From: a virus
Virus record (IMG/VR): IMGVR_UViG_3300013306_000027
Coordinates: 1 to 45,480 of that record
Direction: 5' to 3' (one strand)
DNA: 45,480 nt
Part shown: positions 1 through 45,480 of the stretch, in pieces
How the letters are laid out: each line of letters starts with the position of its first letter
Numbering within the stretch: position 1 is the first letter of the stretch
Notes under the pieces: generated by a model
What the model saw: the letters and a program-made list of their open reading frames with translations, nothing else
The model's database searches: none
Told to the model about the DNA's origin: nothing
Translations under genes and position numbers: made by a program

Positions 1-72
1 GAACTGGTCGTGGAATGGACCGTCGAAGCGCGTGCACCGAAGAGTTCGGGCGCTGTGTACGACGTGGCCTGA
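1..72 (+). CDS. C-terminal end of an upstream virion gene (partial)
   Basis: An open frame enters from the left edge and ends in TGA at 70-72, giving 23 residues that end in GAVYDVA. It is followed at once by a strong hairpin terminator, so it is the last gene of a transcription unit. Its position just before small head proteins would suit a major capsid protein or a similar abundant virion protein, but the fragment is too short to identify. Confidence 0.55.
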   Translation, partial: ELVVEWTVEARAPKSSGAVYDVA

Positions 73-90
73 GCCTGACGGCGGTCAATA

Positions 91-116
91 AGGGGAGCTT
101 CGGCTCCCCTTTCTCA
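91..116 (+). terminator. Rho-independent terminator
   Basis: An 8-bp GC-rich stem (AGGGGAGC with GCTCCCCT) closes on a TTCG tetraloop and is followed by TTTCTC. It separates the upstream virion gene from the next one and would lower readthrough. Confidence 0.75.
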
Positions 117-132
117 TTCTGGAGAAAGCAAC

Positions 133-555
133 ATGCCCATGATCAGACAGAATGCCGACAGCTCGCTCGGCATTGAAGGTACGGCAAACGGTGAGGGCGG
201 GTTCATTCCCGTCACGCTGCTCTACCTGGCCACCACGGTCGACTGCACGCTGTTCACCGCTGACCGTCCGTATGTCGTCAAGGCCATTCGTGGTCGTGTC
301 GACGTCGCGGGCACGGGCGGCGCCTGCACAGCCACCATTCGCAAGGTCCCAAGTGGTACGGCGCTCACCTCGGGCACCGCGCTGCATACCGGCAGCTTCA
401 ACTTGGTCGGCACTGCCGCGACCCAGCAAGCACTGACCCTGTCGACCACTGCAAGCGACCTCCTGCTCGCGGCGGGCGACTCGATCTGTTACGACCTGAC
501 GGGCACTGCGACTTCGGCCGTCGGCGCCATCAGCGTGACCCTGAACCCGGCCTGA
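133..555 (+). CDS. Small phage head/decoration-type protein, 140 aa
   Basis: This 140-residue protein is rich in Thr, Ala, Gly and Val with alternating hydrophobic residues, a composition typical of beta-rich virion surface or decoration proteins. It has no catalytic motif, signal peptide or membrane segment. A GGAGAAAG ribosome site lies 5-12 bases before the ATG. Its own hairpin terminators on both sides suggest separate, high-level expression, as is usual for capsid or decoration genes. I do not recognise the family; the head-protein role is inferred from position and composition. Confidence 0.6.
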   Translation: MPMIRQNADSSLGIEGTANGEGGFIPVTLLYLATTVDCTLFTADRPYVVKAIRGRVDVAGTGGACTATIRKVPSGTALTSGTALHTGSFNLVGTAATQQALTLSTTASDLLLAAGDSICYDLTGTATSAVGAISVTLNPA

Positions 556-561
556 TCTACT

Positions 562-581
562 GCCCCTTCGGGGGCTTTTCT
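562..581 (+). terminator. Rho-independent terminator
   Basis: A short GCCCC/GGGGC stem with a TTCG loop is followed by TTTTCTT. It lies between the two small head-type genes. Confidence 0.65.
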
Positions 582-595
582 TCGAGGAAGCTCCC

Positions 596-904
596 ATGAG
601 CAACACTTTCGAAAGCGCGATCGTGGTCGTGGCAACGGGCGTCAACCTGGCCACTTCTGGGACGTCCGCCAACGCCTCCATCCCCAACGCCTCCAGCGGC
701 GAGCTTCCGCGCTACATCCGCATCACGGCGAGTACCGGCGCCTATGTGCGTATTGGCAACGGCACGCCCGTGGCGGTCAACACCGACCTGATGGTTCAGC
801 CGGGTGATGCGGTGATCATCGCTGTCTGCAACTACACCAAGATCGCCGCGCTGCAAGTGACTGCTGCGGGCGTGGTTCAGGTGTCGCCATTGGAGAACAT
901 GTAA
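596..904 (+). CDS. Small phage structural protein, 102 aa
   Basis: A 102-residue protein rich in Ala, Val, Thr and Asn, with GTPVAVNTDLMVQPGDAV near residues 58-75 that looks like a beta-sandwich turn pattern. Similar short beta-rich proteins occur beside capsid genes in podovirus-like prophages as decoration or head-associated proteins. The start at 596 follows a GAGGAAG ribosome site. It ends directly before the ATG of the next gene, so the two are co-transcribed. No specific family is recognised. Confidence 0.6.
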   Translation: MSNTFESAIVVVATGVNLATSGTSANASIPNASSGELPRYIRITASTGAYVRIGNGTPVAVNTDLMVQPGDAVIIAVCNYTKIAALQVTAAGVVQVSPLENM

Positions 905-1192
905 ATGCTCGACCTCGACACGAAGTTTCACTTCCACGACGGCAACATGACGGTCCAGCGCACGCAGGACTGCACGCCGATCGTGGAGCGGACCAAGGCG
1001 CTGCACAATGGCGGACACCATGGCACCTCGGAAATGAAGCACGCCGCCAGCATTCCCTTCGTGATCATCGAGGACTACTGCAACAAGCATGACATCACTT
1101 TTCACGAGTGCATGGCCAACAAGGAGCACATGCGCCGGATGCTCAATGACCCTGATCTTTCCGCATTTCGGGTATGGAAGGGCAAGGTATGA
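905..1192 (+). CDS. Conserved small phage protein, 95 aa, His-rich
   Basis: This 95-residue protein is rich in His, Met and Asp/Glu, with scattered Cys (DCTP, DYCN, HECM). It begins one base after the preceding stop and overlaps the next gene by four bases (ATGA), so it is part of a tightly coupled virion operon. Its place between head proteins and the adaptor gene suggests a head-completion or scaffolding role, but this is positional only. The His/Cys content could bind metal. Confidence 0.6.
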   Translation: MLDLDTKFHFHDGNMTVQRTQDCTPIVERTKALHNGGHHGTSEMKHAASIPFVIIEDYCNKHDITFHECMANKEHMRRMLNDPDLSAFRVWKGKV

Positions 1193-1794
1193 GCATCACC
1201 AACTATTCTGAGCTGCAGGCCTCGGTCGCGTCCTGGCTCAACCGCGGCGACCTGTCGGCCAACATCCCCGACTTCATCACCCTGGCCGAAGCGCAGATGA
1301 GCACGGACCTGAAAACCCGCGCCATGGAAACCAAAACCACGCTGTCGACGGTGGCGGGCGTGAATACGTTAGCGCTGCCGACCGATATGCTGGAGATGCG
1401 CCGCCTGCAAGTGGTGGGCACCTACAACCAGCCGCTGTCGTACCGCTCACCGGATGAAATCAGCGTGGACTTTGCCTCCAATGGATCAGGTCAGCCGGTG
1501 GTATTTACCGTCATCGGCGGGAACATTGAGGTCGCGCCGATCCCGGACGCGGTGTATTCGCTGGAGCTGACCTATCAGCAGCGCATTCCGGCGCTGTCCA
1601 GCACCAATACCACCAACTGGCTGCTGACCAATTGGCCGAATGCCTACCTGTTCGCGTCGCTGCTCGCGGCCACACCATTCATCATGAATGATGCGCGCAT
1701 TGCGACCTGGGCTCAGCTCTACAGCCAGGCCGTGGAAGGCATCAATGGTGTTGACTGGTATAGCGGCTCCACCATGAAGGTGCGCGTGCGATGA
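1189..1794 (+). CDS. Head-tail adaptor-like protein (SU10-adaptor type), 201 aa
   Basis: The protein begins with a short helical region (YSELQASVASWLNRGDL, then an AEAQM helix), and a beta-rich middle around the ALPTDMLEMRRLQV stretch is followed by more helix. This layout matches the phage adaptor proteins that sit between portal and tail in podoviruses. I place the start at 1189, where the ATG overlaps the previous stop as ATGA; an in-frame ATG at 1174 would add five residues and is less likely. The stop overlaps the next start by four bases. Family assignment is from overall pattern, so moderate. Confidence 0.65.
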   Translation: MSITNYSELQASVASWLNRGDLSANIPDFITLAEAQMSTDLKTRAMETKTTLSTVAGVNTLALPTDMLEMRRLQVVGTYNQPLSYRSPDEISVDFASNGSGQPVVFTVIGGNIEVAPIPDAVYSLELTYQQRIPALSSTNTTNWLLTNWPNAYLFASLLAATPFIMNDARIATWAQLYSQAVEGINGVDWYSGSTMKVRVR

Positions 1795-3236
1795 TCCCGT
1801 TGATTGGTTTTGCGCCGGATGCCGATGTGACCACGCCCGGGTTGATCACCAGTTGCACGAACCTGATCCCGTACCTGAATGGGATGGAGGGAGCGCCTGA
1901 GCCTGCCACGCCTGCCGCAACGCCTGTCCTTGCGGCGGCCTGCATCGGTGCTGCCGTAGTGTCCAAGCTGGACGACACCCGTCGCATCATCGCGGGAACA
2001 ACCACCAAACTTTATGAGCTGCTGGCCGGTGCCTGGACTGACATCGGGCGCGCCGCAGCCTACACCGGCGGGATAGATACGCGCTGGTCGATTACCCAGT
2101 TTGGTGACGCCACGCTCTGCTCTAACCGGTCAGACGTGATTCAGCGCTCAACCGGCGCCGCCTTTGCTGACGTGGCCACGGCGCCAAAGGCCGAGATCCT
2201 ATTCACCGTTGGCGCCTTTGTCATGGCCCTGAACACCAACGATGGGTCGGAAAAGCCGGATGGCTGGCATTGTTGTGCAGCGTTCGATGACACCTCATGG
2301 ACGCCAAGCCTGACGACTCAAGCGACGTCCGGGCGCCTGGTGGCGACTGCTGGGCGCCTGACGGCAGGTATGCGCCTGGGCGAGTACGCCATCGCCTACA
2401 AGCAGCGCTCCATCTACCTCGGCCAGTATGTCGGCGCCCCCACGGTCTGGAACTGGCTGCAAGTGCCGGGCGGCGAGGCGGGATGTATCGGCAAAGAGGC
2501 GATTTGCGACATCGGCGGCGCGCATTTCTTCGTCGGCGATGACAACATTTGGATTTTTGACGGTACTCGACCTGTGCCAGTGGCTGACGGCTACGTTCGG
2601 CAGTTCTTCTTCGACAACTCGAGTCCGTTATACCGCTACAAGACGATCTGCGCGTTCGACCGGCAGAAGAGCCTGGTCTGGGTGTTTTATCCATCGCTTG
2701 GTGCCACATCGCCGGACTCGGCCATCGTCTATCACGTCACCGCCAAGAAGTGGGGCGTGGCTAACCGAAGCATTGAGGCGGCGCTCAACTACGTGTCCAG
2801 CGGCGTGACGATCGATGGACTTTCGGCTATTTCGCCGACCATTGACGGCTTGGCGTCATACTCATTCGATTCACAGTTCTGGCTGGCTGGTGGTAAGTCG
2901 ATGTCGATTTTCAATACCTCCCACCAGTTGCAGGCCATGACGGGCCTATCGGTTTCCAGTTCGATGACTACGGGTGATGTCGGCGATGACGATGCAGTTT
3001 CAGCCCTCAACAAGATTCGTTTGCGCTATGCACGGGCGCCCGCCAGTGCTTCGGTACAGACCTTTATTCAGATGAATTCTGGCGTCGGATTCGCCGCCGG
3101 CACAACCGGCGCTGTCCTCGATGGCAAATTTGACCTGAGACAGTCCGCCCGGTGGCACAAAGCGACATTCAGTTTCACCGGACAGGTGCGCGTCACTCAC
3201 ATGGACGCCGAACTGGCTGCGGCTGGGGGTCGTTAA
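1791..3236 (+). CDS. Phage tail nozzle / stabilisation-like protein, 481 aa
   Basis: A 481-residue protein directly after the adaptor. It has repeated short beta-strand blocks with Trp-Gly and Asp-Gly turns (for example IWIFDGTRPVPV and DGYVRQFF), as expected for a beta-propeller-like tail nozzle or a P22 gp10-type DNA stabilisation protein. Podovirus operons commonly carry adaptor then nozzle in this order. There is no signal peptide or enzymatic motif. The start overlaps the upstream stop and the stop overlaps the next ATG (TAATG), so it is translationally coupled on both sides. Confidence 0.6.
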   Translation: MIPLIGFAPDADVTTPGLITSCTNLIPYLNGMEGAPEPATPAATPVLAAACIGAAVVSKLDDTRRIIAGTTTKLYELLAGAWTDIGRAAAYTGGIDTRWSITQFGDATLCSNRSDVIQRSTGAAFADVATAPKAEILFTVGAFVMALNTNDGSEKPDGWHCCAAFDDTSWTPSLTTQATSGRLVATAGRLTAGMRLGEYAIAYKQRSIYLGQYVGAPTVWNWLQVPGGEAGCIGKEAICDIGGAHFFVGDDNIWIFDGTRPVPVADGYVRQFFFDNSSPLYRYKTICAFDRQKSLVWVFYPSLGATSPDSAIVYHVTAKKWGVANRSIEAALNYVSSGVTIDGLSAISPTIDGLASYSFDSQFWLAGGKSMSIFNTSHQLQAMTGLSVSSSMTTGDVGDDDAVSALNKIRLRYARAPASASVQTFIQMNSGVGFAAGTTGAVLDGKFDLRQSARWHKATFSFTGQVRVTHMDAELAAAGGR

Positions 3237-3529
3237 TGAAGCTCAGAACAACCCCTACGGTCGCGACAAACGATCCGGTCCTGCAGCGCGAACTGCGCGA
3301 ACATGCCACTCAGGTCAACTTGATTTCCGAGGGGCGGATTGCCGGCTTCTACGCTGCAGCAACTGCCGCACCAACTACCGGACCGTGGATGCAGGGGGAT
3401 TCGATGATGAACTCGACGCCCGTAGAGGCAGGAGCGGCAGGTTCCAAATACGTCATCGAGGGATGGGCCTGCGTTGCCTCTGGCACGCCGGGTACTTGGG
3501 TGCAGCGCCGATTCCTGACAGGTAACTGA
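3236..3529 (+). CDS. Small phage tail-associated protein, 97 aa
   Basis: I place the start at the ATG overlapping the upstream stop (TAATG). A longer in-frame reading from 3152 would run into the nozzle gene and is not supported. The 97-residue product has a charged N-terminal helix and a C-terminal part rich in Gly, Ala, Thr and Trp ending GTWVQRRF. Such motifs occur in short proteins that join tails to fibres, but the family is not recognised. The stop overlaps the next ATG (TGATG). Confidence 0.5.
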   Translation: MKLRTTPTVATNDPVLQRELREHATQVNLISEGRIAGFYAAATAAPTTGPWMQGDSMMNSTPVEAGAAGSKYVIEGWACVASGTPGTWVQRRFLTGN

Positions 3530-3939
3530 TGAACAAACTGATCGTAGTACCCACGACGCACATTGATGTGGCCTGGAAGGAAGGCGCGCACAACCTCGGG
3601 CTCGCCTGCGCCACTTCGGGCGGCGAGATCACCGGTGATCAGTTGAAGATGATGCTCAGCCGTGGTGAACGGACGCTGGTCAGGCTCGATCGAGATGACG
3701 CCATCGTGGGTTGGGGCGTGGTCGGTGTCGAGCAGCTGCCCAACTTCCGCGTCCTGTACGTCTACGAGATGTATGCCCCGCATGGCCATTTTGATGAATT
3801 CTTTGATGAGCTGGGCAGCATGGCCAAGGCGCTCGGCTGTTTGCGCCTGCGATGCGCCGCGGCTCCCGCTCAAGCCCGTCTTTACCGGCAGCGCTGCGGC
3901 TTTGCGCCTGTCTACCAAGTACTGGAGGTCGAACTGTGA
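3529..3939 (+). CDS. GNAT-like phage virion protein, 136 aa
   Basis: The 136-residue protein has a GNAT acetyltransferase pattern: an Asp-Asp-Ala-Ile-Val-Gly-Trp strand, an LYVYEMYAPHGHFDEFFDEL core, and a C-terminal LYRQRCGFAPVYQVLE segment like the GNAT terminal strand. Small GNAT-like proteins sit just before the internal core genes in T7-like and other podoviruses (T7 gp13 position). Whether it acetylates anything is unknown; it may be structural. The upstream stop overlaps its ATG and its own stop overlaps the following GTG. Confidence 0.65.
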   Translation: MNKLIVVPTTHIDVAWKEGAHNLGLACATSGGEITGDQLKMMLSRGERTLVRLDRDDAIVGWGVVGVEQLPNFRVLYVYEMYAPHGHFDEFFDELGSMAKALGCLRLRCAAAPAQARLYRQRCGFAPVYQVLEVEL

Positions 3940-4862
3940 ATATTGATGCCTTGCACGAACAGCTCAGCGCAGAGTTCGGCGGTCCTGCCATGGCAGCGCT
4001 CCCTGCCTTTGTCGGGGATGTGTTGCGCCCGCATAAAGGCGGGTCGACCAGCTCGACCACTCAATCCATCCCTACCGAACTAAAGCCCCTGGCTAAAGCT
4101 TATAGCGACAAGGCAATGGATTTGTCTAACCAGGCATACCGTGGGTATGACGGACAGCAGGTTGCCGGTTTGAATTGGCTTCAAACCACAGGGGCGCAGG
4201 CTGCTGCAGACCGCGCGATGAATGGCGATGCGCTGATGAATCAGGGCAAAAGCACGATGCAGAGTGCTCTGGCATCAGGAAATGCGGCTACCTCGCTAGG
4301 CAATCTCGGGAAGAACCAATATGCCGGATCAAACCCGTATCTTCAGCAAAACATCAACGCTGCGCTGGGTGACATCACTCGTAACTATAACGACGCCATC
4401 GCCCCAGGTCTGACCACGCAGGCAGTCGGATCTGGGTCGTTCGGTAACTCCGGCGCGCAGGCCGTGCAGCAGAATTCGCTGAATGACCTCACCAAGAATC
4501 TTGGAAATACCGCGTCTAGTATGCGGATGCAAGACTATACAGCCCAGCAGGGGCTGGCCGAAAACCAACTAAACCGCAACATGACGGCGGCGCAGGACTA
4601 TGCCGGGCGCAATGACCAGCTGAAATCGCAATACCTGAACCTGGCACCGACCTATGGCAGTCAGGCTTACACAGATGCTTCACAGTTGATGAATGTCGGG
4701 CAGCAATACCAGGACAACAACCAGCAGCAGCTGGATGCTCAGTACCAGAACTGGACCGACCAGCAAAATGACCCGTACAAGAAACTTGCCGCAATGTCCG
4801 GGGTGTTTGGCTCCGGCCTGGGCAATACCGCTTCTACCAAACAATCTGGGGGTGGTAAATGA
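3936..4862 (+). CDS. Internal virion / DNA ejection-type protein, 308 aa
   Basis: Translation most likely begins at the GTG overlapping the previous stop (GTGA), giving 308 residues starting VNIDALHEQ; a longer in-frame ATG reading would overlap the GNAT-like gene by 88 bases. The protein is rich in Gln, Asn, Ala and Ser and strongly helical (YTAQQGLAENQLNRN, QQYQDNNQQQLD), typical of ejected internal core proteins of podoviruses such as T7 gp14-like proteins. It has no membrane segment. The stop overlaps the next ATG by four bases. Confidence 0.6.
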   Translation: MNIDALHEQLSAEFGGPAMAALPAFVGDVLRPHKGGSTSSTTQSIPTELKPLAKAYSDKAMDLSNQAYRGYDGQQVAGLNWLQTTGAQAAADRAMNGDALMNQGKSTMQSALASGNAATSLGNLGKNQYAGSNPYLQQNINAALGDITRNYNDAIAPGLTTQAVGSGSFGNSGAQAVQQNSLNDLTKNLGNTASSMRMQDYTAQQGLAENQLNRNMTAAQDYAGRNDQLKSQYLNLAPTYGSQAYTDASQLMNVGQQYQDNNQQQLDAQYQNWTDQQNDPYKKLAAMSGVFGSGLGNTASTKQSGGGK

Positions 4863-5611
4863 GCAGCTTTCTTGGTGATGTGGGCAGTTTTGAACTGTTC
4901 AACCTGGGGGCGATGGGCAGCCAGGTGAAGGACAACCCGGCGCGCTTGTTCTACGGCTCGGCTGATCCGTTCTCGACCGGAATGTGGAACAAGGTACTCG
5001 GCACCAACGATAAGCCTCTGGTGGATCAATGGGGCGGGGCGGCACCTCAGCGTTACGAGGAGGCTCAAGACGCGGGCATCAATACCGGCCCGGGAAAGAC
5101 CATGCACGCCATCGCCAAGACCATCGCCTCGATTTTCGCAGGCGGCGCGGCTGGCGGCCTGCTCGGCGGCGGCGCAAGTGCCGGGTCGGCCGGGGCTGCA
5201 GGAACTGCCGGTTCCGCTGGAGCGGCTGGATCAGCCGGAGCTACAGGCGCAACCGGTGCTTCCACGGCGAGTGCGGGTTATGGCCTCGGCCAGCCAGCCG
5301 TCGCCGGCAGCATGGGTAACGCCACCTACGCCGGCAGTTCATCGCCCGGCCTGCTCAGCTCCATGGGAACCAGCCTGTCCAATTTCAACACGGCGGCAAA
5401 ACCCTACATGGACGCAGCCAGCTATGGGCAAAAGGCCTATGGCTTGCTCTCCCAGCCCGGCCAGCAGCAGCCGATGGGCGGTGCCCAAGCCATGCAGCAG
5501 GCCAACAACGGCCCGCAGACCTTGGCGCAGATTGCCCAAGGCCAACCTAACCCATTGATTGCTCAGCGTCAGCAGTACGCCGCACAACGTCGCGCCCAGA
5601 GGGGGTATTGA
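4859..5611 (+). CDS. Gly/Ala-rich internal virion protein, 250 aa
   Basis: Residues about 95-140 form a low-complexity Gly-Ala-Ser repeat (units such as GSAGAAG and GATGAT), preceded by a hydrophobic helix around TIASIFAGGAAGGLL. The C-terminal part is Gln-rich (PGQQQPMGGAQAMQQ) and ends in an Arg/Gln basic tail. This composition fits a phage ejection protein that must thread through the tail and insert in a membrane. It overlaps the upstream stop by four bases and stands two bases before the next ATG. The function is inferred from context and composition. Confidence 0.55.
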   Translation: MSSFLGDVGSFELFNLGAMGSQVKDNPARLFYGSADPFSTGMWNKVLGTNDKPLVDQWGGAAPQRYEEAQDAGINTGPGKTMHAIAKTIASIFAGGAAGGLLGGGASAGSAGAAGTAGSAGAAGSAGATGATGASTASAGYGLGQPAVAGSMGNATYAGSSSPGLLSSMGTSLSNFNTAAKPYMDAASYGQKAYGLLSQPGQQQPMGGAQAMQQANNGPQTLAQIAQGQPNPLIAQRQQYAAQRRAQRGY

Positions 5612-5612
5612 A

Positions 5613-6842
5613 ATGCCTGACATGAATGGGCTTCTCGATTTTGCGCAATCCCCAGCGGGACAAGGCCTGTTGGCCGCCGCATTCGGCGGGCTGGCCACAG
5701 CCGGGCGCGGCGGCCCAATCAACACGCTGGGCGCTGCTGGCCTGTCTGGCATTGCAGGATATTCGGCGGCGAGCGCCAACGGTTTGAAACGACAAAAGGC
5801 CGAACTTCTTCAGCGCCAAATGCAGACCTTGCCGACCCTTTACAGTCAAGATGCAGACGGCAACAACACTTTTGACTGGAAGTCTGCAGCGGCGCTCGGC
5901 ATAGGGCCGGAGGATATTACCAAATACGCCCAACTCCCCAACGCAGCAAAAAGCAAGGTAGCGCGCACCATTGACGTGCCTGGCGCCGACGGCAACAAGC
6001 AGACCATGCAATACGACGAATACGGCCAGCCAGTGGGGCAGGCCATAAACTCCTACGTCGCGCCGCAACTGGTCGATACCGGCGCCACCAAGCAGTTCTC
6101 CGTGCCGACCGCTGGGCAGAGCTTCAATGTCAGCATGTCGCCGGCCGAACAAGCCGCCAATGCGCGCGGCTGGGCAAATGTTGGCACCAAACAACAACAA
6201 AACAGCATCCTCCAAGAAACCAACGCCATCAACAAAGAGGCTGCCCGCGTCCAGATAATCACCGGGCCAGATGGGGTCAGTTATCGGGTCGACAAAGGAA
6301 CTGGTCAAGCAACACCTGTTGTTACGCAGGCAGGGACACCGTTTAAGGACGGCGCGGGGACGAAGCTAACTGAGTCTGAAGGAAAAAACACCTTGTACCT
6401 GAGTCAGATGACCGGTGCCGAAAACGTCCTTGATAAAGTCGGCGGGTCGGCTTCGCCTGCGCGCGTAGAGCTCGCTCGCAGCCCGCTTACCAACGTGCTT
6501 GCGGGTAAGGACGGGCAGCGGATCGCCCAAGCACAGGAGCAGTGGGCGGAGGGCTTTTTGCGTGCCAAGACGGGAGCGGCATCGACTCCTGCTGAGATGG
6601 CCGCCAACCTGCGCACCTTTTTTCCGGTAGTAGGCGACAGCGACGAGGTGATCAAGCAAAAAAGGCTAGCCCGCGAACAGGCGGTCAAGGATATGTCGAT
6701 ACCCGCAGGGCGTGGTGCGGAGAAAGCCGCGCAGCGCAATGCGCAGCCGCAGGTGCCTATGGCTATGCCGCAAGCAGGCGCATTTGCTGATCCAGACAAA
6801 GAAGCCCGTTACCAAGAATTCAAACGGCGTCAGGGGCAATAA
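5613..6842 (+). CDS. Internal virion / DNA transfer-type protein, 409 aa
   Basis: The start at 5613 has a strong AGAGGGGGT ribosome site inside the end of the previous gene; an upstream in-frame ATG would overlap that gene and is not needed. The N-terminus has a Gly/Ala-rich segment (AAAFGGLATAGRGG), and the rest is helical and Gln/Lys-rich. The C-terminus is charged (KEARYQEFKRRQ). It belongs to the run of four large internal proteins before the tail fibre. An ejection or peptidoglycan-penetrating core role is likely; no lysozyme motif is visible. Confidence 0.55.
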   Translation: MPDMNGLLDFAQSPAGQGLLAAAFGGLATAGRGGPINTLGAAGLSGIAGYSAASANGLKRQKAELLQRQMQTLPTLYSQDADGNNTFDWKSAAALGIGPEDITKYAQLPNAAKSKVARTIDVPGADGNKQTMQYDEYGQPVGQAINSYVAPQLVDTGATKQFSVPTAGQSFNVSMSPAEQAANARGWANVGTKQQQNSILQETNAINKEAARVQIITGPDGVSYRVDKGTGQATPVVTQAGTPFKDGAGTKLTESEGKNTLYLSQMTGAENVLDKVGGSASPARVELARSPLTNVLAGKDGQRIAQAQEQWAEGFLRAKTGAASTPAEMAANLRTFFPVVGDSDEVIKQKRLAREQAVKDMSIPAGRGAEKAAQRNAQPQVPMAMPQAGAFADPDKEARYQEFKRRQGQ

Positions 6843-6845
6843 ACC

Positions 6846-9026
6846 ATGACCGAACAGGAAGAATTCGAGTTCCGCGCGCGCATGGAGCAGGAGAACACTG
6901 CGCAATCTCCTGAGCAGTCTCAGCGAGAGGTCGCGGCCCAGCCACAGACCCCAAATACACCACCAGATCGCCTCGCTGGCCGTAACTGGCTGGAACGAGG
7001 CGCCCTCGGCGCCGGCAAGGCTGTCGCTGACTTGATGGAAGGCGTCGGCCTTGGTGGTGTTCTCTGGCCTCGCGGCTGGCAGCGTGCCCCTGGTGCAGAC
7101 GACGACCTCATGTCAGACCCGGCAGGTATTTCCGGAAACATTGGCGGGCAAATCGGGCTTGCCTATCTGGGAGGTAGCGGCTTGCAAGCTGGCGGTAAAG
7201 CGCTACAGGCGGCAAGCGCAGCACGCGCAATGCCAACGATCAAGACTGCTGGCGGTTTGTTGGAGACAGCAGGCAATGCATTGATAAACCCTGCAAGCTA
7301 TAAGCAGGCAGCCGGTGCCGGTGCGGCCTTTGGAGCTTTATCACAGCCAGGCTCTTTGATGGATAGGACGCAGAACGCGTTAGTTGGCGGGGTCGGCGGA
7401 GCTACGGGGTTAGCAGTTGGTCGCGGGATCGGAAGCGCTGTTGACGGGGTTGTGAGTGGCGTGAAATCTCTCATCACACCAAGAGGTCCGATCGAGATGG
7501 AAGTCTCGGCCAAACTATCCCAGAAGGGGATCGACTTTGGCTCCTTGCCGCAGGCTGTTAAGGAGCAGGTAGTCAGCATCGGCAAGAAGTCCATGGAAGA
7601 CGTGGACAACCTTGATGCTGTCCAACTTGGGCGCATGGCTGACTTCAATGCGCTGGGCATCAAGCCAACGCGTGGATGGCTGAGCCGTGATCCGAAGCAG
7701 TGGTGGATGGAGAATACGCTGAACACCGTTGACGATCAGATGCAAAAGCGCTTCGTCGATGCCAACGGGTCGCTGCTCTATGGTGTGAGAAAGGGTGCGG
7801 GCGATGCTACGGATTATGAGCGTGGGCAAGTGCTACAAAAGTCTGTGAGCGATTATGACGCGGGACTGAAGTCAAAGGCCGATAAGTTGTATGAGGCGGC
7901 GCGCAATACGGCAGGGCGAGACATCCCGCTTGACCCGCACAAGTTCGTCAATGACGCATCCGTCGAGCTTGATCAGCAGATGCTGGGCTCGAAGCTGCCG
8001 GCGGACACGCTGAGCTGGTTCCAGAAGGCGACCACAGGCAAGGAGCCGTTCGACATGGGTACGGCAATGCAGCGCTTGCAAGCTCTGAATGGTCGGATCT
8101 ACAGCACGAACGATCGAGCTGAAGCGGTCGCGCTTGGGATCGTCAAAAAGCACCTGATCAATGCGATTGATGGTGGAGAGGCGGCGGCATTCAACCCCGC
8201 TCCAGGCATGCGTACGCCAGGGCCATCGACTCAGCCATTCAGCGCAACTCAGATTGAAGGGCCGGGGCAATTCCTTCCTGGCGGCACTCCTATGGCCGAG
8301 CGTGGAGGAGTGGTTCCATTCCAAGGTGGTATTGGCCCTGCTACTGGCGGTGCGCAGCAAGCGGGAGCGCAGGGTACTCCAGGCATTGCCGATGCATTCA
8401 GGTCGGCTCGGTCCGCCGCCGCCGACCGGTTCCGCTTTCAGGAGGCTAGCCCGCTGGTTGAGAAAATCCTCAAAGGCAATTATGCCCCCGAGGACCTGCC
8501 TGACATTGTCGGGAAAATGAAGGTGGATCAACTCAAAGGCCTGTCCCAGCTTGAACGGGACCGCGGCGTGCCGATCATGAGTTCGCTGCGTGATGCAGCA
8601 CAGGCGTATGTCCGTGACTCTGCAACGCTCCAAGGGGAAACTGGCGGCACCTTTACCATCAACGGCATGCGCAAGGCGCTCGACAAGATTGGGCCTGAGA
8701 AGGGTGTTGCACTGTTCGGGAAAGATGGCTGGGCCGACTATCAGCGGATCTTACGGGCGGGCGGCAGCATCATGAATCCGCCAATGAAGCCTGCCGGATC
8801 TACCACTGCGTCGAATGCACTGCGCTTCATACAGGCGATGCCAAAAATCCCGGGGTTCAATGGGCTGCTGAATATGACGGTATCTGCGGCAAGCAAAGCC
8901 AAGCAAATGGCTGATGTTGGCTCCGCGCTTAATCCGCCGCTGAACATGGTGATCCCCAAAACGCCACGACCGAGCATGCTGCCGATGGTCGTGGCGCCTG
9001 GACTTTTAGGGATCTCGGAGCAATGA
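6846..9026 (+). CDS. Large internal virion / ejection protein, 726 aa
   Basis: This 726-residue protein is the largest virion gene in the window. A charged, Gln-rich N-terminal tail is followed by Gly/Ala-rich amphipathic stretches (ALGAGKAVADLMEGVGLGG; ALVGGVGGATGLAVGRGIG) that could insert in membranes, then a long helical body with a Pro/Gly-rich linker near residues 455-515. The order and sizes resemble P22 gp7-gp20-gp16 or T7 gp15/gp16 ejection sets. No transglycosylase catalytic pattern is evident. It begins three bases after the previous stop. Confidence 0.6.
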   Translation: MTEQEEFEFRARMEQENTAQSPEQSQREVAAQPQTPNTPPDRLAGRNWLERGALGAGKAVADLMEGVGLGGVLWPRGWQRAPGADDDLMSDPAGISGNIGGQIGLAYLGGSGLQAGGKALQAASAARAMPTIKTAGGLLETAGNALINPASYKQAAGAGAAFGALSQPGSLMDRTQNALVGGVGGATGLAVGRGIGSAVDGVVSGVKSLITPRGPIEMEVSAKLSQKGIDFGSLPQAVKEQVVSIGKKSMEDVDNLDAVQLGRMADFNALGIKPTRGWLSRDPKQWWMENTLNTVDDQMQKRFVDANGSLLYGVRKGAGDATDYERGQVLQKSVSDYDAGLKSKADKLYEAARNTAGRDIPLDPHKFVNDASVELDQQMLGSKLPADTLSWFQKATTGKEPFDMGTAMQRLQALNGRIYSTNDRAEAVALGIVKKHLINAIDGGEAAAFNPAPGMRTPGPSTQPFSATQIEGPGQFLPGGTPMAERGGVVPFQGGIGPATGGAQQAGAQGTPGIADAFRSARSAAADRFRFQEASPLVEKILKGNYAPEDLPDIVGKMKVDQLKGLSQLERDRGVPIMSSLRDAAQAYVRDSATLQGETGGTFTINGMRKALDKIGPEKGVALFGKDGWADYQRILRAGGSIMNPPMKPAGSTTASNALRFIQAMPKIPGFNGLLNMTVSAASKAKQMADVGSALNPPLNMVIPKTPRPSMLPMVVAPGLLGISEQ

Positions 9027-9031
9027 CGCGC

Positions 9032-9193
9032 CTAATCCTCGTCGGGGTTGATCAGGACGATTTTCCTGATCCTGCTCCCCTTGGGTAGGTGCTTTTTGGC
9101 TAGATAAGTTAGCCACTCTTCAAACCTGACCAGCAGCCACAGACCGGCAAATACGCCGGAAAACTGGATTGCCTTCAATAGATGCTCGCTCAA
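9032..9193 (-). CDS. Small antisense membrane protein, 53 aa
   Basis: Read on the minus strand, a TTG start at 9193 is preceded by a near-perfect AGGAGG site at a 5-base spacing. It opens a 53-codon frame with a hydrophobic segment (FSGVFAGLWLLV, about residues 11-22), a basic stretch and an acidic end (NPDED). It faces the surrounding plus-strand virion genes and ends just after the large ejection gene. The role is unknown. The good ribosome site and membrane segment argue that it is real; short size and TTG start leave doubt. Confidence 0.5.
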   Translation of the reverse strand: MSEHLLKAIQFSGVFAGLWLLVRFEEWLTYLAKKHLPKGSRIRKIVLINPDED

Positions 9194-9228
9194 GCGAACC
9201 TCCTGGGTATAACGCCCTCACTCAACTG

Positions 9229-9255
9229 AAGCCCGCCACTGAGCGGGCTTTTTTA
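9229..9255 (+). terminator. Rho-independent terminator
   Basis: An 8-bp stem (AAGCCCGC with GCGGGCTT) and a 6-base loop are followed by a run of T. It ends the ejection-protein operon before the tail fibre gene. Confidence 0.8.
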
Positions 9256-9270
9256 TTGGGATGAAAAACT

Positions 9271-10086
9271 ATGCCGCTTCCTTCTTCTATCGCTGACCTT
9301 TCGACCACGGCCGGCAGTAACAGCCCGGCGGGCTCTGAATCGCCATCGTTGATAGACGACTACCTGCGCACGTATGCATCATACATCGCCCAGCTGCGCG
9401 ATCGCACAGACACACCAGTCACCCCAGCGCTTGGCGGTGTCGGCACTGGTTATATTGATGGGTTAATTCCTATTTGGGTAACCGCCACTGAGATTCTTGT
9501 TACAGCCGGCTCGGCTTATATACCCTCACTAGGACGGTGTGTAACGGCCGCGGCGGCAAGCCTGTCCGGTCTATCCCTGACCGGTAATACTTGGTACTAC
9601 CTATACATCTACGATAGCGCAGGCGTACCAACTTACGAGATATCTACTACCGCGCCGGGCGCCACTTACTCAGGGACGGCGAGAACAAAAGGAGGTGGGA
9701 ATAGTCGACGATTTATATGTGCGTTACGTTCTGGGAGTAGCGCATTGCGCCCATTTGTCTGGGCGACCGATTATGTAACCTACACGGACGGGGCGGCGCT
9801 ATACCCTATATTGAGCAACGGACTGGCAACATCCCCCACAATTGTATCTGGCACTGCGGTCATTCCACTAACCACGCAGCGCGCGTTGCTGCAAGTGTAT
9901 GCTGCAACCGGTAACTCCTTCTCGATAGGTCCAGAGGCCGTTCAGCCGTTACTTAGCGTTGCGGCAAGTACGCGGGTGCTCGCTCCGGTGATCTGTCGCA
10001 CAGACCAATTATTTGTGTATACGCACGCAGGAACTGTAACTGGTGGAACGACTTTGGATATCAGGGGCTACGGCTCAGAACGCTAG
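9271..10086 (+). CDS. Phage tail fibre protein, 271 aa
   Basis: The N-terminal portion (SLIDDYLRTYASYIAQLRD) matches the short helical virion-attachment segment common at the start of podovirus tail fibres. The rest is rich in Thr, Ser, Gly and Tyr with beta-strand patterning and ends in GTTLDIRGYG. It is short for a whole receptor-binding fibre. It is followed by a small accessory gene, as usual for fibre and assembly-protein pairs. AT-richer codon use in its middle compared with flanking virion genes suggests exchange of the receptor-binding part. Confidence 0.65.
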   Translation: MPLPSSIADLSTTAGSNSPAGSESPSLIDDYLRTYASYIAQLRDRTDTPVTPALGGVGTGYIDGLIPIWVTATEILVTAGSAYIPSLGRCVTAAAASLSGLSLTGNTWYYLYIYDSAGVPTYEISTTAPGATYSGTARTKGGGNSRRFICALRSGSSALRPFVWATDYVTYTDGAALYPILSNGLATSPTIVSGTAVIPLTTQRALLQVYAATGNSFSIGPEAVQPLLSVAASTRVLAPVICRTDQLFVYTHAGTVTGGTTLDIRGYGSER

Positions 10087-10099
10087 AGAGGGGATTATC

Positions 10100-10435
10100 A
10101 TGTATGCAATCATGCCCAATGGCAGCTATCGAGCAATTGATGAGTGGATGGAGCTGATGGATGGGGAGACCCTTTATGAAGTAGTTCCTCAATGGGTGTA
10201 CGACATGGTCGAGGCCAATCGCATCAGAGCTGAGCAGTCTGCCGTCGAAAATGCGTGGCGCATGGATGAGGTCGTATTCATTACAGACCAGCTGATAGGT
10301 ATGGAAGATGGTGATCCATCAGCGCTTCCTGGTACGGAATTGCAATGGCGCTCCTATCGAACCCTTGTCCGCGCATGGAAAGAGGGTGCCGAGAACTTCC
10401 CTGATTCCAGTGGCAGGCCAGTGCGCCCAAGGTGA
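10100..10435 (+). CDS. Small tail-fibre accessory protein, 111 aa
   Basis: The likely start is the ATG at 10100 behind a GAGAGGGG ribosome site, giving 111 residues; an earlier in-frame start would overlap the fibre gene. The protein is acidic, with several Trp residues (YRAIDEWMELMDG, WRSYRTLVRAWKEG) and a Pro-Arg end. Its position and the C-terminal WRxYRxxxRxW pattern resemble tail-fibre assembly chaperones of phages. It probably helps fold or attach the fibre. Confidence 0.55.
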   Translation: MYAIMPNGSYRAIDEWMELMDGETLYEVVPQWVYDMVEANRIRAEQSAVENAWRMDEVVFITDQLIGMEDGDPSALPGTELQWRSYRTLVRAWKEGAENFPDSSGRPVRPR

Positions 10436-10444
10436 GGATATCTC

Positions 10445-10996
10445 ATGCCAATCACACAGCAGCAGCTGCTGCAGATTCTCCCGAGCGCCGGCAAACAAGC
10501 CGGCGTTTTTGCGTCTGCGCTGAATCTGGCCATGGAGCGGTACCAGATCAACACGCGCCTGCGCATGGCGGCGTTCATTGCCCAGGTGGGCCATGAGTCT
10601 GGCCAGTTCCGCTATGTGAAGGAGCTCGGCGGCGACCAGTACCTGAGTAAGTACGACACCGGGCCGCTGGCCAAGCGCTTAGGCAATACGCCCGAGGCTG
10701 ATGGTGATGGCCAAAGGTACCGCGGACGTGGCTGCATTCAAATTACAGGCCACGATAACTACCTCGCGTGCAGCAAGGCGCTGTTCGGCGACGATCTTCT
10801 GTTGAGGACGCCTGAGCTGCTCGAACAGGCCGAGTGGGCGTGCAAGTCGGCGGCGTGGTATTGGAATTCGCGGAACCTGAATGCGTTGGCCGATGCCAGC
10901 GACTTCAACGGGATCACTCGGCGTATCAATGGCGGTCTGAACGGATTGGCTGAGCGCCTGGCCTTCTACGGCACCGCGCTGAAGGTGCTGACATGA
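10445..10996 (+). CDS. Endolysin, glycoside hydrolase family 19 (chitinase-like), 183 aa
   Basis: This is a full-length single-domain GH19 muramidase. The general-acid Glu lies in the HESGQF motif (E51), with a second Glu at E60, followed by the family motifs RYRGRGCIQITGHDNY (about 99-114) and FNGITRRINGGLNG near the C-terminus. It degrades peptidoglycan at the end of the lytic cycle. There is no signal peptide, so release across the inner membrane would need a holin, which I do not see as a clear gene here. An Rz/Rz1 pair follows, completing the lysis cassette. Confidence 0.9.
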   Translation: MPITQQQLLQILPSAGKQAGVFASALNLAMERYQINTRLRMAAFIAQVGHESGQFRYVKELGGDQYLSKYDTGPLAKRLGNTPEADGDGQRYRGRGCIQITGHDNYLACSKALFGDDLLLRTPELLEQAEWACKSAAWYWNSRNLNALADASDFNGITRRINGGLNGLAERLAFYGTALKVLT

Positions 10997-11031
10997 CTTG
11001 TGCTCGGATGCGAGGTCGGCTCAGCAGGACC

Positions 11032-11346
11032 TTATTTATACTTTACCTTCATTGTGATAGTCCCTTCTGCGCCAGCCTTCATTGAAATATTTACACCCTC
11101 TATTGGGGCTTTGAAATTCAGACCAGCCTCGTGACTCATGACGATTTCCATTTCGTCGACACCAGATTCTTTTCCCGCCCGAATTACCGTTGCTGCAGCT
11201 TCTGATTGATTTTCCGGAGTCGCTACGGCACCACCAAAGGCGTCAATGCCTTTGCGTATCAACCAGGCAAATGGAGAGGGAGCGATGAGGGCTGCAGCAC
11301 TCAGTAGGTGTTTTGGAATCGATTTTGTGAAGTCGTAATTGGTCAT
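11032..11346 (-). CDS. Moron-type protein of unknown function, 104 aa
   Basis: On the minus strand, the ATG at 11346 follows a GGAGA site at 7 bases and gives 104 residues starting MTNYDFTKS; an in-frame ATG 23 codons earlier lacks a good ribosome site. It has a hydrophobic stretch (LLSAAALIAPSPFAWLI, about 11-27), then an acidic part and a beta-rich C-terminus with repeated short strands. Its reverse orientation inside a lysis cassette marks it as a lysogeny-expressed moron. A role in superinfection exclusion or envelope change is possible but not shown. Confidence 0.6.
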   Translation of the reverse strand: MTNYDFTKSIPKHLLSAAALIAPSPFAWLIRKGIDAFGGAVATPENQSEAAATVIRAGKESGVDEMEIVMSHEAGLNFKAPIEGVNISMKAGAEGTITMKVKYK

Positions 11347-11480
11347 AACGGATCTCCGAGATATTTCATCTTTATCTGCCCGATTACGGGAAACCTTAGC
11401 CGACCCCGATAGCATCGTAATTAAGGCCTCAAGTAGGCACTGAAAATCGGCTCCCGACTTCTATTCAAGGATGTACCGTG

Positions 11481-12002
11481 ATGACTCTGGCGCAAAAAAT
11501 TCTTTGCCAGCTGGTGCTAACTGCTGCATTGGTTGCCGGTAGTGCGGCGATGGCCTGGCAGGTTCAGAACTGGCGCATGGGTAAGCAACTCGCCGAGCAA
11601 GCCAACCTATATCAGAACGATTTGTCCGCCATCAGCAACGCGGCCGCTGACCAGGTGCGAGCCGATCAGGACAAACGCCTTGCGCTCGAGCAGCGCCTTT
11701 CCGCCAGTGATCAAACCCACCATGAGGCTTTGACCCATGCACAAAAAGACCAGGCTCGTTTACGCGATCGCCTTGCTACTTCTGATTTGCGGCTGTCAGT
11801 CCTCCTTGCCGAGGATCCAGCCAGTGGCTGTTCAGTGCCAGCCGGTACCGCCGCCGGCGGCATGGTTCATGGAGGAACAAGAGCCCAACTTGACCCAGCG
11901 CATGCTCAACGAATTGTCGCCATCACCGACACCGGCGATCAGGGATTGATTGCGCTGGCGGCGTGTCAGTTGTATGTGAAAGAGATAAATGTGGACAGGT
12001 AG
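11481..12002 (+). CDS. Rz-like inner-membrane spanin, 173 aa
   Basis: The N-terminus has a single membrane anchor (LVLTAALVAGSAAMAW), followed by a long Gln/Ala/Asp-rich coiled coil (about 35-110), the plan of i-spanins that bridge inner and outer membranes during lysis. An AAGGA site precedes the start; a GTG one codon upstream is equally placed. A complete Rz1 gene is nested in another frame inside it. The position after the GH19 endolysin is canonical. The region after the coiled coil (GCSVPAGTAAGG) is constrained by the nested gene. Confidence 0.85.
   Translation: MTLAQKILCQLVLTAALVAGSAAMAWQVQNWRMGKQLAEQANLYQNDLSAISNAAADQVRADQDKRLALEQRLSASDQTHHEALTHAQKDQARLRDRLATSDLRLSVLLAEDPASGCSVPAGTAAGGMVHGGTRAQLDPAHAQRIVAITDTGDQGLIALAACQLYVKEINVDR
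11737..11949 (+). CDS. Rz1-like outer-membrane spanin lipoprotein, nested in Rz, 70 aa
   Basis: A 70-residue frame lies wholly within the Rz gene. It has a basic start (MHKKTR), a hydrophobic signal and a lipobox LICGC with the lipidated Cys at residue 20. The mature part is short and proline-rich (QPVPPPAAW), as in o-spanins. With Rz it would form the complex that fuses inner and outer membranes in the last step of lysis. Confidence 0.85.
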   Translation: MHKKTRLVYAIALLLLICGCQSSLPRIQPVAVQCQPVPPPAAWFMEEQEPNLTQRMLNELSPSPTPAIRD

Positions 12003-12117
12003 GTGAGGGCGCTGCCAGCGGCGAATAGGATATGAGAGGAAATTAACTGTTGCGGCTAATGCATGCCGCTAACGTTAAGCCCTAGCTAACATTAGGGGAG
12101 TGCCCGCTCATACGAGT

Positions 12118-12654
12118 CTATTTTTTTTTCAAGCTATCCAGATGTGCCTTAAGCTTGTCATTGCTGTGCCCAACCGCCCCTGCAAGCGATTGAAAACTGG
12201 AGACATCCGAGTCATTTCGTATTAGTGGCTGGGCAGATACTTTCTCAAGTACTTTTCTTAATTTATGGAAAGATAAGGCAATAGTCATCGTTTCCTTGAT
12301 TGTTGTTTCGTCCGGCATTTCATAGATGGGTATTTCAGTGAGTGAGTTGTTGATACGCTCCATGGCTCCCGCATCGTAATAATACTGAAAGAAATCTTCG
12401 TGTTTTTCCTCGCAATTGGCCCAAAAATTCTCGGCGTCCTCGATAAAGTCCAGTGCGTATTCGTTAAGACCAATAATCGCGGCTATCCGGTTGTAGGTGT
12501 CTTGATTTTTTTGCTTTATGGCTAGTTTTCGTTGTGCGTGGTTTTGGTATGTGGCAATCCCGATTGCGCCAGCTAGGGAAATGATAACTCCAGCAGCTTG
12601 CACCCAGCTCGCTAGGTTTGGATGAACATTGAGCCAGTCAATTATTTCGATCAT
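12118..12654 (-). CDS. Moron-type membrane-anchored protein, 178 aa
   Basis: The start at 12654 (MIEIIDW) follows an AAGGA site at about 6 bases; a longer reading would add eight residues. A transmembrane helix (WVQAAGVIISLAGAIGIATY, about 17-36) is followed by a Lys/Gln-rich helix and an acidic, helical cytoplasmic domain ending in KKK. The gene is AT-richer than the phage genes around it and on the opposite strand, which suggests lateral gain. One-helix membrane proteins of this type at the edge of a lysis cassette often affect superinfection, but no family is recognised. Confidence 0.65.
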   Translation of the reverse strand: MIEIIDWLNVHPNLASWVQAAGVIISLAGAIGIATYQNHAQRKLAIKQKNQDTYNRIAAIIGLNEYALDFIEDAENFWANCEEKHEDFFQYYYDAGAMERINNSLTEIPIYEMPDETTIKETMTIALSFHKLRKVLEKVSAQPLIRNDSDVSSFQSLAGAVGHSNDKLKAHLDSLKKK

Positions 12655-12726
12655 TGGAAATCCTTGAAAAGGATTCATTGTGACTTAGGTCATGGCTATC
12701 GGTGTAGGGGAGCGACTGATTTAGTA

Positions 12727-13080
12727 TCACTCTGCCGCTATGATCAGTGAGGGCCCTTGATTGCGCACGTTGCCCACACCAGGGCTCTGAACCACTTAAA
12801 CGCATCGGCCGCCTCGCCTTAGCACCATTTGCTCGGTGTGCTCCTTGGGCGTGGATAGGTCCAGCCATTCTCTGGCCAATTCCGGCGCAAGCACCATGGG
12901 CCGACAGTCGTGGATGTCCACCATCCCGCCGGCGCTGTCGGCGGTGATGATGACGAAGCCGTCGTGCTCGTTCGGTTCATGTTCGTACCTTGGATACTGA
13001 CCAATCGCAGCGCACAGGATCGGCGATTGGTCCTTTTGGCGGATGAGGTAGGGCTGTTTCTTCGGAGTTTGGCATTTGAA
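12727..13080 (-). pseudogene. Decayed SRAP (YedK/HMCES-like) gene fragment
   Basis: Reading the minus strand from about 13062, one frame gives KKQPYLIRQKDQ, CAAIGQY, DGFVIITADSAGGMVDIHD and RPMVLAPELAREWLD, clear matches to the C-terminal half of SOS-response-associated peptidase (SRAP) proteins, which crosslink to abasic sites in single-stranded DNA. The end of the domain continues only after frame changes (GEAADAFKWF, then VGNVRNQGPS). The N-terminus with the catalytic Cys2 is missing. So it is truncated and carries at least two frameshifts. SRAP genes are common phage cargo. Confidence 0.75.
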
Positions 13081-13275
13081 TATCCTCCGTGAAGAGGACC
13101 GCGTAGCAGGAGACGGGGTAGGTTCGGTCGGCAGGACGCCGGAGATGGGAAACGCTAGGAGGCTAGGGGAATTCGAGTGGATTTGTCACTCGCAGTTAAA
13201 CACGGTTGGGCATCGTTGCAGCGAGCGCCCTTTATGGAGCCACGTGTTTAGCGGTGTGCAGCCCCATCTGCTAGC

Positions 13276-13323
13276 ATGGGGTGCTAGGGGTAGAGTGTTC
13301 GAATCACTCCGTCCCGACCATAT
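13276..13323 (+). repeat. Left attachment repeat (tRNA-Pro(GGG) 3' half)
   Basis: The 48 bases are identical to 45370-45417. They read as a tRNA 3' half: anticodon loop ATGGGGT with anticodon GGG, 3' stem GCTAG, T-arm GAGTG-TTCGAAT-CACTC, acceptor strand CGTCCCG, discriminator A and encoded CCA. At this copy the bases just before the repeat (CTAGC, 13271-13275) also complete the anticodon stem. No matching 5' acceptor CGGGACG is found upstream, so this is not an intact tRNA gene. Confidence 0.9.
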
Positions 13324-13336
13324 TTTTCAATGACTT

Positions 13337-13365
13337 AGCCCAATCTGAAAAGGTTGGGCTTTTTC
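13337..13365 (+). terminator. Rho-independent terminator after the left att repeat
   Basis: A 7-bp stem (AGCCCAA with TTGGGCT) is followed by TTTTTC. It lies 14 bases after the tRNA-derived repeat, where a tRNA transcript would normally terminate. Confidence 0.8.
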
Positions 13366-13387
13366 ATATCTGCGATTTAGGATTTCT

Positions 13388-13409
13388 GGTAGTTAAATGG
13401 TAGTGAATT
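13388..13409 (+). repeat. Left arm-type repeats (candidate integrase sites)
   Basis: Two adjacent 11-base units, GGTAGTTAAAT and GGTAGTGAATT, lie 65 bases inside the left att core. The second unit with its flanks (TGGTAGTGAATTGAGA, 13398-13413) is exactly repeated at 45231-45246 beside the right att and the integrase gene. The placement suggests arm-type sites for the tyrosine integrase. Confidence 0.6.
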
Positions 13410-13598
13410 GAGACTTGCTGGCGCCTTGCGTTGCAATATCGGGTTTGCGGTTACCGGACAATTATTAGTGCCAATGTAAACTGACCCATCCTACCGGTTC
13501 AAAACGGACCCGCCTGGGCGGGCTGTGACTTTTTGCGAGCGGTGCATGCTGCCGAAGGAGTACGGCGCCTGCCAGGGAAGGTGTCGCATGACCTGGTT

Positions 13599-14642
13599 TT
13601 AATCAGACTCGGTCTTAACTGTCGAAGTGATGGGCCTCTTCTTGTTCGCGATGGAGATTCCTAAGGCTTTGAAGCTTATACCGCCGCCAAGCGGGCTTTG
13701 TGTGGCTGTCTGAGTGTTCGGGGGTGGTCCGTCGGTCTTGAGGTGGGCTGAGGCGCTTTCATTGACTTGTTCCTCCAGGTCCTGACCAACAGGGTGGTCG
13801 GCTACTGGATTGGCACTATTACTCACGAGTGCATTGCTGGGCTCTGGCTTTGCTTCTGGAGTCTGCTGGTCCTGAGGTGCGGGGTGAGCGACTTGGTCCT
13901 CATCAATTGTCGCCTGGGTGCGAGCTGGCAGCGTCGGTGTACTGTATTCGGTCTCTTCCGCAGCGTGGTATGCGGAGTTGCTTTTTTGTACGATCCGTTC
14001 AAAGAGTTCTTTGGGTGAGAGTCTAGTCCGGACTGTTATCACATCCGTGATGCCGTTCATTCGTTGCTTATATAGCTTCTTCACTTTGCTCGACTGATCC
14101 TCGGGACTGGATTCAGTCGAAAAGCGGGCGTCTTGTAGCTCGATCTCAAATTGACACAGCGTTTTTACGCTGTTCTCTAGCAAGTCCATGAGGATCGCGC
14201 TGGTCTCTTTAAGTTTATCGGTGTTCTCTCTTGAATCCCTCAGCTGTGCTTTGAGCTCCGCGTGCCGCGCTGCATCAGTGTTCAATCCGCCTAAAATCAA
14301 TCTGCCGAGCATTTCCGCTGCTGTCATCTTGTTATTCTTGGCGAGCCGTGCCAGCTCTTTTTTTACATCGATTCTGAGCTTGAAGGCGGAGGTCTTCCAG
14401 TTCTTATCCTTATCTAATGCGCTGCATTTCACCTGCCGCCATGCGCCTCTCATCTGGCCAATGATCAAGATGCCATCTTTTGACTCCTCCAGTCTCTCGC
14501 CGATCCGAAGCAACTGATCGATCGTTGAGGAGTTATGTTGCTGGCTAATTTCGTCTTTCCTTTGCAGATATTTGTGAGCCCATTTCAGCTGCTCGTAATC
14601 TTTGCTATCAAGCCATGTAAGTCCAGGTTGCCTCTGACTCAT
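13599..14642 (-). CDS. Unknown island protein with coiled coil, 347 aa
   Basis: The start at 14642 (MSQRQPGL) has a strong GGGGGAGGT site. The protein has an N-terminal helical region, a basic middle (KELARLAKNNKMTAAEMLGRLI, about 105-126) that resembles a short DNA-binding ribbon/helix segment, a coiled coil around residues 130-185, and a long disordered Pro/Gln/Thr-rich C-terminus. It is divergent from the wHTH gene at 14809 with an iteron-like cluster between them, a layout seen for partition, replication-control or maintenance genes. No family is recognised. Confidence 0.65.
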   Translation of the reverse strand: MSQRQPGLTWLDSKDYEQLKWAHKYLQRKDEISQQHNSSTIDQLLRIGERLEESKDGILIIGQMRGAWRQVKCSALDKDKNWKTSAFKLRIDVKKELARLAKNNKMTAAEMLGRLILGGLNTDAARHAELKAQLRDSRENTDKLKETSAILMDLLENSVKTLCQFEIELQDARFSTESSPEDQSSKVKKLYKQRMNGITDVITVRTRLSPKELFERIVQKSNSAYHAAEETEYSTPTLPARTQATIDEDQVAHPAPQDQQTPEAKPEPSNALVSNSANPVADHPVGQDLEEQVNESASAHLKTDGPPPNTQTATQSPLGGGISFKALGISIANKKRPITSTVKTESD

Positions 14643-14688
14643 ACCTCCCCCAATTATCAACGTAATTTTGTGAAACTATACCCTTTTG

Positions 14689-14738
14689 TTCATCACGTTA
14701 CTTGGTAACGTTTTTCGTCACGTTAGTTCATCACGGAC
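14689..14738 (+). promoter_or_regulatory. Iteron-like repeats and palindrome in a divergent promoter
   Basis: Three copies of a 12-base unit occur here: TTCATCACGTTA (14689), TTCGTCACGTTA (14714) and a partial TTCATCACGGAC (14727). A palindrome CGTTAC-TTG-GTAACG (14696-14710) overlaps the first. The cluster lies between divergent genes. It may be an operator for the wHTH protein or a replication-control site. A TATAAT box follows at 14769-14774 and would serve the gene at 14809. Confidence 0.6.
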
Positions 14739-14808
14739 TATTGTTAAAACAGCCTGTAATTATTGCGATATAATAGCCTGCTATGCCCTGGCTTGATGGA
14801 GGTTATGC

Positions 14809-16194
14809 GTGTTTGTAGCTGCATTGTTTTGTGGAGTGAAAGGGCTTGAGCCAGAGGGGAAATATTTCCTGGTGCGGTTCATTCAGCACTTCGGCATAGC
14901 GGAGCCTGTCAGCCTTGGTGTGAAGGCTTTGGCAAAGCAATTTGGACTCTCCGATCGCCAGGTGACTAAGTCGCTGAAAGAGCTGGTTGAGTGCGGTGTA
15001 ATGACCGTTTCGTCCACTCCCGAGGGCAGGGGGCAACCGAAGAGGTGCTACCGACTCCAGGAGGATTTTCACAGAGAGCTTGATAAGGCAGCGCCGCTGC
15101 CAACAATGCAGCACGCGGCAACCGCCGCCAGTCTGCTGAAGCACGAAATTAAGAAGCCTGTCCAAGCAAGCGAAAAACCTGAAAAGCAAAAGGTCGATCT
15201 GGCTCCGTTAGCTGATCTACGGAGGAAAATACGGCCCGGTCAGTTGAGTATCGTGAATCGCCTGTTGCTGAGTGTGCTGTTATGCCACGCCGACCGTTTT
15301 GGCGTGGTCAGCGACCTGGGCTCTTCAGCGCTGCGCAAGGTCACGGGGCTCAGTCAGGAACGCTTGAGGTACAGAGTGCGGGGACTGATTGATCAGGGGC
15401 TGATACGGGCTTATGTGCCGGGTGCAACCGGCACACTTCTTTCTGCCAAAACGAAAAGCATCTACTTCCTCAACCTGAACCACCCTGAGCTATCAGACGA
15501 GGGCAGTGTCACGTCAGTTCTGGTTTGCGTAACAGGGGACCCATTCCCCGACCGTGAGCCAGATGTGCTGCACGCATACAGGTTTTATAGCGAAACCGTC
15601 CTCCCCAAGGGGAGTTCCAAGGTTTATGGAAGGCGTCCATGCACGCCGCTTCTTGGTGCCTTTGAAGGGCAGCCCCGATCATTTTTTCGTGTATTACAGA
15701 CGATGCTGGAAAAATATGCCGCCGGTTTTCTATCCAAGCATTGGTCTGATCTAGGTGTCCAGCCGTTTAACAGGTGGATCGACGCTCAAGAGTGGCGAGT
15801 GCTCATTGGCAAGGACTTTCTGCGAAAGAAACCGCTGCCAGTTCCAGATACTGAGCACCTGAAAAAAATCGATGATCAGCACGTATTGTTAGTGGAGGAG
15901 TTATGTCACTGGGCTCACGATCTGGCGATCTGGATCAAAGATCTGCTTTGCCAAGCCTCCGATGCTTCATTTGGTGCGATGGGGTTCGCCATCATTCCCC
16001 AACCCATGGCGCTTGGCTATTATCGTTTCGCGTTGCTTGCGCTACCCAGTGACTCAGATGATGGCCGTAGCTGTTTAGTCATTGAGCCATATGCAGGGCA
16101 GCAGTATTTTGCGTGCGAGTCTGAGATACCCCTTGAGGATCGATACCGTTTCGGTTTGTTGACCCGGCCAGGCAGCGAGGGGGCGGCCGCATAG
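14809..16194 (+). CDS. Winged-helix DNA-binding protein of the island, 461 aa
   Basis: A GTG start follows GGAGG at 6 bases. Two winged-helix segments can be seen: one near residues 30-85 (LGVKALAKQFGLSDRQVTKSLKELVECGVMTV) and one near 150-210 (SSALRKVTGLSQERLRYRVRGLIDQGLI). The C-terminal half has no recognisable motif. The two-wHTH plan is shared by replication initiators and regulators. Next to iteron-like repeats it could control replication or excision of the island; this is inference from position. Confidence 0.65.
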   Translation: MFVAALFCGVKGLEPEGKYFLVRFIQHFGIAEPVSLGVKALAKQFGLSDRQVTKSLKELVECGVMTVSSTPEGRGQPKRCYRLQEDFHRELDKAAPLPTMQHAATAASLLKHEIKKPVQASEKPEKQKVDLAPLADLRRKIRPGQLSIVNRLLLSVLLCHADRFGVVSDLGSSALRKVTGLSQERLRYRVRGLIDQGLIRAYVPGATGTLLSAKTKSIYFLNLNHPELSDEGSVTSVLVCVTGDPFPDREPDVLHAYRFYSETVLPKGSSKVYGRRPCTPLLGAFEGQPRSFFRVLQTMLEKYAAGFLSKHWSDLGVQPFNRWIDAQEWRVLIGKDFLRKKPLPVPDTEHLKKIDDQHVLLVEELCHWAHDLAIWIKDLLCQASDASFGAMGFAIIPQPMALGYYRFALLALPSDSDDGRSCLVIEPYAGQQYFACESEIPLEDRYRFGLLTRPGSEGAAA

Positions 16195-16249
16195 GTATTT
16201 TCTTACAGGGCCTCCCAATCCTCTGAACGGAATACAGAGGAGCCTGTTC

Positions 16250-16471
16250 ATGAGGTTAATTCGCCTGAAGGATGTCAAGCACGTCACTGGACTAGGTCGG
16301 TCCACCATCTACAAATACATCGAAGAGGGAGTCTTTCCTAAGTCAGTGTCGCTGGGGGGAAGAGCAGTGGCCTGGGTTGAAAGTGAAGTGATGGGCTGGG
16401 TCATGGCTAGGATCGAGGCTCGTGATACTCAGGAGTCTTTCACTGCGGTGCCGCAGCTAAAGGCTGCATGA
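16250..16471 (+). CDS. AlpA-family transcriptional regulator, 73 aa
   Basis: The protein is a compact MerR/AlpA-type helix-turn-helix: LKDVKHVTGLGRSTIYKYIEEGVFPKSV, then a wing GGRAVAWVESEVMGWV. AlpA proteins act as excisionase-like or activator proteins of P4- and CP4-57-type islands, controlling the integrase and excision. A GAGGAG site precedes the ATG. Its place near Rep is typical for these islands. Length matches the family. Confidence 0.85.
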   Translation: MRLIRLKDVKHVTGLGRSTIYKYIEEGVFPKSVSLGGRAVAWVESEVMGWVMARIEARDTQESFTAVPQLKAA

Positions 16472-16609
16472 TCTTCGTCGATGGGTTGAGCTTGGGCCCA
16501 GTCATTCGGTCGGCGTTCGTGCTGCTCGGATGACTCTCAAAAGTGGTTTAGTTCCAGAGCATCTGAACCATTGAAACCGTCGCATTCTTCCCGCGTTCCC
16601 TGTCATTTC

Positions 16610-16641
16610 AGCTCCCCACTCCCTTGCGGGCCTGGGGAGCT
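16610..16641 (+). terminator. Terminator-like hairpin downstream of alpA-like gene
   Basis: Arms AGCTCCCC and GGGGAGCT enclose 16 bases with an inner CCC/GGG pairing. It is about 140 bases past the AlpA stop. There is no clear T-run after it, so its termination strength is uncertain and it could instead be part of the origin. Confidence 0.4.
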
Positions 16642-16811
16642 GGATTTCGGTATTAGTATTATTTATAGAGTCTATATTTGTAGATAATATTTATACGAAA
16701 TATCTATTGGTTATAGCGTCAGCACATACACCCATTACAACCAATCGAGCCTACCAATCTTCAGATTCTATTCAGAGACCTATTAGGCTAACCCTCAAAG
16801 GGGGAAGCGCC

Positions 16812-16892
16812 ATGAGTTCAACAGACCTAGGTCAACCGGATCAGCGCCAGACACTGAGCCAAGATCTGTCTCACAGGCAGATCGAATCGTAA
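16812..16892 (+). CDS. Possible 26-aa leader peptide
   Basis: An ATG behind a strong AAAGGGGGAAG site opens a 26-codon frame (MSSTDLGQPD...QIES). It is polar with no membrane segment and ends just before the hairpin that precedes the Rep gene. It could couple translation to the hairpin and control Rep level. The only support is the ribosome site. Confidence 0.3.
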   Translation: MSSTDLGQPDQRQTLSQDLSHRQIES

Positions 16893-16904
16893 ATATATAC
16901 CCAG

Positions 16905-16934
16905 TCCGCTGAGTTTATGAATTCACTCAGCGGA
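16905..16934. repeat. Perfect 10-bp inverted repeat before the Rep gene
   Basis: TCCGCTGAGT and ACTCAGCGGA form a perfect hairpin with a 10-base loop (TTATGAATTC). It ends 8 bases before the Rep ATG, so it could be a nick-site hairpin for the HUH Rep or an RNA structure that hides the Rep ribosome site. Confidence 0.6.
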
Positions 16935-16942
16935 TCATCCCC

Positions 16943-17605
16943 ATGGCTCACCAATCCAAGCGTCACGCTGGCAACAGCAATCTTCACTTGCATTACGAGG
17001 ACACCTTTCGCGGTCTACCCGTGATGGCGTCCTACGCCCCCTTCATTACCGAATACCTCGAACGACTTTACGAAACGACTCAGTTAGCGCTGAGCGACCA
17101 TCGCCAGGTGTTCGCGATACGTTTCGATCTGCGCTTTCCAGACGACGATCTACCACCTGAATCAGGTAATGCCGTCATCTCCAGATTTGTCGACTCCTTG
17201 ACCGCCAGGATTCAATTAGCTCGCAAGCGCTCAGAGCGTCTGAACGGCTCTGCACATCAGACAAGCGTTCGATGGTGTTGGGTCAGAGAGATTGGGCAGG
17301 AGGGGCGTCCGCATTACCACTTCGTCTTACTGCTTAACCGAGATGCGTTCCACACAGTGGGGCGCTTTCAATCAGAAAGAGAGAACCTATACAGCCGCAT
17401 TCAGTCCGCATGGGCCAGTGCGCTAAGGGTTCCTTTCGAGGATGCCGTTGGCTTGGTGCATATCCCTGCAAACGCCACATTCCACCTCTCTCAGGGTGAT
17501 CCAGAGGAAATGGATCGGTACTTCCACCGTGTTAGTTATATCTGCAAAGCAGCGACCAAGGACTTCGGCAGTCGCTGCCGTGCATTTGGTTGCAGTAGGG
17601 ACTGA
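16943..17605 (+). CDS. YagK/YfjJ-type (inovirus Gp2-like) Rep protein with HUH motifs, 220 aa
   Basis: The protein carries a Rep motif I-like strand (FAIRFDLRF, about 57-65), a His-x-His pair H124/H126 in PHYHFVLLL, and Y199-x-x-K202 in VSYICKAAT. This is the metal-His and catalytic-Tyr pattern of HUH single-strand endonucleases. The RPHYHFVLLLN region and SRCRAFGCSR end fit the YagK/YfjJ C-terminal family found in CP4-57-like islands. It would nick an origin to start replication of the excised island. A perfect hairpin lies directly upstream. The ribosome site is weak. Confidence 0.75.
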   Translation: MAHQSKRHAGNSNLHLHYEDTFRGLPVMASYAPFITEYLERLYETTQLALSDHRQVFAIRFDLRFPDDDLPPESGNAVISRFVDSLTARIQLARKRSERLNGSAHQTSVRWCWVREIGQEGRPHYHFVLLLNRDAFHTVGRFQSERENLYSRIQSAWASALRVPFEDAVGLVHIPANATFHLSQGDPEEMDRYFHRVSYICKAATKDFGSRCRAFGCSRD

Positions 17606-17848
17606 GTGACGGCATCGCCGCTACAGCCAGAACATCTTTTCCCGCAGCGACGTCATCTTTGATATCGATCCAGATCGGCTGGGTGCTCACCTGGCCCGTC
17701 ATCGAGCGGGTATTCACCCTCGGCTACCGAACGTCAACCTCAAGTCTCCAGCTCTGTGCCTGCATACGACTACACGTTCAGTGGGGCTGGGCATGAGCTA
17801 TTTCGCTAATCCCATACTTAATCCATCAATTATTTAGTAGGAACGGTA

Positions 17849-18220
17849 ATGAATTTTCCCGTCAGTGATTCACGCATCGATCTATCCCATTCAAGCGCTT
17901 CAATCCTAATCAACCGGATGGTTAAGGCTGTCACTTGTACGGACGAGCCGGCCTACCTTGTCACCCTGGATGCTCTGGGCGATGAGCAGGTCAAGTTTAC
18001 ATCGCTGTCTAGGCTATTCGACTGCGTGCCACAGATAAACGAGGAGTACGCGGATTGCTGTGACGATGAACACCAAGATGTCAGACGTCTCAGCGATTTT
18101 TCTCGAACCGGCCTGAAAAACCAAATCGTAAGTGCCAACCGGCTAAGCTTTGCCGAAAGAGGCATCTCATCAGTTGTGTTTGAACCGAAGCTGCCAAACG
18201 TTGTTCACGTAGCATTGTAG
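17849..18220 (+). CDS. Unknown small island protein, 123 aa
   Basis: An AGGA site lies about 6 bases before the ATG. The 123-residue product is acidic in the middle (INEEYADCCDDEHQD) with two adjacent Cys, and has no membrane segment or known motif. It stands between the Rep gene and the defence module, 60 bases before the SNF2 gene, on the same strand. It could be the first gene of the SNF2 operon or a separate unit. The preceding 243 bases hold no feature that I can support. Confidence 0.55.
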   Translation: MNFPVSDSRIDLSHSSASILINRMVKAVTCTDEPAYLVTLDALGDEQVKFTSLSRLFDCVPQINEEYADCCDDEHQDVRRLSDFSRTGLKNQIVSANRLSFAERGISSVVFEPKLPNVVHVAL

Positions 18221-18280
18221 CGGTTGCCCGCCACTAGGCTACTGTTGGATACCAACGACAACGTTTTCTGAGGAATTGGA

Positions 18281-21200
18281 ATGAACGAGTTGCTGCATGC
18301 ATCGGGAGCGGTGATAGCACTTTGGCTGGAGACAAAACTTCCTTCGCTAAGCCCGAAGTGGTGGGTCGACAATGTCTTTAACCGTTTGACCTTTCCGCAG
18401 CAACGACTCGTCGAGGAAAAGCGTATCCAGTCTCTCACGGGGCTTGACCTAGCCGCTATCCTTCGCGTGCTTGATCAGAACTGGACCGAACTGGCAGGGG
18501 CCGAGCCCCTCCCGAGAGAGGCGAGAAATTGGGTCAAGGAGCTGCAAAGCGTTCGCAATCGGTGGGCTCATGCTCCTGCAGGTGGCTTGAACTCCATGGA
18601 CGCTTATCGAGACGCCGATACTCTGAAGCGGTTCCTTTACGTTATTAATGCTGATGATGCTCTTCTAAACCGAGTCGAAGAGTTCAAGCAAGCTACTCTG
18701 GCTAGGATGGCATCGCAAATTCAAGTGCCAGCAGCGTCAATACAGGGCTCTGCCCAGACCACCCTACCTGCAGAAAGCCCTGCGCCCGCGCCAAAATCGG
18801 CACAAAAGTTTTCAGTTGGAGAGCTACTCTGCCTGCGCTCGAATCCTAGCGCCGTGTTCCCCGTTTTGGAGGTACTTCCAAGCGTAGAGGCAGAGACCCG
18901 CTACCGGGTCTTCGAGAATGGGGCGAGGCAGATTTACTATGAAAGCCAGCTCCAAGCACTGGATGAGCCAACTGAAAGCCATAAGGTCCTGACCGCGACC
19001 GAGCTCTCCGCAATGCTCAGTGCAGTGCAACTATCCTCGCCGTCGGCCTCTGCACTCTACTCATTGAATTCCGGCCGCGTTCGGTTTGTTCCGTACCAGT
19101 ACCGACCGATATTCAAGCTCATTCGAGCAGACCGGCCACGCCTGCTTGTTGCAGACGAAGTTGGTGTGGGTAAGACAATCGAGGCTGGGCTCATCCTCAA
19201 GGAGTTGCAGGCCCGTAGTGATATCAAGTCCGTCCTCATCATCTGCCCAAAAGCCCTTGTAGCGGAGCGCAAGTGGGAACTGGAGATGAAGCGCTTTGAT
19301 GAGCACTTCGTCGCGTTCGACGGTTCACTGCTCCGCCACTGTATTAAGGAAACACACCTCAGTGGTGAGTGGCCTGCCCAATACGAGAAAGCAATTCTTC
19401 CGACCTCACTGTTCGATGGCGATTTGCTCTTTGGCAAGCCGGGTAAGGGGAAGTCGCGAGACCTTGGTCTGCTTGAGCTAGATCCCTCACCGAAGTTCGA
19501 CCTAGTCATCGTTGATGAAGCGCATCACATCCGCAATGCAGATACGTTTCTGCACCAAGCAGTGCGCTACTTTGCGGATAATGCGGAGGCGGTGGTATTT
19601 CTTTCGGCTACCCCGATGCAACTTGGTCGTGAAGACCTCTACACGCTGCTAAACGTCCTGCGCCCCGACGTCATCATTGATCCGGCAAGCTTCAGCCAGA
19701 TGGCTGAGCCTAACCAGTTTATCAACACCGGCATTCAGGCCTGCCGTCGGGGAAGTTCAGGCTGGACAGAGGAAGTGCGGGAACAACTTCGTAGCGTTGC
19801 CAGCACTACTTGGGGGCGCGAGGTGCTCGCGGTGAACCCGGGGTTCCAGCACATCTATGATGGGCTAGCCGAAGGATCTGAGGACGGCGCTGCTCGCATT
19901 AAGACCATCCAGGCCCTGGAAGACCTCTACACTTTTAGTTCGCTCATCAATCGCACCAGGCGCCGCGACATCGGTGAATTCACGACCCGAAAGGCTGAGA
20001 CGGTTACCACCGAGTTCACGCCTAACCAAAGGGCTCTTCATGACGACCTACTTTCCGTAATCGCCCGAATTTTTGCTCGGCTGCATGGCAATCAGAACGT
20101 CAAGTTCATGATGACAACGGTCAGCCGACAGGCTGCGAGCAGCCTATATGGCTTGGCTCCAGCTCTCGAGGACATCCTTTTGGGCAAGCTCGCCCGTCTT
20201 GAAGCTGAAGACGATGGTGAAGACGTTGAAGAGCGCTCCTTCGACTTCGTGGGCCAAATTACCGAGGACATCGAGTCGCTTGTCGAGCGGGCCAAGCGTC
20301 TGGATCCGAAGGACCCGAAGGCAGAAGCCTTTATGCAGGTGGTCACTGACAAACTGACCATGCCTCGCAACAAGCTCTTGGTCTTCAGTACCTTCAGGCA
20401 CACCCTTCACTATCTCGTTGGCAAGCTGAAGGCGGCCAACATCCGCTTTGGCCTAGTGCACGGTGGCATCGCCGATGAAAACCGTGCGTCGCTGCGCTAC
20501 CGCTTTTCTTTGCCGAAGGAGGATGAAGACGCAATCGATGTGCTCTTATCCTCGGAGGTCGGTTGTGAAGGTCTGGACTTCCAGTTCTGCGACTGCCTCA
20601 TCAACTTCGATCTGCCGTGGAACCCGATGCGAATCGAGCAGCGCATTGGCCGTATCGACCGCTATGGGCAGCAAAGCGATGCAGTGGGTATCTTCAACCT
20701 GGTCACACCTGGGACGATTGATGCGGAAATTTATGACCGCTGCCTATCTCGTATCGGAGTGTTCCAGCATGCCATTGGCGGCAATGAGGAAATCCTGGGT
20801 GACATCACGCGAGAGCTTCACAGCATAGCCGAGACCTTCAACCTCAGCGAAGAGGAGCGGGCCCAACGACTTCAGCAACTGTCCGACAATAAGATTCGAC
20901 AAATCGAGGAAGAGCAGCGCCTCGAAGAGCGCCAGGGTGAGCTATTCGGACTCAATATCGCTGCGGCGAGCTGGGAACAGCGTCTGGCGCAGTCCCGAAA
21001 CCATTGGCTTGAACCTCATGCGCTTAGCCGTGCAGTGGCATCCTATCTGGGCCGACGTCTTGGCAAAGAGCAGGATTTCCTACTTGGGGACAAACCACTG
21101 AAAACCTTGCGTCTCAGCCAAGAGGCCCGTGCTACGTTGCTCGAGGACTTCCGCAAGCTTCCGCGTTCAACAGACCCGATGCATCGAGGATGGGAGAGAT

Positions 21201-21856
21201 GGCTCAAAGGCTCTGTGCCAACGCTGCAAGCCACGTTCGAGCAGGAGTGTGCTGTAGAAAATCCATCAGCGGTGCTTCTCTCCCTAGGGCACCCGTTGCT
21301 CCGTCAAGCAGCGGCCTTCCTCAAAGAGGCGGAGGTGGTCATCGTCAAGGTTTCGGTTATGCATGAGGCTTTGCCTGTTGGCACGCATCCATTTGCGCTT
21401 TACCGCTGGTATAGGCAGGGCGTGAAGCACGATGAAGAACTGGTGCCTGTGGCTGCTGAAGCATCCATCGCAGAAGCACTTCTGGAGTTACTGCAAGGGG
21501 CAGCTGACGCGCCTAGCGTTGAGGTGCCATCGCAGCAAGTCTGGGATGGCCTGGATGGCGTCCATCACCAGCTGTGGCTGGCAAAGTCGACACAGCATTC
21601 CGAAGACAATCGGCAGCTTGTTGGCGTGCGAATTCAGAGCCTGACGGCCAGCTTTACCGCTCGCAAGGCCTTGCTGGAAGAACAGATAGGACGTGCCACG
21701 AACGACAAGATTCGTGTGATGAAGCAGGCAGAGCTAGAGCGCGCGCAAGTCGACTTTGACATACGCATCGCCGCCTTACGTCGCGCAGCCGAAAGTGGCG
21801 ACATCCGAGCCACACCAACTGTGTTCGGTATTCTGGAAGTGCGGAGGCCAGTATGA
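18281..21856 (+). CDS. SNF2-family helicase with N-terminal Swt1-type HEPN domain, 1191 aa
   Basis: Residues 1-125 form a helical domain with an R-x4-H motif (R92-H97, in VRNRWAHAP), as in Swt1-type HEPN domains, which are often RNases. A superfamily 2 SNF2/RapA-like motor follows: Walker A (DEVGVGKTIEAG, about 292), DEAH box (IVDEAHHIRN, about 411), SATPMQ (about 443), and helicase C motifs ending QRIGRIDRYGQ (about 786). The C-terminus is helical and Gln/Glu-rich. It would translocate on DNA. The start follows a GAGGA site; the stop overlaps the next start by four bases, so the pair is coupled. DISARM's DrmD is a similar-size SNF2 protein, but no DrmA/B/C genes are present. Confidence 0.88.
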   Translation: MNELLHASGAVIALWLETKLPSLSPKWWVDNVFNRLTFPQQRLVEEKRIQSLTGLDLAAILRVLDQNWTELAGAEPLPREARNWVKELQSVRNRWAHAPAGGLNSMDAYRDADTLKRFLYVINADDALLNRVEEFKQATLARMASQIQVPAASIQGSAQTTLPAESPAPAPKSAQKFSVGELLCLRSNPSAVFPVLEVLPSVEAETRYRVFENGARQIYYESQLQALDEPTESHKVLTATELSAMLSAVQLSSPSASALYSLNSGRVRFVPYQYRPIFKLIRADRPRLLVADEVGVGKTIEAGLILKELQARSDIKSVLIICPKALVAERKWELEMKRFDEHFVAFDGSLLRHCIKETHLSGEWPAQYEKAILPTSLFDGDLLFGKPGKGKSRDLGLLELDPSPKFDLVIVDEAHHIRNADTFLHQAVRYFADNAEAVVFLSATPMQLGREDLYTLLNVLRPDVIIDPASFSQMAEPNQFINTGIQACRRGSSGWTEEVREQLRSVASTTWGREVLAVNPGFQHIYDGLAEGSEDGAARIKTIQALEDLYTFSSLINRTRRRDIGEFTTRKAETVTTEFTPNQRALHDDLLSVIARIFARLHGNQNVKFMMTTVSRQAASSLYGLAPALEDILLGKLARLEAEDDGEDVEERSFDFVGQITEDIESLVERAKRLDPKDPKAEAFMQVVTDKLTMPRNKLLVFSTFRHTLHYLVGKLKAANIRFGLVHGGIADENRASLRYRFSLPKEDEDAIDVLLSSEVGCEGLDFQFCDCLINFDLPWNPMRIEQRIGRIDRYGQQSDAVGIFNLVTPGTIDAEIYDRCLSRIGVFQHAIGGNEEILGDITRELHSIAETFNLSEEERAQRLQQLSDNKIRQIEEEQRLEERQGELFGLNIAAASWEQRLAQSRNHWLEPHALSRAVASYLGRRLGKEQDFLLGDKPLKTLRLSQEARATLLEDFRKLPRSTDPMHRGWERWLKGSVPTLQATFEQECAVENPSAVLLSLGHPLLRQAAAFLKEAEVVIVKVSVMHEALPVGTHPFALYRWYRQGVKHDEELVPVAAEASIAEALLELLQGAADAPSVEVPSQQVWDGLDGVHHQLWLAKSTQHSEDNRQLVGVRIQSLTASFTARKALLEEQIGRATNDKIRVMKQAELERAQVDFDIRIAALRRAAESGDIRATPTVFGILEVRRPV

Positions 21857-24800
21857 GCGTCATTCAGACAATCGCAAGTCAACGTAAGAAGCTGCTCGAT
21901 GGCCTAGATGCCAATGAAGGCGATATCAACCTTCGCATCTTTGAGGACTTCTACCCCGACGAAGCCCACTTCATTTACGAGCTCCTACAAAACGCTGAGG
22001 ATGCTGGGGCCTCTGAGGTTTCGTTTGAACTGTTACCTCATTCCTGTGCGTTCGAACACAACGGAACTCGCCACTTCAACGAGCAAGACATTCGCGGCAT
22101 CACCGGGATCTTCAATAGCAGCAAGAAGGATAGTCCCGATAAGATTGGCAAGTTTGGGGTTGGGTTCAAGTCAGTGTTTGTATACACGGATTCGCCTGTT
22201 GTCTACTCCAAGGACTACAGCTTCAAGATTTTGAAGCTGGTTCTCCCTCAACAAGTTCCTCCCAAGCAGGGTTTGGGTGAGCGGACGCGCTTCGAGTTAC
22301 CGTTCAACAACCCCAAGAAGGATGTCGAGACTGCGTATGCCGAGGTCAAAGCTGGCCTCGAGCAGCTCTCCGAGACGACTCTTCTGTTTCTCAACAACCT
22401 TCGATACATCAAGTGGAAAGTCGGAGCCCAAGAAGGTGCGGTTCTTCGCGAGGAGCACTCGGAATCGCATGTTGAGGTGCTTAAACTTGTCGATGGCAAG
22501 GAAGTCCTCAGTTCGCACTGGCTACGTTTCAGCGCTCCAGTGCAGGACGTTACTCGCTTCTCTGCACCTGTTGACGGAGTTGAGCGCCAGAAAGTAACAG
22601 TCGCATTCGAGCTCGAATTGACCAGCGATACAAATTCCTTCGACAAGAGCAAGCCGCTTGCCAAGCAGGTTAAGATCATCTCAGCGATAAAGGGCAAGGT
22701 CTCGGTCTTCTTCCCTGCTGAAAAGGAGACATCCGGACTGCGATTCCATTTGCACGGGCCCTTTGTCCCCGAACTGAGCCGAGCCAGCATCAAAAATTCT
22801 TCGGAGAACCTTCCGCTCTTTGATCAACTGGCAGTTGTTACCGCGAAGGCTTTGCACAAAGTCAAGGAAATAGGCCTCCTGACGGGTGAGTTCCTCGCTG
22901 TGCTCCCAAACAACGATGACCCACTTCCGGAGCGTTATCAGGTCATACGCAAGGCGGTCCTAGAGGAGATGCGTAAGACCCCACTGGTGCCAACATATGG
23001 GGGGGGCTTCGCTCCGGCGATGCGCCTATGTCAGGCGCGTGCGTCGCTCAAGGCGCTCCTGCATGCAGAGGACTTGGCGTTTGTGACCGAGCGTAGAGAC
23101 GAGCCAGATTGGGCAATTGGTGCTACGCAGAGGAACAGCAATCAAGATAGGCTCTTGGCAAGCCTGGGAATACCGAGCGTGGATACCGAGGATCTCAAGA
23201 AATTCTTCGAGTCCAAGGCTCGAAGGAGCAACTATTCCTGGGATGAGTTCGAGCTGAGTCCGAGTGTCCTTAGCTGGCTCGCGACAAAGTCATTTGAATG
23301 GCTTCAATCGTTGTACGAGTTGCTACATAAGCACTGCGAAGCCCTTGGCGACTATGGCAGTCTGCGAGATGTCTATTTCGTCAAGCTCACGTCAGGAAAT
23401 TGGGGGACTGGTTCCATCGCTTACTTTCAGACGGGGCCAGTCAGCGAAACTGACCCGTATTATCGGGTGGACGACCGCATTCTTACGACTGGGATCCTGA
23501 AGGCAAAGCAGCAGGATGCAAGGCTGTTCTTGGAGCGAATTGGCGTTCGTGAACCCAATGAGGTCGACGAGATGATCCAGTTACTACGGTCTCGGTATCA
23601 GGAGAGTACATCACCTCCGAGCGATAAGGCCTACCTTGAGGACCTCGAGAGGATGATTGCCCTCCTGGAGAAGAACCCGTTTCTGAAGGGTATATTTGCG
23701 AAGGCCCGCATCTTCAAGATTGCATCATTGTCCGCGCAGTGGGCGACGGCAAGCCAAGTCTACTTGGACTCCCCATTCATGCGAACAGAACTCAAAATAT
23801 TCTACGAATTGACCGTCGACCAGAAGCAAAAGCGCTGGCCGCTGGACTCATGGTACTTGTCTTCTGGTATTCCCGCAGAAAATATTTCACGCTTTGCCGC
23901 GCAAGTTGGCTGCCAGAAGGAGTTTGACGAGCTCTACACTATAGCCAGTTGTAGGAACAACCCTAACTGGATGTACCTGTCGCAGGCAGCAGGAGCCCGC
24001 CGCTCAGGCAACTCCATTAACCATGACTTTGCCCTGACAGCTGAGGCTTTGCTGTTGTTGAATTCGAAAAAAACGGAGGCTGCGCTGTTGGTGTGGCAGG
24101 CGCTACGTCGGAGCGATACTGCATCGCCGTCCATTCTCAAGGCGCGCTACCAGTTAACCGAGAAGGGTGGTTCCCGCTATGCAGATTCGCAGCTCGTATG
24201 TGTGCTAAAGGATCTTGCATGGATCCCTCAGACAGACGGTTCTTTCGTCAAGCCAAGGGCTGCAACTGCTGCTCGCTTGCCCAAAGGCTTCGCAGTCGAT
24301 ACCGGATTCAAGTGGCTGGAAGCACTTGGGTTCGGGACGGATGACAAGAGGCGAACTGCTGACAATACTATTCGTGCTACGCACCGAGATGAGCTCGGGT
24401 TCAAGTCGGAAGAGGAATTACATCGAGCGCTAGCCTTCACCAAGCTTCCGATCGAAGAGCAGCATCGCATCTTGGACTTGGCTTCCAAGGGTAGTCCGGA
24501 GCCAGTCGAGCTTCCGGAACGGTCAGTTCGTAATCCTGAGCTTCGCCAGAGGCGTGTGGGGGAGGAGGCAAGAGAGACACCCGATAAGACTTCTGTGCAG
24601 CGGCAGCGCTCGGTGCAATTGGGGGCAGCTGAGGCTAAGTCTGCAGCAAAGGCCTACCTCGCAGACCAGTACATTAACTCCAACGGGCAGATGATTTGCC
24701 AGGCCTGTATGGGAGAGCTGCCGTTCAAGTTGCCTACGGGGGAGTACTACTTCGAGGCAGTGGAGCTAGTGGTCGACTCACCCAAGCGCTACCGTGAGAC

Positions 24801-25002
24801 ATACCTTGCACTTTGCCCAAATCACGCCGCCGCGTACCAATATGCCAACGCACAGCGAAACTCTATGGGCGAGCTCGTGGCCACGGCCGCAAGCAATGAA
24901 ATCGAGGTAGCCTTGGGCGGCTACGTGACGACTCTTTATTTCACGGAGATGCATCTGGCCGACGCCAAAGCGTGTCTGAACTGGGAAGAGAGCGAGGAAT
25001 AG
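21853..25002 (+). CDS. Sacsin-like GHKL ATPase with degenerate HNH-like C-terminus, 1049 aa
   Basis: The N-terminus is a GHKL (Hsp90/sacsin/MutL fold) ATPase: N-box YELLQNAEDAGAS (about 38-50) and G-motifs around IGKFGVGFKSVF (about 98-109). A long middle region has no known domain. Near residues 949-990 is a zinc-like site: CQAC, a YYFEAVELV strand, and LCPNHAAAY. The layout matches HNH domains, but the usual Glu-x-His-His is replaced by EAVEL, so catalysis is doubtful. It overlaps the SNF2 gene by four bases. GHKL ATPases paired with SNF2 helicases, C5-methylases and Vsr nucleases are known from restriction-type operons, which suits the neighbourhood. Confidence 0.82.
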   Translation: MSVIQTIASQRKKLLDGLDANEGDINLRIFEDFYPDEAHFIYELLQNAEDAGASEVSFELLPHSCAFEHNGTRHFNEQDIRGITGIFNSSKKDSPDKIGKFGVGFKSVFVYTDSPVVYSKDYSFKILKLVLPQQVPPKQGLGERTRFELPFNNPKKDVETAYAEVKAGLEQLSETTLLFLNNLRYIKWKVGAQEGAVLREEHSESHVEVLKLVDGKEVLSSHWLRFSAPVQDVTRFSAPVDGVERQKVTVAFELELTSDTNSFDKSKPLAKQVKIISAIKGKVSVFFPAEKETSGLRFHLHGPFVPELSRASIKNSSENLPLFDQLAVVTAKALHKVKEIGLLTGEFLAVLPNNDDPLPERYQVIRKAVLEEMRKTPLVPTYGGGFAPAMRLCQARASLKALLHAEDLAFVTERRDEPDWAIGATQRNSNQDRLLASLGIPSVDTEDLKKFFESKARRSNYSWDEFELSPSVLSWLATKSFEWLQSLYELLHKHCEALGDYGSLRDVYFVKLTSGNWGTGSIAYFQTGPVSETDPYYRVDDRILTTGILKAKQQDARLFLERIGVREPNEVDEMIQLLRSRYQESTSPPSDKAYLEDLERMIALLEKNPFLKGIFAKARIFKIASLSAQWATASQVYLDSPFMRTELKIFYELTVDQKQKRWPLDSWYLSSGIPAENISRFAAQVGCQKEFDELYTIASCRNNPNWMYLSQAAGARRSGNSINHDFALTAEALLLLNSKKTEAALLVWQALRRSDTASPSILKARYQLTEKGGSRYADSQLVCVLKDLAWIPQTDGSFVKPRAATAARLPKGFAVDTGFKWLEALGFGTDDKRRTADNTIRATHRDELGFKSEEELHRALAFTKLPIEEQHRILDLASKGSPEPVELPERSVRNPELRQRRVGEEARETPDKTSVQRQRSVQLGAAEAKSAAKAYLADQYINSNGQMICQACMGELPFKLPTGEYYFEAVELVVDSPKRYRETYLALCPNHAAAYQYANAQRNSMGELVATAASNEIEVALGGYVTTLYFTEMHLADAKACLNWEESEE

Positions 25003-25042
25003 GATAGGGGCACGTTGAAGGGCCGTTGCATGTAACAATGCC

Positions 25043-25480
25043 TTATTCCCCATTCCCCGATGACTGGCGGATTAAGGTATATAGTCGCTCACCGGTTGCA
25101 TTGGCTTTTGCCATGGATGCTAGTTCGCATTCCCAGACAACGAATACCCTCCATCCCCTTGCTTCTAACTCTGCTCTTACAAACTCATCGCGTGCGACAT
25201 TTTTCTCGAATTTCGCTAACCAAAATGTAGTGTTGCTCTTGGGCGTCGTTGCCGTTTTGCAGCCAGTGTGGTTGTGCCAGAAGCATCCATGCACGAACAC
25301 TACGGCCTTGTATCGTGGGAACACTAGATCCGGCTTTCCAGGCAAGTTAGTAGCATGCAGCCGGTAACGAAGGCCATGCCCATGGAGGACCTTGCGTAAT
25401 GAAAGTTCGGGCTGAGTGTCCTTGCTCCTTATGCGTGACATCCTTTCTGAGCGCTCTGCAGGTGAAAGGAAATCGGTCAT
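25043..25480 (-). CDS. vsr: Very-short-patch-repair endonuclease (Vsr family), 145 aa
   Basis: The full Vsr pattern is present: MSRIRSKDTQPE near the N-terminus, D51 in GKPDLVFP, then H64 and H69 in FVHGCFWHNH, with zinc-ligand Cys/His. Vsr nicks T:G mismatches produced by deamination of 5-methylcytosine and usually accompanies a C5-methyltransferase, here the dcm-like gene of the same operon. E. coli Vsr has Thr before the first active His; here it is Val63, as in many homologues. An AGGAGG site lies 6 bases before the ATG, just after a perfect hairpin that separates it from the upstream gene. Confidence 0.92.
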   Translation of the reverse strand: MTDFLSPAERSERMSRIRSKDTQPELSLRKVLHGHGLRYRLHATNLPGKPDLVFPRYKAVVFVHGCFWHNHTGCKTATTPKSNTTFWLAKFEKNVARDEFVRAELEARGWRVFVVWECELASMAKANATGERLYTLIRQSSGNGE

Positions 25481-25492
25481 TCCAGGCCTCCT

Positions 25493-25522
25493 GCCTAGGC
25501 CCTGCTAATGCAGGGCCTAGGC
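25493..25522 (-). promoter_or_regulatory. Perfect 13-bp hairpin between the DptH-like gene and vsr
   Basis: Arms GCCTAGGCCCTGC and GCAGGGCCTAGGC pair perfectly around a TAAT loop. It lies between the stop of the DptH-like gene and the vsr ribosome site. No T-run follows on the minus strand. It could be an mRNA processing or stability element, an attenuator, or a protein-binding palindrome. Confidence 0.65.
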
Positions 25523-25527
25523 ATTGC

Positions 25528-28500
25528 TCAAGTTTGACTTGTGAGTTCGAAGAACGGTAATCCCCGCATGACCTCGCCAGCCACGTCGAATGACTTATAG
25601 AGGCAATGGTGGTTGGGCAAGGTCTTTACACGTTCCGATAGTTCGGCAAGGTCCGATGTGAAGCCCAATGCGCTAAGCTCGGCGGGAGTAGCGTTAGGAA
25701 CCTTGTGGATGAACCAGGTCAACAAAGGCTCCCTGTAGTCGGTTGCTCCAGCCTTGAAGTGTTTAAGGTACTGGGAAGCAAGGATAACGCCCGTCCCGAA
25801 TTCACGGCCCTGCAATAGCAGCTTGCGGAGCACGTCGAATTCATAGCGCATTATGTTGTCCGCTTCATCCACTAGAAGGTACGAGTCGATGGCCCGCAGT
25901 TGCGGATCGCTGCCTACAAAGGGGTGCTTGGGGGTTCGGAGCATGTTCTCGTAGAACATATTCAGCATGATAGCGACGAGCATGTTCTTGCTCTTGTCAT
26001 CCTGTCCAATGGAGTCCAGAGAGATCACCACTACACCATCGAAGAATTTATCGAAAGGAATAGTTTCTGAAGTGGACCGGGAAAATACCTCCCTGTCCAC
26101 GAGGTCGTCGATTATCGCCATCGGCGAGTCCGACTTTCCGTCAAGGATCTCTTGATACTCCCTATGGATGTCGTAGATCGTAGGTTGGTGGCCAAGCGTT
26201 TTGGCCTCCTCGTAGGCATTGCGAACTGCTCCCTTGAGCTTGCTAAGTTGCACAGGACCCATTCCCGAGTAAATCTTGTCGAGGACATCGGCAAAGAACC
26301 GGAATCTATCCAACCATGGTGCCGTAGACTCTCCCATGCCCGTAGTATCGAAGAGGTTCAGGGGCAGGTGATGGGGCTTTACTACCTTGGCTCCTGTTGC
26401 AGCGATAAAGTCCTCGCTGCTGTAGTCGCGTTTGTAATCGAAGATTAAGAATCGTGGCCTGATCCCACGGTTTTCCTGTCTGGATCTGGATATCTGCGTG
26501 ATCAAGGATTTGAGGAATTGGGTCTTGCCCGTCCCAAGGTCGCCCACCACACCGATGTTTAACTGGTTAAGCCGCGTGTCGGATATGTTTAAGGCGAGCG
26601 CTCGTGGCTCGAAGCCATCCACGGTCTTCCCTACGGACAGAATAACTCCACTACCTGGCTCTTTAGGTGTTGAGGGAGGCACCCTCACGCTTATGTCTCC
26701 TGAATACTCTCCGGTAATCGGCTGAGGTGCAATAATGTCCTCGACTAGCACTGGCTTGGCAGGTTGCTCGCCTGCCCTCTGGGCTATATCGACCTGCGAA
26801 GTGGAGGCTGCTGGAGCTTGCTTAGGGGGCAAGAGCCCCCAATCGCCCACTTTTGCGCGCACTGCTTCGTAGAACGACTGTGCATCTTTTCCGGCTACGA
26901 TACGACCTGCGTCCTGGCTTGAGATGACAATTGTTTCATCATAGTTGTCGCCATCACGATCATGCGGACCACTCTGGGTTGAGCCGTCAATTACGATAAG
27001 TCGGCCCCTTGAATCTAAGCTGGGCCTCGAGTCAGGGTCGAGTATTGCTGCGGCGATGCGTTCGTGGTAGGTGGCCCAGCGGCTAGCCTGTCCCGCGACT
27101 GCCTGATGCTGGCTGTAGACACGTAAGCCAAAGCCAACCATCGAAAGTAGTAGGTGCTGATAGGCTAGGCGCCATACCACAGATCTACTAGCGCGCTCCT
27201 CGATGGCTTGCAAAAGTGTGGAGAGTGCCCTTGCTTGGGAAAGGGCTTCGACGGCATCGTTGGCCCCGAACACGCTACCCTGGCGGCACTTGACCTCTAT
27301 AGGAGTAAGGTGAAGATGGACTCCATCGCTACAGGCCCGCACGCCGACGACAAGTAAGTCGGGACGTGACAGTGAGGTGTCCTTGCGCTCCTTGCCGAGG
27401 GAGCGGGCAAGGTCTGCAAGATAACCTCTGAAGGGATCAACGGGGACGATTATTGCAATCGTGCAATCGTCTTGCGAACCTGCGAGCACTGGCAGCAGGC
27501 TGTTCTGGTTTCCTTCTACACGGAACTGGTCCTGAAGGAGTCGGACCGCGAGGAAGAGACCAAGGTCGCCTGTGGCACCTGTATCGTCCCCAGAGAGGCC
27601 ACGCACAGTGGGAATACCCCTTCTGGCGACTTCCAGTAGGATTTGCTCGACCTTGTCGTCTTCTAGATCCTCGCACTCGGGAAGAGGCTTCAAAACCCGG
27701 CGCAAGGCGTCACGATCGGCTTGCTTGACCTGCGATAGGAGGTAATAGCCGCTAGTATCGCCTGCGCGATGGGAGTACGAGGGGAGGTCGTAGTCCCAAA
27801 GGTAGGTACCTTTGATCCAGCCACCCAAAAAGCAAGCAGGATCGATTGCAGAAGATGAGACTGCAACGTAACCGGCGCTGTTTTCCTCAAGCATGTCGGA
27901 TACTGCATGGACACTAGGCGAGAACTGTAGGCCAACCTTTCCGTCCCTAAGCTTTTCTACCATGAGCATGCATGCTGAAACCTTGTCGGCGAACGGTTCG
28001 CCGGAGGGAGGCATCTGAAGTCCTTGACGGGACTCGCTCAGGAAGGAACCTTGAAGCTGGCGCCTTACCCGGTGCCTGATGAGGCCACCAGCCCCCATGG
28101 GTGAGAGCATGCCGACTTCTTTGGACTCAGGTTGTGCTGAGTTCATTTGGGCAATGATACCTAGATCAGGTTTCGCACCGATGGGTTGCTTGTCATACCA
28201 GCGGACGTGGTTATCGGTGTCCTCGGAGAGGTTGGCGATCGTAGCCTGATCCGGTCTTCCGGAAGTCCTAGTATCGAACACCTCCAAAATCCGCACGCCG
28301 ACACTTTGTTTAGGGGTGTCCGTGTCCCCGTTACCGAACCGCTTGGTGCACCAGTGGGCCAAGCCTTCGTTGCAGGCATCAGTGCTGCCACCTGCGCTGG
28401 ACACTACCAGACTGACGATGGGCTTTGCTGCCAGAAGGTTGGTGACATCGTCGAGAGCGCGAGAAACCTGTGCTGGACTAAACCCGCTTGAGATGCCACC

Positions 28501-30990
28501 TACCGTTAGCCCGAAGGTGTTGTCAAACGGGGGACGGCGGGTCCGATCGGGTAACAAGCCCAGGCGAGAGCCATTCCATAGGACGGACCAGTAGTCGGAG
28601 CTACACTCGACTGACAGGAAGTCGATCCGGTCTATGCCACTTGGAGACTGCAATGAGATTGTCAGTAGGTCGGGGACGCAATCAGGGTCAAGGATGCTCG
28701 CAGCAGGGCAGGGGCAGGGGGAGTCGCCTTCTACCTCGTCCCGCAGCACTTTCTGGGCGAGACAATGCCATGCAAGACGCAACGGATGTAGGGGGGAAAG
28801 GATGATGGCGTCTGGAGCTCTACTCAGGGTACGTCCGTCCGGTTCTAGCGAGCAGACCGCCACGGTATCTATCCAGCAAGCGATGTCCGAGTCTGCCTCA
28901 AGCCAAGACATGTATGCCTCAAGGTAGGTTTCGACGAGTATGCGGAACCCCTCGTCGTCTGATAGCCAGGCTCCTAATTGCGCGGACTCGAGGAGTCCCG
29001 ATTGGTCATCGCTGCCTCGTATATATTTCGCAATCTCCAGGCGGGCTTCCACGAATCCCTTTGGCGGTTGGAAGCTCATTGCATCGGGGCGCGGGTCGTG
29101 CAGGAAGCGGCCGTGCGAGAGTATTGGACCATGAGGGGCATCCCAGTCAGGAGGAGCCCATCTGGATGCGTAGTCGTCTGCTATCACCAGAGGCCTGAAC
29201 GACTTGGCTACGTTCTGCTCTTCGAGTATCCATGACTGCAAACTTGAGGATCGGGCATTCCGGTCGAGATGGACGACGGCCTTGGTGTCGAATTTCTCGA
29301 GATGTCGGCGGTTCAGCTTGATTAGACGCTCGAATTCGCTCCGGCAGCCTTCCTCCTTTGCCTCATCGCAAGCAAGGTAGACTCTGCAGACTTGAGGGTT
29401 GGCCTCGGCCGGTATCTTGAAGGTTATGTCCAACTGATATTTGCCGTCGGCCTCCACTTCCAGCAGGTACTCGTCTTCTCCAACCAGACGAGCCTCGATG
29501 GATTGCCGCTGCTCCTCTAGCTCAGTAGCATCGTCCGGCATGCCCTCCACGTTGCCAATGATTGCGCCTGGCGATAGGTGGAGACGCAACTCATATCGCC
29601 CCGAGCCAGGCAGCGATAGGGATGTCTCCCAGACCGGCGTCGAAGTGTTCTTGCGGGGCTTCTTCGGAGGTGACAGTTTTGTCGCTAACCTACAGGTTAC
29701 AAGTATCCCGGGTTTCCAGTTTATTAGGGAAATAACCCGGATACTTGCGGGCTTGCAGCCCTCAGAGGTGACCTTATAGGTTATGGGGGTCTTGTGTGCG
29801 GGTGGGAGTAGGTCTGTGTGCTGGGTAACTCCGTTGGAGGCTGCTTGCAATGGCGTTGGCGCCTTGCCATAGGAGCCTCCAGCTAGCAGGAACGCTTCTG
29901 GTTGGCTGTCATCGCTCGTAGAGATGGCTAGCTCGACCATGTCACGTACTACCGCTGGTAAGCCCTTGGTCGCTGGAATAACACTATTCGTGCACCGGAT
30001 GCTGATCTCTCCAACCACTTCATCGGGCTCATCGGCAAGCAGATCCGTCCACTGCTCTATAGTGAGCAATTTCCACCAGGATGGCGGAGGAGTGAGCTCA
30101 AGGGCCTTTCCAGGCAGATAGAAGGCCTCAGTAGCGCGTTCAAAGGCAGTAGGGATGTCGCAACTCGCTTGGAGGTGGACGAGTAACTCCCGCAGAGCTT
30201 GGGCTATATCGTCAGGGGCGCTTTGTGCAAGGCGTTCGATGCCAGTCTTGAAGCCATCTGCAAGCTCATCGGCAATTTTTCCTAGGACTGAGAGCTGGGC
30301 CTTCGACGAGATCCCATCTCCTTTCATCGGCGGGAGACCGCATGCCAGGGCAAGCGCCTTTCCAGATGAGAGGCCTTGATGGGAGGTCTCGATCGAATAG
30401 ATGCGAGATAGCATGCGCCATGAGGCACTGTGGTTCGCTTGATCAGGATCCACTTCGTCGATGGAGTCTGCGGCTGCGCGCACTAATTGCTTGGCATCGT
30501 CTCTTTGCGAATCCTCTATACCTGCAACGAGCAACGCCTTATTAACGGCTTGCTGCACAAAACCGTCTTCCCACCATTTGTCGAAATTTGCGCTCATGCC
30601 GAACACGTCGCTTGAGGACTCAATCGAGAGGTTATTGTGCTGGCCTGCAGGAACTAGGGCGACGAAGCTGGAGTTGTTTGGATCATTTCGTACATCCAGT
30701 AAGTGGTCGTTATCACATTTGCCGGACTCACCTATTCGGAGCTTATGGCCTTTTAGGTGGCCATCTGGGCACTGGAGCAGTACTGGTAGAGTCACCAAAC
30801 TACCGTCTATTCCAGACATAACTTGAATCCCCCCGTCGAGAACGAGCTCGTCGTAGACTTGTTCGAGTATTTCAAGGGGGGGGCCGCGGAAGATTAGCCG
30901 GTATTCAAATTTGTTACCGCTAAGCCCTTGTGTGGCGCCCACAGCTTTTTCACGGACAATTGATGCAAGCCACTGTGCAAGTCTATTCAT
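25528..30990 (-). CDS. DptH-like giant protein: PD-(D/E)XK-like nuclease segment plus HerA/FtsK-type ATPase, 1820 aa
   Basis: The start at 30990 (MNRLAQWLAS) overlaps the upstream stop by eight bases. The N-terminal 1,150 residues have no clear domain. Around residues 1208-1234, RPDLLVVGV followed by LTPIEVKCRQG makes a PD...ExK nuclease pattern, then a helix with AVEALSQARAL. Residues about 1480-1820 form a HerA/FtsK-type ATPase: Walker A GDLGTGKTQ (about 1482), FLIFDYKRDY, Walker B YLLVDEADN (about 1703), then LASQYLKHF. Great length with a C-terminal HerA-like ATPase as the last gene of a three-gene set is the DptH plan of phosphorothioate-dependent restriction. No dnd genes are present. 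Alternative: an unrelated HerA-nuclease fusion. Confidence 0.75.
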   Translation of the reverse strand: MNRLAQWLASIVREKAVGATQGLSGNKFEYRLIFRGPPLEILEQVYDELVLDGGIQVMSGIDGSLVTLPVLLQCPDGHLKGHKLRIGESGKCDNDHLLDVRNDPNNSSFVALVPAGQHNNLSIESSSDVFGMSANFDKWWEDGFVQQAVNKALLVAGIEDSQRDDAKQLVRAAADSIDEVDPDQANHSASWRMLSRIYSIETSHQGLSSGKALALACGLPPMKGDGISSKAQLSVLGKIADELADGFKTGIERLAQSAPDDIAQALRELLVHLQASCDIPTAFERATEAFYLPGKALELTPPPSWWKLLTIEQWTDLLADEPDEVVGEISIRCTNSVIPATKGLPAVVRDMVELAISTSDDSQPEAFLLAGGSYGKAPTPLQAASNGVTQHTDLLPPAHKTPITYKVTSEGCKPASIRVISLINWKPGILVTCRLATKLSPPKKPRKNTSTPVWETSLSLPGSGRYELRLHLSPGAIIGNVEGMPDDATELEEQRQSIEARLVGEDEYLLEVEADGKYQLDITFKIPAEANPQVCRVYLACDEAKEEGCRSEFERLIKLNRRHLEKFDTKAVVHLDRNARSSSLQSWILEEQNVAKSFRPLVIADDYASRWAPPDWDAPHGPILSHGRFLHDPRPDAMSFQPPKGFVEARLEIAKYIRGSDDQSGLLESAQLGAWLSDDEGFRILVETYLEAYMSWLEADSDIACWIDTVAVCSLEPDGRTLSRAPDAIILSPLHPLRLAWHCLAQKVLRDEVEGDSPCPCPAASILDPDCVPDLLTISLQSPSGIDRIDFLSVECSSDYWSVLWNGSRLGLLPDRTRRPPFDNTFGLTVGGISSGFSPAQVSRALDDVTNLLAAKPIVSLVVSSAGGSTDACNEGLAHWCTKRFGNGDTDTPKQSVGVRILEVFDTRTSGRPDQATIANLSEDTDNHVRWYDKQPIGAKPDLGIIAQMNSAQPESKEVGMLSPMGAGGLIRHRVRRQLQGSFLSESRQGLQMPPSGEPFADKVSACMLMVEKLRDGKVGLQFSPSVHAVSDMLEENSAGYVAVSSSAIDPACFLGGWIKGTYLWDYDLPSYSHRAGDTSGYYLLSQVKQADRDALRRVLKPLPECEDLEDDKVEQILLEVARRGIPTVRGLSGDDTGATGDLGLFLAVRLLQDQFRVEGNQNSLLPVLAGSQDDCTIAIIVPVDPFRGYLADLARSLGKERKDTSLSRPDLLVVGVRACSDGVHLHLTPIEVKCRQGSVFGANDAVEALSQARALSTLLQAIEERASRSVVWRLAYQHLLLSMVGFGLRVYSQHQAVAGQASRWATYHERIAAAILDPDSRPSLDSRGRLIVIDGSTQSGPHDRDGDNYDETIVISSQDAGRIVAGKDAQSFYEAVRAKVGDWGLLPPKQAPAASTSQVDIAQRAGEQPAKPVLVEDIIAPQPITGEYSGDISVRVPPSTPKEPGSGVILSVGKTVDGFEPRALALNISDTRLNQLNIGVVGDLGTGKTQFLKSLITQISRSRQENRGIRPRFLIFDYKRDYSSEDFIAATGAKVVKPHHLPLNLFDTTGMGESTAPWLDRFRFFADVLDKIYSGMGPVQLSKLKGAVRNAYEEAKTLGHQPTIYDIHREYQEILDGKSDSPMAIIDDLVDREVFSRSTSETIPFDKFFDGVVVISLDSIGQDDKSKNMLVAIMLNMFYENMLRTPKHPFVGSDPQLRAIDSYLLVDEADNIMRYEFDVLRKLLLQGREFGTGVILASQYLKHFKAGATDYREPLLTWFIHKVPNATPAELSALGFTSDLAELSERVKTLPNHHCLYKSFDVAGEVMRGLPFFELTSQT

Positions 30991-32524
30991 GATCGCTTCC
31001 CTGGGTGACTTGGCTTGTGTGGAAAGGAGGCAACAGCAGCATGCCACTTTCGGCGTCTGGGCTATCTAGCACGAGACCAAGCATCCTTAGTTGGTGCCCC
31101 AGGTCGTTCCTGGCAATGTCGTGTTTGTCTACGGCAACGCCGTAGGCCTCGAGGTGCAGTCCTAGTCTATGGATTGAGCGAGGTCCAACCATCCCAGCGA
31201 GTGCGCAGTGGACCAAGGCAAGAACGGCTACAGGTCCAAGGGAGACGATCCATGGGCTGGAGGGGCTGCTGCCTTTCTTTTTGAGGATGTATCCCTGATC
31301 GTACCCTCTGAGCAGCGGGACTGCGGCCTGGCGTTGCCCTAATGCATGCCTCGCGAACTCCAGCAAATTGGAGCCTATGCCTTTCCTGCATAGCAAAGCG
31401 CGCGCCTCTTGCTCGCGTATGTCGGTAATGGTTTCCAGGGTGCCCGCGTTGACGAGTGCATCTCGATGCTTCTGGATATGCTGGCAAAGCGCAGCAATAC
31501 CTTTGCTTGATGAAAGGTCGCCCTCGTAGGGCGCTCCTATTTGCTTGAGTGACCAAAGGAGTGCATTGATCCCTAATCTGGCATTCAGGTAGCTGGAGAC
31601 CTTGTCCTTGATACCCTGAAGGGCTTTCCCTCCATATGCCATGTACTGGGGGGCTTCCGGGAAAATTGCATTCCTTGCCTCTTGCTCGTTAGGAGTCACG
31701 CCATTGGTAAGTGCTGCCAATAGACAGCTCCAGATCCTCGCGTGGACGTCACAGAGCCATGTCACATGGGAAACTGCTCCTAGGCGCAACACTGCCTCTA
31801 GCAAGCTGGTCCATTGCCGGCGAGTCATGGCGTCTTTCGCCTGCATGATGGCCTGCAGGTCTTTGGTGAATCGTCTGGAGGGCAGGAACTGGACTTCCAG
31901 AAAGTCGGAAGCTTCGAGTGTTGCCGTTTCCTCATCAGGGATCGGCACTAGAGCCCAGGTGGTTGCCCCTTGATTCCACGACGATGTCTCTTGCTCGAGC
32001 CAGCGGGCGAAAACGTCGTCTTCGTCGTTGACACTCAGAGCTTCAAATAGGCTTTTCCAAAGGAGCTGTGCTGATTCCTGATCCTTTGAGCCTAGGCAGA
32101 CCATGCGGCGTATCAAGCTGCCGGCTGGCCAGGAGTTGCTGCTTAGCCGAGCGGAGCCGGAGAAGAGCGCTGCTCCTGGTACTAGGGGGGTGACCTGCAA
32201 GAACCGCTTGGAGGATTGGTTGGGGAGCTTTGGGCTCTCCAGTATTCCATGAAGCACGGCATTCCAGGCCTCAACGCCTACTACCGCACCGGTGGGGGGC
32301 AGCTGGCTTTTTTCCCGAAGTTTTTGGATGCGCTTGTCCAAGTCGCGCCCCGCCTGTGGCACGCAGCCCTCGCTTGCTGATGAAAAACCTATAGTCCGGT
32401 AGAGCGAGGCAAGTAGGACCTCCGAGCTCGCATATTCAGGTGCCGGGCTTATTGCTAGGGCCGATTTCTGGTAGCTACTGTGGGAGAACCGCCAGGGGGC
32501 CTGCTTGAAGTCCATAAGGCTCAT
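30983..32524 (-). CDS. Unknown restriction-module protein in DptG position, 513 aa
   Basis: The start at 32524 overlaps the DptF-like stop by four bases (ATGA), and the 3' end overlaps the DptH-like start by eight, so the three proteins are made in coupled amounts. The protein is helical with a Trp-containing core (FARWLEQETSSWNQGATTWALVP, about 175-200) and a mixed C-terminal region (PWIVSLGPVAVLALVHCAL, about 425-445). No catalytic motif is visible. Its place between an AAA+ ATPase and a giant HerA protein matches DptG of DptFGH systems. That identity is by position only. Confidence 0.65.
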   Translation of the reverse strand: MSLMDFKQAPWRFSHSSYQKSALAISPAPEYASSEVLLASLYRTIGFSSASEGCVPQAGRDLDKRIQKLREKSQLPPTGAVVGVEAWNAVLHGILESPKLPNQSSKRFLQVTPLVPGAALFSGSARLSSNSWPAGSLIRRMVCLGSKDQESAQLLWKSLFEALSVNDEDDVFARWLEQETSSWNQGATTWALVPIPDEETATLEASDFLEVQFLPSRRFTKDLQAIMQAKDAMTRRQWTSLLEAVLRLGAVSHVTWLCDVHARIWSCLLAALTNGVTPNEQEARNAIFPEAPQYMAYGGKALQGIKDKVSSYLNARLGINALLWSLKQIGAPYEGDLSSSKGIAALCQHIQKHRDALVNAGTLETITDIREQEARALLCRKGIGSNLLEFARHALGQRQAAVPLLRGYDQGYILKKKGSSPSSPWIVSLGPVAVLALVHCALAGMVGPRSIHRLGLHLEAYGVAVDKHDIARNDLGHQLRMLGLVLDSPDAESGMLLLPPFHTSQVTQGSDHE

Positions 32525-34668
32525 ACGACATCCTCCTTGCTCGCGACGAAGCCATTCCATGAACGACCTATTACAGTGCCATCTGCTCCAACACGGATTT
32601 TGGCATCGTCCAACAGATTCTTGTCTCGGACGATGGGCCCTGATAACCGAGCTTTCGTTGTATCCAGCAGGGCCAAGACCGTGCGCGGGAGAGATGCAGG
32701 CGATAGCCCTCTTTCCAGTTCCTTAACAGCCTTGAATAAGTCATAGGTCAGGGGAATTGGCTGGGCAGATTGCCCTTGGCCTACCCCGAGGTAGCAGATT
32801 GGCGGGCGGGGGCGTCCTGCAGTGTCCTGAGGTAGCATCTTGACCGTCCGCAGCGGGACGACCAATGTCGCCTGGCGTTGCCTTGGTGGAAGTGGCTGTC
32901 CAAAGGTGGTGGTTAGCGATACCTCGAATTCCTTGCCAGTATTCAGCAGGTCCTTCACTTGTTTTACGACTTCAAATAGGTGTTGGTGCTTGTCGTTATC
33001 CTCAACGACCTGCTGGAAAGCCTGCAGAATTTGGAAATCTGCGACTACAGCCGTTCGGGTACATATGCTGCGGCGAACTAGGCGGCAAGCAAAGTCGCGG
33101 AGGATGTGTTGGACACGGCTGGCCGCTACAGGCCTCCTGCGTCGAATAATTGGCAAGGAAAGCATGGCGTCCGCATTGGAAAGTCGCTTGAGTAGCTCAA
33201 GCTCGTTTTGCGATAGCACTTGATACTTGCGGATGAACTCTATGCCGCCGGCGAGGGAGCGGCTAAAGCGAATGTCGAGGTCGCCGAGGCCAATCGTGCT
33301 GCGGCTACTTACCGCGACCTCGCTGTCGGGGCTTGCGAATGCTGGGTCTAAGGTGTCGACGAGGCCTTCCAACAAAGGCGCAATTGTCGCTGGAAGGTAA
33401 TGTGTCTTGCGCTCTGCAAGGAAATGCACAAGGCCCATCAGAGTTCGCCCTTCCTCGGCATCTAGCTCCTTCTCGAGGCCGAGGTCCTTGATGTCACTGC
33501 GGAGCGAGGTAGCCACATCCTTGTCCCATCGATGGAATAACGCATGCTGGTAGCCTGATGTCGCCAGGTGGAAAATCGCCGTGAGTGTTTGCCTGCTGTG
33601 CTTTTTTGTTCCCGCTGCCTTCTGGTCAAGTTCGATGAGATTCTCTGCCCATTGGCAGGGCGTTGATTGGTGTGTGTGCCTTGCCGGGTCGTGGACTACA
33701 GGATGGTGCCCGGCCAGCAAGTACGAGGTAAGGGAGAAAAGGTCACGGAAGCTCCATCGCTTACCGCTAGCTAGCTCGTACCAGCGCAATATCTTCAGTA
33801 GCGCTGTCCGTTGCTCGTCTCGGGCTAGGATGGCCTGGCTGGTACAGAAGGGGCATTTCTCGCCCGCTGGACATGCTCCCTTTGCAAGCCACATTTCGGA
33901 TGCAGTGGCTTGGCCGAGGAGTATTTCCGCTGGTGCAGAAGTTACGTCGTCAGGCTTGACTAGAAGGGACTCGGCATCCATTGGCCAGACTGCAATCGAT
34001 GGAAAACCTTCGAGTGGCCAGCATGAGGGGGCGTCGTACGCCAGGCTCACAGCCCTGGTAACAGCTTCGAGGATGGCGCGCGGCTTTTCCAGATTGTTGT
34101 CGATAGCATGGATCAGCGCATCATCGAGGACGCCACGGTTAACGCAGCATAGATAAGCTTGGGATGGTGGCCCATCCAGCAGCCTGTCGAGCTCTTCGAT
34201 GAGGAGTGCTGGTGCAGTGCTCCCCTCGTGACCAGCTGTCGAAGTGGCGTCCTGAACAATATCCAAGCTCAGACTACTGTCGAATCTTGAAAGGCTTCCA
34301 GCATCGACGCTTACTATTCGTGGGACTTTGAAGCCGGCAGATGGATGGAACGCCTTTGACAGCTCTTCGATGAGCCGTCCCCCACAGCCTAGGTTCGCAT
34401 CTAGCCAATGGATAGTGGACTCGATCGCTTCAGTCTTTCCATTACCTGGTCCACCAACCAGAAGGATAATCCTCGGGATGCTAGTACTGTCTGCTGGAAG
34501 CTTTTCGGCCCAGGCTTGGAGCCGGGCCAGAAGGCTTGTCCTTAGTAATAGTTTGTTAGGCTGGCCGCTTTCGTTGTCTAAAAGCCGCTTCACTCCCCCC
34601 GAGTGATGGCCGGCCCAGTCGACAAGGGCTGCGGGGTAGCGCGCCCCTTCCATTTGGGTGCTATCCAT
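32521..34668 (-). CDS. DptF-like AAA+ ATPase, 715 aa
   Basis: The protein has a Walker A at residues 72-79 (GGPGNGKT) and a Walker B-type LLIEELDRLL (about 153-163). Near residue 275 is a short Cys cluster (ACPAGEKCPFC) that could bind zinc. The rest is helical with no nuclease motif. The gene starts 20 bases after the methyltransferase stop, with AGGAG and GAGGGG sites before the ATG, and overlaps the next gene. An AAA+ ATPase leading a three-gene set that ends in a giant HerA/nuclease protein is the DptF plan. It may sense DNA or drive assembly. It could also be a related ATPase from a BREX-like or other restriction system. Confidence 0.72.
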   Translation of the reverse strand: MDSTQMEGARYPAALVDWAGHHSGGVKRLLDNESGQPNKLLLRTSLLARLQAWAEKLPADSTSIPRIILLVGGPGNGKTEAIESTIHWLDANLGCGGRLIEELSKAFHPSAGFKVPRIVSVDAGSLSRFDSSLSLDIVQDATSTAGHEGSTAPALLIEELDRLLDGPPSQAYLCCVNRGVLDDALIHAIDNNLEKPRAILEAVTRAVSLAYDAPSCWPLEGFPSIAVWPMDAESLLVKPDDVTSAPAEILLGQATASEMWLAKGACPAGEKCPFCTSQAILARDEQRTALLKILRWYELASGKRWSFRDLFSLTSYLLAGHHPVVHDPARHTHQSTPCQWAENLIELDQKAAGTKKHSRQTLTAIFHLATSGYQHALFHRWDKDVATSLRSDIKDLGLEKELDAEEGRTLMGLVHFLAERKTHYLPATIAPLLEGLVDTLDPAFASPDSEVAVSSRSTIGLGDLDIRFSRSLAGGIEFIRKYQVLSQNELELLKRLSNADAMLSLPIIRRRRPVAASRVQHILRDFACRLVRRSICTRTAVVADFQILQAFQQVVEDNDKHQHLFEVVKQVKDLLNTGKEFEVSLTTTFGQPLPPRQRQATLVVPLRTVKMLPQDTAGRPRPPICYLGVGQGQSAQPIPLTYDLFKAVKELERGLSPASLPRTVLALLDTTKARLSGPIVRDKNLLDDAKIRVGADGTVIGRSWNGFVASKEDVV

Positions 34669-34688
34669 TCCCCTCGACTCCTATGTTT

Positions 34689-36371
34689 TCAAGCTATGGC
34701 TAAGATTTCTTGCTCTGCTTCATTGACTGTTTGTTGACTAGTGCCCGCCATGGCCTCTTCCAGTACCGACCTGATTGCTAGGCCAATGGCTCTTGCAAGA
34801 TAAGGAGGGACAGCGTTGCCCACCTGCGTATAGCGCGGGCATTCCTTGGTCCGTTGGCTACCACCCGTGGTGAATTTGCCGCGGAACTGGAACCAGTCGG
34901 GAAACGACTGCAGCCGTGCAGATTCTCGGACGGTCAATATCCTGGGCTCGCTGTAATGGAGCACGTCGTCGGGCAACGTCGTTATTGTAGGTGCTGGGTT
35001 GCCCGCCCGCATTAGGCAGATGCGGTGCTTCTTGAGACCATATTTCTCCCTCTGAGCCAAGTTCATCACCACACCCTTGGCGCACTCAGGGTCCTGAATG
35101 ATCTTCATGAACCGCTCTCTGATCTCAGGTTTGTGTTTTGCTAGGCGTACGCTGTCCATGGAACCGTCGCCCCCCTGATGCATGAGGGTTTGGTAATGTG
35201 TCCGAGGACCTGCATAGGCGAGCTCTTCGAAGCCGGTGCGAGAAGAGGGGTCAGTGCATGGTCTGGTCCCTACGTGCTCAACTTCCAGATCAGAAATGGC
35301 GTCCCAAGCGCTGACCATATTTGGAAGGCCAAGCTCTTGCAGTTGCTTAACCCTAGACTCCTCTAGCAGCTCGAAGGCTCTGGTGGCGCCTCCACGAAGA
35401 TGACGAGCAAGATCCTTGCGGACCCCTATTACGATTAGGCGTGGGCGCTTTTGGGGAACTCCGAAAAGTGAGGAATCCAATATTCGACCGAGGACTTGAT
35501 AGCCAACTCTGTCCAAGCTTTCGACAAGCTTGTCGTAGTAGGACTGGGGCTTCAGTTGGATGCCAAGGTCTTTCCAAGGTTTGGCATGCGCGACCTTCAT
35601 GCCTGGTACGTTTTCCAGCACAAGAGCCGCTGGTTGAATGGCTTTGACCATTTCCACGTACTTCTCGAACAGTTTGTTTCGCGGGTCGGATTCCAGTCGC
35701 TTTCCAGCGAAGCTGAATCCTTGGCAGGGAGGACCTCCTGCAAGAACATGCACCTTGCCCTTGAGCTTGGAAAGCTCAAGTGGATGTTGCTCGAGAATTT
35801 CGTCGATACCCCAGGCCTTTCTCTCCAGCCAAGAAGGCCAGGCGAACTGCGGCACGGGCACGTCACGTCCTTCGAGCAGGTTCGCCGACAGCGTGGAGAA
35901 GGCCATTTTGTCGCGCTCGACGGCAAAAACACCATTGAGTCCTGCGAGCGAAAGACCAAGCGAGAGGCCTCCACAGCCCGCAAAAAGATCTGCAAACATC
36001 AAAGGTTGCCCGTGGGCGGGTAGCGGGGGGAGGGTCTCGATATTTTTCATGGGCTCCTGCCCGGATATGGTCATGTTCTGGGTAGGGAGCGTCTCGCGAA
36101 GCCCTTGGCTATCGCCTAAATAGGCAGCCTGAAGGTGGTATTTTTTCACCACCGATGCTTGAGGCTTACCCGGCAAGCTTTCTAGAGGTAGCTCGATAGG
36201 CGTCGAGGGGGCAATAGTGATGGATAATGGATTGACCCGCAAGCAAACGCTATTGCTGGGCTTGTCTGGGTGCTGGCTTGGTTTGAGATAGCAGGTTTTA
36301 CTTATGTTGTTGAATTCATCTAGAAATATTGCATGGGTTAAGTCCGGGGCGTCGCTTGGTGGTACCCGCAT
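34689..36371 (-). CDS. dcm: DNA (cytosine-5-)-methyltransferase with N-terminal extension, 560 aa
   Basis: All key C5-methyltransferase motifs are seen: motif I FAGCGGLSLG (about 130-139), motif IV GGPPCQGFS with nucleophile C216, motif VI ENVPG (about 253), motif VIII QKRPRLI (about 311), and C-terminal TQVGNAVPP. It methylates cytosine at C5 in a target sequence I cannot predict. About 120 residues before motif I have no recognisable domain; an internal ATG at 36050 with AGGAG close by is an alternative start for a shorter form. An AAGGAG site precedes the ATG at 36371. It is the first gene of the operon with the DptFGH-like genes and vsr. Confidence 0.93.
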   Translation of the reverse strand: MRVPPSDAPDLTHAIFLDEFNNISKTCYLKPSQHPDKPSNSVCLRVNPLSITIAPSTPIELPLESLPGKPQASVVKKYHLQAAYLGDSQGLRETLPTQNMTISGQEPMKNIETLPPLPAHGQPLMFADLFAGCGGLSLGLSLAGLNGVFAVERDKMAFSTLSANLLEGRDVPVPQFAWPSWLERKAWGIDEILEQHPLELSKLKGKVHVLAGGPPCQGFSFAGKRLESDPRNKLFEKYVEMVKAIQPAALVLENVPGMKVAHAKPWKDLGIQLKPQSYYDKLVESLDRVGYQVLGRILDSSLFGVPQKRPRLIVIGVRKDLARHLRGGATRAFELLEESRVKQLQELGLPNMVSAWDAISDLEVEHVGTRPCTDPSSRTGFEELAYAGPRTHYQTLMHQGGDGSMDSVRLAKHKPEIRERFMKIIQDPECAKGVVMNLAQREKYGLKKHRICLMRAGNPAPTITTLPDDVLHYSEPRILTVRESARLQSFPDWFQFRGKFTTGGSQRTKECPRYTQVGNAVPPYLARAIGLAIRSVLEEAMAGTSQQTVNEAEQEILAIA

Positions 36372-36716
36372 GGTTGAGCTCCTTCAGCCGGTTTGAAAAC
36401 CGAGCAATCTCTAATAAGGTGGCATGAGCTAGTGATCTAAAGCTGTCGAAAGCAACTCATTTCGCCCTGTCCACTCTGGCAGTCGTAGTTCGGCCACCCT
36501 TCTGCAGTTGCTGCTAGCGTCTGTCCCTGACTAAAGGATCTGGAATTAGCGGGACAGGGCTCAACTCGATGATAGGGAGCGATTATCTAGTTTTGGCATA
36601 GTTGAACTCTTATTAGGTCAGCCCTGATGCTGGCCTAGGCAGACGCCAACCAAGGGAGGGTGTCGAAGAGTAAGCAGTTAGGTTCAGCTGCCTTGGGAGG
36701 CATGGTTTGGGTTGGA
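36372..36716. other. Intergenic region before the methyltransferase operon
   Basis: These 345 bases separate the minus-strand methyltransferase operon from a plus-strand SOS-type unit. No gene can be supported. An inverted repeat CTGTCCC/GGGACAG (36521-36527 and 36551-36557) could be a control site. The promoter of the operon should lie here, but I cannot place it with confidence. Confidence 0.4.
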
Positions 36717-36736
36717 TGCTGTAATTATGTACAGTA
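36717..36736 (+). promoter_or_regulatory. LexA (SOS) box
   Basis: TGCTGTAATTATGTACAGTA matches the CTGT-N8-ACAG LexA operator with flanking T/A. It is 19 bases before the ATG of a small gene with a GGGGAG ribosome site, so that gene should be induced by DNA damage. Confidence 0.8.
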
Positions 36737-36754
36737 TCTGTCTTGGGGAGAATT

Positions 36755-36953
36755 ATGCAAGGCGCGCTCGTCGACTGGGGTGTAGCTCACTGGTCTAAGG
36801 CGCTCTGGGCCGCAAAACCAGCATGGTCCCCCCAAGCTTGCATCCACCGACGATGCGACGCGGGATGTGTTCCCGACGGCGGTGCAAGAGTTGCTGAAGA
36901 GGGGGGCAAGGGGCAAACCTGCAGAGTTCGACCAGAACCTACGTTTTCGGTAG
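36755..36953 (+). pseudogene. SOS-controlled small gene broken by a frameshift, about 65 aa
   Basis: An ATG at 36755 follows GGGGAG and a LexA box. The first frame reads MQGALVDWGVAHWSKALW. At a run of six C (36828-36833) the likely protein continues in the +1 frame as KLASTDDATRDVFPTAVQELLK, ending LRFR before TAG at 36951. Both halves have protein-like composition, and the second frame has no start of its own. Either a single-base indel or sequencing error broke it, or the C-run is a slippery site. A strong terminator follows at once. The function is unknown. Confidence 0.6.
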
Positions 36954-36977
36954 AACAGATCAAAAAAATGAATTTAG

Positions 36978-37013
36978 GCAGACAGGAGGCATTTCAGGCT
37001 CCTGTCTGCTTTA
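36978..37013 (+). terminator. Rho-independent terminator
   Basis: An 11-bp perfect stem (GCAGACAGGAG with CTCCTGTCTGC) has a 10-base loop and is followed by TTTA. It closes the SOS-type unit on the plus strand. Confidence 0.8.
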
Positions 37014-37019
37014 TGTCGT

Positions 37020-37196
37020 TTACTTGATGCTGGGGAAGCGCTGGAGCACCCAGTAAAAGAGAAGGAAGGCGATTCCAGCTGCGACCAACATCGGCGGAAA
37101 TCGTAGCATCAGGATCACAGAAAACACTATTACTGAAGCGCTTGCCAGTACACCGATGAAGATGAGAAGTGCGATTAGGAAACGTATCAACGCCAT
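37020..37196 (-). CDS. Small two-helix membrane protein, 58 aa
   Basis: On the minus strand, the ATG at 37196 follows a GGAGA site at 6 bases and gives 58 residues that are almost wholly hydrophobic: one helix from about 4 to 31 (LIRFLIALLIFIGVLA...) and one from about 36 to 51 (MLVAAGIAFLLFYWVL), with a basic end RFPSIK. It is likely an inner-membrane protein of unknown role. It lies upstream of no other gene on its strand, so it is a single unit. The frame was found by eye and has a good ribosome site. Confidence 0.65.
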   Translation of the reverse strand: MALIRFLIALLIFIGVLASASVIVFSVILMLRFPPMLVAAGIAFLLFYWVLQRFPSIK

Positions 37197-37297
37197 GGGA
37201 GTCTCCTAGAGTTGAGGCAATATTGGTTTATGTCGAGCCGTAGTGGCCGCCCTCTGCTGGATCGGCTTATTTAGTTAATGCCAAGGGCAAAGCGTCC

Positions 37298-37795
37298 CTA
37301 CATATGCGCCTCTACTGTCAGCGATGCACAGCCCTCAAAATCGACGACGACATGATCCAAGATGTGGGTACCAATCATGTTGAGGGCATTTTTGAGGGTT
37401 TCGGTCAGTGCGCGATCTGCTTGACTGGGCTTCAGGTCACCGGAGGGACGGTTATGCACCAGAATCACGGCCGCTGCGTTGTGCTCCATAGCGATCTTGA
37501 CCACCTCCCGAGGGGACACGCAGGCTACTTCCAATGCTCCCCTGAATATTTCCTTGAAGCCAATAACCCGGTGCTCGGTGTCGAGCAGTAACAAAGCAAA
37601 GACTTCGTATTCATGGAATTGCAGCAGCGATTGTAGGTGATTGAAGACGAGTCTACGCTCAGTCAACGCCCGCCCTTTAGACAGACGATACATCGCGAGT
37701 TGTTGAGCCATCTGCAGGATGTCGGTTTCGCTGACCGGTAATTCTGTGACATAGGTGTGGGTCGTTTCACCGGCTTTGAGCTTGGGATATTTCAT
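37298..37795 (-). CDS. RadC-family JAB/JAMM protein, 165 aa, with altered metal motif
   Basis: The start at 37795 (MKYPKL) follows AGGAG. The JAB/RadC domain fills residues 45-165: FALLLLDTEHRVIG, PREVVKIAMEHNAAAVILVHN, then RPSGDLKPSQAD and HVVV near the end. The canonical RadC motif is HNHPSG; here it is HNRPSG (Arg116), so one of the two zinc-binding His is missing, while the first His (H114), Ser118 and Asp127 are kept. Short RadC paralogues without the N-terminal HhH domain are common on islands and plasmids; their job is not settled. Confidence 0.85.
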   Translation of the reverse strand: MKYPKLKAGETTHTYVTELPVSETDILQMAQQLAMYRLSKGRALTERRLVFNHLQSLLQFHEYEVFALLLLDTEHRVIGFKEIFRGALEVACVSPREVVKIAMEHNAAAVILVHNRPSGDLKPSQADRALTETLKNALNMIGTHILDHVVVDFEGCASLTVEAHM

Positions 37796-37930
37796 GCTTG
37801 TGCTCCTATCACGAACGCGTGAACGCAATGAAGGGTGGGTGGCTCAGTTACTGGAAAGTGGATGTTGGGATTAAATGATTCCGAACGCCCCTTTAGGCGA
37901 GAGGGCTCTGCAGTGCTGTGGTTCGATGGT

Positions 37931-38899
37931 TCACGCAACAAGTTGTAAGGCTGCATTGAGAGCCTTCTGTTTCATTACTGCGCCTTGCCCAAACCATGCT
38001 GAATCCATTCGATACTCAGGGCTCCTGGCGCGCCTTTCATGATCCACGTATTCAGTCACGGCGTTCAGTAAGCCCCATGCTGTTCCGCGAGCTGACTCCA
38101 TTTCAGATCCTCGGCCATTACCTTCGTACAGGCTTTGTACTCTCTCCATAGCTCGTTTGTTGGGCAGTACATTGGGAATGGGGTCATGTGCACTGGTGTC
38201 GCACAGCACGTCCATGAAGAAGCTCATGGCCTCAGGCCATTGAACCTTACGTTCTGCGAGTGCGCGCATCCGGTACATAAATTCGTCCCATTGCGAGACG
38301 GCGATACCGAGTTGCTTTTTTACTGCTTGTGGATCAAAGCGCGTGTTGTGCGGAACCTTGATGGCGCGGGCAGCGCCATTCAAGGAGATTGTCAGGGTGT
38401 TGTTGCAGACCACGCGCACTGTGGTCGGGGTGGCGGTAGTGGCCAGTGTGCCGTCGCAGGAAGTTGCCAGTAGAAGATAACCATTTACCTGATCATTCCC
38501 CTTCAGCGCTGTCGCTTGGCCCGTCCTGGCGAGCGCCCAGAACTTGCGCCCACCTTTCAGTACTCCGGCGGTTTCCAACTCATACCCTGAGACCTCGGTG
38601 AGGTCTCTGTAGAATTCTAGAACCTCACGCGGCTGCACCACTTGATATCGATTAGATACCACCGATAATGGCGATTTGGTGTCGGAACGATAAAGCACCT
38701 TCTGTTCCGGAAAGGAGTGTATCGAGCCCAGGGTGCCGATACTGTCTGATTTGAAATGTACTGGGCTGTCCTGAATTTGCCAGTTCATGCCGGCTTCGCG
38801 CTGCCAGACTTCCAGCGGCTGATTAGGCGAGAGCTGATTGCCGAGGCCATGCCAAGGGGTGGTGCCGACATAAGCCATTTGATCGATGAGATGTGCCAT
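37931..38899 (-). CDS. DUF932-family protein, 322 aa
   Basis: The sequence shows typical DUF932 features: GTTPWHGLGNQL at the N-terminus, then SVVSNRYQVVQPREVLEFYRDL, a KFWALARTG segment and the VRVVCNNTL motif near residues 162-172. DUF932 proteins (including LGT-type plasmid and phage proteins) occur widely on mobile elements, often beside RadC paralogues as here. Function is unknown; some relatives are called antirestriction- or phage-related. An AGGAAA site precedes the ATG at 38899. Confidence 0.85.
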   Translation of the reverse strand: MAHLIDQMAYVGTTPWHGLGNQLSPNQPLEVWQREAGMNWQIQDSPVHFKSDSIGTLGSIHSFPEQKVLYRSDTKSPLSVVSNRYQVVQPREVLEFYRDLTEVSGYELETAGVLKGGRKFWALARTGQATALKGNDQVNGYLLLATSCDGTLATTATPTTVRVVCNNTLTISLNGAARAIKVPHNTRFDPQAVKKQLGIAVSQWDEFMYRMRALAERKVQWPEAMSFFMDVLCDTSAHDPIPNVLPNKRAMERVQSLYEGNGRGSEMESARGTAWGLLNAVTEYVDHERRARSPEYRMDSAWFGQGAVMKQKALNAALQLVA

Positions 38900-39035
38900 G
38901 AGATTTTCCTTTTCATTTGCGCACGGTGAGGCCGCTGAGATATCAGTGGAAGTCAGTAGGCATGCGGAGTGTTTATTGAGAGGGGATGCGATTCAGCGAG
39001 CGTGAAGCAGATGCTTCAATCGAGAGGCGAGCAGT

Positions 39036-39371
39036 TCAAACGCGATGACGGCAGCTAAACGACAGCCCGCATTCGAGACAACAGTAATTGTCTAAAACCT
39101 GGTCATCGATGATCTCGCCGAGTTTGGCTCCAGTGATACAGCCAGTCGCTGCACCGATCAGCCCGCCGAGAATGGCTCCGGTCATGCTGGCAGCAGTGAC
39201 GCCAATGGGACCGCCCGCGAGTCCGATGACAGCCCCGGCCTCAGCGCCAGCCTTGGCTCCTTTTGCTCCATGTGCAGCACCACTGACGGCGCCGATTAGA
39301 GCGCCAAATTTCCTGGCAAAGTTTTTGGTTGTTACAGAGACTGATTGGCAGCTAGGACATCGATGGATCAT
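39036..39371 (-). CDS. Zinc-ribbon / glycine-zipper protein, 111 aa
   Basis: A CPSC pair at residues 5-8 and a CxxC pair near the C-terminus (CLECGLSFSC) flank a long Gly/Ala-rich segment with G-x3-G spacing (FGALIGAVSGAAHGAKGAK; GPIGVTAASMTGAILGGLIGAATG), the glycine-zipper pattern of membrane-inserting proteins. The two Cys pairs could form one zinc ribbon that closes the protein end to end. Small glycine-zipper proteins of this sort often sit on islands and may form pores or oligomers. Role unknown. Confidence 0.65.
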   Translation of the reverse strand: MIHRCPSCQSVSVTTKNFARKFGALIGAVSGAAHGAKGAKAGAEAGAVIGLAGGPIGVTAASMTGAILGGLIGAATGCITGAKLGEIIDDQVLDNYCCLECGLSFSCRHRV

Positions 39372-39753
39372 TTACAGGGCTCCAGTAGAGAGAACATTCA
39401 ATGCACAGACATAGATCCCATTAGCAGGTCGCCTTCGCGATCCGCCTGGGTGATTGATTGCCGAGTCTGGCGCTCTGATGCTTATTGCGCAGAGGTACAG
39501 GTCCATAATGTATGACTAGGTTTTTTTGATTGCGATTAGTTGGTGCCGAAATTTCACAGCGCAATGAGATTGAGGGTGAGCTAGGAAATTTGGGTGAGAG
39601 GGGTAGCGAACGACGGCTCACAGGATGAGCCGAATTGTGGGAGTATTTTGGTTGTTCTCAAATGACTGACGCTTGAAACGCGTCTTTTGGTAGGCTCTGC
39701 ATCATGATCTATCCGGACTGTAGGTTCGAGATGGACTTTAAAAAAATCAGGAG
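39372..39753. other. Intergenic region before the Septu-like pair
   Basis: These 382 bases hold no gene that I can support; a 66-codon minus-strand frame has no ribosome site or protein-like content. A 12-codon plus-strand frame (MDFKKIRRWNPC, 39731-39769) overlaps the start of the next gene. The promoter of the Septu-like pair should lie here. Confidence 0.4.
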
Positions 39754-41979
39754 ATGGAACCCTTGTTAAAGGTCGATAGATCTGGTGTGAATTACCCAGA
39801 ATGGCTTCGTGGAAGCGAAGCTGCCAACGCGCAAAACGTTTTGGCAGAGTTCTACAGCGCTGACGTTGACTATCGGTCTACCAGGCGCGCGCCGATTAAT
39901 GAGCTCCCAATGCCCCGCGTAAAAGACTCGCTTAAAGAACTTTTCCATGGAAAATGCGCATATTGTGAATCAGATCTCCGAGGACAAGGAGGGGAACTAG
40001 ATCATTTCAGACCTAAATCTGCCGCAAGTAATCTGAAGGGAGATAAACAAAACTCAGACCATTATGGTTGGTTTTTTTATGAGTGGAAAAATCACTTTCT
40101 AGCTTGTGTTTCCTGCAATCGCTCCAAGCGAAATCTTTTTCCTGTAGATGGGCCGCGCGCCCCTGTTCTTTCGTCATGGGAGGAGGCTTGTGGGAGTGAG
40201 TCGGCTTTCCTATTAGATCCGTGCTTGGACTTTCCCGAGCGCCATTTGCGTTTCGATCATGCTGGGCGAGTATTTAGTAGGACGAAGAGGGGGCAAGTTA
40301 CTATAGATGTCCTAAACCTAAATCGACTAGATCTTGTTGACGCGCGGCGTGAGAAGTTTCAGCGTTGTGGAGATATGTTGGAGGCCTTACGTCAAGGCAG
40401 TGAAAATATATCAGTCATTTTGATGAGGGAGCTTGAGGGCGCTTCGGCCTACTCAGGAGCAACAAGGATATTACTTTATCAAACCTACAGGAAATATTTA
40501 CAAGCAGAAGGGCGACGTTCTCCTAGTTTCAACAGTTTTTTTGGTCGGGAGATGTGGCGAGACACGAAGCTGTTTGATGAGACAAATATTTTAGATGCTC
40601 TGGAGCAACACGCTAATTTGGTTTCGAAGAGAGATTCATTTGTAAGCGATAGTGAGCAGCTTGTGGTGCCGTCGCTGAAATCAGCAGGTGCATTCAAAGA
40701 TTTTCGTAGTTCCAGTGCTGTAGCGATGATTCGTCGCGTGGAAATTAAGAATTTTAAAGATGTAGAACATCTTGATCTTACTTTTAAGACGTCTGAAGGT
40801 GAAAAAGAGCAAGGATGTGCGATGCTAATCGGAGAGAATTCGGTTGGTAAAAGTAGTGTTTTGCAAGCAATTGCATTATGTCTTATGGGCGCAGATCTCA
40901 GAGACATGCTTAAGATAAATGCCGAGGATTTTATTTCACGAGAGATTGAAGGGTGGAGGCATACAAGGACGAAAGATGCAAAGATAAAAGTTTTTTTTAC
41001 TTCAGGCGACGTTTCGGAGTTGGTGATTCCTTGCGCAGGACCATCTTTTCAAGGAGGTGAAGAACCTTCAGGTGTGGTGCTCGGATACGGCGCAAGGCGA
41101 TATTTTGATGGAAAAAGAAAGCAGTCTGCTACTCATTTCGGTTTGCGTACATTGTTTGAGCCTTCTGCGACGATATCTCATCCGGAACGTTGGCTCCAAC
41201 GCCAGCCAGAGGAAAGTTTTAATGCAATCGCACGGGCAATGCGAGGCATTTTACTACTGCAACCTGATGATGAGATTCAGAGAGATGAAGACGGGCGAAT
41301 TTATGTAGCTGCACATCAACGACTGACACCCATTGACCGTCTGAGCGATGGCTATAAATCACTTTTCGCCATGGCTGTCGATATCATGCGGGAGATGGTT
41401 AGTGTTTGGGGGAATCTTGAGTACGCTCGTGGGGTCGTCCTCATCGACGAGATTGAGACACACCTTCATCCTAGATGGAAGATGCAAGTAGTAACAGCGC
41501 TACGTCGTGCTATGCCTCAAGTTCAATTTATATGCACCACCCATGATCCATTATGTCTTAGAGGAATGCGAGATGAGGAAGTAACAGTACTATTTCGTGA
41601 TGATGATAAAGTCATTCAGAGTCTGGATGATCTTCCTAAGTTATCATCGTTACGTGCTGAACAGCTTCTTACTTCGGACTATTTCGGCCTTGTGAGCACA
41701 TCGGATCCGCTTGCTGAAGCAGAACTTGAGGAATATGCGCTACTTTCGTCAGGTTCTGACTTGACGCCCGACAGGCAGGCTCGACTCGACGAGTTAACAA
41801 GCTCCACCGGAACTCTTACGATTATCGGCGATACACCCGCTCAGCAGATTGTGTCCGAGGCTTATCGTGAATATCTGATTGAGCGTGGAGCCGCCGACGC
41901 AGCAAAACGTGGTGCACTGCGTCGCGATGCTGTTGAAGACGTGCTAATGGCTCTTCGCGCAAGGAGTAGCAATGCGTAA
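39754..41979 (+). CDS. Septu-like HNH nuclease-AAA ATPase fusion (PtuB-PtuA type), 741 aa
   Basis: The N-terminal part is an HNH domain of the PtuB type: C68/C71 in KCAYCES, H84 in ELDHFRPKS, and CVSC at 118-121. From about residue 326 an OLD/RecF-like ABC ATPase follows: Walker A GENSVGKSS (about 361), signature region RLSDGYKSLFA (about 528), Walker B VVLIDEIETHLHP (about 563) and an H-loop TTHDPL. In Septu the ATPase PtuA and HNH PtuB are separate; here they are fused. The ATG at 39754 abuts AGGAG with no spacing, so the TTG at 39763 (9-base spacing) is a likely alternative start. The gene is AT-richer than its neighbours. Confidence 0.82.
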   Translation: MEPLLKVDRSGVNYPEWLRGSEAANAQNVLAEFYSADVDYRSTRRAPINELPMPRVKDSLKELFHGKCAYCESDLRGQGGELDHFRPKSAASNLKGDKQNSDHYGWFFYEWKNHFLACVSCNRSKRNLFPVDGPRAPVLSSWEEACGSESAFLLDPCLDFPERHLRFDHAGRVFSRTKRGQVTIDVLNLNRLDLVDARREKFQRCGDMLEALRQGSENISVILMRELEGASAYSGATRILLYQTYRKYLQAEGRRSPSFNSFFGREMWRDTKLFDETNILDALEQHANLVSKRDSFVSDSEQLVVPSLKSAGAFKDFRSSSAVAMIRRVEIKNFKDVEHLDLTFKTSEGEKEQGCAMLIGENSVGKSSVLQAIALCLMGADLRDMLKINAEDFISREIEGWRHTRTKDAKIKVFFTSGDVSELVIPCAGPSFQGGEEPSGVVLGYGARRYFDGKRKQSATHFGLRTLFEPSATISHPERWLQRQPEESFNAIARAMRGILLLQPDDEIQRDEDGRIYVAAHQRLTPIDRLSDGYKSLFAMAVDIMREMVSVWGNLEYARGVVLIDEIETHLHPRWKMQVVTALRRAMPQVQFICTTHDPLCLRGMRDEEVTVLFRDDDKVIQSLDDLPKLSSLRAEQLLTSDYFGLVSTSDPLAEAELEEYALLSSGSDLTPDRQARLDELTSSTGTLTIIGDTPAQQIVSEAYREYLIERGAADAAKRGALRRDAVEDVLMALRARSSNA

Positions 41980-42922
41980 CGTGGATAGAGGTGCTGTTAC
42001 CGCACCAGATTCGTTGACATCGAAAACTGGAGTGGGTTCGAATGAACGCACATTAGCAGCGGCTTACTTTGCATTACCTCCTCCAGTTGCGGGTGCAACT
42101 CCTAGGAAGAAGTTCAAATTTCTTGCGTACAAAGGTGATGATGTAATTAGTGCGTTGAAGGATCTGTTTCATAAGAAGTGTGCATATTGCGAGTCTGACT
42201 TTGTTGCCTCCGGCCCCGCGGATATTGAACATTACCGCCCTAAGGGAGCTGTTCAGGAAGAAAAAACGCACTCTGGTTACTGGTGGTTGGCTAGTGATTG
42301 GACAAATCTTCTGTACAGTTGTATTGACTGTAATCGTAGACGACGCCATAGGGTCTATGCACCAGGTATGGCGTTGACCGCGATCGCTACCGCAACAATT
42401 AGATCTATTGGCAAAAAAAATTCATTTGCAGTTAATAAGGTTCGAGCATTAAAGTCGGGGGACTGCCTCGACTCAGAGGATCCGCTATTAATTGACCCAA
42501 CGCGTAGAGATCCGACTCAGCACCTGCGCTGGGTTTTTGACTTTTCAGTTACCCCTGATCTGTGTCCAGCCCTGGTTCAGCCGGTCAGCCATGGAAGCGT
42601 AAAAGATATATACGGCGTCGAGACAATTTCCGCACTCGCATTGAACAGACAAGGCTTGGTGGAGCAGAGAACTAAGCATCTTTTAGATTTAAGGGTTTTG
42701 CTGCGATATATTCAGGATGATATTGAGGCGGCTTTGTCGGAAAGCGGTCAAAATAGATCCCGGAGCATCGCTAGGGCAGTAGGTAAACTGGATGATTTGA
42801 AACGCAAGACTGCTGCAACTGAATGCTATTCTGAGATGACTAAAGCTTGGTTTATCGAAGCCGAACGATATCTAGAAAACTACTATCAGCAGCGGCTTGA
42901 AGAAATTTTAGCTGGTGAGTAA
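41972..42922 (+). CDS. Second PtuB-type HNH nuclease, 316 aa
   Basis: The HNH domain lies near residues 68-122: C70/C73 in KCAYCESDF, H87 in DIEHYRPKG and CIDC at 117-120. It is parallel in sequence to the HNH part of the preceding fusion (KCAYCESD, then HxRPK). The rest is helical with a basic C-terminal region. The ATG overlaps the upstream stop by eight bases, so both proteins are co-translated. It would supply a second nuclease subunit to the Septu-like complex. PtuB of Septu and of retron-associated pairs is the closest known relative by motif. Confidence 0.82.
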   Translation: MRNVDRGAVTAPDSLTSKTGVGSNERTLAAAYFALPPPVAGATPRKKFKFLAYKGDDVISALKDLFHKKCAYCESDFVASGPADIEHYRPKGAVQEEKTHSGYWWLASDWTNLLYSCIDCNRRRRHRVYAPGMALTAIATATIRSIGKKNSFAVNKVRALKSGDCLDSEDPLLIDPTRRDPTQHLRWVFDFSVTPDLCPALVQPVSHGSVKDIYGVETISALALNRQGLVEQRTKHLLDLRVLLRYIQDDIEAALSESGQNRSRSIARAVGKLDDLKRKTAATECYSEMTKAWFIEAERYLENYYQQRLEEILAGE

Positions 42923-43150
42923 TCTTGCTAGATATTTTCGCCAAGGATAGGGTTTGTATTTTTCTTATCGCACTTTTTAACGTCTAATTCTTAAGTCTTA
43001 TTCGGGCAATGGTCTCTAGGTGAAGTCAATCAAAAAGGGGCCAATGGAAGATCTCAATGTACAGTCGGTGAAATACCATGGCGCAACATCGGCTTGCAAA
43101 CTCAAGAGTGGACACACGCGTTAGTAATTCTCGTGCGCGAAATGGAGTTC

Positions 43151-43185
43151 ACCTCTCCCGCATCGTTATTCGATGCAGGGGAGGT
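43151..43185 (-). repeat. Large imperfect inverted repeat
   Basis: Two 15-base arms (ACCTCTCCCGCATCG and CGATGCAGGGGAGGT) surround TTATT, pairing at 13 positions plus one G-T. It lies 8 bases past the end of the broken integrase gene, on whose strand it could act as a terminator, though no T-run follows. Confidence 0.5.
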
Positions 43186-43193
43186 CAAGCAAT

Positions 43194-43826
43194 TTACTCA
43201 CCGAAAGGTTGAGTCACGAATATAGCCCAATCCGACATCATGGCCTGACGTTTCTCAAACGGATCCCCGCGAAAATAGGCTGCCTCCACCTTGTCTTGCC
43301 GCGTATGTGCCAAGGCCAACTCACAAACCTCTCGCGGATATTGGGTCGACTCCGCTGCCCAATCACGAAGCGTGGTGCGAAAGCCGTGCATGGTCAGGTC
43401 AGTACGATTCATGCGTCGGAGCGACATCAGCATTGACATATTGGACAGCGGTTTGCCTTCTCTGGCTCCAGGAAACAAATGGACATTTCCCTTAAGCCGT
43501 CTTAACCCATTGATCAGGTCCAGTGCTGCTTGACTCAGGGGCACGCGATGCTCCTTTGCAGCCTTCATCCGATGGGGGGGGTATTTACCAGACCTTTTTC
43601 TCCAGATCCAGCTCATCCCAAGTCGCTCCGAGTACTTCACTGGTCCTGCACGTGGTCAAAATGGTCAGCTGCATTGCTTTGTAGCTGAGGTCATCATGCT
43701 TGGCGATTTCTTTCATGAAGGCTGGCATCTCAACCCAAGGCAGGGCAGGGGGATGACCCACGGTTGTAACCTTCGAGCGAGGCGGGAGCAATTTATAGAG
43801 GTGTCCACGCCAATGAGCCGGGTTAG
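43194..43826 (-). pseudogene. Truncated, frameshifted tyrosine integrase (catalytic half only)
   Basis: Minus-strand frames give a P4-type integrase catalytic domain in two pieces. The first runs NPAHWRGHLYKLLPPRSKV to TCRTSEVLGATWDELDLEKKVW (with the first active-site Arg). After a frameshift at a run of eight C near 43577-43584, PHRMKAAKEHRVPLS follows, through HGFRTTLRDWA and LAHT to AYFRGDPFEKR (His, Arg, His and Tyr). The N-terminal arm- and core-binding domains are missing. It begins just after the intact integrase gene ends. Confidence 0.85.
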
Positions 43827-43851
43827 CTCACGATGACTGAATCTGTTGCGC

Positions 43852-45207
43852 CTAATCTATCAGTTTGACGGTTGTAAGAACCTCCAAGCGCTCGCCAAGT
43901 AATTTCCAAGCCGTAGCCATCTCGGCGGAGTAGCTGTGGCGCTGATATATTCGTTTCATTTTGTTGTCTTCAGTGTGATTGAGGCAGCGCTCAGCTACTT
44001 CCGGCAGAACCCCAAGAGCAGTCATCAGCGTTGCGCCGGTGCGGCGAAGATCGTGGGGTGTCCACTTGCCCCCCGGGAGTAGGAGTGCCTGAGCTTTGGC
44101 ACTGCGTCGACTCATGGTTCCTTGTTCTGGCTGACGTTGGCGGTCACCCAGTTGCTTGGTCACTGTTTTGGAGCAGACCGGACCACTGCTGTCCGTGTTT
44201 GGGTAGCACCAGGATGATTTGCCGTTGATGTGCCGAACTCGCTCGAATTGTGCCATTGCGAACCCCGATAGACTGATCACGTGTGGCTTGCCGTTTTTGC
44301 TATTTTCGCCAGGAATTAACCAGGTTTTTTGATCAAAATCGATATGCTCCCATTTGCTGCTCAGCAGCTCCCCGATACGACAGCAACTTGAGAGTGCAAT
44401 CCAGATCGCCGCTTCTGTGGTGGTCAGTAGGCCCGCCTTTGGAGCCTTCTGGGCCAAAGAACGAATTTCGTCATCATTCAAGACTCGATCGCGCTCGACA
44501 TCCTTACCACCAATCTTGGCTTTGCGAATCCCTGCGCTGGGATCGTGTTCGATTAAGTCTCGATCCACTGCAAATCGGAACATTTGACGCACCAGGGAAA
44601 AGGCTATTTTTGCAGCACGATTGACACCACGTGACAGCATTGCATCAGTTACTTCAGTGATGTGACCCTTCTTCACGTCTGCTACGGCCATAGGTCCAAG
44701 AAAAGGTAGTACATCTTTTTCGAACATTCGGCGCACTTCCGCACCACCATCTTTGCGATTGATCAGGTCAACTTTGGCCCAGTGCTCGAAGAGTTCCGTC
44801 ACGCTCTTTCTGGCCGCATGGCGGGCGAGTTCGGTTGCGGCATTCGCTTTCTCAGCGTCCAGTTGTGCCAGCTCGGCATCACGGGCAGCGATGCGAGCGG
44901 CTTCTTCAGCCTCAAGGTGTTCGCGAATATTTTTGATACCTGTTTTGTGTAGGCTAGCGAGCTCCATAGATTTTTGTCGTGCGTCCGACAGCGTCATGGT
45001 CGCGGCATCGTCTCCAGGTCCATAGGTTCCGATCGGCAAGGCGTATCGCTTGCCTGCGTCGTTGGTGTATTGGAAATAGAAAAGCCGCTCGCCGGCTGGG
45101 GTGATTCGAGCCAGAAGCGACCCATGGCCCCAAATTGCTACCTCACTCATCCATTTATGAGTGTGGCCAGGCTTCGCCTTCATCGCCTTATCTGTGAGAT
45201 TGGCCAC
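43852..45207 (-). CDS. int: Tyrosine recombinase / integrase of the island, 451 aa
   Basis: A GTG start follows AAGGA at 8 bases. The N-terminal arm-binding DUF4102-like domain (GHGSLLARITPAGERLFYFQYTNDAGKR) is followed by a coiled linker, a core-binding domain (about 135-235), and the catalytic domain with Arg in CCRIGELL, HDLRRTG, then LNHTEDNKMKRIYQRH giving the second His-type position and nucleophile Tyr. It would integrate and excise the island at the tRNA-Pro repeat. The gene reads inward from the right att. Arm-type repeats lie between its start and the att core, so integrase may control its own promoter. Confidence 0.92.
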   Translation of the reverse strand: MANLTDKAMKAKPGHTHKWMSEVAIWGHGSLLARITPAGERLFYFQYTNDAGKRYALPIGTYGPGDDAATMTLSDARQKSMELASLHKTGIKNIREHLEAEEAARIAARDAELAQLDAEKANAATELARHAARKSVTELFEHWAKVDLINRKDGGAEVRRMFEKDVLPFLGPMAVADVKKGHITEVTDAMLSRGVNRAAKIAFSLVRQMFRFAVDRDLIEHDPSAGIRKAKIGGKDVERDRVLNDDEIRSLAQKAPKAGLLTTTEAAIWIALSSCCRIGELLSSKWEHIDFDQKTWLIPGENSKNGKPHVISLSGFAMAQFERVRHINGKSSWCYPNTDSSGPVCSKTVTKQLGDRQRQPEQGTMSRRSAKAQALLLPGGKWTPHDLRRTGATLMTALGVLPEVAERCLNHTEDNKMKRIYQRHSYSAEMATAWKLLGERLEVLTTVKLID

Positions 45208-45220
45208 GGTAATAATCCTT

Positions 45221-45242
45221 GGTAGTGAATTGGTAGTGAATT
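45221..45242 (+). repeat. Right arm-type repeats (candidate integrase sites)
   Basis: Two perfect tandem copies of GGTAGTGAATT lie 13 bases before the integrase start. A 16-base stretch including the second copy matches the left-end repeat. They probably bind the integrase arm domain and may overlap its promoter. Confidence 0.6.
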
Positions 45243-45369
45243 GAGATGAGCTTTAGACGGATGATATCGGATGCTAATGGACATTGGTTAGAATAATGTC
45301 TAGTGTTTACAAAGGTGTATGAGAGTGTCTAGCATTTTGTGGGATGCCACTGGACGGCAATTCACCTTT

Positions 45370-45417
45370 ATGGGGTGCTAGGGGTAGAGTGTTCGAATCA
45401 CTCCGTCCCGACCATAT
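45370..45417 (+). repeat. Right attachment repeat (tRNA-Pro(GGG) 3' half)
   Basis: This perfect copy of 13276-13323 covers the tRNA-Pro(GGG) sequence from anticodon loop to CCA. The bases before it (CCTTT) do not pair with the GCTAG stem strand, so the tRNA homology stops at the anticodon loop here. It marks the right end of the island. Confidence 0.9.
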
Positions 45418-45423
45418 AATTCA

Positions 45424-45462
45424 AAGGGTTGCGAGATTTTATCTCGCGACCCTTTTTTATTT
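45424..45462 (+). terminator. Rho-independent terminator after the right att repeat
   Basis: A long stem (AAGGGT-GCGAGA with TCTCGC-ACCCTT, one internal mismatch) has a TTTTA loop and is followed by TTTTTATTTTT. It fits the native terminator of the tRNA-Pro gene in the empty site. Confidence 0.8.
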
Positions 45463-45480
45463 TTGGTCGTTTTTACCCCC

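Follow-up and report, generated by a model that had tools for sequence, protein, structure and literature searches.

A HEPN-SNF2 helicase and an overlapping sacsin-type GHKL ATPase form a conserved gene pair with a probable role in phage defence

The window considered here is the whole 45,480-nucleotide stretch of the viral record IMGVR_UViG_3300013306_000027. Its plus strand carries two large open reading frames, encoding a SNF2 motor with an N-terminal R-x4-H HEPN domain and a GHKL ATPase of the sacsin type. As the initial annotation had read from the DNA alone, the two genes overlap by four bases, the ATGA at 21853-21856 being common to both. The features discussed below are the following:

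18281..21856, plus strand: HEPN-Tudor-SNF2 protein, 1191 aa, ATG start, stop included in the coordinates
18281..18646, plus strand: HEPN domain of Swt1 type, residues 1-122 (PF18731; AlphaFold2 helical bundle; 4pqz)
18554..18571, plus strand: R92-N-R-W-A-H97 motif, predicted HEPN RNase site
18803..18946, plus strand: small beta barrel, Tudor-like, residues 175-222 (53BP1 Tudor rows at Z 4.2-4.6, low model confidence)
18956..20890, plus strand: SNF2 translocase motor, residues 226-870 (PF00176, PF00271)
20891..21853, plus strand: C-terminal region, residues 871-1191 (no nuclease family matched in Pfam at E 0.1)
21853..21856, plus strand: ATGA stop/start overlap of the two genes
21853..25002, plus strand: sacsin-type GHKL ATPase, 1049 aa, ATG start (SACS, NF047352, TmtA)
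21952..22218, plus strand: GHKL nucleotide-binding part, residues 34-122 (ELLQNAEDA, EHNG, GKFGVGFK; sacsin SR1 as top structural row)
22903..24252, plus strand: fast-changing middle region of the ATPase, residues 351-800, a candidate sensor
24697..24825, plus strand: zinc-knuckle-like CxxC...CPNH tail, residues 949-991, seen in the alignment
25043-36371, minus strand: operon of Vsr, a DndH-like HerA, two unassigned proteins and a C5 methylase
39754-42922: Septu pair

The N terminus of the helicase protein matches HEPN_Swt1 (PF18731) over residues 15-122, with an E-value of 2.8e-14 and 53.8 bits where the cut-off asks for 27.5; the copy in the distant locus L014 scores 26.9 bits, just under that cut-off. 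An AlphaFold2 model of residues 1-225, made with ten sequences in the alignment, shows residues 1-147 as an all-helical bundle (block pLDDT mostly 85-96) and strands of low confidence at residues 182-221. The best VIA-align row for this model is the C-terminal domain of yeast Swt1 (4pqz, Z 7.0, 116 residues, 3.4 A), in agreement with the independent Pfam match, and the Gifsy-1 HepS row stands at Z 4.5. Because a Z of 7 is modest for a helical bundle and Foldseek returned no match for the same model at E <= 0.001, the HEPN fold is assigned from the Pfam match and the structural row taken together. The HEPN domain of the initial annotation, for which structure prediction had been proposed as the check, thus holds: the bundle is there, Swt1 is its best structural neighbour, and every aligned homologue carries R-x4-H. 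Indeed, R92, N93, W95, A96 and H97 are unvarying in all 15 HEPN-SNF2 homologues aligned (the window, L002-L010, L014 and L028-L031). Since these residues are kept while HEPN identity to the window falls from 94% to 30%, the RNRWAH motif is, as judged from the alignment, no chance R-x4-H. The dN/dS of the domain against L006 is 0.084, indicating purifying selection, and its value of 0.54 against L003 derives from very few changes.

The same annotation had called the HEPN-SNF2 form unusual, which does not stand. Multiple independent fusions of HEPN domains to SWI2/SNF2 helicases are described by Anantharaman et al. 2013 (PMC3710099, in the part seen). In addition, a sample of 398 genomes, taken from the phylum of a Pseudomonas around a chosen centre (G005, which is L006), holds 16 HEPN_Swt1 matches in 15 genomes. 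Five of these have the HEPN-SNF2 architecture, including one fused remnant and one in the centre genome, two are fused to DUF499 (L049, L050), and nine lie in frames of 157-413 aa, one of them domain-scanned. With 5 of 16 matches, HEPN-SNF2 is no curiosity but one of the regular members of a sparse family.

Beyond the HEPN domain and the putative barrel, the protein is a SNF2 motor in which both SNF2-rel_dom and Helicase_C pass their Pfam cut-offs and the motifs are legible, with motif I as DEVGVGKT (292), DEAH (412) and motif VI as QRIGRIDR (787). The motor and the C-terminal region align best to DISARM DrmD (PADLOC, 1.3e-115, residues 239-1060), and models of BrxH (BrxHII) and HmaA are among the next matches. 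The curated NCBIfam model DISARM_DrmD (NF038317) is missed, at 325.7 of 610 bits, and a helicase without HEPN, L033, matches the same PADLOC DrmD model at 2.3e-221. NCBIfam RapA also matches (2.2e-56), which would suit a RapA-like housekeeping role in RNA polymerase recycling, with no part in defence. However, this match reaches 191.7 bits, far under the curated cut-off of 576, the DrmD match is better, and the gene is rare (at least 5 of 398 genomes) and sits in defence-gene surroundings, so that such a role appears highly improbable. An active PD-(D/E)XK nuclease in the C-terminal region was also considered and gained no support, as Pfam is empty there and residues 871-1191, aligned with the fused remnant L031 omitted, hold no obvious invariant set. 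No DNase family was recognised by Pfam at E 0.1 in either protein of the pair. The HEPN domain is proposed as the effector since neither protein shows another recognisable intact nuclease domain.

The second protein is a GHKL ATPase of the sacsin type, as annotated: the Pfam SACS domain matches at 7.3e-19 (69 bits against a cut-off of 32.8), NCBIfam NF047352, 'sacsin N-terminal ATP-binding-like', at 9e-25 (86.9 bits against 50), and PADLOC TmtA at 1.5e-52 over residues 29-802. Assignment to the MutL/MORC type was set aside, as sacsin SR1 comes first both in Foldseek (7.3e-05) and in VIA-align (Z 10.5) with a low-confidence model, on which MutL and gyrase B rows come near behind at Z about 9. 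As for the MORC-type layout of GHKL followed by S5, the GHKL part is found, and the region after it is poorly modelled (mean pLDDT 55.6 for the ATPase). The CxxC...CPNH tail, which we take to resemble HNH, is found in most copies, L028 aligning unclearly there; an HNH domain at the C terminus was rejected, as residues 930-1049 are without a Pfam match. Residues 351-800 show the lowest identities and the highest nonsynonymous divergence of the protein, and we infer that this middle region may be a sensor under change. As the GHKL model is poor, this proposal comes entirely from sequence variability. The dN/dS of the region against L006, about 0.24, indicates relaxed constraint and no positive selection; most other dN/dS comparisons were saturated and gave no usable ratio.

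The two genes form a conserved unit, as a neighbourhood survey of the kind suggested with the initial annotation confirmed. In the genome_contigs collection, the ATPase search found nine loci, and all nine have a full HEPN-SNF2 gene directly upstream. Conversely, the GHKL gene lies downstream in 4/4 unfused homologues found via the helicase and inspected (L014, L028, L029, L030). The four-base overlap is present in 12 of the 13 pairs measured, the window included, and the helicase adjoins the ATPase in all 14 HEPN-bearing loci besides a fused remnant. Loci L017 and L026 were set aside as repeats of L006 and L008, respectively. One of the loci found with the helicase, L014, is a faecal phage record (38% identical); in two more such records, H42 and H43, the match begins at residue 1, and a further match, H3, is from Rhizobium bangladeshense. 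Three scans of viral contigs for further relatives found none, and the E. coli matches were rejected, since 33 of 5426 genomes match 70 bases of a helicase gene only and the one inspected is a MADS locus.

In the 398 genomes, the helicase search found G005, G073, G077, G154 and G169, all with ATPase sequence next door; five is a lower bound because the first look scored two candidates per genome only. The ATPase of G154 is split into two frames near a contig end. In G169, a 641-aa in-frame fusion joins the helicase front, HEPN kept, to the ATPase tail, and is apparently a deletion remnant. Among SNF2 homologues at E <= 1e-60, the five with HEPN adjoin GHKL and the four without HEPN do not. This association gives a two-sided Fisher value of 0.008, or 0.029 without the centre genome, the five including that chosen centre and one fused remnant. 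The reverse search with the ATPase at E <= 1e-25 found 8 of 398 genomes, namely the same five plus G061, G132 and G228. The GHKL gene is thus not exclusive to SNF2, as these three have no SNF2 homologue in the stretch examined, one of the three contigs being only 3 kb long.

Relatives of the pair also exist in which the SNF2 protein has no HEPN domain and still accompanies a sacsin-type ATPase, on Rhizobium/Ensifer plasmids (L012, L013) and in Methanomethylovorans (L016). These SNF2 proteins align to that of the window only from residue 140, 170 and 250 onward, respectively, and the N terminus of L012 gave no HEPN match. A separate rhizobial HEPN gene was considered and rejected, as the ORF of about 180 aa upstream of the HEPN-less SNF2 gene has no HEPN match. 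In a tree of 24 motors, from which the fused remnant L031 was omitted, the 17 ATPase-linked motors form one group with 98/99 support. HEPN requires two changes on this tree, in which L016 and L011 are long branches, and a single origin of HEPN is compatible with it. Since L012, L013 and L016 pair without it, the pairing does not depend on HEPN, which may be an add-on. These pairs would also suit an account in which the HEPN domain does not cut RNA but binds it or mediates assembly, while the pair translocates on DNA or DNA-protein complexes and the nucleases come from elsewhere. Some HEPN domains are indeed thought not to cut RNA, and non-catalytic ones have been described (PMC3710099, in the part seen). 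Yet the catalytic-type residues are invariant in 15/15 homologues despite identity down to 30%, and a non-cutting HEPN therefore seems unlikely here.

The window and its nearest relative, L003, differ sharply between the two genes: the helicases are 96% identical and the ATPases 62%. DNA identity runs at 94-97% over the helicase and declines inside the ATPase gene through 84% and 72% to about 50%, while silent differences (pS) rise from 0.05-0.16 in SNF2 to 0.55-0.82 in GHKL. This jump in silent divergence implies that the two genes have had different recent histories, with recombination at or near their junction. In 66 pairs from 12 loci, with L009, L030 and L031 omitted for their partial ATPase, helicase and ATPase identities rise and fall together (r 0.93), and window/L003 shows the largest ATPase shortfall. 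The two loci amount to a natural chimera, ready for finding out which of the proteins determines phage specificity.

The neighbours differ from locus to locus. In the window, the minus-strand operon makes real the link to C5-methylase/Vsr operons that the initial annotation had named, and no fixed partner emerged from it: as a constant third part, the Dcm/Vsr/HerA operon was rejected, since of 10 close loci only 2 (the window and L003) have it next to the pair, the methylase position in L003 being outside the stretch examined. Elsewhere, a type IIG enzyme lies upstream and a DruE-like helicase downstream (L005), a type I R gene lies upstream (L006), or a protein with a NO VEIN C-terminal domain (PF13020) has its start at the final base of the ATPase ORF (L002). 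PADLOC was run on eight window proteins located between 18281 and 38899, and its DISARM models match only the helicase and, as lower-ranked relatives, the C5 methylase; no DISARM gene set was found beside the pair, and neither PglZ nor BrxC is among the eight. Because the neighbours differ in this way, the pair is best seen as a movable part of defence islands, untied to one modification system.

Two other neighbourhoods raise the question of whether the pair might be an accessory of a nearby restriction or BREX system, acting as a helicase and clamp in the manner of BrxHII in type 3 BREX, with HEPN as a backup weapon should the main system be blocked. In L008, PglX, PglZ and BrxL lie just upstream on the same strand; in L014, the upstream genes are PglZ and pieces of PglX, and a gap of 22 bases separates the PglZ ORF from that of HEPN-SNF2. 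BrxHII is also among the related models of the helicase, and HEPN serves as a backup effector in BREX-related systems (PMC12839542, in the part seen). However, only two of the 15 loci, both distant, have recognisable BREX genes, the neighbours vary by locus, and no modification or BREX gene set was seen in the examined stretches of L004, L007, L009 and L010, whose ORFs were partly scanned. An accessory role appears less likely than not.

Altogether, these findings led to a model, to which we give about even odds (roughly 0.5), in which the pair is a mobile two-protein defence module whose ATPase sensor and SNF2 motor control a HEPN RNase that aborts infection. The SNF2 motor would travel along the double-stranded DNA of an invader, or along DNA-protein intermediates; the GHKL protein, as an ATP-driven clamp, would sense an invader feature via its variable middle. 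Were both conditions met, the HEPN domains would pair and cut RNA (tRNA or mRNA), translation would stop and the infection would be aborted. The RNase activity of HEPN and its part in abortive defence are predictions from the conserved motif, and an exchangeable sensor switch that controls the motor-borne RNase is likewise what we infer; the pair travels between bacteria as a unit and probably serves in phage defence. Doubt attaches above all to its independence from BREX or restriction systems and to RNA cutting by HEPN. Only tentatively do we suggest the further step of an unnamed anti-phage system that is sufficient in itself: its sacsin-type GHKL protein, with an exchangeable sensor, would license the motor-borne HEPN RNase, and RNA would be cut only once the motor is on foreign DNA; if so, the sister pairs without HEPN would couple the same switch to a different effector. 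If true, the model would be a direct example of an RNA-cutting suicide domain gated by a DNA-tracking motor by way of an Hsp90/sacsin-like switch, and would provide a testable job for bacterial sacsin-type ATPases.

Several known systems share parts with the pair. TmtA, which we take to be the single-gene Tiamat system of PADLOC, has a similar sacsin-like GHKL ATPase; its listed profiles have 1063-1782 positions, and the match to the best of them, which has 1302, stops at position 802. Unlike single-gene TmtA, the ATPase here has a constant helicase partner. With DISARM DrmD, BREX BrxHII and HmaA the pair shares the SNF2 motor and C-terminal region, but it differs from DISARM in missing the DrmD cut-off and in adjoining no DISARM gene set. 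As in the HEPN-DUF499 ATPases of type 1 BREX-related and Hma systems, a large NTPase begins with a Swt1-type HEPN domain; the NTPase is DUF499 there and SNF2 here. Fusions of Swt1/Abi2 HEPN to DUF499 appear in PMC3710099, and their partners, a methylase and a helicase, in PMC12839542 (both in the parts seen); the words ghkl, hsp90, sacsin, drmd and mutl are absent from the text of the latter. DndH-like HerA systems are covered in PMC10853773, and the portions seen of PMC12458937 and PMC8195603 do not describe the pair. No paper describing a HEPN-SNF2 and sacsin-type ATPase pair was found among the open-access papers searched.

Two further precedents are in print. Iyer et al. 2008 (PMC2292703) describe operons of GHKL (MORC/paraMORC), SWI2/SNF2 (SF2) helicase, Dcm and Vsr genes. 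As in the part of that paper seen, the window has a GHKL ATPase next to a SWI2/SNF2 helicase and, a short way off, a cytosine methylase and Vsr; unlike there, the ATPase matches sacsin SR1, SACS and TmtA best and the methylase and Vsr are no fixed neighbours, and the word 'sacsin' is absent from that text. In the fusions of PMC3710099, which belong to restriction systems, a HEPN domain (Abi2/Swt1 class here) is likewise carried on a SWI2/SNF2 helicase, and a suicidal RNase tied to a DNA-targeting system was proposed, as it is here. The part of that paper seen reports HEPN fused to a paraMORC GHKL and describes no sacsin-type GHKL partner for the SNF2 fusions. The pairing is thus undescribed in the open-access papers searched, as far as the portions seen extend, and it is composed of known parts, the HEPN-SNF2 fusions of 2013 and the GHKL, SNF2 and Dcm/Vsr operons of 2008.

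Phage genes lie on both sides of the defence genes in the window:

1174-10996, left side: phage head, ejection and endolysin genes
14809-17605: replication-type genes
43852-45207, right side: integrase

Given this arrangement, the defence genes are carried on, or adjoin, a prophage-like element; the IMG/VR record itself is viral by classification. A complete Septu-type pair, in which the two genes overlap, is also present in the window:

39754-42922, plus strand: PtuA (match 6.9e-246) and PtuB (match 4.1e-85; HNH weak)

Comparison of the HEPN-SNF2 helicase and sacsin-type GHKL ATPase (window 18281-25002) with their nearest relatives, at locus L003 (6372-13141), gives a protein identity of 96% for the helicase and 62% for the ATPase. 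Identity falls sharply at the boundary between the two genes, which makes the L003/window comparison a natural chimera. At another locus, L031, a 641-aa in-frame fusion (570-2495) consists of the HEPN domain and the front half of the motor, followed by the tail of the ATPase; it is likely a deletion remnant in which HEPN was kept.

The neighbours of the pair, or of its components, differ among loci. The BREX genes PglX and PglZ precede the pair on the same strand in L014 (1-16144), as do PglX, PglZ and BrxL in L008 (27-12827). In L002, a gene for a NO VEIN C-terminal domain protein (7646-8788), whose first base is also the final one of the ATPase ORF, may be a third gene. On rhizobial plasmids, an ORF of about 180 aa, with no family matched, lies 5′ of the HEPN-less SNF2 gene and overlaps it (L012 11300-11830; L013 9283-9837). 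In L047 (5185-11193) and L048 (5027-11562), sacsin-type ATPases adjoin helicases that, from their first residues, look UvrD-like rather than SNF2.

Beside the pair, the window carries an operon:

25043-36371, minus strand: C5 methylase, 715-aa protein, 525-aa protein, 1839-aa protein and Vsr

No family was matched by the 715-aa and 525-aa proteins. Apart from the methylase, whose position is outside the L003 stretch, the genes lie in the same order in L003, at 31-71% identity. The final 350 residues of the 1839-aa protein match DndH HerA/FtsK (8.9e-72), and the operon may be related to DndFGH and coupled to a methylase.

Follow-up and report, generated by a model that had tools for sequence, protein, structure and literature searches.

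DndFGH (DptFGH) and SspFGH, the closest described relatives of the locus reported here, are known only in association with phosphorothioate (PT) marks; both attack DNA that lacks their PT mark (PMC8092258, PMC11662687), and how they discriminate self from non-self is unresolved. SspFGH damages unmarked DNA indiscriminately, and hosts that lose the mark are harmed (PMC8092258), while DndFGH has been described as "lacking an inbuilt modification module" (PMC10853773). DndF is described with a P-loop, an Asn-type Walker B, a zinc insert, an augmented lid and an alpha+beta domain, and DndH with an N-terminal SWI2/SNF2-like P-loop, TRDs, an inactive DAM and, within the N-terminal half, a pair of beta-sandwiches (PMC10853773).

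In the present work, we describe five genes that appear to form an FGH-type restriction-modification module whose self mark is 5-methylcytosine (5mC), a reading inferred from sequence to which we assign a probability of roughly 0.7. The genes lie in IMG/VR record IMGVR_UViG_3300013306_000027 (45,480 nt, classed as a virus), the whole of which is referred to below as the window. If the reading is correct, a sister complex operates with the commonest kind of base mark, and the FGH machine is not a PT reader by nature. Since 5mC is easily installed, mapped and removed, the locus would also offer a tractable route to the study of FGH complexes. The features of the operon are as follows.

36054-36412, minus strand: non-coding leader 5' of the MTase gene (DNA conservation; no coding pattern over 36054-36371)
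34689-36053, minus strand: C5-cytosine DNA methyltransferase (MTase), 454 aa (Pfam DNA_methylase, 4e-55)
32521-34668, minus strand: F, P-loop NTPase subunit, 715 aa (motifs and weak colinear profile matches)
30983-32524, minus strand: G, DndG-fold subunit, 513 aa (AlphaFold2 model against 7exx)
25528-30990, minus strand: H, giant translocase-nuclease by prediction, 1820 aa (PADLOC DndH, 8.9e-72, to the C-terminal ATPase)
29359-30018, minus strand: two tandem Ig-like beta-sandwiches of H, residues ~325-544 (AlphaFold2 fragment and structure searches)
26956-27498, minus strand: PD-(D/E)XK nuclease of H (RPDLLVVG...PIEVKC; invariant D1211, E1232 and K1234)
25546-26655, minus strand: HerA/FtsK ATPase of H (Walker A GDLGTGKT, Walker B LLVDEAD and sensor Gln ASQY intact)
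25043-25480, minus strand: Vsr T:G mismatch endonuclease, 145 aa (NCBIfam TIGR00632, 1.8e-45)

According to the open reading frame list and homologue-supported starts, the five genes run MTase-F-G-H-vsr, with 20 nt between MTase and F, a 4-nt overlap of F with G and an 8-nt overlap of G with H. G is listed as an open reading frame of 525 aa and H with a first start at 31047, but the likely start of G (32524) gives 513 aa and many homologues of H begin at 30990, giving 1820 aa; these likely starts reproduce the spacings of a preliminary description made from the sequence alone, whose claim of five minus-strand genes in one unit thus held in both order and spacing. Its claim that the MTase extends to 36371 failed. 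The frame does stay open to that position, but most homologues begin near 36053, and codons 1–106 (36054-36371) lack a surplus of third-position changes when the window is compared with three Pseudomonas relatives: against the relative L093, the rates at the three codon positions are 0.14/0.13/0.13 in the first 106 codons and 0.06/0.04/0.28 in the rest. The MTase gene is therefore placed at 34689-36053. The DNA match of the leader to the Pseudomonas islands L092 and L093 (82-87% identity) extends to 36412, and the ~360 nt of 36054-36412 may be a control region of the MTase gene. In the great majority of 43 related loci, F overlaps G and G overlaps H by a short stretch, most often 4 or 8 nt; MTase and F usually stand 2-47 nt apart, and H and vsr 3-55 nt. 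This conserved spacing indicates a conserved operon rather than a chance row of open reading frames.

The two flanking enzymes are readily identified. The MTase carries the motifs PPCQG, ENV and QxRxR and is labelled type II by PADLOC; its target specificity could not be predicted, as the search returned only distant C5-MTases. The vsr gene holds the same position in most related loci and is carried by 42 of 49 complete loci. MTase and vsr genes commonly occur together, and C5-MTase and Vsr share one operon in known systems such as Dcm-Vsr and the Neisseria type II systems. The pairing and the PADLOC label could also be explained by a conventional type II C5 restriction-modification operon that includes Vsr and in which the unknown proteins are unrelated passengers. 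We regard this alternative as all but excluded: F, G and H are conserved, co-evolving and joined by short overlaps, with a DndG fold in one and a DptH-like nuclease and ATPase in another, and the operon holds no type II endonuclease gene, nor any nuclease gene beyond the F-G-H effector and Vsr. Unlike in the Dcm-Vsr and Neisseria systems, the effector here would be an ATP-dependent FGH complex rather than a site-specific endonuclease.

The assignment of H rests on sequence. Pfam and NCBIfam models identified a HerA/TrwB-type ATPase in the giant protein, which aligns with the sequence of 7es4, a crystal structure of DptH (E 4.6e-66), and with a collection of DptH sequences (hhalign probability 100%, E 4e-44). 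Just N-terminal of it, and colinear with it as in DptH, lies a region with a profile match to the DptH REase (E 7e-6). In the divergent H of L093, the match to the PADLOC DndH model spans the REase region and the ATPase (model positions 1122-1715), and the catalytic D, E and K, Walker A, the sensor Gln and the Walker B core LLVDEA are retained down to ~31% identity. H thus carries a DptH-like ATPase and a PD-(D/E)XK REase, as inferred from these matches and motifs. The N-terminal ~1150 aa show only weak similarity to DndH/DptH; as to the SWI2/SNF2-like P-loop, TRDs and inactive DAM of DndH, the one sign is a block around SPLHPLRLAWH that gave a weak colinear DptH match (E 0.002). A model of residues 205-1395 was of moderate quality (pTM 0.39, with low confidence in the middle region) and placed tandem Ig-like sandwiches at positions 121-340 of the fragment, with moderate confidence; this is a likeness to the two beta-sandwiches of DndH. 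The structure searches with this fragment were filled by Ig-like domains, and the TRD/inactive-methylase and REase parts lay outside the result.

For G, sequence methods were uninformative: no homologue was found among solved structures, and profile comparison was also blank, including against SspG. The relationship is visible only by structure. An AlphaFold2 model built from 41 sequences (pTM 0.86) has as its best structural match 7exx, deposited as "The structure of DndG" (368 of 440 residues aligned at Z 14.1 and 12% identity), with the runner-up at Z 3.3 only; 7exx was absent from the top 50 rows of a Foldseek search with the same model. The predicted structure of G therefore shows the DndG fold, which in DndG is a triple wHTH fold, and a role in DNA binding or target recognition is likely, although no functional data support it.

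F is the weakest of the three assignments. Its motifs comprise a Walker A (GGPGNGKT), a CCVNRG motif in which Asn replaces the Walker B acid, and a CPFC zinc insert, all of which are retained in homologues down to 32-35% identity and are of the kind described for DndF. Profile comparison with DptF gave colinear but weak, low-probability matches at both ends (hhalign, E 0.0025 and 0.006), and that with SspF a weak match (E 0.013). With nothing beyond these motifs and weak matches, F can be called a DptF-like subunit only tentatively. The claim that the trio follows the plan of DptF-DptG-DptH consequently held, by structure for G, by sequence for the REase and ATPase of H, and by motifs and weak profiles alone for F.

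Taken together with a three-gene F-G-H order, short overlaps, a P-loop F, a G of ~450-510 aa and a giant H, these features align the trio with DndFGH/DptFGH. It differs in that 5mC made by a co-operonic C5-MTase apparently serves as the self mark, the PT genes are missing, F and G are undetected by any DptF or DptG model, and H is detected only C-terminally. Likewise, SspABCD-SspFGH shares a P-loop F, a G of ~510 aa and an H of ~1800 aa that ends in a HerA/FtsK-type ATPase, but its mark is a single-stranded phosphorothioate made by SspBCD, and the window trio matches no PADLOC SspF, SspG or SspH model, whereas a true Ssp locus (L086) matches all three over nearly their full length. The latter served as a positive control and came from a genome search with the SspH model that was otherwise swamped by FtsK. 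Because the curated F and G models fail and the PT association is absent, we do not file the trio under DndFGH or SspFGH; it most likely stands beside them as a separate lineage, a third FGH-type module. F and G have no match above threshold among Pfam, NCBIfam or PADLOC models (F has a single NCBIfam match, far below the cut-off), so existing defence-annotation tools miss the system, and the locus would, if our reading is true, add a restriction system that current models do not call.

The gene set is widely distributed. Scanning genomes with H yielded 43 loci, in Pseudomonas, Stutzerimonas, Halomonas, Massilia, Cupriavidus, Bordetella, Rhizobium, Mesorhizobium, Sphingomonas, Paracoccus and other genera, and plasmid records contributed four additional loci. 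In many genera of Pseudomonadota, the genes follow the same standard order, MTase-F-G-H-vsr. To avoid the bias of searching with H, a genome search with a G profile was added; it found G in 5 of 349 Pseudomonas species and 1 of 397 other Pseudomonadota species, and in all four loci that it newly revealed (L068, L091, L092 and L093) the MTase gene lies beside F. A C5-MTase gene is present in 49 of 49 complete F-G-H loci, the window included (the copy in L043, a MAG, is frameshifted), leaving no complete locus without one. The preliminary description would have been refuted by a match of the trio to a family already described with a C5-MTase, or by homologous operons that usually lack the MTase; neither was found. 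On the gene side, Dnd modification is missing from nearly all hosts: of 43 host genomes, 40 showed no match to DndC and 1 had a match above the cut-off. A direct search found no DndC in the window record, and no Dnd modification family appeared among the scanned window proteins, so that the claimed absence of dndA-E genes held as far as these two checks reach. Conversely, six classical dptFGH loci (L048, L049 and L064-L067) have neither a C5-MTase nor Vsr.

F, G and H vary together in pairwise identity (r = 0.98), as expected of a complex whose subunits co-evolve as a unit, although MTase identities correlate with those of H at only 0.52. The MTase is exchanged. The FGH of L013 is 91% identical to that of L025, but its MTase is 33% identical, on the opposite strand and downstream of H; the MTases of L004 and L017 are Dcm-like, those of L011 and of an alphaproteobacterial group are different again, and in L045 the C5-MTase gene is located downstream of H, so that loci without the usual MTase (L004, L017, L013 and L045) have another C5-MTase nearby. 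The reverse exchange is seen in L092 and L093, where the MTase is 80-88% identical to that of the window and the F-G-H proteins only 31-35%. At the DNA level, the MTase gene and leader match the window at 82-87%, genes beyond at 72-77% and vsr at 70-74%, while F-G-H is unmatched; the edge of the match falls at the first codons of F, and the other flank of L093 also matches the window, at 75% over the end of a sacsin-like gene. Such swaps in both directions show that MTase and FGH are recombining modules, yet FGH without a C5-MTase was never found here. We therefore consider it likely that the coupling between them runs through the mark rather than through a fixed protein partnership. Among FGH blocks that co-diverge with the MTase across four swaps, the best window was H 1081-1110 (P = 0.033), which is marginal, and no FGH segment convincingly tracks MTase type.

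The same exchanges are open to another interpretation, namely that FGH acts against invaders as a standalone complex, by sensing nucleotides of the phage or DNA in replication, the MTase and Vsr being a separate travelling cassette with a role in regulation, anti-restriction or addiction. Several points favour it. Sensing of nucleotides or replicating DNA has already been proposed for DndFGH, which in many cases is uncoupled from the genes for its modification (PMC10853773); MTase and FGH are swapped independently of one another and, as also counts against our own reading, are not matched at the protein level; and, likewise against our reading, an SRA domain or another known reader of 5mC could be recognised in none of the three subunits. 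In addition, a same-family MTase, 71-72% identical, adjoins GHKL ATPase and response-regulator-like genes in L105 (G1032, 2167-7157), and further members of the family, of 44-46% identity, have the same kind of neighbours in L106-L108, so the presence of the MTase alone is no proof that FGH depends on it. These last loci recall the HEF_HK/Response_reg_2 (paraMORC-like) systems (PMC8011034), which apparently use the same C5-MTase lineage, often with vsr, but whose partner is a GHKL ATPase and a response-regulator-like protein rather than FGH; one modification module is probably common to different effector systems. We nevertheless judge a standalone FGH unlikely. An incidental neighbour would sometimes be lost, but none of the 49 loci lacks a C5-MTase, even where an unrelated enzyme has replaced the usual one, and the spacing of a few bases between MTase and F points to joint expression.

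By analogy with SspFGH and DndFGH, which attack unmarked DNA, the constant C5-MTase most probably supplies a protective mark. In the preferred reading, a 5mC-marked restriction module, the MTase would mark cytosines at target sites on host DNA; F would act as a nucleotide-binding sensor or regulator of the FGH complex, G would supply DNA binding, and H would be a HerA/FtsK-like translocase with a PD-(D/E)XK nuclease. The complex would scan or pump DNA and nick or cut it unless 5mC is met, such that phage or plasmid DNA without methylation is destroyed, and Vsr would initiate T:G mismatch repair after deamination of 5mC, lowering the mutation cost. The role of Vsr in repairing mismatches that arise from methylation is retained from the preliminary description, the identity of Vsr being confirmed. 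Its proposal that FGH reads 5mC as the self mark is supported but is still an inference: complex formation, restriction activity and protection by 5mC are all inferred, the last by analogy and without functional data.

The opposite polarity, in which FGH attacks 5mC-containing DNA or is switched on by 5mC, as with SspE or type IV enzymes, draws some support from the PT-activated effectors of related systems, of which SspE requires the PT mark (PMC8092258). It is very unlikely, as the host chromosome would itself bear the trigger, and the architectural relatives SspFGH and DndFGH attack unmarked DNA (PMC8092258). A bolder form of the protective-mark reading holds that FGH complexes are general mark-checking restriction machines and that this branch reads 5mC itself, or its density, instead of one methylated sequence; we put these two clauses together at well below an even bet. 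Were they true, any C5-MTase could serve as the self-marking partner, and cassettes would swap freely between islands. The natural MTase swaps (L013 against L025, and L093 against the window) already provide the material for deciding whether it is a sequence or the mark itself that is read.

Among other described systems, the CxC-DndE systems with cytosine methylases (PMC10853773) are similar in that cytosine methylation apparently replaces phosphorothioation in Dnd-type machinery, but the methylase there replaces PT in a DndDE module with other nucleases, whereas here it is tied to FGH. BREX and DISARM were rejected, as PADLOC matched no PglZ, BrxC or DrmAB among the five genes, and a DrmD-like neighbour (18281-21856) belongs to a separate plus-strand unit. 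No description of this gene set was found in the open-access literature searched, and to that extent the claim that it is undescribed held; most subscription papers and preprints were outside the reach of the search, as were the supplements of PMC10853773, in which the lineage may possibly be listed.

Despite the viral classing of the record, the operon sits in an integrative island beside a podovirus-like module and not among phage genes. Positions 1-11000 of the window encode podovirus-like virion and DNA-ejection proteins and an endolysin, a module that likely explains why the contig was classed as viral. The region from 12 to 45 kb resembles an integrative island of bacterial origin; a phage-type integrase lies at 43852-45207, and the other content includes YfjJ-type and DUF932/RadC genes. 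IMG/VR scans with H and G returned no viral relatives, which indicates that the operon is not typical phage cargo. A phage record, MT836369.1 (a 10.8-kb "Bacteriophage sp." from human faeces), does encode an H relative of 55.5% identity at 5036-10468, and may be a misclassified bacterial contig.

Some 3.7 kb beyond the MTase start, a Septu pair occupies 39754-42922 on the plus strand, with PtuA (PADLOC, 6.9e-246) overlapping PtuB (4.1e-85) by 8 nt; its presence marks the island as a defence island. On the other side, two overlapping plus-strand genes at 18281-25002 converge on the operon and encode a HEPN_Swt1-SNF2 helicase (a relative of the DISARM protein DrmD) and a sacsin-type GHKL ATPase (a TmtA relative). 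They were rejected as part of the system, being missing from the relatives' loci examined (a sacsin relative does lie beside L093), and could conceivably form an uncharacterised two-gene defence system of their own. Finally, two Vibrio plasmids (L050, 8312-11323; L051, 8111-11047) carry the DptH-type HerA domain in proteins of ~1000 aa beside mobI on conjugative elements, an arrangement that fits the idea of HerA capture.
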